Notes under the pieces: generated by a model
Seen by the model: only the letters and a program-made list of their open reading frames with translations
Told to the model about the DNA's origin: nothing
Databases searched by the model: none
In this document: positions 1 to 49,997 of the stretch, piece by piece
Layout of the letters: each line of letters opens with the position of its first letter
How positions within the stretch are numbered: position 1 is the first letter of the stretch
IMG/VR virus record: IMGVR_UViG_3300042565_000181
Coordinates: 1-49,997 of that record
From: a virus
Length of the DNA: 49,997 nucleotides
Direction: 5' to 3' (one strand)
Position numbers and translations under genes: made by a program

Positions 1-309
1 TGCTTGGCTGGCTGTAATTTGCGCGGCGCTTGCGTCTGCTGCGCTGCGCTCTTTGCGGTACGCAATTCCTAAAGTTGGGTTTACGCGAAACAACTGCGCT
101 TCATAGTCGGCAGCGGTTGGGTCTAAGCCACGAAGCGCGTTGCGCTCTTGCATAGCCGCTTGCGCTTCTTGCATCTTCATTGCGTTCATTTCTTGCGCTT
201 GCCGCCCACCTTGAATTTGCTGTATGGCAGCATAGTCAGCCAGCATGTTTGGCTGCTGAATTTCAGGGGCGCGATAGCTCATCGCAATGTTGGGGTTTAC
301 AAGTGCCAT
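1..309 (-). CDS. Ejection (internal virion) protein, copy A, partial at left edge
   Basis: The first 103 codons of a gene run off the left edge, starting at the ATG at 309-307. The N-terminus (MALVNPNIAMSYRAPE...) matches the start of the 469-aa protein at 36339-37748 (MALVDPTIALGFRQPE...): same opening, then a Q/A/M/K-rich, strongly helical and probably coiled-coil stretch. It directly follows the DNA-transfer protein at 319-1044, the same order as in copy B. That order resembles the P22 ejection genes 7-20-16, so a role as a DNA-ejection protein is inferred from position and composition. The C-terminal three quarters lie outside the window. Confidence 0.75.
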   Translation of the reverse strand, partial: MALVNPNIAMSYRAPEIQQPNMLADYAAIQQIQGGRQAQEMNAMKMQEAQAAMQERNALRGLDPTAADYEAQLFRVNPTLGIAYRKERSAADASAAQITASQA

Positions 310-318
310 GATCAATCC

Positions 319-1044
319 TTATGCGTTTGATCCGTATGAAAATCTTGCGTATGGGTCTTGGTAACCAATCGCAGCAGCGCCGCCATCGCTAACGCCGGCT
401 GGCCTATTAAGCATTTGTCGAAATAGCGCATTGCGGTCTTGACCTTGGCCGTAGTTTATGTACTGGCCCAAGCCCTGAGTCAGCGCGTTAACGCCGCCCA
501 TGTAGCCAGAGGCACGGGCCTGGGCGGCTTGAGCGCCGGCTTCGCCTACGTTAGTTGCCATTGTTTGCCCAGCTTGGCCTAACTGACCTACGGAAGTTTG
601 ACCCATACCGGCTAAAGATTGCAGCGGGTTAAGGCGCGCCTGACGCTCGGTCTGGTAGCGATTGAAAGCGTTGGTGTACTCTTGGCTACCCATCTCCTGG
701 CCGTAGCGTTGCGCGGCCTTGAGAGCGCCGCCAGAGATTAGGCCACCGCGTGCAGCAGCTTGACGATCAAGCGCCTTTTGGCCTTCGGACAAACGGAAAC
801 CGTAGCCTGGGTCTGCTTGAAACTCGCTCATGCCAAACGGCGTGTACCTAGACGCTGCTTCCAGTTCTGGCAACGCACGAACACCGGCCTCACGGAACGG
901 GGCTTGCAGTTCAACTTGACGCTCAAACTGTTGCCGTTGAAGTTCAGCCGCACGGTCAGCCGCACTGGCTTGCTTGCGTGCGGCGCTGCTAGCGGCGCCA
1001 GCGCCAAGTATCGCGCTGCCTATGATTGCTGTTTCAATGCCCAT
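319..1044 (-). CDS. DNA transfer / ejection protein (P22 gp7-like position), copy A
   Basis: The product is 241 aa, Ala/Gln/Gly-rich and helical. It begins with a short hydrophobic Gly-Ala segment (residues 3-22), then a charged helix, then the conserved block YTPFG...DPGYxFRLSEGQKALDR (about 67-95) and a GGLISGxALKAA stretch. This block is typical of phage proteins annotated as DNA transfer or pilot proteins. The copy B counterpart is 37750-38499 (249 aa), conserved over the core and divergent at both ends. It probably sits inside the virion and leaves with the DNA to help form a conduit through the host envelope. Family assignment is by pattern; the mechanism is inferred from P22-type phages. 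Confidence 0.75.
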   Translation of the reverse strand: MGIETAIIGSAILGAGAASSAARKQASAADRAAELQRQQFERQVELQAPFREAGVRALPELEAASRYTPFGMSEFQADPGYGFRLSEGQKALDRQAAARGGLISGGALKAAQRYGQEMGSQEYTNAFNRYQTERQARLNPLQSLAGMGQTSVGQLGQAGQTMATNVGEAGAQAAQARASGYMGGVNALTQGLGQYINYGQGQDRNALFRQMLNRPAGVSDGGAAAIGYQDPYARFSYGSNA

Positions 1045-1046
1045 TT

Positions 1047-1406
1047 TTAATTCTCCTTAACCAACATACCGCTAACAGACTCTTTAAACCCAAGCCGTTT
1101 TAAAACATCGTACATGTAGTCATGTCCGGGGGTAACTTTTGTAGTCACTCTACCAGACTGAAAAAAGTTTTTCCACAGACTTTTTGTTAACCACTTTTTG
1201 CGCCACTCTGGCAACACTGAAATGTGTAACTCATCATCTTTTTTGTACACCGCACCAATGATGTCCCCATCGCGTTTAATTGCGCTTATTGTCCAATCTT
1301 TTACCGCAGCGCAATAGTTCTCAAACGACATGGGGGTGCTCCAATCCGTTGCCTCGTAGCCTACCCGAAGCGCTGCATCTCGATCATCTAATAATTGCGT
1401 TGGCAT
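1047..1406 (-). CDS. GNAT-like acetyltransferase-fold protein
   Basis: The frame is open further upstream, but the protein-like part begins at ATG 1406, four bases after the tail-fibre stop (1411-1413), giving 119 aa. A strand pair (DWTISAIKRDGDIIGAVY, then ELHISVLPEWRKKWLT) followed by a helix and a terminal LKRLGFKE resembles the beta4, beta5 and C-terminal parts of small GNAT N-acetyltransferases. I do not see a clean acetyl-CoA-binding Q/RxxGxG/A motif, so activity is uncertain. In copy B the same slot between fibre and DNA-transfer genes holds an unrelated SET-domain protein (38484-39332) plus a small structural gene. Possible roles are modifying a virion or host protein. Confidence 0.55.
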   Translation of the reverse strand: MPTQLLDDRDAALRVGYEATDWSTPMSFENYCAAVKDWTISAIKRDGDIIGAVYKKDDELHISVLPEWRKKWLTKSLWKNFFQSGRVTTKVTPGHDYMYDVLKRLGFKESVSGMLVKEN

Positions 1407-1410
1407 CAGA

Positions 1411-2259
1411 TTATTCCAAAAGCAGGTTGTTGTTGGACGCAGCTTGCATGATGACCCAATTTGTGCCGTCTGACACCATTGTCGCCCAATTTCCCACAAC
1501 ATCCAAGAGAATTGCCGTTCCAGCCGAAGTGCTGTCCAGCGGCACGACATTGCTTGACGCTGACACCAGAAACTGCGGCTGCATATTTTTGAAGGTGACC
1601 TGGCGTCCAGTGTAGGACGATGGCGTTGGCAGGGTGACAGTACAAGTCGAGCCTGACTTGTTGTTGATGACCCAAGACTCGCCATCCGCTAAAGTAAAAT
1701 TTGCAGTCTTGGTGACCGGCGCGGAAGCGGTGCCCGTTGCCCAAGCTGGCACGCCAGCGGTGACGGTTAACACTTGCCCCGTTGTCCCTACCGGCAGTCT
1801 TGTCAGCGTGGTCGTGGTGTTCGCATACAGTAGGTCGCCAACAGCGTATGAGGCAAGCCCCGTGCCGCCATTGACGGCAACCAGCGTGCCAGCAAGCGTT
1901 ACAGCGCCCGTGGTGGCCGTTGCGGGGGTTAGGCCACTGGTGCCGCCCGACCAGCTTAAAACGCCTGAGTTGGCGACAGAGATCGTTCCTGACCCATTGG
2001 TGACGGCAATGCCCGTGCCAGCAGTCAAAGTTCTTAGCGTGTACCCCGTTCCATTGCCGATCAACAACTGGCCGTTGGTGGGGGTAGAACTTAGCCCTGT
2101 GCCGCCGTTGATGACGGCCGTAATTCCTGTGCCATCACCAGTGAGCACATACTGGTTATAGAAAAACCTGTACCACTCCCTAGACATCAGCCCTGTTTTT
2201 GGGTCAATCAACGCAACACGGGGGGCCGTGATTTGCGTGATATTAGGCGTTGTAGCCAT
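1411..2259 (-). CDS. Tail fibre / appendage protein with conserved N-terminal anchor, copy A
   Basis: The product is 282 aa. The first ~40 residues (IDPKTGLMSREWYRFF) match the N-terminus of the 497-aa fibre at 39680-41173 (IDPRTGLMSRQWYRFF). The remainder is low-complexity Gly/Thr/Ala beta sequence with 'GGTGL' repeats, as in phage fibres. The C-terminal part (about 185-282) carries a TFKNMQPQF-type segment and ends in LLLE. The layout suggests a virion-attachment N-terminus with an exchangeable, receptor-facing distal part. The start overlaps the gp10-like stop by one base (TAATG). The copy B fibre is 215 residues longer and differs in the repeat region, as expected for host-range genes. 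Confidence 0.75.
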   Translation of the reverse strand: MATTPNITQITAPRVALIDPKTGLMSREWYRFFYNQYVLTGDGTGITAVINGGTGLSSTPTNGQLLIGNGTGYTLRTLTAGTGIAVTNGSGTISVANSGVLSWSGGTSGLTPATATTGAVTLAGTLVAVNGGTGLASYAVGDLLYANTTTTLTRLPVGTTGQVLTVTAGVPAWATGTASAPVTKTANFTLADGESWVINNKSGSTCTVTLPTPSSYTGRQVTFKNMQPQFLVSASSNVVPLDSTSAGTAILLDVVGNWATMVSDGTNWVIMQAASNNNLLLE

Positions 2260-3707
2260 TATGCGTTGGTGGGGCTAATCAATAATTCAGCGCCCATGAT
2301 GGCCGTTTTAACTGGGTCAGTCATTGACACTTCGTAGACCCGATCCCGCAGCTTAAGCGTCATGCCGAGCCTGCGCCAAAAGACACGGCGGTAGTACTCG
2401 CCAATCTTGCCCATTTTGCTCAAGTGCTCATTTGACCATGTGTGGCCGCCGTCATCCGAAAAGCGCAGCATGATCTCAGGGTCGCTGCCTTGGCCGGTGA
2501 CCAGCCCAGTGCCTGACTCACAGTCCAGTTGTAGGCTGTGTTGCGCCGTGCGCTTGAGGTTGTTTTGACCCGTTGGCAATGCTCTCCATGACCGCAACCA
2601 CTTTTGGATGCCGCCATTGTCAGCGTATACATCAAGGTCAAGGGTATAGATGTTGCCGTTTTCAAAGTCGCCAACTACCGTGTTGCCGCCAAAATTACAT
2701 TGGCAGTTGCTGCGGTGGCGCGTAAATTCGCCGATTGCGGTATTCCAGCCAGCGCGTTCGTGCCACGCTTGCGTAGCCACATCGTAGACCCAAGTGGCGT
2801 TGGCCGAGGGGAATGTCAGCACATAGAAGGCGTGGCCTTCTTGCTGGTAGGTGTAGGCAATGGCGTCCGAGATGTTGCCGTACTGAGCAATGGCGTACTC
2901 AATGGCGTGCGTAGAAACGCGGACGCCAGTGTAGCCATTGGCGCGGTAGACAATGCCCTGCCCACGGGCGTCCGTGCCAAGCCAGAACAGGCCGTTGTCA
3001 AGTTTTGCGATAGAGAACGCGGCTACGCATCCAATTTCGTTAAAAGCGCCTTGGATGCGCGTTAAAGGGAAGTCAGTTTGCCCAGCGTCATACCAGACCT
3101 CAATTGAGTCAGTGCCAAACAGCCATGCCTCGCGGTGGTCTACATTGACGGCAACTAGCCCATCAGGTGAGCCTTCGGCAGATGCAAAATCAAGGGGGTC
3201 AACTGAAGTGCCGTCAAGCAATTGAGTCACCCACACTTTTTGGGAGTCGGGTTCGTTGTAAACAAAGTACCCGTCCAAGTAGCCCACAGTCACGGCGCCC
3301 GTAAAGTCAGGGTCGGTGATCTTGGCAAATACGTTGGTGACTTCGTTATAGATAAACCCGTCAGGATTGCAAGCCAGAAAGATTTGTGTGCCATTGTCAG
3401 CAATCGATACGGGGCCAGTGCCGGTCACCGTGCCCAGCAAAGTGGGCGTAGCGGTCAATCCGGTGACTTTATAGAACTGAGTGCCGGACACAACATAAAA
3501 GTCGCTGCCGTTGGTCTGGTGCGCCCACAGCGCCCGAATTGGGCCAGTGCCTATGGTTTGCTGGAATTTAAGGCCGGGGGCGCGGTTAAGAAACGCCGGT
3601 TCCTTGCCGCCCTCTGGAACGACTTCGGGGAACAAGTTGACCATGCGGTTGTCCGCAGCGTTGATGCTGCGGGCAACGTAGCTTGACCCAAGGATCGGCG
3701 TCTTCAT
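2259..3707 (-). CDS. P22 gp10-like tail hub / packaged-DNA stabilisation protein, copy A
   Basis: The product is 482 aa. The start MKTPILGSSYVARSINAAD followed by NRMVNLFPE...PGL and an all-beta, propeller-like sequence is typical of the phage stabilisation protein family (P22 gp10). Those proteins plug the portal/gp4 channel and carry the tail needle and tailspikes. Conserved late segments include AWHERAGW, HRSNCQCNFGG and WRRLGMTLKLRDRVYEVSMTDPVK. Copy B (41166-42608, 480 aa) is closely similar throughout. The start overlaps the stop of the gp4-like gene (TGATG), as expected for two subunits of one tail hub. Confidence 0.85.
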   Translation of the reverse strand: MKTPILGSSYVARSINAADNRMVNLFPEVVPEGGKEPAFLNRAPGLKFQQTIGTGPIRALWAHQTNGSDFYVVSGTQFYKVTGLTATPTLLGTVTGTGPVSIADNGTQIFLACNPDGFIYNEVTNVFAKITDPDFTGAVTVGYLDGYFVYNEPDSQKVWVTQLLDGTSVDPLDFASAEGSPDGLVAVNVDHREAWLFGTDSIEVWYDAGQTDFPLTRIQGAFNEIGCVAAFSIAKLDNGLFWLGTDARGQGIVYRANGYTGVRVSTHAIEYAIAQYGNISDAIAYTYQQEGHAFYVLTFPSANATWVYDVATQAWHERAGWNTAIGEFTRHRSNCQCNFGGNTVVGDFENGNIYTLDLDVYADNGGIQKWLRSWRALPTGQNNLKRTAQHSLQLDCESGTGLVTGQGSDPEIMLRFSDDGGHTWSNEHLSKMGKIGEYYRRVFWRRLGMTLKLRDRVYEVSMTDPVKTAIMGAELLISPTNA

Positions 3708-4423
3708 CAGTAATTGCCAGCATAGATGTTGAACCGCTGCCGAGTCGCCACAATGGCGTAAGGCATTGACATCACATCGTCAGGGTTGTTGATGCGTTTT
3801 AAGTTGCGCTTACTGGTCATGGCAATGCGCTGCACTTGGGGGCTTGGCTCGACACCAAACTCAGGTGCGATTTCCATTGCCAAGTTGTAGGTGAACGCAC
3901 GCAAGTAGCCTGGCGGGAATAGCAAGTTAGTCACCAGCGTGGCTGGGTTGCTCAATTCTTGCACTGACACAAAATGCCATTCCAGATCGCGTGTAGGTTG
4001 CGGGTAGATCGTCATCGTAACGTCAGGGTAAGTCATGTTTACAAAAATGACTTGCGGATACGTTGACGTTACGGTTTTTACCGCAATACCGTTGTACTGC
4101 TGCTGGTTGATAAACTTGACGCCAAACGACACGTTTGTGCCAGGGTCACGAAAATAAGTTGACTCGTCTAACAGCACGGGGCGCAGCCCTATGAAGTTAC
4201 CAGAAGGGCCAAGCGTGCGAGTAATTTGCCCCGCGGGCCAAGTAAAGGTTTGATCTTGTGTGCAGAATACAGACAGGCGCTCAGTGTTCCATGAGTCAAT
4301 CATCTGATTCATTGCCATCAGACTGTCTTGCATGACAGACGCCGATGACGTTTCGCCTTCAGCTAGCACACCAAGCAGCCGAAGCGCTCTGGTTATCTGA
4401 TCGCCCGCCGTGTAAATCGCCAT
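3707..4423 (-). CDS. P22 gp4-like head-completion / tail accessory protein, copy A
   Basis: The product is 238 aa, beginning with an AGDQITRALRLLGVLAEGE helix, then MNQMIDSWNTERL, and a C-terminal part containing PPGYLRAFTYNLAMEIAPEFG and RINNPDDVMSMPYA. This pattern matches the tail accessory factor family (P22 gp4), which binds the portal ring after packaging and makes the first part of the neck. It lies directly before the gp10-like gene. The copy B counterpart is 42608-43321 (237 aa). Confidence 0.85.
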   Translation of the reverse strand: MAIYTAGDQITRALRLLGVLAEGETSSASVMQDSLMAMNQMIDSWNTERLSVFCTQDQTFTWPAGQITRTLGPSGNFIGLRPVLLDESTYFRDPGTNVSFGVKFINQQQYNGIAVKTVTSTYPQVIFVNMTYPDVTMTIYPQPTRDLEWHFVSVQELSNPATLVTNLLFPPGYLRAFTYNLAMEIAPEFGVEPSPQVQRIAMTSKRNLKRINNPDDVMSMPYAIVATRQRFNIYAGNY

Positions 4424-4425
4424 GA

Positions 4426-4617
4426 TCAGACTCCTTCGGCTACAGCCTTACGTGTGTATTTGCGCTTGACTTCTAGCGCGTTCACCGCTACTTCAGGTTC
4501 TGATGCGGGTGCTTCTGGATTGTAGCGTGTCCAGCCGTGTGTTTCATCAAACACGGCTTCAAGTTCCATAGTGGCGACTTTACGCCCGTGGACGGGATGC
4601 TGAAGATAAATGTTCAT
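4426..4617 (-). CDS. Small conserved virion-region protein, copy A
   Basis: The product is 63 aa from ATG 4617. A longer start at 4644 is possible, but it lies inside a hairpin terminator. The sequence (IYLQHPVHGRKVATME...FDETHGWTRYNPE, then a basic KRKYTRKA tail) is shared with 43323-43523 in copy B. Function unknown. Its fixed position just before the gp4-like gene suggests a small head-tail or regulatory protein. No strong ribosome-binding site is seen. Confidence 0.7.
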   Translation of the reverse strand: MNIYLQHPVHGRKVATMELEAVFDETHGWTRYNPEAPASEPEVAVNALEVKRKYTRKAVAEGV

Positions 4618-4642
4618 AAAAAAAACGGGGGCCGAAGCCCCC
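4618..4642 (-). terminator. Intrinsic terminator, TTCG loop
   Basis: Read on the minus strand: a perfect 6-bp stem GGGGGC/GCCCCC (4642-4637 with 4632-4627) closed by a TTCG tetraloop, then G and eight T (4625-4618). This is a textbook rho-independent terminator after the 155-aa gene. It probably reduces transcription into the tail genes. Confidence 0.8.
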
Positions 4643-4648
4643 ATTTGG

Positions 4649-5116
4649 TTAGGATGCTACCAATGGAACAGAATACCACTGGGTGGTGGAAGATGCCACC
4701 AACAATGAACTGGTAAGGTTTGTGATGCTATACGCACCGTTGGCCGCAACTGCATTAACTGCCCCGCCAGTGGCGGGGTAGATATTCAGCGCTCCGGCAG
4801 CGGTGTTTTTAACAATAACTACCATACCAGCAACAGCCGTAGGCAATCTAACGCCTTTTGTGCCGTCAGCAGCAGAGACGACGTTCAAACCTTCAGCTAG
4901 TGCAGCAGCATTGCCTTGAGTACTGCCAGCCGCCGCAACAGCAGCAACAGGAAGACGAATGGCGCCGGTTGAAGTGCCAGCTATGGTCGTAGCAGTTATG
5001 GTCGTAGCAGTTATGGTCGTAGCGGTTACCGCTTGCAACGCTGACGCGCCGGTGACGGTTACGCTATCAAATTCAGGGTCGCTATACGCGACGCCTACAG
5101 CTTTAGTATTTGGCAT
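4649..5116 (-). CDS. Probable head decoration / virion protein, copy A
   Basis: The product is 155 aa, Ala/Thr/Val/Gly-rich beta sequence. The N-terminus (NTKAVGVAYSDPEFD) is shared with the 210-aa protein in the same slot of copy B (43668-44300) and with the 150-aa protein at 12591-13043. It is followed by a TATTI repeat encoded by a 15-bp tandem repeat, then a beta-rich C-terminal domain ending in a TTQWYSVP-type motif common in phage virion proteins. Its slot between coat and gp4-like genes suggests a capsid-associated protein; this is inference. Confidence 0.65.
   Translation of the reverse strand: MPNTKAVGVAYSDPEFDSVTVTGASALQAVTATTITATTITATTIAGTSTGAIRLPVAAVAAAGSTQGNAAALAEGLNVVSAADGTKGVRLPTAVAGMVVIVKNTAAGALNIYPATGGAVNAVAANGAYSITNLTSSLLVASSTTQWYSVPLVAS
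4983..5027. repeat. 15-bp tandem repeat, three units, in coding sequence
   Basis: The plus-strand unit ATGGTCGTAGCAGTT occurs three times head to tail, with one substitution in the last unit. It encodes repeated TATTI residues in the 155-aa virion protein. Copy B lacks it. It looks like slippage-generated length variation in a linker. Confidence 0.85.
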
Positions 5117-5135
5117 GGTGTTCCTTTAGAAAGAC

Positions 5136-5149
5136 GGGGCCGAAGCCCC
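5136..5149 (-). terminator. TTCG hairpin between virion genes, copy A
   Basis: On the minus strand GGGGC-TTCG-GCCCC is followed by GTCTTTCT (5135-5128), a weak T tract. The same hairpin and flanks recur at 44320-44333 in copy B. It is probably a leaky terminator or an mRNA 3' end stabiliser. Confidence 0.6.
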
Positions 5150-5156
5150 ATCAGAT

Positions 5157-5555
5157 TTAGGCAATGCGGTACGCAGTCCAAGTACCATCGCCGGTTTTAC
5201 GAGCGAGGAACCGGCCCGAAGTGTTTTCCAACACAACAGCGTTGCCCACAATTGTCCAACCAGTACCAACAGCCAAAGTGACTTGGTAAGAAAGGTCAAC
5301 CACCACAATAGCAAACTCAAAAGCAGCGTTTACTTTTGATGCAGCCGTGATGTCAGCTTCCACCAATGCCACGGTGGGCAGTGTGGCGGTAATGTCAGCA
5401 GCAGAGTCGCTGGTAAACAAACCGTTTGACAGTTGGGCTGCGGTCAAAGTTACGTCAGCAGTCAGGGCCGTGGGGGCGCCCTGAACCGACAGAACAGCTT
5501 CACCGATATTGCCATCACCAAGCTGGTAGCCACCAGCGCCATTAGGGAGTGCCAT
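5157..5555 (-). CDS. Small virion protein downstream of coat gene, copy A
   Basis: The product is 132 aa beginning MALPNGAGGYQLGDGNIGE. A compact beta-rich domain follows, ending ARKTGDGTWTAYRIA. Copy B has a 133-aa homologue (44341-44742), with both termini nearly identical and the middle divergent (about residues 28-105). Its position just after the coat gene and flanking TTCG hairpins suggest high expression, as for a decoration protein, but no family was recognised. Confidence 0.7.
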   Translation of the reverse strand: MALPNGAGGYQLGDGNIGEAVLSVQGAPTALTADVTLTAAQLSNGLFTSDSAADITATLPTVALVEADITAASKVNAAFEFAIVVVDLSYQVTLAVGTGWTIVGNAVVLENTSGRFLARKTGDGTWTAYRIA

Positions 5556-5585
5556 GATAATTTCCTTAAAAAAGATTTAAAAAAC

Positions 5586-5599
5586 GCCCCCGAAGGGGC
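5586..5599 (-). terminator. Intrinsic terminator after coat gene, copy A
   Basis: On the minus strand GCCCC-TTCG-GGGGC is followed by G and six T (5584-5579), immediately after the coat stop codon (5607-5609). A strong hairpin after the most abundant virion protein would protect or end the coat transcript. Copy B keeps the hairpin (44775-44788) but has lost most of the T run. Confidence 0.7.
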
Positions 5600-5606
5600 A
5601 TTAGGT

Positions 5607-6818
5607 TTAGCCCCAGATGCGGCAGGCCATTTGTGGACGGATGGTGCTGAAGCCGTACAGAACGTCAATACGGCAAGGCATACGGTCGTTGTTGATGTCG
5701 TACTGACGAACAACGCGCAAGCTGATACCGTTGTGAACGGCACGAGCAGCCATGTCAACGCCTTGTGGCAGCAACAGGTCAGCAGTAGCGAACGTGATGG
5801 CGTCTTTGTGGTAGACCAAGTTCTGAGCGTACTGAGTAGAAGCAGTGCCCACAAAGGTCACAACGCCACCAGTTGCAGGCAGCACATCAACAGTAGCCAG
5901 AGCGTGGTTGGCCGAGTACATCGGAGCAACAGTCACAGTCCAAGTGCCACCCACGGCAGTAGCCGTAGTCAAAGCCACAAATTGGAACAAAGAACCAGTA
6001 GACTCACGGGTCTGTGGGTTGACAGCATTGCAAGCACTGACCGTGAACACGTCACCAGCATTGATTGTGGTGACTACAGAACCTTGTTCCAACAGAATGG
6101 TAGAAGCGCCTTCGGCAGTAACGCCTGGGGTCTTAACCAGTGTGGACGCGGTGGCGCTACGTGAGCCAGTGGTGTGCTGCTTGATCGACTGAGACATGTT
6201 GACTTCATCAAAGCCCAACACGCCAGTGCCCATCATGCCGTTGCGAAACTGCTTGGAGATAGTGTCGGTCGGATTGAACAGACCTTTCATACCTTCAACC
6301 AGACCAGCGTTGGCTGCTGGGTTAACAGTAGCGTAACGTGGCGACATCACAGCAGCGTTTTCGTTCAGCTTTTGTTGGGCTTGGAGCAGCACCAGCGAAG
6401 TTGAAGGAGTAGTGCCAGGCGTGCCAACGGTATTACCGATGGTTTTGTACGCATTGGCAACGTCAGCATCAATGCTGGAGGCCAACTGGCTAATACGCGG
6501 CTTGAGAACACGCTCTGCGAAGTCGTCCAATTGCATGGTCAATTCAGCAGATGTGAAGTTGACACCGATGTGCTTTTGGGTAGAAACAGCCAGAGTGGTG
6601 AACTGCTCGTTGTCGTCCTGAACTTGCAGGGCGGCGCCGTCAGTAACCAGAGCGCGGTCAGGCAGACGGATACGCAGGGTAGAGCCAATCTTAGCGCCTT
6701 CAACAGCAAAGCTGTCGTCATACTGGCGATTGACGTTACGGGTAAGAACAAGGTTATTCTCCAGAATTTCCAGAGCCTTGCGGGTGATCATGTCGATCGT
6801 AAGAATGCTATTAGACAT
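5607..6818 (-). CDS. Major coat protein, P22 gp5-like, copy A
   Basis: The product is 403 aa, close to P22 coat length (430). The N-terminal helix ITRKALEILENNLVLTRNVNR, the RLPDR strand and the E-loop-like segment followed by AELTMQLDDFAERVLKP match the P22 coat family (HK97 fold). The C-terminus contains VVRQYDINNDRMPCRIDVLYG. Compared with copy B (44797-46008) there are 21 substitutions. Sixteen lie in residues 239-329, where the P22 family carries its inserted surface I-domain, and none lies after 329. An AGGA ribosome-binding site precedes the ATG. Confidence 0.92.
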   Translation of the reverse strand: MSNSILTIDMITRKALEILENNLVLTRNVNRQYDDSFAVEGAKIGSTLRIRLPDRALVTDGAALQVQDDNEQFTTLAVSTQKHIGVNFTSAELTMQLDDFAERVLKPRISQLASSIDADVANAYKTIGNTVGTPGTTPSTSLVLLQAQQKLNENAAVMSPRYATVNPAANAGLVEGMKGLFNPTDTISKQFRNGMMGTGVLGFDEVNMSQSIKQHTTGSRSATASTLVKTPGVTAEGASTILLEQGSVVTTINAGDVFTVSACNAVNPQTRESTGSLFQFVALTTATAVGGTWTVTVAPMYSANHALATVDVLPATGGVVTFVGTASTQYAQNLVYHKDAITFATADLLLPQGVDMAARAVHNGISLRVVRQYDINNDRMPCRIDVLYGFSTIRPQMACRIWG

Positions 6819-6839
6819 TTGTAAATTTCCTAAAAAAAG

Positions 6840-7610
6840 TTAGCGGATACGTTGTGCTTCCCACTTCTTCATCTGCCTTACACGTTCAGCATCAATCCAC
6901 TGCGAGGCCGTCATGCTCTTAATGGAGCGCGGGTCTGTAGTGTCAAGTGCTGGCGAACCAGAGGCTCGGGCGGTAACAGGTGAAATCGGCGTTGGCGCTG
7001 ACGTTGTTCGTTTGACCGGGGGTTCTGCGGCTAATTTAGCCTCAATCTTCCCAATCTCTTTCGCCTGACCGAGTGGCGTCATACGTGCGATGCGTTCCGC
7101 GTCTTTGGGGTTAGAGCCGAGATAGTAAGCTAACTCAGGCCCAATGTCCGAAGACTGGATCGTTTCGGCCATCACGTTCGTGATCGGCAGTTTTGGGTTG
7201 TAGGCGACTTGTTCAAAGTCATCGTACTTGTCCCGCGCTGCTTCCTCAAGTTCCTGATAGCTTTCGAGAATAGCAGAGTGCTGCTTGGCGGCTTCACGCT
7301 TTGCAATCAGTTCTTCAGCCTTCTGTAGCGTCAACGCTTCCGTGTACGCTTCGGTAGACTCAAACTGATCAGCGGATGCTGCGGGGGCGGCTCTCAGCGT
7401 CTGTTGTTCAGACTGGCGCTGTGCTTGATCTCGTTCCCACTTACGTTGCTCTCTTGCGAGGCGTTTGCCAATAGCTGCGTCAAGTTCCTCTTGCGAGAAT
7501 GTCTTGCTTACTGCTTCTGGCGTTTCCGGCGTTTGAACTTCAGTCGCAGGTGCAGCCGTTGCTTCCTGTTCTGGCACGGGTAGTGACTCCGCTGGTACTT
7601 CTTCTAACAT
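6840..7610 (-). CDS. Scaffolding protein, copy A
   Basis: The product is 256 aa, highly charged. It has an acidic Pro/Glu/Ala-rich disordered N-terminus (1-45), a long helical Gln/Arg/Glu middle (about 45-130), a linker, and a basic C-terminus (MKKWEAQRIR). Position directly upstream of coat, composition and the basic helical tail match P22-type scaffolds, whose C-terminal helix-turn-helix binds coat. Copy B counterpart: 46028-46792. Its leader carries two conserved inverted repeats (see 7615-7646). Confidence 0.82.
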   Translation of the reverse strand: MLEEVPAESLPVPEQEATAAPATEVQTPETPEAVSKTFSQEELDAAIGKRLAREQRKWERDQAQRQSEQQTLRAAPAASADQFESTEAYTEALTLQKAEELIAKREAAKQHSAILESYQELEEAARDKYDDFEQVAYNPKLPITNVMAETIQSSDIGPELAYYLGSNPKDAERIARMTPLGQAKEIGKIEAKLAAEPPVKRTTSAPTPISPVTARASGSPALDTTDPRSIKSMTASQWIDAERVRQMKKWEAQRIR

Positions 7611-7614
7611 TTAT

Positions 7615-7646
7615 GAATCCTTGGATTCCTCGGTCAACCTGGCCGA
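7615..7646 (-). promoter_or_regulatory. Scaffold leader with two inverted repeats, copy A
   Basis: Just before the scaffold ATG (7610) lie GAATCC-AA-GGATTC (7628-7615) and, upstream, a 7-bp arm pair TCGGCCA-GGT-TGACCGA (7646-7630) with one mismatch. Both recur at 46797-46828 in copy B. The GAGGA/AAGGA ribosome-binding sequence lies within or next to the first palindrome, so folding could hide it. P22 scaffold is known to autoregulate after transcription; an analogous control here is inference. Confidence 0.5.
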
Positions 7647-7678
7647 TACGGTTTTTACAAATATATCAGATATTTGGG

Positions 7679-8020
7679 CTAAAGACTAACTTCAGCCCAA
7701 CTCAATGTGCTTTCGTCCCAGCGATACTTTTTGTCATCAGCCGGAAGTGGAACTGGCGCAAGCCATTGGCAGGTTTCTTCTACCAAAGTCCAACTTGGGA
7801 ATGGCTGGGGTGAAATAAAAGCGTCTCTGGTGCTGTCATAGGTGTAGCCAATGCCAGCGTAGTTTTTGCGGATTCTTGCGTTGTAGGATGTGCGCTTGCA
7901 AATTTGGCTGCGGGTTTCGCCGTAAAACTGTTCCCAATCTTGGGACAGGTCGGTTTCATCTTTGCCAACAATGACTTCTGTAACGATGTTGTTTTCGTCT
8001 AAAAATGCATAGTGTGCCAT
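7679..8020 (-). CDS. Conserved aquatic-phage protein, tail-associated (copy A only)
   Basis: The product is 113 aa: MAHYAFLDENNIVTEVIVG... KRTSYNARIRKNYAGIGYTYD...DAFISPQPFPSW...KKYRWDESTLSWAEV. This pattern is very common in cyanophage and pelagiphage structural regions, usually near fibre genes. Function is unproven. It starts by a TAATG overlap with the Gly-rich gene, so the two are translationally coupled. Absent from copy B. Confidence 0.7.
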   Translation of the reverse strand: MAHYAFLDENNIVTEVIVGKDETDLSQDWEQFYGETRSQICKRTSYNARIRKNYAGIGYTYDSTRDAFISPQPFPSWTLVEETCQWLAPVPLPADDKKYRWDESTLSWAEVSL

Positions 8021-8952
8021 TAGAAAGTCACCGTTCCTGTTCCAGCAGTAAAGGTATAGACCTTGTAGCCGCCCGAAGTTACTGGGCCTGAGTACGTCAA
8101 TCCACCGCTAATGGTTGTAATGTCAGCAAAAGTGTCGGCGTACCGAATAATGACAATGCCTGAACCGCCGTTGCCGCCAATGTATCCAACAGTTGTGTTG
8201 TTTGCGCCATCGGTATTGCCAGCACCACCGCCGCCCGTGTTGACTGTTCCAGCGTTGGCTGGGTTTGCTGAACTTGCAGTGCCGCCGCCCCCTGCTCCAC
8301 CAGTACCGTTAGTACCGCCAGAAGCAGGTCTTCCCGCACCGCCGCCGCCACCAGCATAAGTTACAGACGAGCCGCTAATACTAGACGCGCTACCATCGCC
8401 GCCGTTACCGCCACTTGTAGCGGTTGCATTGCTACCTACTGCGCTAGCACCGCCGCCGCCAGAACCGCCGTCATCAAGAGATGTGCCAGCATTATTTCCT
8501 TGAGACGGAGATGTAGATGGCGTATTCCCAAGGCCACCTGAGTTTGTTGTAAGCGAACCACCGCCACTACCACCACTACCACCAACTCTGCCACTTGGTG
8601 GGCTACCACCGCTAGCGGAAGTTGCGTTGTAACAAGCACCAAAACCGCCACCAGCAGAGGTAATCGTGCTAAATACAGAATCAGAACCGTTGGTTGCGTT
8701 ATACCCTGTTGAGGTATCGCCACCTGCACCACCTGCGCCGCCTGCGCCAATTGTCAGTGTGTAGGGGGTGCCTCCTGATATGGCTAAAGAATTTGCTGTG
8801 CGGTAGCCACCAGCACCGCCGCCAGCGCCAGCATTTCCTGCGACAGACGCCCCGCCGCCACCGCCACCGCCAGCAACTACTAGGTAGTCAACGGCGGTTG
8901 GTGCTGGCAAAGCCGCAACGCCAGCCAAAAAGAAGTTTTTGGCGGCAAACAT
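8020..8952 (-). CDS. Glycine-rich tail adhesin-like protein (copy A only)
   Basis: The product is 310 aa from ATG 8952, which overlaps the preceding stop by one base; the in-frame start at 8988 lies inside the upstream gene. After a short N-terminus (MFAAKNFFLAG) and the DYLVVAGGGGGGG motif, residues about 35-265 are polyglycine-rich runs separated by short loops, then a beta C-terminus ending FTAGTGTVTF. Polyglycine sandwich domains occur in phage receptor-binding adhesins (T4-like gp38 type) and in Gly-rich tail proteins. A surface adhesin role is inferred. It has no counterpart in copy B. Confidence 0.65.
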   Translation of the reverse strand: MFAAKNFFLAGVAALPAPTAVDYLVVAGGGGGGGASVAGNAGAGGGAGGYRTANSLAISGGTPYTLTIGAGGAGGAGGDTSTGYNATNGSDSVFSTITSAGGGFGACYNATSASGGSPPSGRVGGSGGSGGGSLTTNSGGLGNTPSTSPSQGNNAGTSLDDGGSGGGGASAVGSNATATSGGNGGDGSASSISGSSVTYAGGGGGAGRPASGGTNGTGGAGGGGTASSANPANAGTVNTGGGGAGNTDGANNTTVGYIGGNGGSGIVIIRYADTFADITTISGGLTYSGPVTSGGYKVYTFTAGTGTVTF

Positions 8953-9413
8953 TATGGTGTGTACCCTTGGGCAATCGAGCCGTACCAATTAGTGCCATCA
9001 GCAATGAAGGTCAAAATGTCCATCTTGCCGGCCGTTGCTGTGATGGTTGGTGCGCCAGCCGTACCAAACTTTACGCCGGTAAATGTTGCTGTGCCGTTGC
9101 CAGTGGTTGCAGCCTGTTTGAGCAGCAGCACAAAGGACTTGCCAGCCGTAGCAGTTGGCATGGTGAATGTGCAGGCTGTGGATGCTGTCAAGGTTGCCGT
9201 TTGCACCGTGCCGTTGGTCAGCGCCAAGGTTGATGCGGTGGTCACCGTGCCGATAGCAACAACGGCCTCAACATAGTTGGTCACCGTTGGGTTGGTAAAC
9301 AGGCCGTTAACGCTCACCTTGACAGTTGCGCTGCTTTGCACAATCGGCAATACCTCAGTGCCCGCAAGGGGGACAGACGCGCTTGCTAGCGCAGAGATTT
9401 TCTTGTCAGCCAT
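8952..9413 (-). CDS. Tail/virion protein (MADKKISAL type), copy A only
   Basis: The product is 153 aa. The N-terminus MADKKISALASASVPLAGTE is a widespread opening of phage fibre-associated proteins. A small all-beta domain follows, ending ILTFIADGTNWYGSIAQGY, the same kind of ending as other virion proteins here. It is part of the copy A-specific block 7679-9880. Confidence 0.6.
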   Translation of the reverse strand: MADKKISALASASVPLAGTEVLPIVQSSATVKVSVNGLFTNPTVTNYVEAVVAIGTVTTASTLALTNGTVQTATLTASTACTFTMPTATAGKSFVLLLKQAATTGNGTATFTGVKFGTAGAPTITATAGKMDILTFIADGTNWYGSIAQGYTP

Positions 9414-9416
9414 TTA

Positions 9417-9581
9417 TCACTCCAAAAGAATTAAGCCGCCATCTTCTTGCACAAGATTGTCGCCAATTTCGGTCAAAAGATTGCCCTGCACCGTTGCACT
9501 GGCATACCCAGACAAAAGGGAAATAATGTTGCCAATACCTATGGCAACACCGTTCCGAATAGGGATGCCAAAGTAACTCAT
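9417..9581 (-). CDS. Small 54-aa protein (copy A only)
   Basis: ATG 9581 overlaps the stop of the 100-aa gene (ATGA). The product starts MSYFGIPIRNGVAIGIGN and ends QEDGGLILLE. The LLLE-type ending also occurs in the 282-aa fibre. Coupled start and clean codon reading support a real gene. Function unknown. Confidence 0.6.
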   Translation of the reverse strand: MSYFGIPIRNGVAIGIGNIISLLSGYASATVQGNLLTEIGDNLVQEDGGLILLE

Positions 9582-9880
9582 TGTGAGTTCATTGGTTTGG
9601 CGTACACCGTGCCGTCAGCAGACACTCTAATCGCGCTCACGCGCCATTGACCGCCAGTGCCTTGTGGCACTTTGAACGGAATTGGGGTAAACGGTGGGAT
9701 CGGTGTGCTGGATGTGGTGGCGGTAACGCCTTCACCCACCAAGACATAGCATGCTTGGTCAGACCAGACCACAACACCTTGAGGGCCAGCAGACCATGTG
9801 CCCGTCACACCAGCAGAGCCGGTGTACGAAATAGATTTGGCTGGAAAATCAGCATCTGCCAGTGGGTTAAGTAGTTCCAT
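9578..9880 (-). CDS. Small virion-region protein, 100 aa (copy A only)
   Basis: It begins MELLNPLADADFPAKS, followed by a compact beta-rich sequence with a WSDQACYVLVGEG segment and a Pro-rich loop (PIPPFTPIPF). No family recognised. It holds the position of the 89-aa protein of copy B (46853-47122), which also has a 'YIVLGG' strand, so the two may be diverged or replaced decoration/adhesin-type proteins. Confidence 0.6.
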   Translation of the reverse strand: MELLNPLADADFPAKSISYTGSAGVTGTWSAGPQGVVVWSDQACYVLVGEGVTATTSSTPIPPFTPIPFKVPQGTGGQWRVSAIRVSADGTVYAKPMNSQ

Positions 9881-9889
9881 AATGTTTCC

Positions 9890-10252
9890 TTATGCCAAAA
9901 ATTTAAGTTTGTACAAAGTGCGTAAATAAATCTCAACGATATTATCTATTAACTGTTGTAGTGATGAGTCTGATTTATCGCAGACAGTGTACCGAGCCGC
10001 TTCAATCTCAGCCAACGAGTCCTCTAGGAACTCAATGACGTTGCTCGTTTTCTTTGCCGAGTGCAGAGTGATCGGGCCGATCAAGCCGTGACGGCCTTGG
10101 TAGGCTTCGGCAAAATCATCAGCCGCACCAACGATGCGGTTATAAAAAATGTTGAGTGCTTCGTGCTTGCTAAAGCTGCGGGTGTTCAAGTGAACGCTGT
10201 GCGTCACATCACGGGCTAGAAACAGCAAGCCTAAAAAATCAGCGGGTTTCAT
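9890..10252 (-). CDS. Conserved helical phage protein, DUF5856-like, copy A
   Basis: The product is 120 aa: FLGLLFLARDVTHSVHLNT... FAEAYQGRHGLIGPI..., all-helical, with conserved His residues in HSVHLNT and GRHG. Similar proteins occur in many phages; I believe the family is DUF5856, but the name is from memory. The arrangement recalls a ferritin/DPS-like helical fold, without proof. The start overlaps the portal stop (ATGA). Copy B counterpart: 47132-47494. Confidence 0.7.
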   Translation of the reverse strand: MKPADFLGLLFLARDVTHSVHLNTRSFSKHEALNIFYNRIVGAADDFAEAYQGRHGLIGPITLHSAKKTSNVIEFLEDSLAEIEAARYTVCDKSDSSLQQLIDNIVEIYLRTLYKLKFLA

Positions 10253-12450
10253 TGTGGCATTCCCATTTGTTGTTCAGGTGGCATCATTTCAGGCTGGGGC
10301 GTCATTTCCATAGGCATGGATTCCTCACGCATCTCCGGCATCTGGTTCATCATGCTTTGCGACTCCATCGCCGCAGCAACCACGCCCATAGCAATGTCCT
10401 GAATCTGCTGCTCAGTCATGCCAGCCTGCACAGCGGCAATGCGCTTGGTTTCGGCTTCGTACAGTTTGACTTGCGCCTCAAAGTCTTTGCGCTCCATGTC
10501 TTGCATCTCAATGGACTTGCCCACGTTCTGGATCATCTGGTGCATCTGCTCCATCTCTTGACCCATCGCTTGCATCTGCTGTTGCGCCATTTGCAGTTCT
10601 GGATTGTCCTCGCCATCGGACATAAACTTCGGATCAATGGTCTTGGCAAAGCGTTTTGCCATCTCTTGAGCGCCAGGCCAGTCCATGTTCTTGACAAACA
10701 GATCGCCAGCCACAGCCCACAGTTGTGGGTTGCCTTGCAGCAGTTGGGCCATTGCCTCCAGCGCCTCTTGACGCTTGGTCGCGTAGCCTGGGCCGGTGGT
10801 AGCCACCACATCGTACTTGCCAACGCCAGGGTTGTAGATTTTCTCCATCACAATGCCGCGCTCGTCAACAATCTTGTTGACCGGCTGATCTTGATCAGGG
10901 TTGATCTTGACCATTTTTGTCTCGCCATCTTCACCGATGATGCGAGCAATGCGCTGGGTATCGTAAATCTTCGGGATCAAGTCCACAAGCTGACGGGCCA
11001 CGTGCCGAACACCACGGGCCAAGTTGTCGCCGTAGTGGTATGTGCCCACATCGCCCTCGCGCTGACGCGCAAGAATTGCTTTGCCGCTTCTCTCATTGGA
11101 ACCCATGCCCAAAGATGCGTTGTATTGGCCGGTTGTGGACTTAATGTCCTCAGATGCACCCGCTTTGGCTTGCAGCAGGCCGCTGGAGGCCATCGGTGGC
11201 TGTGCCCTAGCTGGCAGTGGCAAAACAGCGCCTTGGCCGTCTGTAACGTCTGGGTTGACCTCCAGATACGGCCAGTTGGTCGTATTTGCGGTCTTCCACT
11301 TGTCTTCGTAGCCCTCAAACTGCCCGCCGTAGCCGATAAATGGCGCTTTTGGCGCCAAGGCCAGCATCTCAGCTTCTTGTGAAACCCAGTAGTTGTACAT
11401 GCGCTGGGCATCCTTGGCGTTACGCACCAAGCCCGACACATACAAACGGCCATCAACCTCAAACTCGTTGCCAACGATGCGGATCACGGGGATGTATTTA
11501 CCCGCCCAATCGCGCTTCTCAAGGATTTCGTAGCCGTTGATCTTGCAGTACTTGACCTTTTGGCGGTCAGCTTCGCGGCTGCGCTTGGGCTTGCCATAGA
11601 TGGCTTTTAGCTGCTTGTCCTCGGGTGTGCCCTCAAAAGCGGTGATGTTGCCAGGGTACAGGTTCAGCGTAGCGCGGTCGTAGTCGATGTAGTAGTAGTC
11701 TGCAACGCGGATCGTGTCTTCGTTGAGCCAGTTGCTAATCGACTGGTCGCCTACGCCCAAAGATTGCAAAGTTGTAATGGGCGCTGCATCGGGGTACAAG
11801 CGCTCGTACTCTGCGCGGGTCAAGTCTTCGGTGATGAAACAATACTTGGCGTCCGCGCCGGTTGGGTCTTGGATCATTGGATCCATGTAGACCGAGAACG
11901 AGTTGCGGATGCGGCCAATCTTGATGTCTTGGTCAAAGGTGTTGTCATCACAGTACTCTGTGAGCAGGCGCAAGTAGCCTTCGCCGTAGGACACTTGGTT
12001 TTCGCAGGCCGTGTCGTAAGCCACATCGGCATCCGAGATGTACTCAATGTGCCGGATCATGCCGTTGAAAATGTCGGCGACTTCCACATCAGCGTTGTCG
12101 TCCACGGGGATGACTTTAGCGCCTGGGCGGTTCTGCCGCTGGTCGTTGGTCACCTGACGCACATGCTGCGGCAGCTTGTTGATTGTCAAACAGGGCCGTG
12201 CGTTGATTGTCTGACCCTGCACCGCGCCGCGAGTCGCCAGCACATCGGCGGGCCACTGCCAATGGTTGTCGGGCGAGCCGGCGTAGAACTTCAGGTCATC
12301 GACTTCATCTTCACGCGACTCAGACAGCGCCGAGACAGCCATGTCCAAACGCGAGCGTGCTGTTGCCAACACATCCGCATCGCTTTTATCTTTGGCCGAA
12401 CCACCAACAGCAACGGCTGCGGCGGCGACTATGCCTGTTGGGTCTGCCAT
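10249..12450 (-). CDS. Portal protein, P22 gp1-like, copy A
   Basis: The product is 733 aa from MADPTGIVAAA (ATG 12450), close to P22 portal (725). The in-frame extension to 12495 is rejected because it covers the upstream 45-aa gene. Typical P22-portal segments are SESREDEVDDLKFYAGSP, WQWP, RPCLTINKLP, NDQRQNRPG and the FNGMIRHIEY region. The Met/Gln-rich C-terminus (about 620-733) would form the long helical barrel. Copy B (47491-49677, 728 aa) is very similar except at the extreme C-terminus. The dodecamer forms the packaging vertex. Confidence 0.92.
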   Translation of the reverse strand: MADPTGIVAAAAVAVGGSAKDKSDADVLATARSRLDMAVSALSESREDEVDDLKFYAGSPDNHWQWPADVLATRGAVQGQTINARPCLTINKLPQHVRQVTNDQRQNRPGAKVIPVDDNADVEVADIFNGMIRHIEYISDADVAYDTACENQVSYGEGYLRLLTEYCDDNTFDQDIKIGRIRNSFSVYMDPMIQDPTGADAKYCFITEDLTRAEYERLYPDAAPITTLQSLGVGDQSISNWLNEDTIRVADYYYIDYDRATLNLYPGNITAFEGTPEDKQLKAIYGKPKRSREADRQKVKYCKINGYEILEKRDWAGKYIPVIRIVGNEFEVDGRLYVSGLVRNAKDAQRMYNYWVSQEAEMLALAPKAPFIGYGGQFEGYEDKWKTANTTNWPYLEVNPDVTDGQGAVLPLPARAQPPMASSGLLQAKAGASEDIKSTTGQYNASLGMGSNERSGKAILARQREGDVGTYHYGDNLARGVRHVARQLVDLIPKIYDTQRIARIIGEDGETKMVKINPDQDQPVNKIVDERGIVMEKIYNPGVGKYDVVATTGPGYATKRQEALEAMAQLLQGNPQLWAVAGDLFVKNMDWPGAQEMAKRFAKTIDPKFMSDGEDNPELQMAQQQMQAMGQEMEQMHQMIQNVGKSIEMQDMERKDFEAQVKLYEAETKRIAAVQAGMTEQQIQDIAMGVVAAAMESQSMMNQMPEMREESMPMEMTPQPEMMPPEQQMGMPQ

Positions 12451-12451
12451 G

Positions 12452-12589
12452 TTATTTCTTTTTCTTTGCTGCTTCACGCTTGACCGAATAAGCAATTGCC
12501 ACTGCCTGCTTCACAGGCTTGCCAGCAGCCACTTCAGCCTTGACGTTCTTGCGGAATGCTTCGGGTGTCTTTGACTTAACTAGCGGCAT
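12452..12589 (-). CDS. Small basic protein before portal, copy A
   Basis: The product is 45 aa: [20 protein letters not shown]..., ending in a Lys run, with a net strong positive charge. The stop sits just before the portal ATG. Nearly identical except at its tail to the 43-aa gene at 49679-49810. The pattern PEAFRKN...[16 protein letters not shown] is common upstream of phage portals. Function unknown; it may bind DNA or a head protein. Confidence 0.75.
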   Translation of the reverse strand: MPLVKSKTPEAFRKNVKAEVAAGKPVKQAVAIAYSVKREAAKKKK

Positions 12590-12590
12590 T

Positions 12591-13043
12591 TTATGTTCCG
12601 ATGTGCAAAACAGCGAAATTAATTTTTAGCGTGTCTGTGTACGCATTGCTGGACACGTTGCTTAGATTGACAGTAAATGCGCCGTCTGCCACGGTCACTA
12701 CTGCTATAACATACGCAAATGTAGCCGTTGCGCCAGACGCAATGTTGACAATAACTGTGTCTAAAGCAGACACTTGGCTGTTGGTGACAATAAACGCAAC
12801 TTCAGCGTTAGGTGCCATTTGCGCGTTTGTTGTGGTAATGGTGCCTGCTGACTTGTTTAATGTTACGCCCGAAGCCTTATTGCCCGTTTGCGTTACCGTT
12901 CCATACGCGCTATTGGTATAGCCTGTTTTTGAGGTTGCAAAAATAGATGTGCCGGTGATAGTTTGCGGGTCGGTAGCGCCAATAGTGCCCCCGTCAATGT
13001 CTTGGTCAAGGTACGCGACGCCGATAGGTTTGGTGAAGCTCAT
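12591..13043 (-). CDS. Virion-associated protein, 150 aa, copy A
   Basis: The N-terminus is SFTKPIGVAYLDQDIDGGTI, the same tag as on the proteins at 4649 and 43668, followed by a Thr/Ala/Gly/Val beta-rich body ending [10 protein letters not shown]. Probably a capsid surface or head-fibre protein; not proven. The right edge of the window carries the C-terminal 61 residues of a near-identical copy. Confidence 0.65.
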   Translation of the reverse strand: MSFTKPIGVAYLDQDIDGGTIGATDPQTITGTSIFATSKTGYTNSAYGTVTQTGNKASGVTLNKSAGTITTTNAQMAPNAEVAFIVTNSQVSALDTVIVNIASGATATFAYVIAVVTVADGAFTVNLSNVSSNAYTDTLKINFAVLHIGT

Positions 13044-13196
13044 TTACTTCTTCTTCGCAGTCTTGGCCGACTCTTTGAAGGCTTTGTTAGTCGGTGCGCC
13101 AGCGGTGCCAGGCTTACGCATCTTCTCGCCGCTGCCAGCTTTGATGCGCTCTTGCTTGGCGTTAATGTTTGCGTAAAGTCCAGGTTTTGTAGCCAT
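13044..13196 (-). CDS. Small basic protein, 50 aa
   Basis: ATG 13196, stop 13044-13046 abutting the next start. MATKPGLYANINAKQERIKAG... then Lys/Ala-rich tail (AKTAKKK). Strongly basic, likely unstructured. Small Lys-rich proteins of this kind are frequent between terminase and portal genes in aquatic phages. Function unknown. Confidence 0.65.
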   Translation of the reverse strand: MATKPGLYANINAKQERIKAGSGEKMRKPGTAGAPTNKAFKESAKTAKKK

Positions 13197-13198
13197 GA

Positions 13199-13462
13199 TC
13201 AGCACTTCCATCGTTTAAGGGCTGCTTTGGCACGCTCTGCGTCGCCTTTGGCGTTTTCAACAACGCCGCCCATTCTTGCACAAAAGGATGCCTTGCGGCC
13301 TGCGTCTGCCTTGGTCTTAGGATTCGGGGCTGGCGCTTTTAGATTGCTGCCAGTCGCAGCGTTGTACTTCTCACGGCCCTTGGCCGTCAGGCCAGCGCCC
13401 TTGGACACGGGCAGTTTTTCGCCGCGCCCGACAGATAGAGAAACACTTTTCTTAGTTGCCAT
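13199..13462 (-). CDS. Small conserved phage protein, DUF6321-like
   Basis: The product is 87 aa from ATG 13462 (one base before the terminase stop); the upstream extension lies in the terminase gene. The motif GLTAKGREKYNAATGSNLK and the end SFCARMGG...AALKRWKC are shared by many phage proteins; I recall the family as DUF6321. It is basic with two Cys and one Trp near the C-terminus, perhaps nucleic-acid binding. Function unknown. Confidence 0.7.
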   Translation of the reverse strand: MATKKSVSLSVGRGEKLPVSKGAGLTAKGREKYNAATGSNLKAPAPNPKTKADAGRKASFCARMGGVVENAKGDAERAKAALKRWKC

Positions 13463-13463
13463 A

Positions 13464-14990
13464 TTAAGACCCCATCCATCCTGTTGATACGCTGTCTCGA
13501 CTGTACGCACGGGTGACTTGCGTCCTGCCCCGCGCCTCTCTGTTAGCCACAGGAAACGCAAACGTCACGCAGATAGCGTCAGCCGCATCCGGTGAGGCTA
13601 GCCCCCGCGCCTTCATGTCTTTTTTCGATTCCAAAAAGATCGTCCCCCGTGAATCTGGCTTCATCATAGGCGAAATAAGGTCGGTTTTCAAGAACCGATC
13701 ATTCGGAATACTGGCCGTCTTCAGCCATTCCCGCATGTCGCCCCACATCTGCGCCCTCATATTTCCGTACATTATAGGGTTTTTGGCCTTGTTGCCAAAA
13801 TTTATTCCCTTGATCTTGTACCGCTGCTCTTTGAGCCGGTCCACGATGCCCGCCCCCAGCCCGCCCTCGTCGATCACCACCAGCGTGGGCTTGAACTCCT
13901 CAATTGCTTCAATCACATACCCGACCACCGTCATGGTGTCGTCGCCTCGGTGCCGGATGATCTTGACAATATCCCGCCCTTGCCTAATTGCAATCACCGT
14001 AGCGTCCGCCCCGAACCGCGCCGGATCGACCCCGATCACAATAGGCGCGCTCAAGTCCTGATACTTGACCCGTTTCATGGCCTCATCGACCGTGTTGGCC
14101 CCGATGAACTGGTCGTCGCCTGCGCTTGGGAACTGACCGTACACCTCGACGTGCGCTTGGCTTGAGTCCGGCCCGTACTCGTCGATGATCTGCTGGTAAA
14201 CCTGCTTGTCCGTCCCCTCGACCGTGCGGGCGTCCACCACCTTAGTGTCCCAAAAGTCGCGCTTGGAGTGGAAGGTCTCGTAGAAGTACCCCGTGTTGCG
14301 GCGCGGGTTGGAAAACGCAAACCAGAACCTGTTGGGCGTGTTTTCTGTAAAGAAGCCCGCCGTCACCGCCCAGATGGCGTCGTCGATACCGCTGGCCTCG
14401 TCGAAGATGACCAGCACACCGTCCATGTTGTGGACGCCCGCGAACGCGTCTGGATTCTCAGCCGACCACAGCCGGCCCTCAACGCCCCAGTACCGAGTGC
14501 CTTTACGCAGGTCGCGCTCGACCAACTCGGTCAGCCACTTGGCCGGTTGCAGGCTGGTTGCACTGACCTCAAACCAGTGGCTGTTCAGCCCCATCGCCAG
14601 CCACTTGGTGATCTCGGCCCAGGTCACCTTACGCAACTGCGATTCGCTGTTGGCCGACACGATGGTCGTCGAGCCGATCCGCGTGGTCAGCATCCAGATT
14701 ACCAGCCATGAGACTAAGGCTGACTTACCGATACCACGGCCTGACGCGACCGCTTCGCGCAAGGTGTCGAAGTCAATCTTGCCGCCGTTTTGCTTGATGT
14801 GCGCGGCGATGTCTTGCAGCACCTCGCGCTGCCATTTGCGCGGCCCACTGAAGTGCTCCAGTGGCGTACCCTTGACGCCCCAGGGAAATAAAAGCATCAC
14901 AAACGCCAGCGGGTTGTCCTTGATCTGGGGCGACCACAGCCGCGCCATCAACTCTTGTTCGTCTTCAGCGCTGTATTTGGTGGTTTGCAT
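13464..14990 (-). CDS. terL: Terminase large subunit
   Basis: The product is 508 aa. ATPase domain: Walker A SGRGIGKS (83-90), Walker B VLVIFDEAS (192-200), coupling-type SNPRR (227-231). Nuclease domain (RNase H fold): VIGVDPARFGADATVI with D322, LVVIDEGG with D374, and SPDAADA (466-472) supplying the third acidic position. It drives ATP-dependent packaging through the portal and cuts DNA. It overlaps the small-terminase gene by 26 bases. Only one copy lies in the window; the second would be expected beyond the right edge. Confidence 0.92.
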   Translation of the reverse strand: MQTTKYSAEDEQELMARLWSPQIKDNPLAFVMLLFPWGVKGTPLEHFSGPRKWQREVLQDIAAHIKQNGGKIDFDTLREAVASGRGIGKSALVSWLVIWMLTTRIGSTTIVSANSESQLRKVTWAEITKWLAMGLNSHWFEVSATSLQPAKWLTELVERDLRKGTRYWGVEGRLWSAENPDAFAGVHNMDGVLVIFDEASGIDDAIWAVTAGFFTENTPNRFWFAFSNPRRNTGYFYETFHSKRDFWDTKVVDARTVEGTDKQVYQQIIDEYGPDSSQAHVEVYGQFPSAGDDQFIGANTVDEAMKRVKYQDLSAPIVIGVDPARFGADATVIAIRQGRDIVKIIRHRGDDTMTVVGYVIEAIEEFKPTLVVIDEGGLGAGIVDRLKEQRYKIKGINFGNKAKNPIMYGNMRAQMWGDMREWLKTASIPNDRFLKTDLISPMMKPDSRGTIFLESKKDMKARGLASPDAADAICVTFAFPVANREARGRTQVTRAYSRDSVSTGWMGS

Positions 14991-15414
14991 TGGTGGCTTG
15001 GTTGATGTTCATGTCAGATACGTCGAGCGCGATCACGTCGATAACGCGCCGTTCGGCCTCGGCCAGTGCGCCGGTGATTGAGATGCGCTGATCTACGTCG
15101 ATGGTGATCGCCTGCTTGGCGACCCAGCCGTGAACGTGTTGCAAGATAGCCAGACTGGCTTTGGCGTCGCCTTCGGCGGCGGCTTGGTGCAGTTGCTGCG
15201 ACGCCGTGACTTCGCCGTCGGCTTTGCCCTTCATCGCCGCCATCTCTGCGATGGGGTCCAGTTGGCACAGTTGCCGGTATTCTTGGGGCAGCATGCCAGC
15301 AGCCAATGCGAGGGTGTCGCCTTTGAGGCCCAGCTTGGCGGCTTCGTATATGGCGTTTAAGCGCGCCTCAGTCGCTTTGACTTCGCGGGGCGCGTAGGGC
15401 AGTGAGTGAAACAT
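14965..15414 (-). CDS. terS: Terminase small subunit (probable)
   Basis: The product is 149 aa from ATG 15414, preceded by GGAG five bases upstream; the upstream GTG (15429) would overlap that site. The N-terminal half has a helix-turn-helix-like region (YEAAKLGLKGDTLALAAGMLPQEYRQL, residues about 23-50), the centre is helical, and the C-terminus ends VIALDVSDM.... Position directly before terL and a DNA-binding type N-terminus support the call. It would recognise the packaging site. Confidence 0.8.
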   Translation of the reverse strand: MFHSLPYAPREVKATEARLNAIYEAAKLGLKGDTLALAAGMLPQEYRQLCQLDPIAEMAAMKGKADGEVTASQQLHQAAAEGDAKASLAILQHVHGWVAKQAITIDVDQRISITGALAEAERRVIDVIALDVSDMNINQATNANHQIQR

Positions 15415-15578
15415 GGGTTCTCCAGCCACGGTAGCGTGTGCTTTGAGTTTACATTAAAAAAAATTTTGTTCGTGGCCCCTACGCCACCGCAGCGGCTAGC
15501 GCTCGGCCCTCCCTACCCCCCTCGATTTGGCAAACAGCTTTTTGGTTAGTAAGCACTCACTCACGCGTTAGTTTGACA

Positions 15579-15781
15579 TGTGGACAATGTGGACTTGTCC
15601 ACAGACATCGGCGGCTTGCATCGCTACATGCTATCGATTAAGGAGCAGACGCGCTATCGATTAAGGGGCAGAGTGTGGACAATGTGGACAACCTAAAAGC
15701 AAATGGTCCACAATGTCCACAAACCATAACGCGGGCTTTTTGACGTGGGCGAGTTGTGGACAATGTGGGCAATGTGGACAC
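15579..15781. repeat. Left cluster of DnaA-box-like 9-bp iterons
   Basis: TGTGGACAA-type boxes at 15579, 15588 (variant), 15674, 15683, 15755, 15764 (variant) and 15773 (variant). Opposite-orientation boxes are at 15595, 15704 (variant) and 15713 (variant). Neighbouring boxes abut exactly, giving 9-bp periodicity. TGTGGACTTGTCCACA at 15588-15603 is a palindrome with a 2-base centre. Confidence 0.75.
15630..15672. repeat. 20-bp direct repeat, two units
   Basis: GCTATCGATTAAGG followed by a/g and GCAGA occurs at 15630-15649 and 15653-15672 with one mismatch, 23 bp apart, inside the left iteron cluster. Each holds an ATCGAT palindrome. It could be a binding site for a second initiator or repressor. 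Confidence 0.75.
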
Positions 15782-15807
15782 CCCTGTTTTTATTGGCGGC
15801 TGCACAC

Positions 15808-15823
15808 GTAGGACGCGTCCTAC
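15808..15823. repeat. 16-bp perfect palindrome between iteron clusters
   Basis: GTAGGACGCGTCCTAC, followed 10 bases later by the inverted repeat ATACA-gttat-TGTAT (15833-15847) and an AT-rich stretch. The layout resembles an operator or an origin core between two arrays of initiator sites. Confidence 0.7.
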
Positions 15824-15880
15824 AAGCATTGCATACAGTTATTGTATACACTTTATAATTTTCATATCTTCAGTTATACA

Positions 15881-15977
15881 TTGTCCACACTATCCACAAA
15901 CCCCCCTTTTCATTGGGCGCGCATGTGGGCAACTCCACCCCTTTTCCGCTATCCACACACTATCCACATTGTCCACA
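15881..15977. repeat. Right cluster of DnaA-box-like 9-bp iterons
   Basis: TTGTCCACA at 15881 and 15969; CTATCCACA at 15890, 15949 and 15960; an opposite variant TGTGGGCAA at 15924. The pairs 15881/15890 and 15960/15969 abut exactly. Orientation is mostly opposite to the left cluster, so the whole array is roughly symmetric about 15800. Confidence 0.75.
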
Positions 15978-16011
15978 AACATCTAAGGGTAAGCACCTAG
16001 TAAATAAATGC

Positions 16012-16040
16012 TTGACAAGTGCAAAGAAAATCTTTACAGT
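16012..16040 (+). promoter_or_regulatory. Sigma70-like early promoter
   Basis: TTGACA (16012-16017), 17-bp spacer, TACAGT (16035-16040): perfect -35 and 4/6 at -10. It would drive the small early genes from 16088. The 13-mer AAATAAATGCTTG at 16002-16014 overlaps the -35 and recurs at 25066-25078 beside the other early promoters. Confidence 0.7.
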
Positions 16041-16087
16041 CTAGACTGCTTCGGCAACACAGTAAACAACCAACCAAAAGGAACAAC

Positions 16088-16213
16088 ATGACATGGATTT
16101 TTTACAACCCGCAGCAAGAACACCAGGCGCACCGCTACGAGGTGCATTGTGATGCCGGCGTTTTCGGTTTCCGTACCCGCGCGCTTGCGCTCGCATATCA
16201 ATCAACACTTTAA
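16088..16213 (+). CDS. Small early protein, 41 aa
   Basis: ATG 16088 preceded by AAGGA. MTWIFYNPQQEHQAHRYEV..., ending with RALALAYQSTL. First gene after the early promoter. No family recognised. As with first-expressed genes of other phages, a host-takeover role is possible but not shown. Confidence 0.6.
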   Translation: MTWIFYNPQQEHQAHRYEVHCDAGVFGFRTRALALAYQSTL

Positions 16214-16224
16214 GGACCAAAACC

Positions 16225-16419
16225 ATGATAGACGCACTGAAAGCCTACGCAAACACCCATTACGAAGCCGGCGGCCACTGGATCGCTGAAACGTACAGCC
16301 AAGCCGATTACGAGCGCACGCTGGCCGAAGCCGGTGGCGACATTGAAGCCGCGAAAGCAATGCTTGAAAAAGCGTGGCTTTTCTTGGCAGAACGCGAAGC
16401 CGAAGCCGGCGACTATTAA
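16225..16419 (+). CDS. Small early protein, 64 aa
   Basis: AAGGA site eight bases before ATG 16225. Acidic, Ala-rich, helical: GGHWIAETYSQADYERTLAEAGGD... ending EREAEAGDY. No family recognised. It shares the ribosome-binding spacer style (AAGGACnnAACC) with the next genes, marking one operon. Confidence 0.65.
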   Translation: MIDALKAYANTHYEAGGHWIAETYSQADYERTLAEAGGDIEAAKAMLEKAWLFLAEREAEAGDY

Positions 16420-16439
16420 ACCAACGAAAGGACCGAACC

Positions 16440-16670
16440 ATGAATTACGCCACGCCCATCACATCAGCCGCCGAAGCGCGCGCCTTTTTTCATTCCTTGA
16501 ACAAAACGGAAAAGCTGTTCCATCCCGATGACGCGCCCGACTCAATTGTTGACCCTGACGGCGCGCCCATCTTCACCGCCGACGAATGCGTGCTAGTCGG
16601 CCAGCGGATCGCGGAAATCCGGACGTTCATGCCTGACCCGTGCGAATACATCATCGATACATTTTTTTAA
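16440..16670 (+). CDS. Small early protein, 76 aa
   Basis: ATG 16440 follows AAAGGACCGAACC. Acidic: MNYATPITSAAEARAFFHSL... DPDGAPIFTADECVLVGQRI..., ending IDTFF. No known domain identified. The longer in-frame start lies within the preceding gene and lacks a site. Confidence 0.65.
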   Translation: MNYATPITSAAEARAFFHSLNKTEKLFHPDDAPDSIVDPDGAPIFTADECVLVGQRIAEIRTFMPDPCEYIIDTFF

Positions 16671-16680
16671 GGATCAAACC

Positions 16681-16806
16681 ATGACCCGCAACATTTTCAC
16701 AACCCGCAGCGCACGCCGCGCCGTGTTTGACCTAATCGGCGCAGTGCTGCTAATCAGCGCCAGCGTTGCGCTGCTGCTGGCCTATTTCGACGTTCTCACT
16801 CACTAA
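16681..16806 (+). CDS. Small membrane protein, 41 aa
   Basis: ATG 16681 preceded by AAGGATC. Basic N-terminus (MTRNIFTTRSARR) then one transmembrane segment (about residues 14-35: VFDLIGAVLLISASVALLL) and a short tail. Inner-membrane insertion with the N-terminus inside is expected from the positive charges. Function unknown; early phage membrane peptides can act on host physiology or superinfection. Confidence 0.6.
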   Translation: MTRNIFTTRSARRAVFDLIGAVLLISASVALLLAYFDVLTH

Positions 16807-16817
16807 AGGAAAATACC

Positions 16818-17141
16818 ATGATTCAAACCATCAACGTCTCAGACTTCCGCGATGCCTTTCGCAGCATGGGCCGCCAAGATCAATTCTCATATGAGGCGCT
16901 CAGCGCGCTCTTTGATTACATGGAAGAAATAGCCCCAGACTTTGATCTTGACGTTATCGCGCTTTGCTGCGACTACAGCGAAGACACAGTTGAAGACATA
17001 GCCGCAAACTACGGGCTTGAATTTAGTTCTATCGAAGACGGCGACACAGACGGCGAACGCGAACATGTGCGCGCCTACCTTGAGGAAAACACCACAATCG
17101 TGGCTGAGACCGCATCCGGCTTTTTGTACGCTCAATTTTAA
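16818..17141 (+). CDS. Highly acidic early protein, 107 aa
   Basis: AAAGGAAA precedes ATG 16818. The sequence has about 25 Asp/Glu, five Arg and no Lys, net near -20. MIQTINVSDFRDAFRSMG, then FSYEALSALFDYMEE and DVIALCCDYSED. The motif set (FSYE.L.ALFDY, LDVIALCC) recurs in many phage and bacterial hypothetical proteins; function unknown. Charge, size and early position resemble DNA-mimic inhibitors such as T7 Ocr, which is only an analogy. Confidence 0.75.
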   Translation: MIQTINVSDFRDAFRSMGRQDQFSYEALSALFDYMEEIAPDFDLDVIALCCDYSEDTVEDIAANYGLEFSSIEDGDTDGEREHVRAYLEENTTIVAETASGFLYAQF

Positions 17142-17151
17142 GGACTGAACC

Positions 17152-17337
17152 ATGACAAACAACGAAAACGAACGCGCCGCCTACGCTGCGGGCGACATGG
17201 TGGCGGCTGATTTGTACGCTGAACTGATTGCGCTGCGCCATAAGTGCGACAGCTACGAAGCCGCGCTGGAAGCCATAGCGGCGGGCAGCATGAACGCCCG
17301 CCAAGCCATAGCGGCGGCGGCGGAGGTGTTGCCATGA
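17152..17337 (+). CDS. Small early protein, 61 aa
   Basis: AAGGACTGAACC precedes ATG 17152. Ala-rich helical protein (AADLYAELIALRHKCDSYEAAL...), similar to the short coiled-coil proteins common in phage early regions. Its stop overlaps the next start (ATGA). Confidence 0.6.
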   Translation: MTNNENERAAYAAGDMVAADLYAELIALRHKCDSYEAALEAIAAGSMNARQAIAAAAEVLP

Positions 17338-17510
17338 AAAAAGGCGAAAACATTGTTGTCGTCATTGATGGCGACATCAAAGGCGCGCAAGTCATTCAAG
17401 TGCTGACTGATGGCAACGTTGAGGTATCCGTAAGGGACTATTACGGCGACTACCTAAATTTTCCGCGCCGCCAAGTATTTACCGTTATTGAATGGGAGGC
17501 GCGGGCATGA
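17334..17510 (+). CDS. Small early protein, 58 aa
   Basis: ATG 17334 overlaps the preceding stop. MKKGENIVVVIDGDIKGAQV..., then VSVRDYYGDYLNFPRRQVFTVIEWE: a small beta-rich fold, possibly a barrel. No family recognised. Translationally coupled at both ends. Confidence 0.6.
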   Translation: MKKGENIVVVIDGDIKGAQVIQVLTDGNVEVSVRDYYGDYLNFPRRQVFTVIEWEARA

Positions 17511-17665
17511 CACTCTACAGCATCCAACTATTCGCGCCAGGCGCGACATTCAGCCGCGCCGTGGGGCGGCGCTTAGTGCCCAGGCACCGAGCGCAGCGCG
17601 TGCTGGCGTGGCTTAAGCAGCGAGGGCGCGAGGGCTACATTGCACCGGCACGGGTGACGCGATGA
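17507..17665 (+). CDS. Small very basic early protein, 52 aa
   Basis: ATG 17507 overlaps the preceding stop (ATGA) and its own stop overlaps the next start. MTLYSIQLFAPGATFSRAVG then Arg-rich RRLVPRHRAQRVLAWLKQRG. Rich in Arg, perhaps nucleic-acid binding. Function unknown. Confidence 0.55.
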   Translation: MTLYSIQLFAPGATFSRAVGRRLVPRHRAQRVLAWLKQRGREGYIAPARVTR

Positions 17666-17862
17666 AAGTGCCATACACTGCCCGAGGGTTAACCCTTGAT
17701 TGTGAATTTGAGCTTGAACCAGGCGAACCAAGCTCATGGGATGAACCAGGATGGCCGGACATTTACCACCTAATCAGCGCCAGCGTGCAGGGCGTAGACG
17801 TGACGGCCATTATCGACCCTGCGCTGGTGCAGCAGCTTGAGGAGCGGGCGGGATGGCCTTAG
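17662..17862 (+). CDS. Small early protein, 66 aa
   Basis: ATG 17662 coupled to the previous stop. MKVPYTARGLTLDCEFELEPGE..., WPDIYHLISASVQGVDVTAI, ending LEERAGWP. Similar short acidic proteins occur in many phage early regions. Role unknown. Confidence 0.6.
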   Translation: MKVPYTARGLTLDCEFELEPGEPSSWDEPGWPDIYHLISASVQGVDVTAIIDPALVQQLEERAGWP

Positions 17863-17912
17863 TACTGGCGGCGCTAGCGGCCGCTATTTTAGCCGTCATT
17901 CTCAAACTATAA
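17853..17912 (+). CDS. Possible 19-aa membrane peptide
   Basis: ATG 17853 with GAGGAGCGGGCGGG upstream; MALVLAALAAAILAVILKL, a single hydrophobic helix, then stop at the base of the terminator hairpin. Tiny and therefore uncertain. Confidence 0.3.
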   Translation: MALVLAALAAAILAVILKL

Positions 17913-17936
17913 GGGGGCCAACTGGCCCCCTTTCTT
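17913..17936 (+). terminator. Terminator at end of early operon
   Basis: GGGGGCC-AACT-GGCCCCC (17913-17930) followed by TTTCTT. It lies between convergent transcripts and the stem is symmetric, so it could act on both strands, though the T tract is better on the plus strand. Confidence 0.75.
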
Positions 17937-20223
17937 ACTTGACCCTGACCAATGCGGACGGGGGCGCGTCCTCGACCATGCGGCGTAGTTCTGACTTTGG
18001 TCTGTCCACCATATCGGGCGCGCAGAATATGTGCTTTTTAGTGTCATAGTCCCGCGACTTCAACCGGCCACAATCGACCCAACCGGCCTCCTTAAAAGCG
18101 TGCAGGAGCGCCGTTTGCGGCACTTTGACCCCCGAGGGCGCAGACCCTGCCAAGCGGTCACAGACCGCGTGAAAGGGCGAGCCGATAACGCCACGGGAGA
18201 ATTCGCCCATTTTGAGGCGCATCAAGTCTACAAGGTACGATTCGGCAATGCTCATGCCGTGCTCAACCAGGTTCATCTTGAATTCTGTGCTGGCCGGCGC
18301 TGCACCAGGGTTGAACGCGGACACGTCACGGGCCAACAGCCAAGCGGCGATAGCGGCAAAGCCACCGGCCTTGTACCATGCCCACATCTTAGCGGCGGCG
18401 TCTGGGGTCATTCGGGGGGCTTGTGACCAGATACAGAACCACCGGCGGTCTTGACTGTCCAAGCTAATCGGCACGGGGTCATTCGAGAACGCCAGCACAA
18501 ACACGCGGTTTGCCATCTGGTATGGGTGTAAACCCTTACGATTGACGGACAGCATCTCGGGCGGCGCTGCAATGATGGGTTTAAGGCGATTCGCCAGCGC
18601 GCGGCGCTCTTTTGCGTCTGGCTCTTTCAACTCATTCAGGATCAGGATTTCGGATTCAAGGGCATAGCCGAACTGGCTGCTCATGGTGTCATTGTCGAGC
18701 AGCCCTCGGTTCTTCAGGTGGGGGCCGCAGACTGACCAGATAAAGGGGGCCCACATGGTGTCCTTGCCGCTGCCTTGGTCGCCGCCGTGCAGGATCGCAT
18801 GGTTGACCTTGACCTCGGGGTGCTGCAACTTGAACGCCATCACGTCCAACACATGCGCCAACTCGCTCGGTTCGGGGACTAGCGTGCGGCAGTGGTCAAG
18901 CCAGGGGGTCACGTCACCGGCTGCCACTGGTGGGCGGGCGTCACGCCAGCGGTTGCCGTAGATGTCGCCGTCACGCTCGACCAGCACGGATTCGCCGGCG
19001 GCGTAGGTGATGCCGACCAGCGCCTTTGCGCCCTTGGCTTGACGGTTCTCGTCATAGCAGATTGACGCCTCGACCTTGCGGCCTGTGTGGATCGACTTGC
19101 AACTGATGTGCCGGAACAGCGCGTTAAAGGTCTGGCGGGACACCTCGCGGCGGTCCTGCATGTCGAAATACGATTCGTCGTCTTGTATATACGCGAAGCG
19201 CTCATACCAGTCGGCCTTCTCGATACGGCCCAGTTCCTTGCGCTCAGTCTCGGCAATGCGGGCGGCGGCCTCGTCGGTGAATATGTCATTGGGCGTCAGC
19301 TTGGCAAGCGCGCCCTCCATCAGGGTGGCAAGCAGTTCCTCACGCAGGCCAAGTGTATGCGCTGGCCCACCATTCTCGCCAACCCATTCTAGAAATGTCG
19401 CGCTGTCCAGTTCAAGGCAATGCGAGTGCAGGCAGCAGTAGGCCCGATTGGCGGGCATGTACCGGCCCTCTGGATTGCCGTCGGTATGCTCGGCTGAGTT
19501 AGGGCAGACTACGCCCGCCCAGCCCTCAGAATTAGGTCTGGACAGCAACAGCCCTTGGCCGGACAGCCACGCCAGCACATCATCCGCGCCGTCATCAGAC
19601 ACGCGGATCGGCTTGTAGGCGCTCTCGACGGGGCCAGGCGTCACGCCCATAGCTTCGCACAGTTGGGGCAGTGTGAAGTCGCGCTCTGGGTGAAACTCAA
19701 CCAAACGGGCTTCAAAGTTATCGCGGCCAGGCTTCAAATTGACCGAGCCAGGCAGCCGGAAATTGCGAACGGGGTTGCACGCGCCTGGGTCTGTGTAGCC
19801 CGCGTCAGCCATCGCCCTGATGGCGGCGGCGTACTCACCCTTAGTCGGCTGCTCGTTGAAGGCGTAGCCCCACTGAAACGAGCCTTTGGACGTCTCGATC
19901 TTCCATGTCGGCGCGATGGGGGGCAGGCTGGGGGCTTTGATGGGGTCGCCCACATCGTCCAGCACCAGCACCAACACATATTCGCAGTTGGCGGCGCTGG
20001 CTGACGGGTGGCCGTCCTTGAAGCGCTCAATGATGTAGCTGGCGGTGTTGCCGTACCACGACTCGCCGGCCTTGATCTTGTGGTCGGGCAGGAACGCCGG
20101 CCAAGTGGCCTTGATAGCGCCGTCGGCGTGAAAATCCAACACCCCGTCTTTTAATTTCGGTTTTTGCTTGACTATCAGGGCGGTTTCGCCCTCAGGGGCC
20201 AAAGATGCTATAAAATCCAACAT
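17935..20223 (-). CDS. Primase-helicase (AEP-type primase plus SF3-like helicase)
   Basis: The product is 762 aa. The N-terminal part (about 50-185) resembles RepB/AEP primases: EYVLVLVLDD (81-90), SFQWGYAF and NFRLPGSVNLK. A zinc-binding cluster follows (C240, H246, then CCLHSHC 263-269). The C-terminal helicase has Walker A GGDQGSGKD (480-488), a LILNELKEPD-type Walker B region and an FSNDPVPISLD sensor, as in phage DUF5906/NrS-1-like proteins. It would prime and unwind DNA for the polymerase encoded next to it. Last gene of the replication operon. Confidence 0.85.
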   Translation of the reverse strand: MLDFIASLAPEGETALIVKQKPKLKDGVLDFHADGAIKATWPAFLPDHKIKAGESWYGNTASYIIERFKDGHPSASAANCEYVLVLVLDDVGDPIKAPSLPPIAPTWKIETSKGSFQWGYAFNEQPTKGEYAAAIRAMADAGYTDPGACNPVRNFRLPGSVNLKPGRDNFEARLVEFHPERDFTLPQLCEAMGVTPGPVESAYKPIRVSDDGADDVLAWLSGQGLLLSRPNSEGWAGVVCPNSAEHTDGNPEGRYMPANRAYCCLHSHCLELDSATFLEWVGENGGPAHTLGLREELLATLMEGALAKLTPNDIFTDEAAARIAETERKELGRIEKADWYERFAYIQDDESYFDMQDRREVSRQTFNALFRHISCKSIHTGRKVEASICYDENRQAKGAKALVGITYAAGESVLVERDGDIYGNRWRDARPPVAAGDVTPWLDHCRTLVPEPSELAHVLDVMAFKLQHPEVKVNHAILHGGDQGSGKDTMWAPFIWSVCGPHLKNRGLLDNDTMSSQFGYALESEILILNELKEPDAKERRALANRLKPIIAAPPEMLSVNRKGLHPYQMANRVFVLAFSNDPVPISLDSQDRRWFCIWSQAPRMTPDAAAKMWAWYKAGGFAAIAAWLLARDVSAFNPGAAPASTEFKMNLVEHGMSIAESYLVDLMRLKMGEFSRGVIGSPFHAVCDRLAGSAPSGVKVPQTALLHAFKEAGWVDCGRLKSRDYDTKKHIFCAPDMVDRPKSELRRMVEDAPPSALVRVK

Positions 20224-20248
20224 GTTGTTCTCTCCTTGAAGTTGAGTT

Positions 20249-20278
20249 AGCCCCCGTCTAATCCACGGGGGCTTTTTT
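20249..20278 (+). terminator. Plus-oriented hairpin terminator inside a minus-strand operon
   Basis: AGCCCCCGT / ACGGGGGCT (20249-20257 with 20265-20273), 7-base loop, then a T run to 20278 on the plus strand. It lies between the polymerase stop and the primase-helicase start, both minus. Read leftward it has no T tract. It may stop antisense transcription or stabilise the polymerase mRNA end. Confidence 0.55.
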
Positions 20279-22208
20279 ACGAGTAACGGGTAGTAGTGAC
20301 ACCTTCAGCCGCCAGCGGCAGGCCAGTGGCCCAGGCTGGTGGCTCACACATGACGCGGTGCATGAGCGCAGCGGTTGCCTCGGCCTCGGGGGCTGGGCAC
20401 TCGACAACAATCTCATCATGTACGTGTAGGACAACGCCATCAAGCTGGCGCAGGGAATGGCGCAGGATGTCGTGAGCAGCCGCCTGCGTCACGTTCTCGC
20501 AAGCCAAGCCGCGCCACAGGCGGGCGCGCGGCCATTCTTTGGCGTCTGCGGCGGGTTTCCAAGCAGCTTTTGAGTACGTCACATTGCCTTCGTCGTCGAA
20601 TTTGGCGTTGGGATAGCACAGCACCCTGCCGGAAGGAAGACTGTACCAGAGCATTTGCCCGTCGAACATATAGGTAACCCGACCGGCGCTGACTTCGTAG
20701 CCTTTATTTCGCATGGCGCGCAGGTACGCAGCCTCAAGGGCGTTGCCGTGCAGCATGGCCCACGGGTTAGCCATGCGCCAGCCCGCCACAGCCCGCGCAA
20801 CCTCACCGGCTGTCAAGCGCACGCCGTAAACGCGCCCGAACACCTCAAACGCGCCTGCGCCGCCTAGAAAGCCGAGGGCCAACTCCTGCACCTTGCCGAC
20901 CTGGCGCTGGTCGCCGGTCACTTCTTCGTAAGGTACGCGAAAGGTGGCGGTGGCATTGACTTTGTACGGATCAAGGCCCGACCGGAACACGTCCAGCTTG
21001 GCCTCGCCTGACGGGCAGTTGGACAGCCACGGGTGAACGCGGCCCTCAATGGCTGACCAGTCGTAGGCGATCAGGACATGGCCTGGCTTTGCGATCAGTG
21101 CGGGCCGGAGCATTCCCTTGAGAACATCTGTAATGCGCTTTCCAAATCTTGGAGTGATTGCGTGTCCGCGCACCATAGCGTTGCGTACTTCATCAGGTGC
21201 TTTGGCGCACTTGCGGGTAAAGTTGTGAACCTGTGCGCCATAGCTTGACGCACGTCCGGTGGCAGCCCCTCCAGCAAAAACGAAAGCGCCTCTAACTCGC
21301 TGATCCTCGACATCGGCGAGGTCTGCAAGGCGGCTGAATTTCGCAACCGAAGACGCCCAGAGGTCGTCCGCGCATTGAATAACGTCCGCAACATGGGCCG
21401 GAATCTCATCATGGTTCTCCATCGCAAGCAGGTTTGCCCGCACAGTCTTGTCAATCGAATACTTCTCGCCGGTCCACATCAGCTTCTTGGCCTCGGGGCC
21501 GACGCGGGCCAAGACCCACTCGCGCATCTTAGGCGAGCGCACGCTAGTGATAGCGCCCTCGGTGACCTCATGCACGATCTGCTGAATCTCGACTGTCTCG
21601 TCGGCGGCGTACTCGACAGCAGCGCGGCACAGCGGGGCGTCCACCAGCACGCCACGGTCGTTGATGCGCTCGTTGACGTGGTAGTCGGTCAATTCATCCG
21701 GACTGAGTGGCCGCATGGCCTGGCTGACGGCCCGCATGGCGCGCACGTCCTGCTCGCAGTAGGCCACCATCTCGGCCATCAGGCCGGCGTCCTGCTTGAA
21801 CTCGCCGTTGGCCTGTGGGATAGACAGCAAGCGGATCAACTGGCTGCCTCGGTGGTCTTTCTTCATGCTGGCGCTGGCGAACCGGCCCACATCTTCAAGG
21901 CTGCCAGGCGCGCAGTTGGACCGCGCCTGCGCTGCGGTGCAGTAGAACTGCTCCAAGGCGAAATTCTGTTGGAGTACATACCAAAAGATCAGGCGCTCAA
22001 ACGCCGCGTTGTGGGCGTAGATCAAGCCGGTGTGCTGGCGCACGGCGTCGGGGAATGGACCGTCGGGCGTCCAGGTCTGCACATCCCCGTCACCAAAGGC
22101 GTAGGACATGCACAGCACCTCGGTCGAGGCGTCTTGGGCGTAGTTGTAAACGCCGTGCTTTTTAAGGTCACAGCGGCTGCGGGTTTCAAAGTCAAGCCAG
22201 AGGGTCAT
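20277..22208 (-). CDS. DNA polymerase, family A, with 3'-5' exonuclease domain
   Basis: The product is 643 aa. Exonuclease: LWLDFETRS (D6, E8), YAHNAAFERLIF (64-75), YCEQDVRAM (D154). Polymerase: motif A IAYDWSAIEGR (D383), motif B RQVGKVQELALGF (435-447), motif C HVHDEIVVE (D598). This matches the compact family A enzymes of many phages. It replicates the phage genome. It overlaps the PAPS-reductase-like gene by 17 bases, and all catalytic residues are present. Confidence 0.93.
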   Translation of the reverse strand: MTLWLDFETRSRCDLKKHGVYNYAQDASTEVLCMSYAFGDGDVQTWTPDGPFPDAVRQHTGLIYAHNAAFERLIFWYVLQQNFALEQFYCTAAQARSNCAPGSLEDVGRFASASMKKDHRGSQLIRLLSIPQANGEFKQDAGLMAEMVAYCEQDVRAMRAVSQAMRPLSPDELTDYHVNERINDRGVLVDAPLCRAAVEYAADETVEIQQIVHEVTEGAITSVRSPKMREWVLARVGPEAKKLMWTGEKYSIDKTVRANLLAMENHDEIPAHVADVIQCADDLWASSVAKFSRLADLADVEDQRVRGAFVFAGGAATGRASSYGAQVHNFTRKCAKAPDEVRNAMVRGHAITPRFGKRITDVLKGMLRPALIAKPGHVLIAYDWSAIEGRVHPWLSNCPSGEAKLDVFRSGLDPYKVNATATFRVPYEEVTGDQRQVGKVQELALGFLGGAGAFEVFGRVYGVRLTAGEVARAVAGWRMANPWAMLHGNALEAAYLRAMRNKGYEVSAGRVTYMFDGQMLWYSLPSGRVLCYPNAKFDDEGNVTYSKAAWKPAADAKEWPRARLWRGLACENVTQAAAHDILRHSLRQLDGVVLHVHDEIVVECPAPEAEATAALMHRVMCEPPAWATGLPLAAEGVTTTRYS

Positions 22209-22962
22209 CGCTAGTCTCGTCTACGCATGAAGTGCAAGGCACAACAGTCGGTTCTTCTAATGTGGTGGCGTAATCGCGCCATGAAAAACGACGGCCCAAA
22301 CCTTTGACCGAAGTCAGTTTGGCGTTGTCTTCCATAGCAATCGCCCTGTGAAACATCAGCGGGTATGTTTCTTTTAGATGCGCGATCTCTGGCTTTGTAG
22401 ACGCAGGGCAGAAAAAGCAAGATGACTTGCCAGGCAAAGGCAAACCAGCGCGCTCTATCGCAGCAATGCACTCGGGGCGTGACCACTCCCACTCTACCAG
22501 CGGGTAGTTGTACACGTATTTTTCATCTTCAATCGGCGCTTTCATCCACCGGCGGCGCTCGGAAAATTCGTAGCCGATAAATTTATTGACTTTGCCGCCA
22601 GACTTCCAAAATGCTTTCATGCCTGCAATGTTGTTGACAAACTTATTTTGCGGGGCGATCTTAAATTTTTGAGAGCAACCCTTAAAGCCGTAGGCCAAGC
22701 TGGGCAGCATGTTTGCCGACAGACAGTTCTGCTCCAAGGTCTGCACAGTCTGATCGCGCTTCACTTTGCGAACAATCGTGATGGGCGGCATACCGTTGTT
22801 GGCCAAGAATGTTTGCATTCTTTCGATATGCTCGTAAGTGTGCGGCCTCTCGCCGCCGGTGTCGGCAAACAAAATGTAATCGAAGGGTGGCAACTTCTTT
22901 TCGATCCAACCGCAAATAATTGCGGTCGAATCTGTCCCACCACCAAAAGCTAAAATGTTCAT
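22192..22962 (-). CDS. PAPS-reductase-like (adenine nucleotide alpha-hydrolase fold) protein
   Basis: The product is 256 aa from ATG 22962 with a GGAG site; the earlier start overlaps the small upstream ORF. P-loop-like GGGTDST (7-13), LFADTGGERPHT (31-42), and two CxxC pairs (C182/C185 in SSCFFCPAS and C243/C246 in PCTSCVDE) plus C96. Such proteins bind ATP and are common in phages. Suggested roles include sulfur transfer to nucleic acid or precursor synthesis, none proven. It is embedded between replication genes, which favours a nucleic-acid role. Confidence 0.8.
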   Translation of the reverse strand: MNILAFGGGTDSTAIICGWIEKKLPPFDYILFADTGGERPHTYEHIERMQTFLANNGMPPITIVRKVKRDQTVQTLEQNCLSANMLPSLAYGFKGCSQKFKIAPQNKFVNNIAGMKAFWKSGGKVNKFIGYEFSERRRWMKAPIEDEKYVYNYPLVEWEWSRPECIAAIERAGLPLPGKSSCFFCPASTKPEIAHLKETYPLMFHRAIAMEDNAKLTSVKGLGRRFSWRDYATTLEEPTVVPCTSCVDETSDDPLA

Positions 22963-23075
22963 ACTGTCTCCTTTTCCAATGCCCACTCTTGCGAATGGAC
23001 ATCAGGAAAGGCGGGGGCCACAATTCGGGTTTCAACAAGCTGCGGGGGAAAGCCAGAAAATCCGCAGGTCACCAT
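22959..23075 (-). CDS. Possible 38-aa protein coupled to PAPS-reductase-like gene
   Basis: ATG 23075, stop overlapping the next start (ATGA). MVTCGFSGFPPQLVETRIVA... EWALEKETV. It fills the only gap in this operon. No clear ribosome-binding site and no family, so it could be a remnant. Confidence 0.4.
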   Translation of the reverse strand: MVTCGFSGFPPQLVETRIVAPAFPDVHSQEWALEKETV

Positions 23076-23106
23076 CCTTGTACGCTGGCTTGACAGCCCC
23101 CTTACA

Positions 23107-23760
23107 TCACGCTGCGCGGCGGCGGCGTCCTGCGGCTGGCGCTTCTTCAGCGGCTACAGCAGCAGTCAACGCACTTTCAGGCGTCGATTCTGTCTCGGCG
23201 TCCATGCCGACCCACTCGATCACATTGAACACCGGCGTGTAAATCTTGCCGTAGCTCTTGTGTGCGTAATGGTCCTTCTTCAGCTTGATCACCGGCACTG
23301 GCTTGGTCTGGTCTTTCTCGACCTGCTCGGCCAAGGCCACGGCCAGAGCCTGCACCGCACGTTTGCCGCCCACCGAGGTGGTGGTGAAGCGCGCTTCCAT
23401 GCCCTTGTCTTCGCCTGTCAAGCACTTCAGGCTCATACCGACTTGGGTTTCCCAGCCGCGCTTGGCAGCAGCGGGTGCCACTTCAAGTTCTGGCAGGGGC
23501 TGGCTGACGCTAGCCATCTTCTCGCCCAACACTTCGCCGTCGCCCCAGGCGATGAAGCCGTGAACAAACGAGAACGGGTTGATGGCCCAGGTTGCGTCGT
23601 CTTCAACTTCGGTCTGATCAGCGCCGAACACCCAGTGGCCGGTCTTGTCCATCTTGAGGATGACAACGCCGGCTGGGCCAACATCAGTGGCGATAGAACG
23701 AAGGGAAGTAGCGAGGGAAGAGACTGCTGGCAGACCAGCGGATTTGAAAACGGTCAACAT
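23107..23760 (-). CDS. Putative single-stranded DNA-binding protein
   Basis: The product is 217 aa. Beta-rich core (HWVFGADQTEVEDDATWAIN, VHGFIAWGDGE, WETQVGMSLKCLTGEDKG, KKDHYAHKSYGKIYTPVF) and a low-complexity tail (AAVAAEEAPAAGRRRRAA). Aromatic-rich strands plus a flexible tail fit phage ssDNA-binding proteins, and the gene lies between the nuclease and polymerase genes where DUF2815-like SSBs usually lie. The tail ends basic, unlike the acidic tails of SSB or T7 gp2.5, so the call is by context. Confidence 0.6.
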   Translation of the reverse strand: MLTVFKSAGLPAVSSLATSLRSIATDVGPAGVVILKMDKTGHWVFGADQTEVEDDATWAINPFSFVHGFIAWGDGEVLGEKMASVSQPLPELEVAPAAAKRGWETQVGMSLKCLTGEDKGMEARFTTTSVGGKRAVQALAVALAEQVEKDQTKPVPVIKLKKDHYAHKSYGKIYTPVFNVIEWVGMDAETESTPESALTAAVAAEEAPAAGRRRRAA

Positions 23761-23769
23761 AATTTACCT

Positions 23770-24882
23770 TTACATGATTTTAGAAAGGGCCGCAGACAAC
23801 TGCTGCCCGATGAGCACAACTGCTGGTCGGGGATCGCTCTCCGGTGCAATTGTGTTACCTGAACTGATCGCTACTGTCAGCCCGTCCGGCAGCTTTTTCA
23901 TCAGCTTCTCAGCCGCTGCCGGACTTATCAACTTAGTCACCATCACTTCAGATTCTTTAAGGTGCTGGAGCAGCACCACCTTGGCGTCCTCATCCTTCAC
24001 CCATGATCTTGTCGCACGCTTGGGCACCATCTTCCAGCCCGCAACGGGCTTGCCCTTCTTAAGCATTTCTTCCGCCAGTGAACGCAGGTCTTTGATCCAC
24101 GCTTCCAAGAGGTCTGCATTGTGAAGATACGTGCCGATCTTGTCAACATCAATTGCGTCTATTTTCAACTTCACTGCGCGGTCAACAGCGCCGGTCATTA
24201 TTGGGCACACCGGCTTGGCGTTGCACCAGCGGCAGTGGTCGCCGTGCTTGAGCTTGGCCTCTGGCTGCTCGGCTGCTTTGACGGCTGTCACCAAGTCGAT
24301 CTCAAACTGTTCAATGCGCGCGCGGGTGGTCGTCCAGCGCTTGATCTCTGGCGGCTGCACGATGATGAGTTCGATCTCAGTTGCGCCGTCGAACACCCAC
24401 TTCGCCTCGGGGGTACGCATGGCAGCAGCCGCGTAAAACATCAACTGTTCGTTTTCTTCAGCCGACACGACAACGCCGCTGCCGAACTTCCAGTCAAGGA
24501 TGATGGCCTTGCCACCGATGCGGCCCATCAGGTCGGTCGAGCCGAACACGCCAGGCAGCAGGTCAGCAAAGCCAACGCGCGTCTCGACTTCGTACAGCAT
24601 GGTGCGGTCAGGGTCTACTTGGTCGAGCAGCGCCAGCGCCGGCAGCAGCTTGTCGTCTAGCAAGTCTTGCGTGAAGACTTCGCCTTCGTACTTGCGGCCA
24701 AGGAATGACTCGGGGGCCAAATCTTTCTCCAGCACTTCGCTGATGATGTCGTGCAGCAGCGTGCCTTGATCGGCGTGGCTGTTGCTGGGCTTGGGCGGCA
24801 TCTTCTGCACCAAGGCTACAGAGCCTGGGCAAGCCATCACGCGCTTGGCTGACGAGCCACCGACGATGTTACTGTGCTGCAT
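23770..24882 (-). CDS. DUF2800-type nuclease (RecB/Cas4-like PD-(D/E)XK)
   Basis: The product is 370 aa from ATG 24882 (AAGAAG site); the TTG at 24906 is less likely. Nuclease signature: H44 in GTLLHDII, D117 in GSTDLMG, ILDWKFG with D130 and K132, QLMFY (146-150), and the cysteine set C217, C220, C226 (HCRWCNAKPVC), as in RecB/Cas4 Fe-S nucleases. The family is regularly found with phage SSB, PolA, VRR-NUC and SNF2 genes, as here. Likely an exonuclease in recombination or replication. Confidence 0.85.
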   Translation of the reverse strand: MQHSNIVGGSSAKRVMACPGSVALVQKMPPKPSNSHADQGTLLHDIISEVLEKDLAPESFLGRKYEGEVFTQDLLDDKLLPALALLDQVDPDRTMLYEVETRVGFADLLPGVFGSTDLMGRIGGKAIILDWKFGSGVVVSAEENEQLMFYAAAAMRTPEAKWVFDGATEIELIIVQPPEIKRWTTTRARIEQFEIDLVTAVKAAEQPEAKLKHGDHCRWCNAKPVCPIMTGAVDRAVKLKIDAIDVDKIGTYLHNADLLEAWIKDLRSLAEEMLKKGKPVAGWKMVPKRATRSWVKDEDAKVVLLQHLKESEVMVTKLISPAAAEKLMKKLPDGLTVAISSGNTIAPESDPRPAVVLIGQQLSAALSKIM

Positions 24883-25024
24883 CTTCTTCTTTCGTAATGA
24901 TGACAACAGTGTCAGGCAGATAAATAGCGTCTTGAATGAACGCTAACTTTGCGTAGGGCGCGATGTCGTTAACGTGATCCAAGATGATGCGCTCGACTTC
25001 GGCGCGACTGAACTCTAACTTCAT
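24869..25024 (-). CDS. Small protein, 51 aa, first gene of replication operon
   Basis: ATG 25024 with GGAG five bases upstream. MKLEFSRAEVERIILDHVND..., AIYLPDTVVIITKEEDAAQ. Overlaps the nuclease start by 14 bases. Transcribed first from the 25055-25083 promoter. No family recognised. Confidence 0.7.
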   Translation of the reverse strand: MKLEFSRAEVERIILDHVNDIAPYAKLAFIQDAIYLPDTVVIITKEEDAAQ

Positions 25025-25054
25025 GTGAACTCCAATTTAGTTGATGAGGCGTTC

Positions 25055-25083
25055 AGTGTACATCAAAATAAATGCTTGTGCAA
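25055..25083 (-). promoter_or_regulatory. Leftward promoter of replication operon
   Basis: Minus strand TTGCAC (25083-25078), 17-bp spacer, TACACT (25060-25055). Good sigma70 spacing; 31 bases before the 51-aa start. Its -35 overlaps the -35 of the opposing promoter. Confidence 0.6.
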
Positions 25084-25103
25084 ATGTTTTTTACATGTAT
25101 GAT
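25076..25103 (+). promoter_or_regulatory. Rightward promoter of nuclease-helicase operon
   Basis: TTGTGC (25076-25081), 16-bp spacer, TATGAT (25098-25103). The expected start point is at about 25110, essentially the ATG of the VRR-NUC gene (25111), so the transcript could be leaderless. The 13-mer AAATAAATGCTTG (25066-25078) is shared with the 16-kb promoter. Confidence 0.5.
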
Positions 25104-25110
25104 GCGGGCC

Positions 25111-25395
25111 ATGCTTGAAAAACAAATCGAACGCTACCTTGTTGATCGCGTCAAAGCGCTTGGCGGTGCCGCGTATAAATTTACCAGTCCCGCGCATCGT
25201 GGCGTGGCTGACCGCATTGTGTGCTTACCTGACGGCCAGACATGGTTTGTTGAGGTCAAGACCGAAGGTGGCCGGCTTTCCGCGTTGCAGAAGGTCTTCA
25301 TGTCGGACATGGCACGCATGAAGCAGAACTACGTTTGCCTGTGGAACAAAGAACAAATTGATGGGTGGCTTAATGAAAATTTTAATCGCGTGTGA
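25111..25395 (+). CDS. VRR-NUC domain nuclease
   Basis: The product is 94 aa, beginning MLEKQIERYLVDRV. PD-(D/E)XK core: HRGVADRIV (D34), WFVEVKTEGG (E48, K50), then Q60. The length is typical of stand-alone viral VRR-NUC proteins, which cut branched or flap DNA. An earlier start (25072) falls in the promoter, so 25111 was chosen. Overlaps the next gene. Confidence 0.88.
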   Translation: MLEKQIERYLVDRVKALGGAAYKFTSPAHRGVADRIVCLPDGQTWFVEVKTEGGRLSALQKVFMSDMARMKQNYVCLWNKEQIDGWLNENFNRV

Positions 25396-25954
25396 ATACA
25401 GTGGCCGTGTCCGTGACGCATTTATTGCGCGGGGGCACGATGCCATGTCTTGTGATCTGCTGCCGACCGACGCGCCAGGGCCGCACTACCAAGGTGATGT
25501 CTTTGACATCATCAATGACGGCTGGGACTTGATGGTCGCCCACCCGCCATGCACCTACCTGTCTGTCAGCGGTATGCACTGGACGACACGCGGCCTGCGC
25601 GACCCACAATTGACTGAGGACGCGCTGGCGTTCGTGCAGCGCCTGATGGACGCGCCTGTCGAGCGCATTGCTGTCGAGAATCCGATTAGCGTCATCAGCA
25701 GCCGCATCCGCAAACCAGACCAGATCATCCAGCCGTGGTGGTTCGGCCACGACGCCAGCAAGAAAACGTGCCTGTGGCTAAAGAACTTGCCGTTGCTGAC
25801 GCCGACCGATCTGTTGCCAGGCGACGCAAAGACGCGCAGGGGCAACCAGACCGCCAGCGGCCAGAACAAACTGCCACCATCCAAAGACCGCTGGAAGATT
25901 CGCAGTGAAACTTATCAGGGCATCGCTGACGCGATGGCGGCGCAATGGAGTTAA
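25373..25954 (+). CDS. Truncated C5-methyltransferase-like protein
   Basis: The product is 193 aa. Rossmann opening MKILIACEYSGRVRDAF, then VAHPPCTYLS (PPC 58-60, like motif IV) and IAVENPISV (ENP 102-104, like motif VI ENV). There is no room for a target-recognition domain and motifs IX-X are not visible; typical C5 enzymes exceed 300 aa. It could be a minimal DNA methyltransferase-fold protein with another substrate. Such genes are common next to VRR-NUC/SNF2 in phages. Confidence 0.7.
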   Translation: MKILIACEYSGRVRDAFIARGHDAMSCDLLPTDAPGPHYQGDVFDIINDGWDLMVAHPPCTYLSVSGMHWTTRGLRDPQLTEDALAFVQRLMDAPVERIAVENPISVISSRIRKPDQIIQPWWFGHDASKKTCLWLKNLPLLTPTDLLPGDAKTRRGNQTASGQNKLPPSKDRWKIRSETYQGIADAMAAQWS

Positions 25955-27237
25955 GGCCATACCAAGAGCAGGCGGCTGACTTCCTGTACGAACACGACCG
26001 CGCCATGATCTTGGCACCCGTGGGCGCGGGCAAGACGGCTATCACGTTGACGGCCATGCAAGCGATGCTGGCTGACGGCGTGGTGGGGCGCTTCTTAGTG
26101 CTGGCCCCCAAGCGTGTCTGCACCGACGTGTGGCCGGTCGAGCAACCGAAATGGGCACCTGGCTGCACGCTGGCCGTGGCGGTAGGCACGCCAGCGCAGC
26201 GGGCGGCAGCGCTCGGTGGTGGCGCGCAGATCATCGTGACCAACTACGACAACATCCAGTGGCTGGCGACGCAGAACTTGGCGCACATCGACGGCATCGT
26301 TTACGACGAGTTGACCAAGCTGAAGAACCCGTCAGGCGCTCGGTTCAAGGCGCTCAATAAAGTTATCGACAAGATTAACATCCGTTGGGGCTTGACCGGC
26401 TCGTTCACCAGCAACGGCTTGGAGGACGTGTTCGGCCAGTGCAAGATCGTGGACCAGTCGCTACTGGGCCGCAGCAAAGGCGCGTTCCAGCAGCAGTACT
26501 TTATCCTGATAAACAAAGAGTACGGCGACTGGGCACCACGACCTGGCTCACTGGCGCAGGTGATGGAGCGCATCAAGCCGGCCACCTTCCTGCTGGAGCC
26601 AGGCGACTACAAGGACAAGCTGCCGCCCTTGCACACAGTCGAGTTGCGCTGCGACATGGACATGACGGACTACAACACGCTCAAGAAGGAATTCGTGCTG
26701 GAGTTCCCAGACGCCCGCGTCGTGGCCGTCAACGCGGCTGTCGTGACGCAGAAGCTGCAACAGATGGCTAGCGGGTTCCTGTACACCGACAACGGCCCGC
26801 TTTGGTCGTCCGGCCACAAGTTTGACCGGCTGGAAGACTTGCTGGCCGAGAACCAGCGCGCCAACACCTTGGTGGTCTACAACTACCAAGAAGAATTGGC
26901 CGAACTCAAGCGCCGGTTTCCGCACGCGCAGACGCTGGACGATAGCCGCGCCATTGAGCGTTGGAACGCCGGCCAAGTCGAGTTGCTGTTGGTGCATCCG
27001 AAGTCAGCCGGCCACGGCCTGAACTTGCAGCACGGCGGGCACCACATCGTGTTCTTGTCGCTGCCGTGGTCGCTGGAACTCTACGAGCAGACCATTGGCA
27101 GGCTGCACCGCAGCGGCCAGAAGAACGCAGTCTGGTGCTACATCCTGCTGACGCACAAGACGATTGACGGGAAGATTTGGGGCGCGCTACATGACAAGCG
27201 CGCATTGTCGGACATTGCATTGGAGGCTTTGAAATGA
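25945..27237 (+). CDS. SNF2/DEAD-like superfamily 2 helicase
   Basis: The product is 430 aa. Walker A APVGAGKT (24-31), DELT (121-124) as the DEAH-type box, LTGSF (150-154) motif III, and the C-terminal EQTIGRLHRSGQ motif VI near residue 390. Compact phage SNF2 type, with its start overlapping the preceding gene by 10 bases. It partners the VRR-NUC, DUF2800 and PolA genes in a well-known phage replication/recombination set. It probably remodels or translocates on DNA. Confidence 0.9.
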   Translation: MELRPYQEQAADFLYEHDRAMILAPVGAGKTAITLTAMQAMLADGVVGRFLVLAPKRVCTDVWPVEQPKWAPGCTLAVAVGTPAQRAAALGGGAQIIVTNYDNIQWLATQNLAHIDGIVYDELTKLKNPSGARFKALNKVIDKINIRWGLTGSFTSNGLEDVFGQCKIVDQSLLGRSKGAFQQQYFILINKEYGDWAPRPGSLAQVMERIKPATFLLEPGDYKDKLPPLHTVELRCDMDMTDYNTLKKEFVLEFPDARVVAVNAAVVTQKLQQMASGFLYTDNGPLWSSGHKFDRLEDLLAENQRANTLVVYNYQEELAELKRRFPHAQTLDDSRAIERWNAGQVELLLVHPKSAGHGLNLQHGGHHIVFLSLPWSLELYEQTIGRLHRSGQKNAVWCYILLTHKTIDGKIWGALHDKRALSDIALEALK

Positions 27238-27395
27238 AACGGATTGATTTATGGAAGGCGCAGCTAAAGGCGGCGCGGGCTGAGTTGAGGATACGGGACA
27301 GGGAAGCAAACGCGGCGATACGAACTGTCGTCAGATTAACAAAAATTATCATTCGATTGGAGAACAAAATTGACAACTACATGGCGAAGCCTTAA
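27234..27395 (+). CDS. Small basic helical protein, 53 aa
   Basis: ATG 27234 overlaps the helicase stop (ATGA). MKRIDLWKAQLKAARAELRI... heptad-like basic helix. No family recognised. Confidence 0.6.
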   Translation: MKRIDLWKAQLKAARAELRIRDREANAAIRTVVRLTKIIIRLENKIDNYMAKP

Positions 27396-27561
27396 CGCAG
27401 AACTGCGAACCTTGGATGAGACGCGGGTGCTGGAGATGCTGATGGAGGAGCGCAAGAACCAGCGCCGCGTATCGGTCTTGCAGCGCCTGCATCAGCGCTA
27501 CAACACACTGCGGGTGAGCCGCGAACGGATTGAATTACTACAGGAGGCAAAGCAACCATGA
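27370..27561 (+). CDS. Small helical protein, 63 aa, TTG start
   Basis: TTG 27370 with GGAG upstream, overlapping the preceding gene by 26 bases. MTTTWRSLNAELRTLDETRV..., EERKNQRRVSVLQRLHQRYN: charged coiled coil, a common phage type. Coupled to the next start. Confidence 0.6.
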   Translation: MTTTWRSLNAELRTLDETRVLEMLMEERKNQRRVSVLQRLHQRYNTLRVSRERIELLQEAKQP

Positions 27562-27746
27562 ACATCAAAGACATTTTTAAAGTGATCACACCAGCCCAAG
27601 CCATTGCTGCCGAACTGGCCGAGGCCGAACACGCGCTACTGCGGGCTGAGACTGGCGTGGAGTACGCGCAGGCGCTGGTGACCTACAACAAGAACCGCGT
27701 CAAGCGCCTCAAGGCGTACCAGACGCCTACCGAGGAAAAAGCATGA
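27558..27746 (+). CDS. Small helical protein, 62 aa
   Basis: ATG 27558 overlaps the previous stop. MNIKDIFKVITPAQAIAAEL, then an Ala/Glu helix with YAQALVTYNKNRVKRL. Similar short coiled-coil proteins are common in proteobacterial phages. Function unknown. Confidence 0.6.
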   Translation: MNIKDIFKVITPAQAIAAELAEAEHALLRAETGVEYAQALVTYNKNRVKRLKAYQTPTEEKA

Positions 27747-27997
27747 CGAAACGCTACTGCGACACGGGCCGCATTGACTGCCCGCACCTGCCTCAGTGCA
27801 TCTGGGACTGCGCCTACGACACGGCGACTGTCAGGAAGGTCAAGGCGTACCCGATTGTCCCCGAGGACATCAAGCCTGTGCCCGAGGCATGGCAGACCGT
27901 TGGCACGGCGATGCTGACCGCGATCATGGGTGTGCTGGCCGTGGTCTGCATTCTGATCTTCTTTACTGGCGTTTGGATTTGGAGCTTGCTGATATGA
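27743..27997 (+). CDS. Cys-rich single-pass membrane protein, 84 aa
   Basis: N-terminal Cys/His cluster (YCDTGRIDCPHLPQCIWDC, residues 5-23) that could bind zinc, and a C-terminal transmembrane segment (about 56-83: MLTAIMGVLAVVCILIFFTG). ATGA coupled at both ends. No family recognised; the topology suggests a membrane-tethered zinc module. Confidence 0.6.
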   Translation: MTKRYCDTGRIDCPHLPQCIWDCAYDTATVRKVKAYPIVPEDIKPVPEAWQTVGTAMLTAIMGVLAVVCILIFFTGVWIWSLLI

Positions 27998-28173
27998 ACA
28001 CATACGACACAGGAAGTCTCAAGATACGCACCCCGCCCCCACCTGTTGGCGGCTACCGCATGGGTGACGAGGCCGATGGTGGCTGGATTCTTTTTAACCT
28101 ACCGAAGAAACCGCGCTGGATTCACCGCATGGGTGTGCGTCTGGTGCTGGGCTGGAAGTGGGTGGACGCATGA
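27994..28173 (+). CDS. Small Pro/Gly/Trp-rich protein, 59 aa
   Basis: ATG 27994 overlaps the previous stop. MNTYDTGSLKIRTPPPPVGG..., ending RLVLGWKWVDA. Basic. Unknown function; coupled by ATGA to the next gene. Confidence 0.55.
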   Translation: MNTYDTGSLKIRTPPPPVGGYRMGDEADGGWILFNLPKKPRWIHRMGVRLVLGWKWVDA

Positions 28174-28598
28174 AAATAGATAAATTCATTGACAGTTGGT
28201 TTACGGGTCGCTGCCTAAAACATCCTGTTGTGGTGGCGGTTATTTTTTACTTGATTGGTTACGCAGTGGGGACAAGCATGAAACGAGAAGACATCATCCG
28301 CATGGCGCGGGAGGCTGGGTTTACTGAGCTTGAGTTTTACGGAAACAAACTAGGCACAAATCCAACTGAGTGCCTTGAACGCTTTGCCGCCCTTGTCGCA
28401 GCAGCGAGTGCAGCAGCAGAGCGTGAAAAATCGCTTCAGCTTTGGATGCTGTTAGATGACATCGACACGGCTGATGACATTGCAAAAACAGACCACGACA
28501 CCTATCGCAGGCTGTGCCGCAACACTCAACAAAAACGATGGGCTGTTTTAAGCGAATCCGAAGTTGATGCCGCTATCCGAGCAAGGGGACAAGCATGA
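28170..28598 (+). CDS. Membrane-anchored MKREDIIRMARE-family protein, 142 aa
   Basis: ATG 28170 overlaps the previous stop. The N-terminal 38 residues contain one transmembrane segment (VVVAVIFYLIGYAVG). At residue 37 the common phage motif MKREDIIRMAREAGF begins, with FAALVAAASAAAERE, which elsewhere starts a protein of its own; an internal start at 28278 is possible. It looks like a fusion or nested pair. Paralogue of the next gene. Confidence 0.6.
   Translation: MKIDKFIDSWFTGRCLKHPVVVAVIFYLIGYAVGTSMKREDIIRMAREAGFTELEFYGNKLGTNPTECLERFAALVAAASAAAEREKSLQLWMLLDDIDTADDIAKTDHDTYRRLCRNTQQKRWAVLSESEVDAAIRARGQA
28268..28318 (+). repeat. 51-bp direct repeat, unit 1
   Basis: GGGGACAAGCATGAAACGAG and the following bases match 28585-28635 with two mismatches. 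It covers the ribosome-binding/ATG region and the first codons of the MKRxDIIRMARE family, showing a tandem gene duplication. Confidence 0.8.
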
Positions 28599-28635
28599 AA
28601 CGAGATGACATCATCCGCATGGCGCGGGAGTCTGG
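28585..28635 (+). repeat. 51-bp direct repeat, unit 2
   Basis: Second copy of the repeat at 28268-28318. Here its ATG (28595) is the actual start of the 130-aa gene. Confidence 0.8.
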
Positions 28636-28987
28636 CTTAATCATTGACGCCAATCAATCTGGCTTTGATTCTGTTGAAACCTTCGCCGCCCTTGTCGCAG
28701 CAGCAGCCATTGCCGCCATTAAAGAAGCCTTGGCACAGCCAGCGCAGGAGCCTGTGTGTTGGGTGATGCCTGATGGCAAGACCGTTGATAAGTGGGGGCG
28801 TCAGTTCTATGGCAGTACTGTTGGGGAACCCCTCTACACCACCCCACAACAGCGCCCGTGGGTAGGGCTGACAGATGAGGAAATCGACGCTATTGATGAA
28901 GCAAATTGGGAAGAGGACCACAAGGCATGGGGAATACGTGAATTTGCCCGCGCCATCGAAGCCAAATTTAAGGAGAAGAACACATGA
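28595..28987 (+). CDS. MKRDDIIRMARE-family protein, 130 aa
   Basis: The N-terminus MKRDDIIRMARESG, then ETFAALVAAAAIAAI, a middle resembling CWVMPDGKTVDKWGR...YTTPQQR, and an acidic helical end (WVGLTDEEIDAIDEANWEED). Mosaic phage family widespread in proteobacterial phages, function unknown. ATGA overlap at both ends. Confidence 0.7.
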   Translation: MKRDDIIRMARESGLIIDANQSGFDSVETFAALVAAAAIAAIKEALAQPAQEPVCWVMPDGKTVDKWGRQFYGSTVGEPLYTTPQQRPWVGLTDEEIDAIDEANWEEDHKAWGIREFARAIEAKFKEKNT

Positions 28988-29616
28988 GCTACATCATTGC
29001 ATCACTGCCGCCCATCAAGTGCTTCGTCAAGCGCGAGTTTCTGTACAACTTCACCAAGGGGCATGGCGAGTTAGAGCCTGCCATCTGGGTCAGCCTGAAA
29101 GCCCTGCGCGGCCAGGTGTTCCGGATAGAGTCACTGCTACCAGCTTACGGTGCGCTTTACGACAAGCTGCCCATACACGCCTATGTGTGGAAAGAAGACC
29201 ACGGCTACTTGCCTATCGACACGCTTCAGTTGTGGGACTGCATGGGCTACAAGTTCACCATTGTGGAAAAGATCGCGCTACGCAATCTGGGCGTCAAGTT
29301 CTTGGGCAAGGACAAGCAGTGGCACTTTGGCAAATACATGTTTACCGTGGACTTCTGCGCTGATGAGATGGCGCTGGACACTGGCTTTACCGAACAAGCC
29401 GAAGAACACAAGTCTTTCAATTGGATTTTTTTGGACAACGGCCAGTTTGCCTGCCAGCCCAACAACAGATGCCTGTGGTACGACCAAAGCCTGATCCCCG
29501 CAGAGACAAAGTTCCCTGACTTCCAAGCAGCCAAAGCATGTTGGACTGTAGACGGCACACGCAAGTGGAGCGCTGGCGATGACTGGTTCTACGACATTGA
29601 GGAGAGAAACGTTTGA
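28984..29616 (+). CDS. Conserved phage protein of unknown function, 210 aa
   Basis: MSYIIASLPPIKCFVKREFL, GHGELEPAIWVSLKALRG, LLPAYGALYDKLPIHAYVW, TLQLWDCMGYKFTIVEK, GKYMFTVDFC. These motifs recur in a conserved family of aquatic phages, with no known function. Compact mixed alpha/beta, no membrane segment. ATGA start and TTGA end overlaps. Its wide conservation suggests a core takeover role; inference only. Confidence 0.75.
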   Translation: MSYIIASLPPIKCFVKREFLYNFTKGHGELEPAIWVSLKALRGQVFRIESLLPAYGALYDKLPIHAYVWKEDHGYLPIDTLQLWDCMGYKFTIVEKIALRNLGVKFLGKDKQWHFGKYMFTVDFCADEMALDTGFTEQAEEHKSFNWIFLDNGQFACQPNNRCLWYDQSLIPAETKFPDFQAAKACWTVDGTRKWSAGDDWFYDIEERNV

Positions 29617-29810
29617 AATGCCCCGTCTGCAATGTTTGGACAACTGTCAACGAGACTAGAAACAAAGAGGGCTTTACACTACGCCGCCGAGAGTGCGGCA
29701 ACGGCCATAAATTTATAACGGAAGAACATGTCAAACTTCAAGACTTGGACGCAAGAAAACCTAGCACAGTTCGCGGAGGAAGCAAACGCAAAGATGATCG
29801 CGCAGAATGA
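29613..29810 (+). CDS. NrdR-like zinc-ribbon protein, 65 aa
   Basis: TTG start at 29613 preceded by GAGGAGA and overlapping the previous stop. CPVC (3-6), then CGNGH (28-32), RRRECG and FITEE match the zinc ribbon of NrdR without its ATP-cone. Phage mini-NrdR proteins are common; role unproven, perhaps regulation. Confidence 0.75.
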   Translation: MKCPVCNVWTTVNETRNKEGFTLRRRECGNGHKFITEEHVKLQDLDARKPSTVRGGSKRKDDRAE

Positions 29811-29901
29811 GCGTATTGAGCAGCTACAGCGCGATGTGAAGGACGCCATTGAGGCGTATCGGGCGCTTATGCGAAAGGCCGAACACCCTGCCGGTCGATG
29901 A
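29728..29901 (+). CDS. Coiled-coil protein, 57 aa, nested overlap
   Basis: ATG 29728 with GGAAGAAC upstream, in another frame overlapping the zinc-ribbon gene by 83 bases. NFKTWTQENLAQFAEEANAK..., ERIEQLQRDVKDAIEAYRAL: amphipathic coiled coil. Its last 35 bases overlap the 3' end of the convergent endolysin gene. Confidence 0.65.
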   Translation: MSNFKTWTQENLAQFAEEANAKMIAQNERIEQLQRDVKDAIEAYRALMRKAEHPAGR

Positions 29902-30283
29902 TCAACGCCTGACGGCGCGGCGTTGGGCTGATGCTGATGTGTGTCCAAGCGTCGAACTCGCGGATGATCTGATCAAACGGCAGTTTGGAGGTCACCAGCG
30001 CCCTCACCACGGCGTCAGGCGTCATGCCTGGCACCCTGATGTCAGCCGCGCAGCCCGTGCGGTGCTGTGAGGTGTCCTTGGAGCCAACTGAGTCGTTGAC
30101 TTGCTTGGATCGAAAGGCGCTGTTGACCATGATTGGCTTGCCGTCCAAGTAGGTCTTGACCTTTTCCAAGAACTCGGCCAGCAGCACCAGGTTAACCATC
30201 TCGGCGTCGTTGGGGGTGTTGTCGAACTGGCGGTGGCTGGTGGTGGTCAGTTCGTCAAGGCTGAAGTGTTCGGTCAACTTCAT
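29867..30283 (-). CDS. Endolysin, peptidase M15 type (D,D/L,D-carboxypeptidase-like)
   Basis: The product is 138 aa. MKLTEHFSLDEL, NSAFRSKQVNDSVG, SQHRTGCAADI (H74, D81) and WTHISIS (H115) give the zinc triad of M15 peptidases. Lacks a signal peptide, so release depends on the holin upstream. It would cut peptidoglycan cross-bridges at lysis. Start coupled to the holin stop. Confidence 0.88.
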   Translation of the reverse strand: MKLTEHFSLDELTTTSHRQFDNTPNDAEMVNLVLLAEFLEKVKTYLDGKPIMVNSAFRSKQVNDSVGSKDTSQHRTGCAADIRVPGMTPDAVVRALVTSKLPFDQIIREFDAWTHISISPTPRRQALIIDRQGVRPFA

Positions 30284-30693
30284 TTTTTGCCCAGCTTCAT
30301 GTCAGCCAGCTTTTCAACGGTACGCCCGCCAAAGTAGGCAAGAAAAATGATTTGCCCCCACTGGCCTAGCAACTGGACGTAGGACTCTTGGGCGTTGTAG
30401 CCGAAGGCGCTCATCATGGTGAACAGGAAGAAAGCCACAAAGATAGCAATCAAGGCCAGCGGCCTGATGTTTTTAGACAGCCATGAGTCACTGCCCATGT
30501 CCGAGCGCCAGCGCTCTGTGATGTTTTCCTGCTCAACTTCAAAGAGCTTGGTGTCGTTCGCCATCTTGGCGAGTTCGCCGTCCTGCGCCATCTTTGCCAA
30601 GTCCATCTGGGCCTTGGCCTTGGCTTCCGGATCGGGGATGAGCTTCTCGATGAGTTTGGAGCCAACTTCAAAGAGTGCTGTGAGGGGGAACAT
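30280..30693 (-). CDS. Holin (two-to-three TM, phage holin 3TM type)
   Basis: The product is 137 aa from ATG 30693 (AAAGG site). N-terminal helix with LIPDPEAKAKAQMDLAKM, then WLSKNIRPLALIAIFVAFFL and GQIIFLAYFGGRTVEKL, two hydrophobic segments. The SW..RP and FGGR motifs match the 3TM holin family. Directly precedes the endolysin gene. Confidence 0.75.
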   Translation of the reverse strand: MFPLTALFEVGSKLIEKLIPDPEAKAKAQMDLAKMAQDGELAKMANDTKLFEVEQENITERWRSDMGSDSWLSKNIRPLALIAIFVAFFLFTMMSAFGYNAQESYVQLLGQWGQIIFLAYFGGRTVEKLADMKLGKK

Positions 30694-30695
30694 AG

Positions 30696-31190
30696 TCAAC
30701 CTTTCTGGAAACCACAATTGGGACTGCACTGTTGCAAGGCTTCATACACAAACCAGCCTGTTGCGCCGAGGACGGTAAAGGTCACCAGCAGCACCAAGAT
30801 GATGGTGATGATTTCGTCCACTTCCTCTTGGCGCTTCTTTTCAACGGCTTTTTCTCTGCGGGCTTCATGGGCCGCTTCGACATCCATTGCGGCGGCTCGG
30901 GACTTGATCTTGTTCCAGACATCGATCTTGCCTGACTGCATGAACAGTAGCTGCAACTCGTCTTCAAACCGCTTGGCCTGATCCAAGGCCATCTCGATCT
31001 GGATAGCCGTGCCCATTGAGGACTTGGACTTCTTGGCCTGGACGACAGCTTTGCTTGCCGTTGACTTAGCGTCAAAGTACTTGCCTAGCACTGGACCGAG
31101 CGACGACACATCATCAACGGTCTTGCTGACCTTCTTGATCAGCGCAACCGCCGCCTGTATGCCTGCCAGCGCCGTTAGCGGATCGATCAC
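30696..31190 (-). CDS. Lysis-cassette membrane protein, coiled coil plus one TM, 164 aa
   Basis: GTG start 31190 overlaps an upstream stop (GTGA). Helical, Lys/Glu-rich (AAHEARREKAVEKKRQEEVD) with a C-terminal transmembrane segment (about 130-153: IITIILVLLVTFTVLGATG) and a short Cys-containing tail. Topology recalls a holin accessory protein. It is found in similar spots in other aquatic phages. Exact role unknown. Confidence 0.65.
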   Translation of the reverse strand: MIDPLTALAGIQAAVALIKKVSKTVDDVSSLGPVLGKYFDAKSTASKAVVQAKKSKSSMGTAIQIEMALDQAKRFEDELQLLFMQSGKIDVWNKIKSRAAAMDVEAAHEARREKAVEKKRQEEVDEIITIILVLLVTFTVLGATGWFVYEALQQCSPNCGFQKG

Positions 31191-31318
31191 TGTTTTCTTT
31201 CACGCCATTCAAGGCACCAGACGGTTTTTCGGTCTTGCGTCCACGTCCAGCGCGCGCATTCCTTTTTACTTGACTTTGAGATGGTCCCAGAAGGTAACCA
31301 CAGCAGCGACCAGACCAC
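31187..31318 (-). CDS. Possible 43-aa Cys/Trp-rich peptide in lysis cassette
   Basis: In another frame inside the end of the XhlA-like gene. GTG at 31318 gives a hydrophobic start, then KECARWTWTQDRKTVWCLEW, ending RERKQ. The pattern C-RWTW...VWCLEW looks protein-like and its stop forms the GTGA overlap with the 164-aa gene. The start is uncertain. Confidence 0.35.
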   Translation of the reverse strand: MVWSLLWLPSGTISKSSKKECARWTWTQDRKTVWCLEWRERKQ

Positions 31319-31496
31319 CAAGCCACAGCAGAGGCTTTGCCGCCTTGGCAAGCCACTCCAAGACGGTAAACGCGCCTTGGGCAGCCTCAAACGCTTTAAC
31401 CACATCCTTGGTGCTGTCAGCAATGGCGTCCACCTTACCCTCAACAGCCACCAGCCTGTCGTAGATTTCACGGTGCGTTATGTCGTGGTCGCTCAT
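31266..31496 (-). CDS. XhlA-like holin / hemolysin, 76 aa
   Basis: ATG 31496 overlaps the stop of the 44-aa gene. A helical N-terminus ([20 protein letters not shown]) and a single TM (about 53-70: [18 protein letters not shown]) match the small XhlA-type proteins. Probably aids membrane permeabilisation. Confidence 0.65.
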
Positions 31497-31627
31497 GCAG
31501 GCTCCGGCGTGTTGCCCTCGGCCAGCCAGAGAAGGTAGGCTTGGTAATCGGTATTGGCTGGGTCGAAGGGGATGCAAGCACCGTCTGCTGTGCGGATGAC
31601 GATATCTGTGTCTGTTAATTTGTACAT
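31493..31627 (-). CDS. Small fibre-associated protein, 44 aa
   Basis: ATG 31627, stop overlapping the next ATG (ATGA). [20 protein letters not shown], then [14 protein letters not shown], a motif often seen in small proteins encoded after phage receptor-binding genes. Possibly a fibre assembly helper. Confidence 0.65.
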
Positions 31628-32359
31628 TTATAGCTCCGCAGCGTAAGAAAACTCAACATGGTACTCAGCGGCATTTGTGTTGCTTGGTGTCCATATAAAA
31701 CGAGAACCCCGCACATTAATGGATGCGTTGCTAGGCGATGTTGTCGCTGTGTTGTCACGATAAAGATTTGCAACAAGTGTCACTGTTGGGGCAGCGCGTT
31801 TTTCTACCGCGCACGACACATTGGTAGATATTGCCGCTGTTGTACCTGCTATAGCTTGTCCACCACGGGCAATCTCATAATACCGCTGACAAAGCGCCAA
31901 CTCAGTGCCATAAGGCCGGTAGTCAAACGCCGTGGCTGTGCTGCCTTTTTCAAGCTGCACCAGTGAGAGCGTGCCGGTGTTGAACTCGATGGTCATGTTC
32001 GTGCCGCCAGTAGCTGTACCAGTGACATTAGACGCAGAGTAAGAGCCGCCGTTGATCTTGCCTTGCGCCGTGCCTGAGAACGACAGCGTGTAAGTGCCAG
32101 ACTGAAGATTCAAACCCTCGACCACTTGAATCAGCGAACCGGCTGAAATCGTCAGGGTAGTGACGTTGGCGCTGGTGGCAAAGGTGTATGTGCAACCAGA
32201 CGCGCCGCCCTTCCAGCGGTCGTGTCCGTAAGCGCCAGCAGCCAGCGTCACAGTGCCAGAAACACCGCGCTGGTTCACATTGAAGTTGCCATCAATGATG
32301 ACGTTCTTTGTGCCAATCGCTTGGCCGTTAATTGTAGAAATTACAAGATCGCCAGCCAT
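31628..32359 (-). CDS. Receptor-binding / tail-fibre tip protein, 243 aa
   Basis: MAGDLVISTINGQAIGTKNV, then VIIDGNFNVNQRG and a jelly-roll-like beta domain (TLTISAGSLIQVVEGLNLQS... VQLEKGSTATAFDYRPYGTE), the carbohydrate-binding pattern common in phage fibre tips, and a small C-terminal domain. It probably binds a host surface glycan. TAATG coupling with the upstream small gene. Confidence 0.7.
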   Translation of the reverse strand: MAGDLVISTINGQAIGTKNVIIDGNFNVNQRGVSGTVTLAAGAYGHDRWKGGASGCTYTFATSANVTTLTISAGSLIQVVEGLNLQSGTYTLSFSGTAQGKINGGSYSASNVTGTATGGTNMTIEFNTGTLSLVQLEKGSTATAFDYRPYGTELALCQRYYEIARGGQAIAGTTAAISTNVSCAVEKRAAPTVTLVANLYRDNTATTSPSNASINVRGSRFIWTPSNTNAAEYHVEFSYAAEL

Positions 32360-32466
32360 TAGATTGCCTCCATGCGGTTCTTAAACCCGAAGCCTGTAGC
32401 CGCAGTGGCTTGCACGCTGTTGTCGGGGAAGGTGACGCCACCTGTTCCGCTGATTGATACGGTCAT
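32359..32466 (-). CDS. Small fibre-associated peptide, 35 aa
   Basis: ATG 32466, coupled to both neighbours (ATGA and TAATG). MTVSISGTGGVTFPDNSVQA..., a typical fibre-head beta sequence with the FPDNSVQ motif. Could be the remnant of a longer fibre domain. Confidence 0.55.
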   Translation of the reverse strand: MTVSISGTGGVTFPDNSVQATAATGFGFKNRMEAI

Positions 32467-32711
32467 TTTGGAAACTCCTCTTTAACTGCGGTGATTGCGG
32501 CCTTCCATGCGTCCATGCCGCCGTGGTACAGCAGGTCAAGCTGGTCTTGGATTGATGGGTAGGCAGCAGCGCGTTGGGCCTTGTAAGCGTTGGCGTCAAT
32601 GTATGCCTGCACAGCAGCCTCGTCATAGGCGACAGGGTTGCCAGCAGCGTCAAAGGCTTCGTCACCAACAGTGCGAACGACTTGCGGATAAAGCGCGTAA
32701 ATGGCGGTCAT
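32463..32711 (-). CDS. Tail-fibre assembly / XkdW-like protein, 82 aa
   Basis: MTAIYALYPQVVRTVGDEAF, YPSIQDQLDLLYHGGMDAWK, ending VKEEFPK: the pattern of XkdW-like helper proteins located behind fibre genes. Likely a fibre chaperone or adaptor. Coupled at both ends by ATGA. Confidence 0.7.
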   Translation of the reverse strand: MTAIYALYPQVVRTVGDEAFDAAGNPVAYDEAAVQAYIDANAYKAQRAAAYPSIQDQLDLLYHGGMDAWKAAITAVKEEFPK

Positions 32712-33298
32712 GCGGCCACCTCCGTGATGGTAATAAATGAGTTACTTACGCCGCCGTAGTAGCGGGCGCTTCCAGCACCGTTGAAAGTCACAGTGCCAGC
32801 AGTGGGTGAGCCACCACGAACTTTGAAAGTTGTCGCTGAAGTAGAACCTGCCGCCACATAGTACGAACCGCAGAGGATGGAAAATCCGCCGTTGTTTACG
32901 TTCTGGCTTGTAGCGACGGCCAATGCGTCGGCTGTGGAATCACGAAACAAGCAGGCATTTAAAATGCCCGTGCTAACCGTAAAACCCAAGATGATGCTGA
33001 AGTCGATACGCAGCTTTGATGATGCGGATATTGGCGTAATTGCCAGTGTGACAAACTCAGTACCTTCGGTGTTTTGTGGAATAGTGTCATCGTTTGGAAT
33101 CTGCGTGGTGCCTGTCGCAACAGCACCTGTTTGCACATTCACAACCTGCAACACCTTGCCCACACCAGTGCCGCCCTGTAGCGCCACAGTGCCAGTAGCA
33201 TCAGGCAGCGTCAACGTCTGGTTTGTGTTTGTGATGGGTGCTAACAGGGTGACTGTGCCCGTGCCGGTAGCGCCGCCCTGCATTGCTATAGAACTCAT
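32708..33298 (-). CDS. Tail fibre protein, 196 aa
   Basis: Opens SSIAMQGGATGTGTVTLLAP and NTNQTLTLPDATGTVAL, the typical fibre repeat shared by many aquatic phages, then a C1q/jelly-roll-like domain (SKLRIDFSIILGF...) ending FITITEVAA. A distal fibre subunit is likely. Confidence 0.7.
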   Translation of the reverse strand: MSSIAMQGGATGTGTVTLLAPITNTNQTLTLPDATGTVALQGGTGVGKVLQVVNVQTGAVATGTTQIPNDDTIPQNTEGTEFVTLAITPISASSKLRIDFSIILGFTVSTGILNACLFRDSTADALAVATSQNVNNGGFSILCGSYYVAAGSTSATTFKVRGGSPTAGTVTFNGAGSARYYGGVSNSFITITEVAA

Positions 33299-33540
33299 TT
33301 TGCCTCCAGTTGTGCTTGATATGCCGCAATGACTTCAGGCGTCCATGCAGCCGTAGCGATAGCCACCACGCTTGCAGGCTGGCCTGTCAGGTCTTGGCCC
33401 GGTATTAGGCTGGTGCGGTGGTAAGTTTGAGCAATCTGGTCGCCGTCTTTGCTGATACGCGTAGTTTCACGGTACAACACAATGCCGTTTTCGGTAACGG
33501 TGATTTGGTCGATGACTTTGATTTCAGTAAATGCTGACAT
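33295..33540 (-). CDS. Small tail-associated protein, 81 aa
   Basis: ATG 33540 with AAAGGAAA upstream. MSAFTEIKVIDQITVTENGI, ETTRISKDGDQIAQTYHRTS, ending VIAAYQAQLEAK. A conserved accessory of fibre genes in aquatic phages; function unknown. ATGA coupled to the 196-aa gene. Confidence 0.65.
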   Translation of the reverse strand: MSAFTEIKVIDQITVTENGIVLYRETTRISKDGDQIAQTYHRTSLIPGQDLTGQPASVVAIATAAWTPEVIAAYQAQLEAK

Positions 33541-33584
33541 GGTGTTTCCTTTAAGTGTCCAACTTAATAATTTAATCAAGTCAA

Positions 33585-34079
33585 TTAAACTTGATACGCT
33601 ATATTAAAGTCAAAACTTGATGTAGCAGAAACACTATTTCCAGCATAAATACTAGCGTTATACGCCAGCATAATCGCTGTTACAGTGGTTGTACTAGTTA
33701 TTCCTGTTCCAGTTTGTTGCGGTGCTGTTATTGCGTTAAAAGGCAATCCACCAAGAATAAGAGAGCCGCCAGTAAACGCAATGCTTGTAGAACCAGATAT
33801 AGACCCCGATAAATAAACCATTCTTCCAATTTTTGTGTATTTACCATTTGAAGAAAATGTACCTACAACAGTAAGGGCTACTTGTTGAGTTGGCGTCCAA
33901 GTTCCCTCCTCATAGTCATCCAGCGTGTTGGCGTCGGTTGATGCTGATTGAGTTGCGGGAAACGTGATGCCCGCGCCAGAAGCAGCCGGTGTTGCGCCGC
34001 CTACGCCGACAGTTGTTGCCGAAATAAGCGTGCCAGAGTTATTTGTAATCCCTGTCGTGCCGTCCAGAATAATAGTCAT
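33585..34079 (-). CDS. Tail fibre protein, 164 aa
   Basis: ATG 34079 overlaps the upstream stop. MTIILDGTTGITNNSGTL, then TLDDYEEGTWTP (a common fibre motif), a beta domain with YTKIGRMVYLSGSISG and a TGTGITSTTTV loop. Likely a receptor-binding domain protein with an exchangeable C-terminus. Confidence 0.7.
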   Translation of the reverse strand: MTIILDGTTGITNNSGTLISATTVGVGGATPAASGAGITFPATQSASTDANTLDDYEEGTWTPTQQVALTVVGTFSSNGKYTKIGRMVYLSGSISGSTSIAFTGGSLILGGLPFNAITAPQQTGTGITSTTTVTAIMLAYNASIYAGNSVSATSSFDFNIAYQV

Positions 34080-34735
34080 AGAATTACCCACCTTGAATCT
34101 GTTGGGACCGTCACGACAACATCAGCGTTGACTGTGATCGGGCCAGTTGACATCGCGTTTTTGCCTGTCGTGATTGTATAGCTTGTCGTCACAATCTGGC
34201 CGTTTTCTACAAACACCTCGTCTGGGCCGCCGCCAGTGGCACCGCCACCCAGCGCGCCCCAAGAGCTAGCACCGTAGCCCTCAAACTTCGTCAGCGACGA
34301 GTTGTAACGCACCATGCCGGTGACCGGCGTAGGGCGCTGACCTGTCGTGCCCACGTTCAGCTTGGAGGCTGTGTTGGCCGTCAGCGAGATGGTGGTGAAG
34401 AAAGCGCTGTTAGGCGTGTCGTTGCCAATGATCGGCGGCGCGGCGAACGAGGCGGTGGTCAGCGTCACGCCGATGTTGTCGGTCGTGAAGATCGGCACAT
34501 CCAGGGCGTCGAACACAGCGTACTTGTAGTTGGCCGTACTGAGCAGCCAGATGTTCGCCATGCCACGCGAATCCAAGATGATCGGATTGGTGTTGGTCGT
34601 AACGCCAGCAGCATCAACGTAGGTGGTGATAGGCGTCGTGGTGCCCGCAGCGTAGGTGTATATCTTCCCGCCCACCAACGGCTGACCGTTGGCGTCAAAG
34701 AACTGTTGCTTGGGGTTAGGGGAAAGCAAGGCCAT
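34076..34735 (-). CDS. Tailspike/fibre with head-binding domain, 219 aa
   Basis: N-terminal domain QFFDANGQPLVGGKIYTYAA...YVDAAGVTTNTNPIILDSRG matches the P22-type tailspike head-binding fold. A short linker and a C-terminal beta part end TVPTDSRWVIL, similar to the end of the 497-aa fibre. No enzymatic beta-helix is present, so it may serve as an adaptor for the following fibre proteins. Confidence 0.75.
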   Translation of the reverse strand: MALLSPNPKQQFFDANGQPLVGGKIYTYAAGTTTPITTYVDAAGVTTNTNPIILDSRGMANIWLLSTANYKYAVFDALDVPIFTTDNIGVTLTTASFAAPPIIGNDTPNSAFFTTISLTANTASKLNVGTTGQRPTPVTGMVRYNSSLTKFEGYGASSWGALGGGATGGGPDEVFVENGQIVTTSYTITTGKNAMSTGPITVNADVVVTVPTDSRWVIL

Positions 34736-34737
34736 GT

Positions 34738-36336
34738 TTATTTTCCGATCAAAGCGTTTTGCGTTTCTGGCGACAGCGCAGATAAATTATTTTGAATGCC
34801 ACGCGCCGCAAATACGGGAACATTGGCAAGCGCGCCCTCAAGAATTGGTGGCGTTCCCCCAAGCCGCATCCGGCTGGCAAGCGCGTTAGCTTGCTGAATA
34901 CGGCGTTGATCGGCTACAGACCTAGCAGCCATACCCACGCCTGCCGTGTACGCGCCAAGCGGATTGACAGCCGTAAAAATAGCCGCAGCGGGTGTTACAG
35001 GTGAAAATTTAGCGGCTAAATTTAGCATGGTTTGCAACTTACCGCCTTTAGCGGCTTCACGAATTGCGTCTTGTTCATCCGGCGTAAAAAACCTCATTTT
35101 TCGGTCGTTTTTTGCCAATGAAGAAAGTTGCGACGCAATGCTGCTTTCGCGTGTTCCTTTAGCCAATTCGGCGTTTTCAATAACGTCCGTAATGAGCTCG
35201 CTTTTTTTCATCTTTGCGTAGTCAGCGCGTGCTTCTTTCCACGCATCCATTGCGCGCTTATCACCGGAAACAATTGCGCTTGGCGGCGCTGTCGTTACGT
35301 AGGTGTCAAACTCATCTAGCAATATTTTTGCGGCTTTACGCTCAGATGCGTCTGCACTTTTAGCGGCTGTGCCAATAATTGTGCGTAGCGTATCTAATTC
35401 TTGAACTGTTTTTGGCGTTGCTTCGGTTAAGTTGCTTAACGCAACATCAACTTTGGGCATTATTCGCGGGTCGTAGCCGGCTGACGAACGCAGCTTTGGC
35501 CCCATACCTTGCATGTGCGAAACAAATTGCGGCGTGTCCAACTCAAAACCGGACTTGTCCAAAACGTCGTAGTTTGCTTTAGACCGCGCAGCTAAGTCTG
35601 CGGCTGATGGCACTTCACCGCGCCTAACAGGCCGCACGCCTGCTGCTGCGCCCGTAGCCACGCCAGCGGCCAATCCCGCCAACGGGTTGTCAGTGGCTTC
35701 TGTTACGGTCTGCCCTACGCCAGTTGCAAGAGGCGCGGCTACCATTTGGCCTATTGGACGGCGCGCCGCTTCTTCACCTATGGCACGAAGGCCAGGTGCA
35801 GCGCTAGGTGTCCCAGCTAATGTTTGGCCCGCAGACACTGAGCCGCGTGTGCCAGCTAGCGCGCCAGCGCTGCCTTGAACAACTCGTTCAACTGGCGTTT
35901 CAGCGCGGGGGCCAGGAAGCATTTCGGAAATAATACGCGAAGGCATTCGCACATTGCTGTCCGTTAGCCGGTTATACCCTTGCACAGCTATGTCTGCAAC
36001 GGGGACTGCCAAGCCCCCCGCTAAGGCACCAACAGGAACAGCTACTGGAGCGCCAACGCCGGTCATCAAACCAAGGGCCGCGCCACCCAAAGCGCCAGCA
36101 GTGACAGGAGCCAAGGCTTCTGAAGCGCCTCGGACGGCAACGCCCGTTTTACGGGCAGCTTCTTCGCCGGTAGATAGCACAGGCGCTAAAAACTGAAGAA
36201 TATCCGAAGGCTTATATCCCTGATTTAGCGCTTCTGTTACGCGGGGGTCTTTTTCTTTCAGATAGCCTACAAGTTCGTCGTCGGAATACCCCGCACGCCG
36301 CGCCGTATTGATTTGATCGCGAAATTGATCGGCCAT
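34738..36336 (-). CDS. Ejection protein, P22 gp16-like position, copy B
   Basis: The product is 532 aa. N-terminal helices (MADQFRDQINTARRAGYSDD), a Gly/Ala/Val-rich hydrophobic stretch (about 72-118) that could insert in membranes, a helical charged middle with KANYDVLDKSGFEL, and a helical C-terminus. Size, composition and third place after the two other ejection genes fit P22 gp16. No lytic transglycosylase motif is seen. Its copy A homologue would lie left of the window. Confidence 0.7.
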   Translation of the reverse strand: MADQFRDQINTARRAGYSDDELVGYLKEKDPRVTEALNQGYKPSDILQFLAPVLSTGEEAARKTGVAVRGASEALAPVTAGALGGAALGLMTGVGAPVAVPVGALAGGLAVPVADIAVQGYNRLTDSNVRMPSRIISEMLPGPRAETPVERVVQGSAGALAGTRGSVSAGQTLAGTPSAAPGLRAIGEEAARRPIGQMVAAPLATGVGQTVTEATDNPLAGLAAGVATGAAAGVRPVRRGEVPSAADLAARSKANYDVLDKSGFELDTPQFVSHMQGMGPKLRSSAGYDPRIMPKVDVALSNLTEATPKTVQELDTLRTIIGTAAKSADASERKAAKILLDEFDTYVTTAPPSAIVSGDKRAMDAWKEARADYAKMKKSELITDVIENAELAKGTRESSIASQLSSLAKNDRKMRFFTPDEQDAIREAAKGGKLQTMLNLAAKFSPVTPAAAIFTAVNPLGAYTAGVGMAARSVADQRRIQQANALASRMRLGGTPPILEGALANVPVFAARGIQNNLSALSPETQNALIGK

Positions 36337-36338
36337 AA

Positions 36339-37748
36339 TTATTTCTTCGGGGCAAAAATGTTATCCAAGCTTGGTCTGTTTGCAGCGGGTGGTGCGGCAG
36401 CAGCCTCAGCAGATTTAGCGTACGCTTTAAGAGCAGGGCGGTCAAACAGTGACTTGCCGCCTTCGCCCGAGTACCACGCATCTTCAGCACCGTCATAGGT
36501 TTTGTTTGTCTTCCACCATTTGTCGTAAAAGTTGCGCTGCTCCATATCGCGCTTAAGCTGCTCTTTGGCAGTCGTCAGCACAAACTTATTGCCGGCTGTA
36601 GTTTTGCCAAGCTGCGCGCCGATTTGGTCAATACGTTGGGCGTCTGACTCAGTTTGCGGGCCTTTTTGCTCAAGCTGCTTTTGCAGCACTGCTTCTGTAG
36701 CTTTAGCCTGAAACACTTGCGCGTTAGTGGCAAATTTGTCTGCGTCAGCCACACCCAATGCAGCCAAAACTTTAGCGCCGGCGGCAACGGTCTCAGTGCC
36801 AAACCCAGTCGAAAAACCTTTGTCCAAAATTGACAAGTTGGCGTCAATCGAGGGCAATATTTTGGCCGCAAGTTTTGCCGCTTTAGAAATGTCCGAATAT
36901 TCACCAACCAACATTTTGCCGCGTTCGCCTTGCTCAGCTTTTTCCTGTGGCGGCATATTTACATTCGTAATTGCCCGCGGCGCAAATTCCGTTTCTTTTC
37001 GGATAGCAGCGTTGTAAATTGCAATATTTGGATCACCAGGTAACAACGCATCACGCTCTTTGATTAGCCTTGAAACATTAAGAGGCGTAGGCGGCGCGGC
37101 GGTGACCGTCCCTTCGCTGCCAACAACTTGAGTAGCCGCGCCACCAAAAGCTGGGGTGCTTAATATCCGTGCAGTGCCGCCAAGATTTTGTGGCGTCAAA
37201 ACGGGCTTCAACTCGCTGGCGCTTGCGCCTTGGCTAGCCATAAACGATTGGCGCTGCGCGACAGGCATAGCCAAAATCCTGTCAACATTTGCGGCCAATA
37301 GCGTTTTTTCAGGCTCGGTGAATAACGGGTTAGCCAACAAATCTTCTTTAAACGCCGTAAGGTTTGCGTCGGAAGGGTTGTTGCTTGTGTCACGCTTTGC
37401 TTGGGCAATAAAATCACCTTTAGCTTTTTGAACCTTAAAAGCAGTTTCGCGTTGCGTTAACGCGGCCGTATCTTGTTCAGTCAAAGCCTTGCCATATGCC
37501 AAACCAGTTTTGCCGTACCGCGCTAAGCCGGCCCGCGTTTCCGGTTTGGCTAAGTCGGCTTGCGCCAAGAAATTACGCAAGCCTTCTTCTTCGGTACGCG
37601 CGCGCTCGTACTCTTGCATTTTCATTTGGTTTAGCTGATTGGCCTGTTGACCACTTTGAATCTGCTGTACCGCTGCGTATTGTCCAAGCAAATTTGGCTG
37701 CTCTGGCTGGCGAAAGCCAAGTGCAATGGTGGGGTCTACGAGTGCCAT
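36339..37748 (-). CDS. Ejection protein, P22 gp20-like position, copy B
   Basis: The product is 469 aa from MALVDPTIALG (ATG 37748). Gln/Ala-rich, almost wholly helical (QQIQSGQQANQLNQMKMQEY..., QAKATEAVLQKQLEQKG), ending LDNIFAPKK. Matches copy A fragment 1-309 over its N-terminus. Ejected with DNA in P22-type phages; inferred here. Confidence 0.75.
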   Translation of the reverse strand: MALVDPTIALGFRQPEQPNLLGQYAAVQQIQSGQQANQLNQMKMQEYERARTEEEGLRNFLAQADLAKPETRAGLARYGKTGLAYGKALTEQDTAALTQRETAFKVQKAKGDFIAQAKRDTSNNPSDANLTAFKEDLLANPLFTEPEKTLLAANVDRILAMPVAQRQSFMASQGASASELKPVLTPQNLGGTARILSTPAFGGAATQVVGSEGTVTAAPPTPLNVSRLIKERDALLPGDPNIAIYNAAIRKETEFAPRAITNVNMPPQEKAEQGERGKMLVGEYSDISKAAKLAAKILPSIDANLSILDKGFSTGFGTETVAAGAKVLAALGVADADKFATNAQVFQAKATEAVLQKQLEQKGPQTESDAQRIDQIGAQLGKTTAGNKFVLTTAKEQLKRDMEQRNFYDKWWKTNKTYDGAEDAWYSGEGGKSLFDRPALKAYAKSAEAAAAPPAANRPSLDNIFAPKK

Positions 37749-37749
37749 A

Positions 37750-38499
37750 TTAGTATTGACCTTCACCAAAAGTCATGCCGGTTCTACCACCAGCAGCAGG
37801 GAACAAACGATTTATCAACTGATTTTGCGTGTACATGTTAGCCAAACTAGACGCGCCACCTGTGAGCGCATTGGCCTGTCCGATATAGCCCGACGCGCGG
37901 GCTTGCCCCGCAGCGCCCATAGCCGCACCGGCTTGCGAACCATATGCGCCCAGCGCCGCATTTGCGCCAGTCGTCATAGACTCACCGGCGCTGCCAAGCG
38001 CTTGCGTTGCGCTCTGACCGACACCGGCCAACGATTGCAGCGGGCCGAGCTTGGCAGAGCGTTCAGCTTGGTAACGGTTAAAAGCGTTTTGGTATTCTTG
38101 CGAACCCATGTCTTGACCGTACCGCGTAGCTGCCTTCAATGCGCTGCCAGAAATTAGACCGCCGCGCGCCGCTGCTGACCGATCAAGTGCTTTCTGGCCC
38201 TCAGACAACCGAAACGCATATCCTGGGTCTGCTTGAAATTGTTCCGTGCCGAAAGGCGTGTAATCAGACGCAGCCGTTAGCTTATTAAGCGCGCCAATAC
38301 CGGCTTGACGCCAAGGTTCTTGAAGCGCCGTTTGACGTTCAAATTGTTTTTCGCCTGCTTCAATTTGGCGTTCTGCAATTAGCAGGCTAAGATCGCCCGC
38401 TTTTTCCGCTGCCTGTGCTTGCGCGCTGGCGGCTTTGCTAGACGCATTGCTGCCAATTACTGAGCTAACTACTATAGCTCCGGCTACCCATCCAGACAT
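37750..38499 (-). CDS. DNA transfer / ejection protein, copy B
   Basis: The product is 249 aa with GGAG before ATG 38499. Hydrophobic N-terminus (WVAGAIVVSSVIGS), then the conserved block YTPFGTEQFQADPGY and GGLISGSALKAATRYGQDMG. Homologue of 319-1044. The stop of the SET gene overlaps its start by 16 bases. P22 gp7-like position. Confidence 0.75.
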   Translation of the reverse strand: MSGWVAGAIVVSSVIGSNASSKAASAQAQAAEKAGDLSLLIAERQIEAGEKQFERQTALQEPWRQAGIGALNKLTAASDYTPFGTEQFQADPGYAFRLSEGQKALDRSAAARGGLISGSALKAATRYGQDMGSQEYQNAFNRYQAERSAKLGPLQSLAGVGQSATQALGSAGESMTTGANAALGAYGSQAGAAMGAAGQARASGYIGQANALTGGASSLANMYTQNQLINRLFPAAGGRTGMTFGEGQY

Positions 38500-39332
38500 G
38501 GCAATTCTCCTTGTAACGCGAGTCCAAAATTGACTCTCATTGATGCCCGATAGTCCACCAACAATTCTGTGCCTATCGGGATTGTACGCAAAGCAACGGC
38601 ATAAATGTCATCGCTATCTTTTTTTGGCTCTACATTGGCTTCAAGCGAATGGTTTATAAACCGCCCGCCTGGCGTTCGTTTGCCATTTAATCGACCGGCG
38701 CAAACCACTTCGCCGGCGACAAACGCTTTTGTAGCGAACAGACCTTTGCCGTGTATGGGCGAGTCTTTTAGTTCCACAAAGTATTCCGGCGGCATTTCAA
38801 TCTGATCTGATTCAATTTGGACAATCTTGTCCATTTCAGCCTGCGTCATGCCTATTTGATGCAAAAACGCGCCGTAGTCTACTTGCGCTTTTTGAACCGC
38901 TGTCCGGCTGTCAGCCAACCCGCAGGCTGGTATTTCATACAGTCTTTCTTCAACAATCCCTATGTCGGTGCAGTTGTCGGGGTTTGGGTAAATGTCTGTC
39001 CACACCACTTCATCATCAAACACACGCCCCGCCCGCTGCATCCCTGCTGGCGCATCAAACGCGCATGGCGCGGTGAGGACTTTTACGCCGTTGTCCGTGT
39101 TTACCGCAATCGTGCCCTTGTCAAGCCGCACTTTGTACGGCGTCTTATGCGCCGCGCCTGTTAAGACAGTCCACGGCGGGATGGTGATAGTTCGCTCGTA
39201 CACACCGTCAAAAAAAGTGTGCTGGGTGCTGATGTCAGCCTGCGGCAATTTTAGCAACTCATCTTGCAATACCCGCACTTTGTCCGGCGTAATATCCGCA
39301 AGATCAAAGGCATTGTTGCAAGCTAATTCCAT
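38484..39332 (-). CDS. Cupin-SET fusion protein (putative protein-lysine methyltransferase)
   Basis: The product is 282 aa. Residues about 45-120 form a cupin-like beta barrel pattern (ITIPPWTVLTG, VRLDKGTIAV, CAFDAPAGMQRAGRVF). Residues 184-266 are a SET domain: HGKGLFATK (194-202), GRFINHS (223-229), the AVALRTIPIG strand and ELLVDY (256-261). All core SET motifs are visible, so activity is plausible; substrate unknown. It lies among virion genes in the slot where copy A has a GNAT-like gene. TAATG coupling to the 111-aa gene. Confidence 0.82.
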   Translation of the reverse strand: MELACNNAFDLADITPDKVRVLQDELLKLPQADISTQHTFFDGVYERTITIPPWTVLTGAAHKTPYKVRLDKGTIAVNTDNGVKVLTAPCAFDAPAGMQRAGRVFDDEVVWTDIYPNPDNCTDIGIVEERLYEIPACGLADSRTAVQKAQVDYGAFLHQIGMTQAEMDKIVQIESDQIEMPPEYFVELKDSPIHGKGLFATKAFVAGEVVCAGRLNGKRTPGGRFINHSLEANVEPKKDSDDIYAVALRTIPIGTELLVDYRASMRVNFGLALQGELPCLDG

Positions 39333-39667
39333 TACGATATTTCCCGCCCACTGACGCGCATGTTGATGCTGGCGGCAGCGCTGGCAATAGTTGAAATAAA
39401 TCCATCAACGGGAATGATCTGCCCCACTAGCTCAGGGAAGGTGTACACCTCTGATGGCGACAACGACTTTAGCTTTGTGATCAGATTTAAGTTGCCGGCT
39501 GTGCCGGCTGGCGTTACCAAGTTGACGCTGATCGTTGCAGTGCTAGCGCTAAAGTTGGTGGCCGTGAACTTGTCAATGATCGTAGTGACATTGTTGGCGG
39601 TGTACTGCGTTGTTTGAGAATCCTCAACAATTTTTGCAGGCACTAAATTTTTGGCCGTTACAGTCAT
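39332..39667 (-). CDS. Small virion-region protein, 111 aa (copy B only)
   Basis: MTVTAKNLVPAKIVEDSQTT, then a compact beta sandwich (ATNFSASTATISVNLVTPAG...) ending SINMRVSGREIS. The pattern is typical of small phage tail proteins. No counterpart in copy A. Stop-start overlap with the SET gene suggests co-translation. Confidence 0.6.
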   Translation of the reverse strand: MTVTAKNLVPAKIVEDSQTTQYTANNVTTIIDKFTATNFSASTATISVNLVTPAGTAGNLNLITKLKSLSPSEVYTFPELVGQIIPVDGFISTIASAAASINMRVSGREIS

Positions 39668-39679
39668 ACATCAGTCCTT

Positions 39680-41173
39680 TTAGAGAACAACCCAGCGGGA
39701 ACCGGAAGATACAGTCACTACGACGCCGCTGGCGACTGTCATTGGGCCAGCCGACACACCAGCACTCCCGCTGGCGATAGTATAGCTTGTAGACACCGTT
39801 GTGCTGTTAATTGTGATGCCGTTGCTGGAGATGTGCGCGGGCGCGGTAAATTCGCCCGTGGAGGGCTTGTAGAGCAGCTTGGCGTTGCCCGTGTACAGCG
39901 TGGCAGCCGTGCCAGAGGTAGCCGTCAAAAAGGTCGGGTACAGGTTTGTGGCCGTTGTGGTGTCGTTGGCAATCGTCAGGGACGCGCCCACAGACGCCCA
40001 TTTGACGCCTGCCGCCGTAGTCGAATCGGCCACCAGCGCGTAGGTGTCCGTCCCGACAGCCAGTCGGACATTGCCCGTACCGTTGCGAACGATCAGATCG
40101 CCCTTGGTAGTGGTGGGCGACAAAGCATCAAAGCCCGCTGTGGCCGTTGTCTGGCCTGTGCCGCCATTGGCAAAGGCTACCACGCCTGTGACGTTTGCGG
40201 CCGTTCCTGTGGTGTTCTGGTTAAGCGTAGGCACATCGGCAGCCACAATAGCGCGGAATGTGGGCACGCCTGGCGCGCCGTTGGGCGCAGCCAAAAAGGT
40301 GTTAGCCGTCTGGGAAGCAAAATCCGATGGCGTAACGGCCAGCGTGCCACCCAGCGTCAAGCTGCCAGAACTGGTGACAGTGCCTGTTAGGGTTAACCCG
40401 CTAACGGTGCCCGCACCCGAAACAGACGTGACTGTACCTTGTGGATTGGCGGCTGTAGTGATTGTAGTCACGCGGCCATAGGTGTCCACCGTAACCACGG
40501 GGATTAGCGCAGACGAGCCGTAAGTGCCGGCGGTAACGATACCGCTAGCCAAGTCAATCGCCGGCGTCGCGCCGCCTGTACTGGTTATATTGCCAGTAGT
40601 TCCGCTGACCGATGTGACCGTGCCGCTGCCAGTGCCCGCGCCGATGGCCGTGCGAAAGGTTGCCGCGTCAAGCGTGGAGACAGTGTTGTCGGCATTGATG
40701 CGGACAAAAGTGATTGCGCTGGGGTTAGGCAGGGTAAAGAAGTTGCTGCCAACAGTGGTAGCCCCAAGCGATGTACGGCCAGTAGCCACAACCAAGTTGG
40801 TCGCCCCGCCGTCCCATTGCTGGCGCTCGGCATACGCGGTGTCCCACTCAGTTTGCTTGGCCGTCGTAGGAATGGAATACCCAGCGCCGTAGGCCACGGC
40901 CAGCGTGCCTGCCGAAGTGATCGGCGAGCCGGTGACAGTCAGGCCCGTAGGCACCGTCATAGCGACAGAGGTCACCGTACCAAACGCGCTCTCGCCGCCG
41001 CCACTCGGAGGGCCAATTTGCAATTCTTCCAGCGATGTCGGGTTGTTGCCGCCGCCGGTCAGGTTGAACAGGTTTAGAAAAAAGCGATACCACTGGCGCG
41101 ACATCAACCCCGTGCGTGGATCGATAAGATCGACACGCGACGAGGGAATGTTTGTTATGTTGACTTCAGACAT
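39680..41173 (-). CDS. Tail fibre / appendage protein, copy B
   Basis: The product is 497 aa. The conserved anchor (SRVDLIDPRTGLMSRQWYRF) is shared with copy A, then long Gly/Thr/Val repeats (GTVTSVSG, TLGGTLAVTPSDF, FANGGTGQTT) as in phage fibres, and a C-terminal strand ending SSGSRWVVL. The start overlaps the gp10-like stop by 8 bases. The longer distal part differs from copy A, suggesting a different receptor. Confidence 0.78.
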   Translation of the reverse strand: MSEVNITNIPSSRVDLIDPRTGLMSRQWYRFFLNLFNLTGGGNNPTSLEELQIGPPSGGGESAFGTVTSVAMTVPTGLTVTGSPITSAGTLAVAYGAGYSIPTTAKQTEWDTAYAERQQWDGGATNLVVATGRTSLGATTVGSNFFTLPNPSAITFVRINADNTVSTLDAATFRTAIGAGTGSGTVTSVSGTTGNITSTGGATPAIDLASGIVTAGTYGSSALIPVVTVDTYGRVTTITTAANPQGTVTSVSGAGTVSGLTLTGTVTSSGSLTLGGTLAVTPSDFASQTANTFLAAPNGAPGVPTFRAIVAADVPTLNQNTTGTAANVTGVVAFANGGTGQTTATAGFDALSPTTTKGDLIVRNGTGNVRLAVGTDTYALVADSTTAAGVKWASVGASLTIANDTTTATNLYPTFLTATSGTAATLYTGNAKLLYKPSTGEFTAPAHISSNGITINSTTVSTSYTIASGSAGVSAGPMTVASGVVVTVSSGSRWVVL

Positions 41174-42608
41174 TGGTCGGCGTCACATAAACTTCTGCGC
41201 CTACGATTGCAATCTTTACCGGATCAGTGCCTGACACCTCATACACGCGGTCACGCAGCTTGAGCGTCATGCCCAACCGACGCCAAATGACGCGCTTAAA
41301 ATACTGGCCGATCTTGCCAATCGACTGCCAGTATTCATTTGACCAAGTGTGCCCGCCGTCATCAGACCAGCGCAACATGACTTGTGGGTCGCTGCCTTGA
41401 CCGTTATTGATGCCTACGCCTGCCTCGCAATCAAGCTGAAGGGTGTGCTGCGAGGTTCGCTTGAGGTTGTTTTGGCCGGTAGGGATAGCCCGCCACGACC
41501 GCAGCCACTTTTGGATGCTGCTGTTGTCAGCGTACACATCCAAGTCAAAAGTGTAGATGTTGCCGTTTTCGTAGTCGCCCACGATGATGTTGCCGCCAAA
41601 GTTACACTGACAATTGCTGCGGTGCCGCATAAATTCGCCATTGTTCCAGCCCGCACGCTCATGCCATGCTTGCGTGGCTACGTCGTACACCCAAGTGGCG
41701 TTGCCGTTCGGGAAGGTCAGCACATAAAAGGCGTGGCCTTCTTGCTGGTAGGTGTAGGCTACAGCGTCGGATATGTTGCCGTACTGAGCAATGGCGTACT
41801 CAATGGCGTGCGTAGACACTCGCTGGCCGGTGTAGCCGTTGGCCCGATAGACGATACCTTGGCCTCGGGCGTCAGTGCCCAGCCAAAACAGGCCGTTGTC
41901 CAGTTTGGCAATAGAAAAAGCCGCCGCGCAACCAATCTCGTTAAAAGCGCCTTGGATGCGCGCCAGCGGAAAGTCGGCCAAACCGGCATCGTACCAAACC
42001 TCAACAGAGTCAGTGCCAAACAGCCAAACTTCGCGGTGATCAACAATCAGACCGACCAAGCCGTCGGGTGAGCCTTCAGCGCTGGCAAAGTCTAACGGGT
42101 CAACTTGAGTGCCGTCCAATAGTTGAGTTACCCACACTTTTTGACTGTTCGGCTCGTTAAAAACGAAGTAGCCATCCAAGTAGCCAACAGTCACCGCGCC
42201 TGGAAAGTCAATGTCAGTGATTTGAGCAAACGTGTTTAGCGTTTCGTTGTAGATGTAGCTGTCGGGGTTGCAGGCGATAAACAACTGCGTGCCGTTGTCG
42301 GCAATGGATACTGGGCCAGTGCCAGTGATAGCGCCCAGCAGCGTAGGCGTGCCGGTCAGGCTGCTTACCTTAAAAAACTGTAGACCGGACGCGACATAGA
42401 AGTCAGACCCGTTGGTCTGGTGCGCCCATAGGCCGCGAACAGGGCCAGTGCCGACTGTCTGAAGGAAATTCAAACCAGGGCAGCGCGACAGAAAACCCGC
42501 CTCCTTGCCACCTTCGGGGATGACTTCGGGGAACAGGTTGACCATGCGGTTGTCGGCAGCATTGACGCTGCGGGCAACATATGATGAGCCAAGAATTGGC
42601 GTCTTCAT
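41166..42608 (-). CDS. P22 gp10-like tail hub protein, copy B
   Basis: 480 aa, start MKTPILGSSYVARSVNAAD, closely matching 2259-3707 over its full length, including AWHERAGW, HRSNCQCNFGG and RLGMTLKLRDRVYEVSGTDP. Same overlap with the gp4-like gene. Tail hub or packaged-DNA stabilisation role by family. Confidence 0.85.
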   Translation of the reverse strand: MKTPILGSSYVARSVNAADNRMVNLFPEVIPEGGKEAGFLSRCPGLNFLQTVGTGPVRGLWAHQTNGSDFYVASGLQFFKVSSLTGTPTLLGAITGTGPVSIADNGTQLFIACNPDSYIYNETLNTFAQITDIDFPGAVTVGYLDGYFVFNEPNSQKVWVTQLLDGTQVDPLDFASAEGSPDGLVGLIVDHREVWLFGTDSVEVWYDAGLADFPLARIQGAFNEIGCAAAFSIAKLDNGLFWLGTDARGQGIVYRANGYTGQRVSTHAIEYAIAQYGNISDAVAYTYQQEGHAFYVLTFPNGNATWVYDVATQAWHERAGWNNGEFMRHRSNCQCNFGGNIIVGDYENGNIYTFDLDVYADNSSIQKWLRSWRAIPTGQNNLKRTSQHTLQLDCEAGVGINNGQGSDPQVMLRWSDDGGHTWSNEYWQSIGKIGQYFKRVIWRRLGMTLKLRDRVYEVSGTDPVKIAIVGAEVYVTPTNV

Positions 42609-43321
42609 CAGTAGTTACCGGCGTAGACGTTGAAGCGCTGGCGGGTCGCCACAATGGCGTAAGGCATCGACATCACGTCATCAGGGTTGTTGATGCGTTT
42701 GAGGTTGCGCTTGCTAGACATGGAAATGCGCTTGACTTGCGGCGATGGTTCAATGCCGTACTCTGGCGCAATCTCCATTGCCAAGTTGTACTTGAACGCA
42801 CGCAGATAGCCTGGTGGAAAAGCCAAGCTGGTGACCAGCGTAGCCGGCTGCGTTATTTCTTGAACCGAAACAAAATGCCATTCCAAATCCCGTGTCGGTC
42901 TGGGATATATCGACATTGTAAAGTCGGGGTAGGTGTTATTGACGAAGATTACTTGCGGGTACGTTGAGGTCACAGTCTTGACCGCAATGCCGTTGTACTG
43001 CTGCTGGTTGATGAACTTGATACCGAAAGACACATTGGTGCCTGGATCGCGGTAGTACGTTGCCTCATCCAACAGCACTGGGCGCAAGCCTACAAAGTTG
43101 CCGGAAGGGCCAAGCGTGCGAATAATCTCACCGGAAGGCCAGGTAAAAACTTGGTCTTGCGTGCTAAAAACGGACAGACGCTCGGTGTTCCAAGAGTCGA
43201 TCATTTGGTTGAGCGACCCCAAAGCGTCTTGCGACATAGCCGCAGATGGCGTTTCGCCTTCAGCCAGCACACCTAGCAGGCGCAGAGCGCCGTTGATCTG
43301 ATCGCCAGCAGTGGTTGCCAT
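42608..43321 (-). CDS. P22 gp4-like head-completion protein, copy B
   Basis: 237 aa, matches 3707-4423 along its length (AGDQINGALRLLGVLAEGE, MIDSWNTERLSVF, INNPDDVMSMPYA). Substitutions are mostly conservative. Neck protein joining portal and gp10-like hub. Confidence 0.85.
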   Translation of the reverse strand: MATTAGDQINGALRLLGVLAEGETPSAAMSQDALGSLNQMIDSWNTERLSVFSTQDQVFTWPSGEIIRTLGPSGNFVGLRPVLLDEATYYRDPGTNVSFGIKFINQQQYNGIAVKTVTSTYPQVIFVNNTYPDFTMSIYPRPTRDLEWHFVSVQEITQPATLVTSLAFPPGYLRAFKYNLAMEIAPEYGIEPSPQVKRISMSSKRNLKRINNPDDVMSMPYAIVATRQRFNVYAGNY

Positions 43322-43322
43322 C

Positions 43323-43523
43323 TCAAACTCCTTCGGTTACGGCCCTGCGCGTGTACTTGCGCTTAGTGTCAAGCGCGTTTACAGGGGCTACTTCTTCTTC
43401 AACAACACAGGGGGCGTCGGGATTGTACCGTGTCCAGCCGTGCTTTTCATCGAATTCGGCTTCAGCTTCCATCGAAGCAATTTTTCGACCGTGGTCAGGA
43501 TGCTCAAGATAAATCATTGCCAT
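43323..43523 (-). CDS. Small conserved virion-region protein, copy B
   Basis: 66 aa: MAMIYLEHPDHGRKIASME, FDEKHGWTRYNPDAP, KRKYTRRAVTEGV; homologue of 4426-4617. AGGA lies before ATG 43523; the ATG at 43517 is an alternative. Its 5' end overlaps the 53-aa gene. Confidence 0.7.
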   Translation of the reverse strand: MAMIYLEHPDHGRKIASMEAEAEFDEKHGWTRYNPDAPCVVEEEVAPVNALDTKRKYTRRAVTEGV

Positions 43524-43665
43524 CAGTGTTTTCCTGTTTCAATTGCTCAAGCCAGTACCCGCAGTCTTGCAACGCACCGAGCGTTGCGTCCAAATCGGAA
43601 CGCAAACGCTCGGCTTGTTTTTGCAGACTTTGCACCCGCTCCATGATCACTTCACGGGTGATCAT
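43504..43665 (-). CDS. Small coiled-coil protein, 53 aa (copy B only)
   Basis: ATG 43665, just after the 210-aa stop. MITREVIMERVQSLQKQAER..., ALQDCGYWLEQLKQE: a phage coiled coil of common type. In copy A this place is occupied by a terminator hairpin, so the two copies differ in how this junction is read. Confidence 0.65.
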   Translation of the reverse strand: MITREVIMERVQSLQKQAERLRSDLDATLGALQDCGYWLEQLKQENTDGNDLS

Positions 43666-43667
43666 CT

Positions 43668-44300
43668 TTAGGCAGCAATGGCAGCAGTGACGTACAGCGG
43701 CAGATAGCGGATGCCATCAGGCGTAATCACTTTAAGCGCTTGAACTGGACGGGTTGTTGCGCCAGCGGTTGTGTCTTGCAAGAGCTTACCCGAACCCTTA
43801 GTCACGCCGGCCAAATTGAACAAAGTACCGCTTGTGTCGAATGTTGCCTTGTCAGCGCCATAAGAACTCAAGTAGAGGAACGATGTGTTCGTGCCAGTCA
43901 CAGCGCCGCTAGGCATACCGACTTCAGCTTCAATCGCGGCGTAGGTTCCTTGTGTGCAACCAGCAGACATCACAATTTCGCCAACAGTACCAGAAGCCAA
44001 ACCAGTTACGCGACCGCTTGCGCCGAATGCCAAGTAGCCATACAGACCGTTAGCATACGCGCCCAAGGCTACGTTTGCTTCCAAGTCTGATTTGCTTGCC
44101 CAGCCCACCGCACCAGCACCCGTAAGGGTAAGCGTAGTGGTAGATGCGGCGGCATCGCTGCTGCCGGTAGTGGCATTTGTTACAGCAATGTTAGACACTG
44201 CGGTAGACGTTACCGTACCCGTAACAACCGAATTGTTGATAGTTGCGCCGTCCAAATACGGGTCTTCGTATGCAACGCCAACAGGTTTTGTATTTGCCAT
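43668..44300 (-). CDS. Probable head decoration / virion protein, copy B
   Basis: 210 aa. Shares the N-terminal tag NTKPVGVAYEDPYLDGATI with the proteins at 4649 and 12591. The body differs from copy A: long Thr/Ser/Ala linker, then a beta domain with EIVMSAGCTQGTYAAIEAEV and VQALKVITPDGIRYLPLYVT. This suggests a fixed capsid-binding tag with an exchangeable outer domain. Confidence 0.65.
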   Translation of the reverse strand: MANTKPVGVAYEDPYLDGATINNSVVTGTVTSTAVSNIAVTNATTGSSDAAASTTTLTLTGAGAVGWASKSDLEANVALGAYANGLYGYLAFGASGRVTGLASGTVGEIVMSAGCTQGTYAAIEAEVGMPSGAVTGTNTSFLYLSSYGADKATFDTSGTLFNLAGVTKGSGKLLQDTTAGATTRPVQALKVITPDGIRYLPLYVTAAIAA

Positions 44301-44319
44301 GATGTTCCTTTAGAAAGAC

Positions 44320-44333
44320 GGGGCCGAAGCCCC
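44320..44333 (-). terminator. TTCG hairpin between virion genes, copy B
   Basis: GGGGC-TTCG-GCCCC on the minus strand followed by GTCTTTCT, identical to 5136-5149. Weak T tract, so probably a partial terminator or mRNA-stabilising element. Confidence 0.6.
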
Positions 44334-44340
44334 ATCAGAT

Positions 44341-44742
44341 TTAGGCAATGCGGTACGCAGTCCAAGTACCATCGCCGGTTTTACGGGCGCGGAACTGAGC
44401 AGAAGTATTAACCGCAACCGCAGCAACACCAACAAGTGTCCAGCCAGTGCCCACAGCCAAAGTGACTGAATCAGAACCGGAAGCATCGATATTGATGATG
44501 ATAAAGTCAAAAGAAGCGTTGACTTTTGATGCAGCCGTGATGTCGGCTTCTACCAATGCCACGGTGGGCAAAGTCAGATTACCGGCAGCGCCGTTGAACA
44601 CAAACAAGCCATTAGACAGTTCAGCAGCCGTCATTGTTGCGGCAGCAGCCACAGCAGTGGGCGCGCCTTGAACCGACAAAACAGCTTCACCGATATTGCC
44701 GTCACCAAGCTGGTAGCCACCAGCGCCATTTGGAAGAGCCAT
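44341..44742 (-). CDS. Small virion protein downstream of coat gene, copy B
   Basis: 133 aa: MALPNGAGGYQLGDGNIGE and the end KTGDGTWTAYRIA are the same as in 5157-5555; the centre diverges (MTAAELSNGLFVFNGAAGN). Same flanking hairpins. Decoration-like by position. Confidence 0.7.
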   Translation of the reverse strand: MALPNGAGGYQLGDGNIGEAVLSVQGAPTAVAAAATMTAAELSNGLFVFNGAAGNLTLPTVALVEADITAASKVNASFDFIIINIDASGSDSVTLAVGTGWTLVGVAAVAVNTSAQFRARKTGDGTWTAYRIA

Positions 44743-44774
44743 GATAATTTCCTTAAAAAAGATGTTAAGTTAAC

Positions 44775-44788
44775 GCCCCCGAAGGGGC
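44775..44788 (-). terminator. Hairpin after coat gene, copy B
   Basis: GCCCC-TTCG-GGGGC as in copy A, but followed by GTTAACTTAAC instead of a T run, so termination is probably weaker. Confidence 0.5.
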
Positions 44789-44796
44789 ATTAAAGA

Positions 44797-46008
44797 TTAG
44801 CCCCAGATACGGCAAGCCATTTGTGGGCGGATGGTACTAAAACCATACAGAACGTCAATACGGCAAGGCATACGGTCGTTGTTGATGTCGTACTGACGAA
44901 CAACACGCAAGCTGATACCGTTGTGAACGGCACGCGCAGCCATGTCAACGCCTTGTGGCAGCAACAGGTCAGCAGTGGCGAACGTGATGGCATCCTTGTG
45001 GTAGACCAAGTTCTGAGCGTAAGCAGTAGAAGCAGCGCCCACAAAGGTTACAACGCCGCCAGTTGCAGGCAGCACATCCATAGTAGCCAGCGCGTGATTG
45101 GCCGAGTACATAGCCGCAACAGTCACAGTCCAAGTGCCGGACGAAGCAGTGGCATCAGCCGCAGCAACGAACTGGAACAAAGAACCAGTGGTTTCACGGG
45201 TCTGTGGGTTGACAGCGTTGGAGCCGCTGATCGTAAACACATCGCCAGCTTTGATGGTCGTAGACACAGAACCTTGTTCCAACAGAATGGTCGTTGCACC
45301 TTCGGCAGTGACGCCTGGGGTCTTAACCAGTGTGGATGCGGTTGCGCTACGCGAACCAGTGGTGTGCTGCTTGATCGACTGAGACATGTTGATCTCGTCA
45401 AAGCCCAGCACGCCAGTGCCCATCATGCCGTTGCGGAACTGCTTGGAGATAGTGTCGGTCGGATTGAACAGACCTTTCATACCTTCAACCAGACCGGCGT
45501 TGGCCGCTGGGTTCACGGTGGCGTAACGTGGCGACATCACAGCAGCATTCTCATTGAGCTTCTGCTGGGCTTGCAACAGCACCAAAGAAGTCGATGGGGT
45601 GGTGCCTGGTGTGCCAACGGTGTTGCCGATGGATTTGTACGCATTGGCAACGTCAGCATCAATGCTGGAGGCCAACTGGCTGATACGCGGCTTAAGCACA
45701 CGTTCTGCGAAGTCATCCAATTGCATGGTCAGTTCAGCAGATGTGAAGTTGACACCGATATGCTTTTGGTTGGCGACGGTCAGGGTCGTGAACTGCTCGT
45801 TGTCGTCCTGAACTTGCAGGGCGGCACCGTCAGTAACCAGAGCGCGGTCAGGAAGACGGATACGCAGGGTGGAACCAATCTTGGCACCTTCGACAGCGAA
45901 GCTGTCATCGTACTGACGGTTCACGTTACGGGTAAGGACAAGGTTGTTTTCGAGAATCTCAAGCGCTTTGCGCGTGATCATGTCGATGGTGAGAATGCTG
46001 TTTGACAT
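44797..46008 (-). CDS. Major coat protein, P22 gp5-like, copy B
   Basis: 403 aa, colinear with copy A without gaps. The two differ at 21 residues, mostly between 239 and 329 (for example L283A, T284A, T285D, V289S, G290S). The region 330-403 is identical. HK97-fold coat of the P22 family. AGGAAA precedes the ATG. Confidence 0.92.
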   Translation of the reverse strand: MSNSILTIDMITRKALEILENNLVLTRNVNRQYDDSFAVEGAKIGSTLRIRLPDRALVTDGAALQVQDDNEQFTTLTVANQKHIGVNFTSAELTMQLDDFAERVLKPRISQLASSIDADVANAYKSIGNTVGTPGTTPSTSLVLLQAQQKLNENAAVMSPRYATVNPAANAGLVEGMKGLFNPTDTISKQFRNGMMGTGVLGFDEINMSQSIKQHTTGSRSATASTLVKTPGVTAEGATTILLEQGSVSTTIKAGDVFTISGSNAVNPQTRETTGSLFQFVAAADATASSGTWTVTVAAMYSANHALATMDVLPATGGVVTFVGAASTAYAQNLVYHKDAITFATADLLLPQGVDMAARAVHNGISLRVVRQYDINNDRMPCRIDVLYGFSTIRPQMACRIWG

Positions 46009-46027
46009 TTAAATTTCCTAAAAAAAG

Positions 46028-46792
46028 TTAGCGGATACGTTGTGCTTCCCACTTTTTCATCTGGCGTGCCCTGTCAGCTTCAATCCACTGCGAGGCCGTC
46101 ATGGTCTTGGTAGACCGTGGGTCTGTAGTGTCTTGCGTTGACGAACCGGAGTTCCGAGCAGTAACAGGTGAAATCGGCGCTGGCGCTGACGTTGTTCGTT
46201 TGACCGGAGGTTCTGCGGCCAATTTGGCCTCAATTTTTCCGATCTCTTTTGCCTGACCGAGTGGCGTCATGCGTGAGATGCGCTCCGCGTCTTTGGGGTT
46301 GGAGCCGAGATAGTAAGCTAACTCAGGGCCAATGTCCGAAGACTGGATCGTTTCGGCCATCACGTTCGTGATTGACAGTTTTGGGTTGTAGGCGACTTGT
46401 TCAAAGTCATCGTACTTGTCCCGCGCTGCTTCCTCAAGTTCTTGATAGCTTTCGAGAATAGCAGAGTGCTGCTTGGCAGCTTCACGCTTGGCAATCAGTT
46501 CTTCAGCCTTCTGTAGCGTCAACGCTTCCGTGTACGCTTCGGTAGACTCAAACTGATCAGCGGATGCTGTTGAAGCGGCTCTCAGCGTCTGTTGTTCAGA
46601 CTGGCGCTGTGCTTGGTCTCGTTCCCATTTACGTTGCTCTCTTGCGAGGCGTTTGCCAATAGCTGCGTCAAGTTCCTCTTGCGAGAATGATTTGGCCTCA
46701 ACTACTTCCGGCGTTTGAACTTCAGTCTCAGGTGCAGCCGTTGCGACCTGTTCTGGCACGGGTAGTGACTCCGCTGGTACTTCTTCTAACAT
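46028..46792 (-). CDS. Scaffolding protein, copy B
   Basis: 254 aa, same design as copy A: acidic N-terminus, Gln/Arg-rich helix (KRLAREQRKWERDQAQRQSE), basic tail MKKWEAQRIR. Two residues shorter because of a small deletion in the acidic linker near residue 30. Lies directly before the coat gene. Confidence 0.82.
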   Translation of the reverse strand: MLEEVPAESLPVPEQVATAAPETEVQTPEVVEAKSFSQEELDAAIGKRLAREQRKWERDQAQRQSEQQTLRAASTASADQFESTEAYTEALTLQKAEELIAKREAAKQHSAILESYQELEEAARDKYDDFEQVAYNPKLSITNVMAETIQSSDIGPELAYYLGSNPKDAERISRMTPLGQAKEIGKIEAKLAAEPPVKRTTSAPAPISPVTARNSGSSTQDTTDPRSTKTMTASQWIEADRARQMKKWEAQRIR

Positions 46793-46796
46793 TTAT

Positions 46797-46828
46797 GAAT
46801 CCTTGGATTCCTCGGTGAACCTCACCGA
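46797..46828 (-). promoter_or_regulatory. Scaffold leader with two inverted repeats, copy B
   Basis: GAATCC-AA-GGATTC (46810-46797) and a perfect TCGGTGA-GGT-TCACCGA (46828-46812). In copy A the second stem has a G-C to C-G change on both arms at one pair, a covariation that favours an RNA structure, but also one mismatch. Confidence 0.5.
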
Positions 46829-46852
46829 TACGGTTTTGGTAAATGTACCAGA

Positions 46853-47122
46853 TTAATCGTATACAACCGTAAACGCCGCAGACGAACCACCAAGCACAAT
46901 GTACAAACCTTTGTTAAAAAACAAACCGGCGGGGATGTTTAGGTAAGTTGTGCTTGCAGCAACGGTAAACACATTAGAAATTTTAGGGTCGCTGTCGCTA
47001 GACGCGCCAGAGTCATAGATCGTCAAAGTACCGCTTGAAGAAGCAGAAACAAAAATTCCGTAGAGCTTGCCAGCGCCAACTTTAACTTGTGTTGTTGCAG
47101 CAGCTTGTGTGTAATTAGCCAT
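46853..47122 (-). CDS. Small virion protein, 89 aa (copy B only)
   Basis: MANYTQAAATTQVKVGAGKL, GIFVSASSSGTLTIYDSGAS, LNIPAGLFFNKGLYIVLGGS, ending AFTVVYD: small beta-sandwich pattern common in phage head or decoration proteins. It alone fills the slot that in copy A holds five genes (7679-9880). Confidence 0.65.
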   Translation of the reverse strand: MANYTQAAATTQVKVGAGKLYGIFVSASSSGTLTIYDSGASSDSDPKISNVFTVAASTTYLNIPAGLFFNKGLYIVLGGSSAAFTVVYD

Positions 47123-47131
47123 GATGTTTCC

Positions 47132-47494
47132 TTATGCCAAAAAGCGGAGTTTGTAGAGTGTGCGGAGATAAATTTCAACGATATTATCTATCAACTGTTG
47201 CAGCGACGAATCTGACTTATCAACAATTTCGTACCGGCAATCTTCGATCTGCTTGAGCGAATCTTCTAGGAACTCAATGACGTTGCCGGTCTTCTTTGCC
47301 GAGTGCAGGGTGATCGGGCCGATCAAGCCGTGACGGCCTTGGTAGGCTTCGGCAAAATCATCAGCCGCGCCAACGATGCGGTCATAGAAGATGTTAAGCG
47401 CCGCATGCTTGCTGTAGCTGCGCGTGTTTAGGTGAACGCTGTGCGTCACATCACGGGCTAGGAACAGTATTCCTACAAAATCAGCGCATTTCAT
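47132..47494 (-). CDS. Conserved helical phage protein, DUF5856-like, copy B
   Basis: 120 aa, homologue of 9890-10252 (FVGILFLARDVTHSVHLNT, FAEAYQGRHGLIGPI). ATGA overlap with the portal stop as in copy A. Function unknown. Confidence 0.7.
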   Translation of the reverse strand: MKCADFVGILFLARDVTHSVHLNTRSYSKHAALNIFYDRIVGAADDFAEAYQGRHGLIGPITLHSAKKTGNVIEFLEDSLKQIEDCRYEIVDKSDSSLQQLIDNIVEIYLRTLYKLRFLA

Positions 47495-49677
47495 TGTGGC
47501 ATTCCTTGTGGTGGCATTTCTTCTTGCGTCATCTCCATAGGCATGGATTCTTCCCGCATTTCAGGCATCTGGTTCATTGTGTTTTGTGACTCCATTGCCG
47601 CCGCAACTACGCCCATAGCAATGTCCTGAATCTGTTGCTCAGTCATGCCAGCCTGCACAGCAGAAATTCGCTGTGTTTCGGCTTGATACGCTTTAATTTC
47701 AGTTTCGTAGTCTTTGCGCTTCATATCTTGCGCTTCGATGGACTTGCCCACGTTCTGGATCATCTGGTGCATCTGCTCCATCTCTTGGCCCATCGCTTGC
47801 ATCTGCTGCTGCGCGGCTTGCAGTTCCGGATTGTCCTCGCCATCGCCCATCAGTTTCGGATCAATAGTCTTGGCAAAGCGTTTTGCCATCTCTTGCGCGC
47901 CAGGCCAGTCCATGTTCTTGACAAACAAGTCACCGGCCACCGCCCACAGTTGTGGGTTGCCTTGCAGCAGTTGGGCCATCGCCTCTAGCGCCTCCTGACG
48001 CTTGGTCGCGTAGCCTGGGCCAGTGGTAGCCACCACATCGTACTTGCCGACGCCAGGGTTGTAGATTTTCTCCATCACAATGCCGCGCTCGTCAACGATC
48101 TTGTTGACCGGCTCGGCTTGATCGGGGTTAATCTTGACCATCTTCGTTTCGCCGTCTTCACCAATGATGCGGGCAATACGCTGCGTGTCGTAAATCTTGG
48201 GAATCAAGTCCACCAACTGGCGGGCCACATGACGCACGCCACGGGCTAGGTTGTCACCATAGTGGTAAGTCCCGACATCACCCTCGCGCTGACGCGCAAG
48301 AATGGCTTTTCCTGAGCGTTCGTTGCCGCCTTGGCCCAAACTGGCGTTATATTGGCCTGTGGTGGACTTAATGTCCTCAGATGCGCCCGCCTTGGCTTGC
48401 AGGAGGCCGCTGGAAGCCATCGGCGGCTGTGCCCGCTGGGGTAGTGGCATAACCGAGCCTTGGCCGTCCGTAACGTCTGGATTGACCTCCAAATACGGCC
48501 AATTGGTCGTGTTAGCGGTCTTCCACTTGTCTTCGTAGCCCTCAAACTGCCCGCCGTAGCCGATAAATGGCGCTTTAGGAGCCAAAGCCAGCATCTCGGC
48601 CTCTTGGCTGACCCAGTAGTTGTACATGCGCTGGGCATCCTTGGCGTTACGCACAAGGCCAGACACATACAAACGGCCATCAACCTCAAATTCGTTGCCG
48701 ACAATGCGGATTACGGGGATGTACTTACCCGCCCAGTCGCGTTCTTCAAGGATTTCGTAGCCGTTGATCTTGCAATACTTAATCTTTTGGCGGTCAGACT
48801 CGCGGCTTTTCTTCGGTTTGCCGTAGATAGCCTTGAGTTGCTTGTCTTCGGGGCTACCGTCAAAGGCAGTGATGTTGCCTGGGTACAGGTTCAGCGTAGC
48901 GCGGTCAAAATCAACGTAATAGTAGTCAGCCACACGGATCGTGTCTTCGTTCAGCCAGTTGCTGATCGACTGGTCGCCCACGCCCAAGGATTGCAACGTT
49001 GTGATGGGCGCTGCGTCTGGATACAGGCGCTCGTACTCTGCACGGGTCAGGTCTTCGGTGATAAAACAATACTTGGCGTCTGCGCCAGTAGGGTCTTGAA
49101 TCATCGGGTCCATGTAGACCGAGAACGAGTTGCGGATACGCCCGATCTTGATGTCCTGATCGAAGGTGTCATCATCGCAGTACTCGGTCAGCAGGCGCAG
49201 GTAGCCTTCGCCGTAGGACACTTGATTTTCGCAGGCCGTGTCGTAGGCCACATCAGCATCAGAGATGTACTCGATGTGCCGGATCATGCCGTTGAAAATG
49301 TCGGCCACTTGAATGTCGGCTTTGTCATCCACGGGGATGACCTTGGCACCAGGTCGGTTCTGCCGCTGGTCGTTGGTCACTTGACGCACATGCTGCGGCA
49401 GCTTGTTGATCGTCAGGCACGGGCGGGCGTTGATGGTTTGACCCTGCACCGCACCGCGAGTCGCCAGCACATCCGACGGCCACTGCCAGTGGTTGTCGGG
49501 CGAACCGGCGTAGAACTTCAGGTCATCAATCTCGTCTTCACGCGACTCAGACAGGGCCGACATAGCCATGTCCAAACGGGCGCGGGCGGTAGCCAAAACG
49601 CTGGCGTTGGTTTTGTCTTTAGCCGAACCACCAACCGCAACGGCTGCTGCGGCGACGATGCCTGTTGGGTCTGCCAT
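47491..49677 (-). CDS. Portal protein, P22 gp1-like, copy B
   Basis: 728 aa from MADPTGIVAAA (ATG 49677), colinear with copy A except for a shorter C-terminus (ends MTQEEMPPQGMPQ) and changes around the LYEAETKRIA/AYQAETQRIS helix. Same start logic: the small basic gene ends just upstream. Dodecameric packaging vertex by family. Confidence 0.92.
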   Translation of the reverse strand: MADPTGIVAAAAVAVGGSAKDKTNASVLATARARLDMAMSALSESREDEIDDLKFYAGSPDNHWQWPSDVLATRGAVQGQTINARPCLTINKLPQHVRQVTNDQRQNRPGAKVIPVDDKADIQVADIFNGMIRHIEYISDADVAYDTACENQVSYGEGYLRLLTEYCDDDTFDQDIKIGRIRNSFSVYMDPMIQDPTGADAKYCFITEDLTRAEYERLYPDAAPITTLQSLGVGDQSISNWLNEDTIRVADYYYVDFDRATLNLYPGNITAFDGSPEDKQLKAIYGKPKKSRESDRQKIKYCKINGYEILEERDWAGKYIPVIRIVGNEFEVDGRLYVSGLVRNAKDAQRMYNYWVSQEAEMLALAPKAPFIGYGGQFEGYEDKWKTANTTNWPYLEVNPDVTDGQGSVMPLPQRAQPPMASSGLLQAKAGASEDIKSTTGQYNASLGQGGNERSGKAILARQREGDVGTYHYGDNLARGVRHVARQLVDLIPKIYDTQRIARIIGEDGETKMVKINPDQAEPVNKIVDERGIVMEKIYNPGVGKYDVVATTGPGYATKRQEALEAMAQLLQGNPQLWAVAGDLFVKNMDWPGAQEMAKRFAKTIDPKLMGDGEDNPELQAAQQQMQAMGQEMEQMHQMIQNVGKSIEAQDMKRKDYETEIKAYQAETQRISAVQAGMTEQQIQDIAMGVVAAAMESQNTMNQMPEMREESMPMEMTQEEMPPQGMPQ

Positions 49678-49678
49678 G

Positions 49679-49810
49679 TTATTTCTTTTCTGCTTTACGC
49701 TTGACCGAATATGCAATCGCTACGGCCTGCTTCACGGGCTTACCCGCCGCAACTTCAGCCTTGACGTTCTTGCGGAATGCTTCGGGTGTCTTTGACTTAA
49801 CTAGCGGCAT
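49679..49810 (-). CDS. Small basic protein before portal, copy B
   Basis: 43 aa: [20 protein letters not shown]..., ending [10 protein letters not shown]; identical to the copy A protein for 38 residues, then diverges in the Lys-rich tail. Confidence 0.75.
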
Positions 49811-49811
49811 T

Positions 49812-49997
49812 TTATGCTCCGATGTGCAAAACAGCGAAATTAATTTTTAGCGTGTCTGTGTACGCATTGTTGGACACGTTGCTTAGATTGACAGTAAATG
49901 CGCCGTCTGCCACGGTCACTACTGCTATAACATACGCAAATGTAGCCGTTGCGCCAGACGCAATGTTGACAATAACTGTGTCTAAAGCAGACACTTG
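49812..49997 (-). CDS. Virion-associated protein, copy B, partial at right edge
   Basis: The C-terminal 61 codons of the homologue of 12591-13043. Nucleotide comparison with 12591-12776 shows two differences in 186 bases, closer than elsewhere in the two modules. The N-terminal part lies outside the window. Confidence 0.8.

What the first reader, a model, noticed from the sequence alone, without database searches (positions are those of the whole stretch)
1047..1406. Swappable protein-modification slot: GNAT-like in copy A, SET in copy B
Between the fibre gene and the DNA-transfer gene, copy A holds a 119-aa GNAT-like gene while copy B holds the 111-aa structural gene plus cupin-SET. Two unrelated enzyme folds, both acting on Lys or amino groups, in the same slot of two related phages suggest a locus for post-translational modification of a tail or ejection protein, or of a host target.
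Basis: inference. Interest (0 to 1): 0.7.

Follow-up and report, generated by a model that had tools for sequence, protein, structure and literature searches.

The report
GNAT-fold phage assembly-factor gene slot
A small phage gene that looks like an acetyltransferase is most likely an inactive enzyme fold reused as a virion-assembly helper, the distant counterpart of P22 gene 14 and T7 gene 13, and in sister phages its place just before the DNA-injection gene is usually taken by a cupin protein.

Summary
Copy A has a 119-aa gene (1406→1047) packed between the fibre gene and the gp7-like ejection gene. Copy B has a 111-aa gene plus a cupin-SET protein in the same slot. The 119-aa protein is a conserved family (dN/dS about 0.1) with a predicted GNAT fold (AlphaFold pLDDT 85; the 50 best PDB matches are all GNATs). 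The modification-enzyme reading is weaker: in 28 of 31 non-redundant homologues the acetyl-CoA loop RxxGx(G/A) reads RxxWxT, and the catalytic tyrosine is absent in all 31.

The slot is known under other names. P22 gene 14, T7 gene 13 and the Roseophage SIO1 acetyltransferase sit in the same place. Profile comparison links the 119-aa family to P22 gp14 (E 1e-5) and to slot GNATs (E 2e-6), well above shuffled controls. The predicted P22 gp14 structure is itself a clear GNAT (E 4e-8).

In 85 slots chosen only by the upstream neck gene, 55 hold a cupin (5 with SET), 10 a GNAT fold, none both. Best reading: a degenerate GNAT acting as a morphogenesis factor for ejection or neck proteins, alternating with a cupin protein; SET is an optional add-on of the cupin.

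The parts
1047..1406 (-). 119-aa GNAT-fold protein (the finding)
319..1044 (-). gp7-like DNA-ejection protein of copy A, downstream neighbour
   Evidence: phrog_598 E 3e-40; weak Pfam P22_gp7 E 0.004
1411..2259 (-). fibre gene of copy A, upstream neighbour
   Evidence: phrog_31660 tail fiber E 6e-9
2259..3707 (-). head closure Hc3 (P22 gp10-like) of copy A, the survey anchor
   Evidence: phrog_578 E 3e-133
38484..39332 (-). cupin-SET protein of copy B, alternative occupant of the slot
   Evidence: Pfam SET E 1.5e-9; phrog_34170 E 2e-33 and phrog_12032 'short tail fiber' E 2e-22
39332..39667 (-). 111-aa gene of copy B between fibre and cupin; common in both slot types
   Evidence: 71 relatives among the first 141 distinct slots
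37750..38499 (-). gp7-like DNA-ejection protein of copy B
   Evidence: phrog_598 E 7e-30
39680..41173 (-). fibre gene of copy B
   Evidence: clusters with the copy A fibre family
41166..42608 (-). head closure Hc3 of copy B
   Evidence: phrog_578 E 7e-134

Best explanation
The 119-aa protein is a GNAT-fold virion morphogenesis factor, the counterpart in these P22-like phages of P22 gp14 and, by position and fold, of T7 gp13. Shown: the predicted fold, the fixed place between the neck/fibre genes and the first ejection gene, remote profile similarity to P22 gp14 and to slot GNATs, and absence of the canonical acetyl-CoA loop and catalytic tyrosine. Inferred: it is made late with the head and neck proteins and binds a newly made partner, most likely the adjacent gp7-like ejection protein or a neck protein, using the old substrate groove. 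It would keep that partner competent for loading, or stabilise the neck, without acetylating it. In most sister phages a cupin protein stands in its place, sometimes with an added SET domain.
For: AF2 model pLDDT 85; the 50 best PDB hits are all GNATs, TMq 0.57-0.70; the viral library also returns T7-gp13-type proteins ('Protein inside capsid A' of Dickeya phage Ninurta, E 0.015, prob 0.95; Klebsiella P510 internal core protein, E 0.017). P22 gene order 10-26-14-7-20-16; APSE-1, Brookers and phiSG1 have the same order. T7 order 12-13-14-15-16; SIO1 tail appendage - acetyltransferase - gp26.1; ct2os315 stabilization protein - GNAT - next gene. hhalign against the gp14 family: prob 81%, E 1.2e-5, score 37.3 (60 column-shuffled nulls max 21.6, reversed 9.0); against slot GNATs: prob 89.5%, E 2e-6, score 41.6 (null max 15.5); control families E 0.3-0.96. 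P22 gp14 model pLDDT 90, matches GNATs at E 4e-8. Loop position 4 is W here and Y or H in most of the gp14 family. Gene 14 is annotated 'virion stability factor'. [quoted passage not shown] GNAT-like was the last slot gene in 38 of 38 slots where it was called.
Against: No match to Pfam PF11039 or PHROG 651 (the gp14 families) by hmmscan. No significant sequence link to T7 gp13, and gp14 does not match the slot GNATs or gp13 directly by profile. No functional data on this family. 14 of 85 Hc3-anchored slots have none of the known occupants, so the function is not needed in every phage of the group or is met elsewhere. A GNAT with an unusual loop may still bind CoA.
Confidence: 0.62

Rival explanations
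1. Active N-acetyltransferase that modifies a tail or ejection protein. It would acetylate a lysine or the N terminus of the neighbouring ejection protein, and cupin-SET would methylate its counterpart in copy B.
For: GNAT fold; SET motifs look intact in copy B (Pfam E 1.5e-9); clear Pfam GNATs sit in the same slot in SIO1, Vibrio phage 1.209 and ct2os315; an Asp/Asn-hydroxylase-like gene sits in the slot of L200.
Against: The CoA loop glycine is W in 28 of 31 and the Tyr general acid is absent in 31 of 31. Most alternative occupants are cupins without SET. P22 gp14, its best-matching gene-order counterpart, also lacks the canonical loop.
Confidence: 0.17
2. Accessory host-takeover effector: a GNAT acting on a host target, as phiKMV-like Rac is reported to act on RNA polymerase, carried in the late operon by chance.
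For: Phage GNATs with host targets exist (Rac, abstract of PMC7552054, listed). Not every relative has the gene.
Against: Fixed last position before the ejection gene in all 38 slots tested, overlap or near-zero spacing with structural genes, and counterparts in P22 and T7 that are assembly genes.
Confidence: 0.1
3. Minor structural protein: it and the cupin are alternative small virion (fibre-tip or neck) components, and the GNAT fold serves only as a scaffold.
For: The cupin alternative carries tail-fibre family names and is annotated as an unknown-function structural gene in Shewanella phage X14. The two occupants never occur together.
Against: The T7 gp13 homologue is not among the virion proteins named for phage Psa17.
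Confidence: 0.11

Closest known systems
P22 gp14 (PF11039 DUF2824, phrog_651; 'head morphogenesis', 'virion stability factor')
   Same: Same gene slot (neck/needle - gene - gp7 ejection), predicted GNAT fold, no canonical CoA loop (an aromatic or His at loop position 4 in most members), remote profile similarity E 1e-5
   Different: 119 against 151 aa; not detected by the Pfam or PHROG family models; W72 and T74 nearly invariant in this family
T7 gp13 (PF11090, phrog_308)
   Same: Same place between the nozzle gene and the first core/ejection protein; gp13-type proteins appear among its fold matches
   Different: No significant sequence similarity
Roseophage SIO1 / Zobellviridae slot acetyltransferase (phrog_1249)
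   Same: Same slot, GNAT; profile E 2e-6 to the slot-GNAT set; PMC6775973 already proposed that the SIO1 gene corresponds to T7 gp13
   Different: SIO1 has clear Pfam GNAT matches and keeps the Tyr; the 119-aa family does neither
Cupin 'short tail fiber / tail fiber adhesin' (phrog_12032, phrog_24280; with SET phrog_34170)
   Same: Occupies the same last place before the ejection gene in sister phages
   Different: Unrelated cupin family; never found beside the GNAT-like gene

Membership tests
GNAT superfamily | GNAT alpha/beta fold | tested here: met
   predicted structure
GNAT superfamily (active enzyme) | Acetyl-CoA loop Q/R-x-x-G-x-G/A | tested here: not met
   R-x-x-W-x-T in 28 of 31
GNAT superfamily (active enzyme) | Tyr general acid four residues before G of the LGF motif | tested here: not met
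   L, F, M, C or A in 31 of 31; some true GNATs use other residues
GNAT superfamily | Passes a Pfam GNAT cut-off | tested here: not met
   best Pfam match 12.9 bits against cut-off 27
P22 gp14 / DUF2824 | Passes the Pfam or PHROG family model | tested here: not met
   no PF11039 or phrog_651 match
P22 gp14 / DUF2824 | Gene order Hc3 - needle/fibre - gene - gp7-like ejection protein | tested here: met
P22 gp14 / DUF2824 | Remote profile homology above chance | tested here: met
   hhalign score 37.3 against null maximum 21.6
P22 gp14 / DUF2824 | Loss gives unstable or defective virions | not testable with these tools
   only the record label 'virion stability factor'
T7 gp13 | Sequence homology | tested here: not met
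T7 gp13 | Position between nozzle and first core protein, with gp13-type proteins among fold matches | tested here: met
SET methyltransferase (copy B gene) | GxG, NHS and DY motifs | tested here: met
   GKGLFA, RFINHS, ELLVDY in the translation; Pfam SET E 1.5e-9

The most novel reading that the evidence does not exclude
The slot before the first ejection gene is a modification locus after all: GNAT, cupin-SET and the hydroxylase-like neighbour modify the ejection protein of their own phage, and the GNAT-like family uses a rebuilt, non-canonical CoA site.
Probability: 0.12. Interest if true: 0.8.

Novelty: new variant of a known kind. Interest (0 to 1): 0.5.

Why it matters
The evidence joins three genes that carry different names (P22 gene 14 with an 'unknown function' Pfam model, T7 gene 13, marine-phage 'acetyltransferases') into one hypothesis: a GNAT fold reused in podovirus assembly next to the ejection machinery. 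That makes the unexplained role of P22 gp14 and T7 gp13 testable, and warns against reading such genes as metabolic or host-modifying acetyltransferases, as has been done for marine phages (PMC6918029).

Tried and rejected
My first slot survey under-counted GNAT-like genes, because their open frame runs back into the fibre gene and was dropped as overlapping; one search replaced it with profile-based calling, and its numbers are the ones to use. Direct sequence homology to T7 gp13 was tried by HMMER and profile-profile comparison and failed, so the T7 link rests on position and fold only. PDB sequence search found only weak matches (best RibT E 0.15). A search for gp14-type genes in 398 genomes found none. 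DNA near the gene holds no tRNA or Rfam RNA. I rejected tandem prophage as the likely source of copies A and B (see full report).

Full report
What is there. The window is a whole IMG/VR record of 49,997 bases. The gene at 1047-1406 reads on the minus strand, starts with ATG, codes 119 aa, begins 4 nt after the fibre gene and ends 2 nt before a gp7-like ejection gene. In copy B the same interval holds a 111-aa gene and a 282-aa protein with an N-terminal cupin-type part (tail-fibre families) and a C-terminal SET domain.

Is it a real gene. Single-sequence search found 55 homologous loci in viral contigs, 38-100% identical over the set aligned, and the profile search 239 candidate stretches. 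dN/dS against relatives is 0.03-0.12 where synonymous sites are not saturated. Two loci in bacterial assemblies also carry it (Henriciella and Pseudooceanicola MAGs). It is a conserved, selected gene.

Fold. Sequence models give only hints (Pfam Acetyltransf_7 E 0.15, phrog_1249 acetyltransferase E 0.013). An AlphaFold2 model from 25 window/IMG/VR sequences has pLDDT 85 and pTM 0.70. The 50 best PDB matches are all GNAT acetyltransferases, led by CBU0801 and archaeal Ard1, with E down to 5e-4 and TMq 0.57-0.70; rmsd is high (4-7), so the match is to the fold and not to one enzyme. Among viral predicted structures the nearest are unnamed phage proteins; T7-gp13-type proteins appear at E 0.015-0.017.

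Is it an enzyme. Aligned with GNATs, the segment ELHISVLPEWRKKWLTKSL is motif A and the C-terminal RLGF is the end of motif B. In 31 homologues clustered at 80% the loop glycine position is W in 28 and never G, the second position is T in 28, and the tyrosine position is L, F, M, C or A in all 31. Both hallmarks of the usual acetyl-CoA mechanism are missing. This is evidence against ordinary acetyl transfer, not proof, since GNATs tolerate variation and no binding was measured.

Where the slot is known. In P22 the order is head closure gene 10, needle 26, gene 14, ejection genes 7-20-16; APSE-1, Brookers and phiSG1 are the same. In T7 it is nozzle gene 12, gene 13, core genes 14-15-16. In Roseophage SIO1 it is tail appendage, acetyltransferase, gp26.1; the cobavirus authors already proposed that this GNAT corresponds to T7 gp13 (PMC6775973). 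In ct2os315 a GNAT follows the stabilization protein directly. So the copy A arrangement is an old podovirus layout and not a special feature of this contig.

Relatedness. Profile-profile comparison of 31 GNAT-like sequences with nine gp14 sequences gives prob 81%, E 1.2e-5, score 37.3; with five slot GNATs prob 89.5%, E 2e-6, score 41.6. Three unrelated slot families give E 0.3-0.96. Sixty column-shuffled versions reach at most 21.6 and 15.5, reversed versions 9.0 and 14.0. T7 gp13 gives nothing. gp14 and the slot GNATs do not match each other directly, so the 119-aa family stands between them. As an independent test I predicted P22 gp14 itself from IMG/VR copies: pLDDT 90, pTM 0.85, and its 50 best PDB matches are all acetyltransferases or annotated relatives of them at E 4e-8 to 1e-6. 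Of the papers held, two contain the word DUF2824; I did not read them, so I cannot say that this fold assignment is new, and Pfam may already group it so.

Who occupies the slot. With profile-based calling over 196 distinct slots: GNAT-like 86, cupin 75, cupin with SET 9, C06 (phrog_21390, unknown) 6, other GNAT 2, gp14-like (Pseudomonas phage PAE2, E 3e-4) 1, none of these 17; no slot has two of them. Many of these loci were fetched through the GNAT-like or cupin protein itself, so the totals are not frequencies. In the 85 slots reached only through the upstream Hc3 gene: cupin 50, cupin with SET 5, GNAT-like 8, C06 6, GNAT 2, none 14. GNAT fold (10) and cupin (55) never meet; a Fisher test gives p about 1e-5, but related genomes are not independent and each slot usually has one such gene, so the number only describes the pattern. 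One slot (L200) carries an Asp/Asn-hydroxylase-like gene beside a cupin.

Mechanism. [quoted passage not shown] The proteome paper of T7-like phage Psa17 names eleven structural proteins and gp13 is not among those named in the passages read (PMC4517105). The most likely mechanism is therefore a non-catalytic GNAT fold that binds a neighbouring late protein during assembly. The partner is an inference: the ejection protein is favoured because the gene is always next to it.

Copies A and B. The start and end of the contig are two diverged versions of one late region (70-88% DNA identity), and the distance between the two portal gene starts is 37.2 kb, one genome length for relatives of 36-38 kb. 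The simplest reading is a contig that runs 1.3 times round a circularly permuted genome and joins two co-occurring variants. None of ten window ORFs scanned is an integrase, so tandem prophages look less likely, but this was not tested with reads.

Verdict. The modification-locus idea is not supported for the GNAT-like gene and remains open for cupin-SET. The useful result is the link to P22 gp14 and the alternation with a cupin protein.

Noticed in passing
window 1-12776 and about 37200-49997: Two diverged versions (70-88% DNA identity) of the same late region at the two contig ends, 37.2 kb apart: probably a contig running 1.3 times round a permuted genome and merging two co-occurring phage variants.
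   Followed up: partly
window 7671-9877: Copy A has about 2.2 kb between scaffold and portal-side genes where copy B has about 0.27 kb; it includes a glycine-rich 322-aa protein (phrog_2295, E 2e-49).
   Followed up: no
window 4611-5085 and 43514-44269: The genes between capsid and neck differ between copies A and B, another possible swap site.
   Followed up: no
window 28984-29616 (+): 210-aa gene matching phrog_3704 ferredoxin (E 1e-73), a host-takeover or metabolic candidate.
   Followed up: no
window 28268-28318 and 28585-28635: 51-bp direct repeat, 96% identical.
   Followed up: no
L200:3345-3932: Asp/Asn beta-hydroxylase-like gene (Pfam E 2e-6) in the slot beside a cupin.
   Followed up: no
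L193:4810-5280: Family C06 (phrog_21390, unknown function) is a third alternative occupant, found in 6 slots.
   Followed up: partly
L348:4912-5367: P22 gp14 (DUF2824) is predicted to have a GNAT fold.
   Followed up: yes

Follow-up and report, generated by a model that had tools for sequence, protein, structure and literature searches.

The cupin-SET gene and its neighbours

The window (the whole stretch of 49,997 nucleotides analysed here) carries, directly before the first ejection gene of a P22-like structural cluster, a gene whose product joins an N-terminal cupin barrel to a C-terminal short SET domain (Table 1). The coordinates given to this gene by the sequence-only reading were kept, and the strand was corrected to minus, since the plus strand is full of stops over the same interval. 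The SET motifs lie in the translation exactly where they had been placed (HGKGLF at residues 194–199, GRFINHS at 223–229, and ELLVDY at 256–261), and the proposed fusion of SET and cupin-like domains within a P22-like head-tail and ejection gene cluster is borne out by both the fold and the gene context.

Table 1. Coordinates of the features discussed, in window positions.
Feature	Position	Strand	Basis or remark
Cupin-SET fusion protein	38484..39332	-	282 aa, ATG start; open reading frame and translation, PHROG_34170 match
N-terminal cupin barrel, residues ~18–135	38928..39281	-	VIA-align matches; PHROG 12032/24280 on residues 15–129
C-terminal short SET domain, residues ~185–264	38541..38780	-	Pfam SET, AlphaFold2 SET model, conservation
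111-aa gene, conserved neighbour directly upstream	39332..39667	-	start/stop overlap with cupin-SET gene
497-aa gene in the P22 needle-gene position	39680..41173	-	conserved N-terminal segment, variable rest
P22 gp10-like head-closure Hc3 protein	41166..42608	-	phrog_578, E 7e-134
First ejection protein, P22 gp7-like	37750..38499	-	phrog_598 'DNA ejection', E 7e-30
Second putative ejection protein	36339..37769	-	position and synteny
Third putative ejection protein	34738..36336	-	position; no confident family
GNAT-like 120-aa protein, same slot in second cluster	1047..1409	-	weak GNAT matches
Second-cluster ejection protein next to GNAT-like gene	319..1044	-	phrog_598, E 3e-40

The gene shares one base with its upstream neighbour and 16 bases with the downstream ejection gene, whose ATG lies within the last cupin-SET codons, a pattern as in translationally coupled operons. 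The gene order (coat, gp4-like, gp10-like, a variable gene, a small gene, the cupin with or without SET, and the first ejection protein) is the same in SET-bearing, SET-less, and divergent loci. In P22 the order is gp10, gp26, gp14, and gp7, and the slot of the cupin-SET gene is therefore that of gp14, which is annotated as 'head morphogenesis'; in T7, the matching slot is occupied by gp13, whose Pfam label is 'probable scaffold protein'. Both P22 gp14 (DUF2824) and T7 gp13 (PF11090) are thus encoded, like the cupin-SET protein, directly before the first ejection protein. The genes in the needle position of the two clusters of the window (1411–2259 and 39680–41173, both on the minus strand) share about 38 N-terminal residues (68%) and then diverge, and their sequences suggest that a conserved anchor carries fibre parts that can be exchanged.

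The window includes two structural clusters, which belong to sister phages and have coat proteins 95% and portal proteins 93% identical, and each of the clusters contains its own version of the slot, cupin-SET in one and a GNAT-like protein in the other. Both clusters run from portal to ejection genes (319–12495 and 38484–49716) and are 70–88% identical in blocks at the DNA level; the contig looks as if a full genome of about 37 kb were continued by the beginning of a sister strain, and probably arose by chimeric joining of a genome that is circularly permuted. Among the replication genes, an open reading frame at 22192–22986 on the minus strand has, by eye, the look of the PAPS-reductase/ATP-pyrophosphatase type (FGGGTDSTA).

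The matches of the GNAT-like protein are weak (Pfam E 0.15, PHROG 'acetyltransferase' E 0.013, and RibT in the PDB at E 0.96), and it occurs in 50 viral loci, mostly directly before the ejection gene. It was the only occupant of the slot to be compared with P22 gp14 and T7 gp13, and no clear sequence relation was found. Across 258 loci, the slot is occupied by the cupin alone, by the cupin-SET fusion, or by the weakly GNAT-like protein, to which the others are unrelated, with no locus combining any of them, although strict exclusivity is not proven by this count because the loci were collected by either protein and the flanks extend over about 6 kb.

Fold of the two domains and spread of the family

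The region in front of the SET motifs, where a beta-barrel pattern had been recognized from the sequence, does match the cupin fold over residues 31–135 (Foldseek, VIA; Z up to 11.4); against 4e2g, Z reached 11.2 over 94 aa, and many other cupins match as well. In the window protein, metal motif 1 (HxH...E) is absent, G59-AAH62KT being found there, and the histidine of motif 2 (PxGxxH) is absent too, with R100 instead. The metal ligands being lost, the cupin is therefore probably a structural barrel, and an active metal cupin enzyme is ruled out. The cupin part alone (residues 15–129) is matched by PHROG_12032 and PHROG_24280, annotated as 'short tail fiber' or 'tail fiber adhesin', labels that derive from annotation by similarity and say nothing about the location of the protein. 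No phage relative of the cupin was found in a sequence search of the PDB, a result that excludes nothing.

For the C-terminal part, the Pfam SET profile (PF00856) scores 38.7 bits (cut-off 22.4, E 1.5e-9) over residues 222–261 only, and matches 67/67 members of a diverse SET alignment; the family profile, run against PDB sequences, retrieves MLL1 at E 4e-11, with both MLL1 halves recovered. In the full-length AlphaFold2 model, the cupin barrel is confident and SET residues 181–260 have a pLDDT of about 85–97, while the relative placement of cupin and SET is uncertain (pTM 0.43). Structure prediction, the check recommended with the sequence-only reading, returned a SET fold: in a SET-only AlphaFold2 model built on the 67 diverse relatives, the pLDDT of the core exceeds 90, the best 50 structural matches are all SET proteins, and the closest comparisons include MLL1 (7u5v; 82 residues, 1.9 Å, 38% identity, Z 12.3), EZH2 (Z 12.1–12.5), and vSET (75 residues, 2.0 Å, Z 11.1), the superposition of the predicted structure passing through both knot-forming motifs. 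By modelled fold and by signature, the 282-aa protein belongs to the SET superfamily. A chance or misread SET motif is excluded by the Pfam match, the PDB profile, the 67/67 matches, the structure, and the conservation of individual columns.

The cupin-SET family is already catalogued, without function, as PHROG_34170, which matches the window protein over its full length (E 1.6e-33, residues 22–267) and is matched by 28/28 relatives. Whole-length relatives are encoded in the complete podovirus genomes of Rhodoferax phage P26218, Pseudoalteromonas phage PH1, zth2-2, and two Manatee Spring phages. The PHROG_34170 members P26218_30, ANY29560.1 of PH1, and UOF81456.1 of MW202744 have the same cupin-SET architecture and the same pre-ejection neighbours, but are just 27–30% identical to the window protein, and they are annotated as hypothetical proteins, apart from one that is named 'pbcV-1 histone H3-lys 27 methyltransferase structure'. 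The cupin-SET protein is not mentioned in the paper on Rhodoferax phage P26218, and a literature search turned up nothing published on SET domains of virions and no description of the cupin-SET family.

Viral contigs carrying the family number 200 by one pattern set and at least 593 by another. A scan of 84,980 species genomes of bacteria and archaea gave only nine loci, of which two belong to Paraburkholderia and several lie in MAG contigs. What had been read as an isolated, eukaryote-like acquisition is instead a conserved phage family, present in isolates and in PHROG_34170 besides the contigs. A recent acquisition from a eukaryote is not favoured, as the phage relatives, which number in the hundreds, belong to a single family with fixed spacing; this judgement draws on the spread and spacing of the phage family.

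The SET domain is an optional module, because 28 close relatives from one search carry the same cupin, in the same place and 56–73% identical, without it; cupin-only proteins of the same slot are also known from PHROG_12032, PHROG_24280, and phage DSL-LC05. No separate SET gene was found in 239 kb of flanks of the SET-minus loci. On the cupin tree, five changes of SET state are needed, three of them forced by well-supported branches, and the domain was gained or lost at least three to five times.

The reduced SET core and its conserved residues

The signature of the domain comprises motif I (G195xG197), R219-T220, motif III (R224-N227-H228), and motif IV (E256...Y261). The SET fold, the GxG and NH motifs, and the C-terminal catalytic tyrosine are common to the phage domain and to MLL1/KMT2A, EZH2, SETD8, and PBCV-1 vSET; the phage domain differs from them in its core of about 80 aa, in its fusion to a phage cupin, in having no histone substrate, and in lacking both the SET-I insert and the motif II tyrosine. 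The phage SET thus fails two features of canonical SET methyltransferases, and both absences had been missed in the sequence-only reading. In known enzymes, SET-I and motif II help to form the substrate channel, and the SET-I insert presumably gives the substrate-binding site of histone methyltransferases its shape.

In the profile alignment, 41 MLL1 residues stand opposite seven in the phage family, and the MLL1 stretch without a phage counterpart, as worked out from the residue ranges of the structural alignment, corresponds to about 3856–3896. MLL1 Y3858 is at the catalytic centre, and Y3874 and K3878 belong to SET-I (PMC2990719); all three lie inside the missing stretch. The tyrosine of motif II (YxG) is replaced by C-(P/A)-(G/A)-R, in a stretch without any tyrosine, the consensus of the reduced region being C-(P/A)-(G/A)-R-x-x-G-x-R-T-P-x-G-R-(F/Y)-x-N-H. 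With SET-I and the region of Y3858 lost, lysine methylation may therefore be impaired or altered, and, as neither SET-I nor motif II is present, the substrate would have to be recognized through the cupin, through an adjacent subunit, or by a multimer.

The remaining core has hardly changed. Among 157 distinct domains, S191, G197, N227, H228, E256, and Y261 are conserved at 100% (N227, H228, and G197 in 157/157; Y261 in 154/154 where the sequence is present) and G195 (156/157), R219, G223, and R224 at 99%. All five SAM-contact and catalytic positions fall within the 12 of 80 columns with at least 98% conservation (hypergeometric P 3e-5). The set of at least 593 viral contigs was picked by a pattern over R219–H228, and these columns are biased in it because the search pattern covered them; the same conservation is found in sets not selected for NH or for the catalytic tyrosine as a group, and R219, N227, H228, E256, and Y261 are each present in 64/64 sequences of one less-biased set. 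Over 204 close pairs, the SET domain has a dN/dS of about 0.10 and the cupin one of 0.04, values that are rough because dS is partly saturated. By these comparisons, the SAM and catalytic residues of the phage SET are under strong purifying selection.

Two readings of this domain may be weighed here. The SET could be catalytically dead, its beta-clip core binding SAM or another ligand merely as a fold-stabilizing or docking module, as would fit the deletion of SET-I and of the motif II tyrosine throughout the family (the GxG–NH spacing is exactly 29 residues in 153/156 domains) and the match of one member to the non-enzymatic SAF beta-clip domain. Such a loss of function is nevertheless considered unlikely, since the SAM-contact and catalytic positions are conserved near-absolutely down to about 28% identity, which is unusual for a dead enzyme. 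It is likely, by contrast, that the short SET binds SAM and is catalytically active, as its residue pattern suggests.

Candidate roles during assembly and infection

We slightly favour the reading that the protein is a putative SAM-dependent protein-lysine methyltransferase of the assembly slot, acting on a partner protein. It would be the product of the gene slot that immediately precedes the ejection proteins in P22-like podoviruses, where the metal-free cupin barrel would dock it to the head-tail or ejection assembly, and the optional short SET would bind SAM and transfer a methyl group to a lysine of the partner during morphogenesis. The likeliest partner would be another phage-encoded component of that assembly, whether an ejection, tail, or coat protein. 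The parts of this proposal do not carry equal weight: the cupin is quite probably a docking domain, lysine is the target residue with a fair degree of likelihood, and a similar likelihood is given to a phage rather than a host protein as the substrate. The active-site residues hardly change, and phages therefore may methylate proteins while assembling or delivering their particles; methylation of a virion protein by the cupin-SET protein is plausible.

When the lysine columns of neighbouring virion proteins were compared with the presence of SET, none tracked it convincingly; at ej2 position 155, the lysine frequency is 0.79 versus 0.00 by SET presence, with only six SET-minus rows, and in ej1 no lysine is conserved at 90%. 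The chief objection to the favoured reading is the loss of SET-I and motif II, after which the missing surface would have to come from another subunit, or else the domain would be a dead or altered enzyme; that close relatives do without SET also counts against it.

A more tentative extension, rather doubtful as a whole, would treat the minimal SET on its structural cupin as an interchangeable modifier in the scaffold slot of a widespread class of phages, with the GNAT-like protein as the alternative in sister phages; by methylating virion proteins, those of ejection or others, the modifier would tune assembly or genome delivery.

The exchange of slot occupants may also be read differently. 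The protein could be packaged in the virion and pass into the host alongside the ejection proteins, methylating a host protein early in infection, for instance against a defence or the transcription machinery; the position of the gene directly upstream of the ejection genes, together with the frequent gain and loss of SET and the exchange with the GNAT-like protein, would be expected of accessory or arms-race functions. Nevertheless, the slot is that of T7 gp13 and P22 gp14, annotated as scaffold or morphogenesis, and the matches of the cupin to families annotated as tail fibres would put the protein outside the head. An injected host-targeting enzyme, as the sequence-only reading had suggested, is possible and found no support in this gene context; we regard it as quite improbable. 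Methylation of a target other than lysine, whether a small molecule, a terminal amine, or a different residue, in an open active site without the canonical lysine channel would accommodate the loss of motif II and SET-I and the added invariant R219-T220 motif, but is a purely inferential reading and very unlikely.

If active as a methyltransferase of the assembly slot or of infection, the protein would be a SET methyltransferase of a bacterial virus acting on virion or infection proteins, and, in working without the SET-I insert, it would show how far a SET enzyme can be reduced. The recurrent exchange of the cupin, the cupin-SET protein, and the GNAT-like protein within a single slot allows the part played by post-translational modification in phage particles to be tested directly, with P26218 and PH1 among the isolates available for this.

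Stand-alone short SETs are also found in phages (PHROG_28741; loci L038–L041). They are about 105 aa long, have no cupin fusion, and differ from the cupin-SET domain by a GxG–NH spacing that is 7–8 residues longer; those of L038–L040 share with it an RTPxGG...NHS motif. In L040, the stand-alone SET (107 aa, PHROG_28741, 5983–6306) lies two genes before a terminase gene and a few before that of the terminase large subunit, and phage SETs therefore recur near morphogenesis genes.
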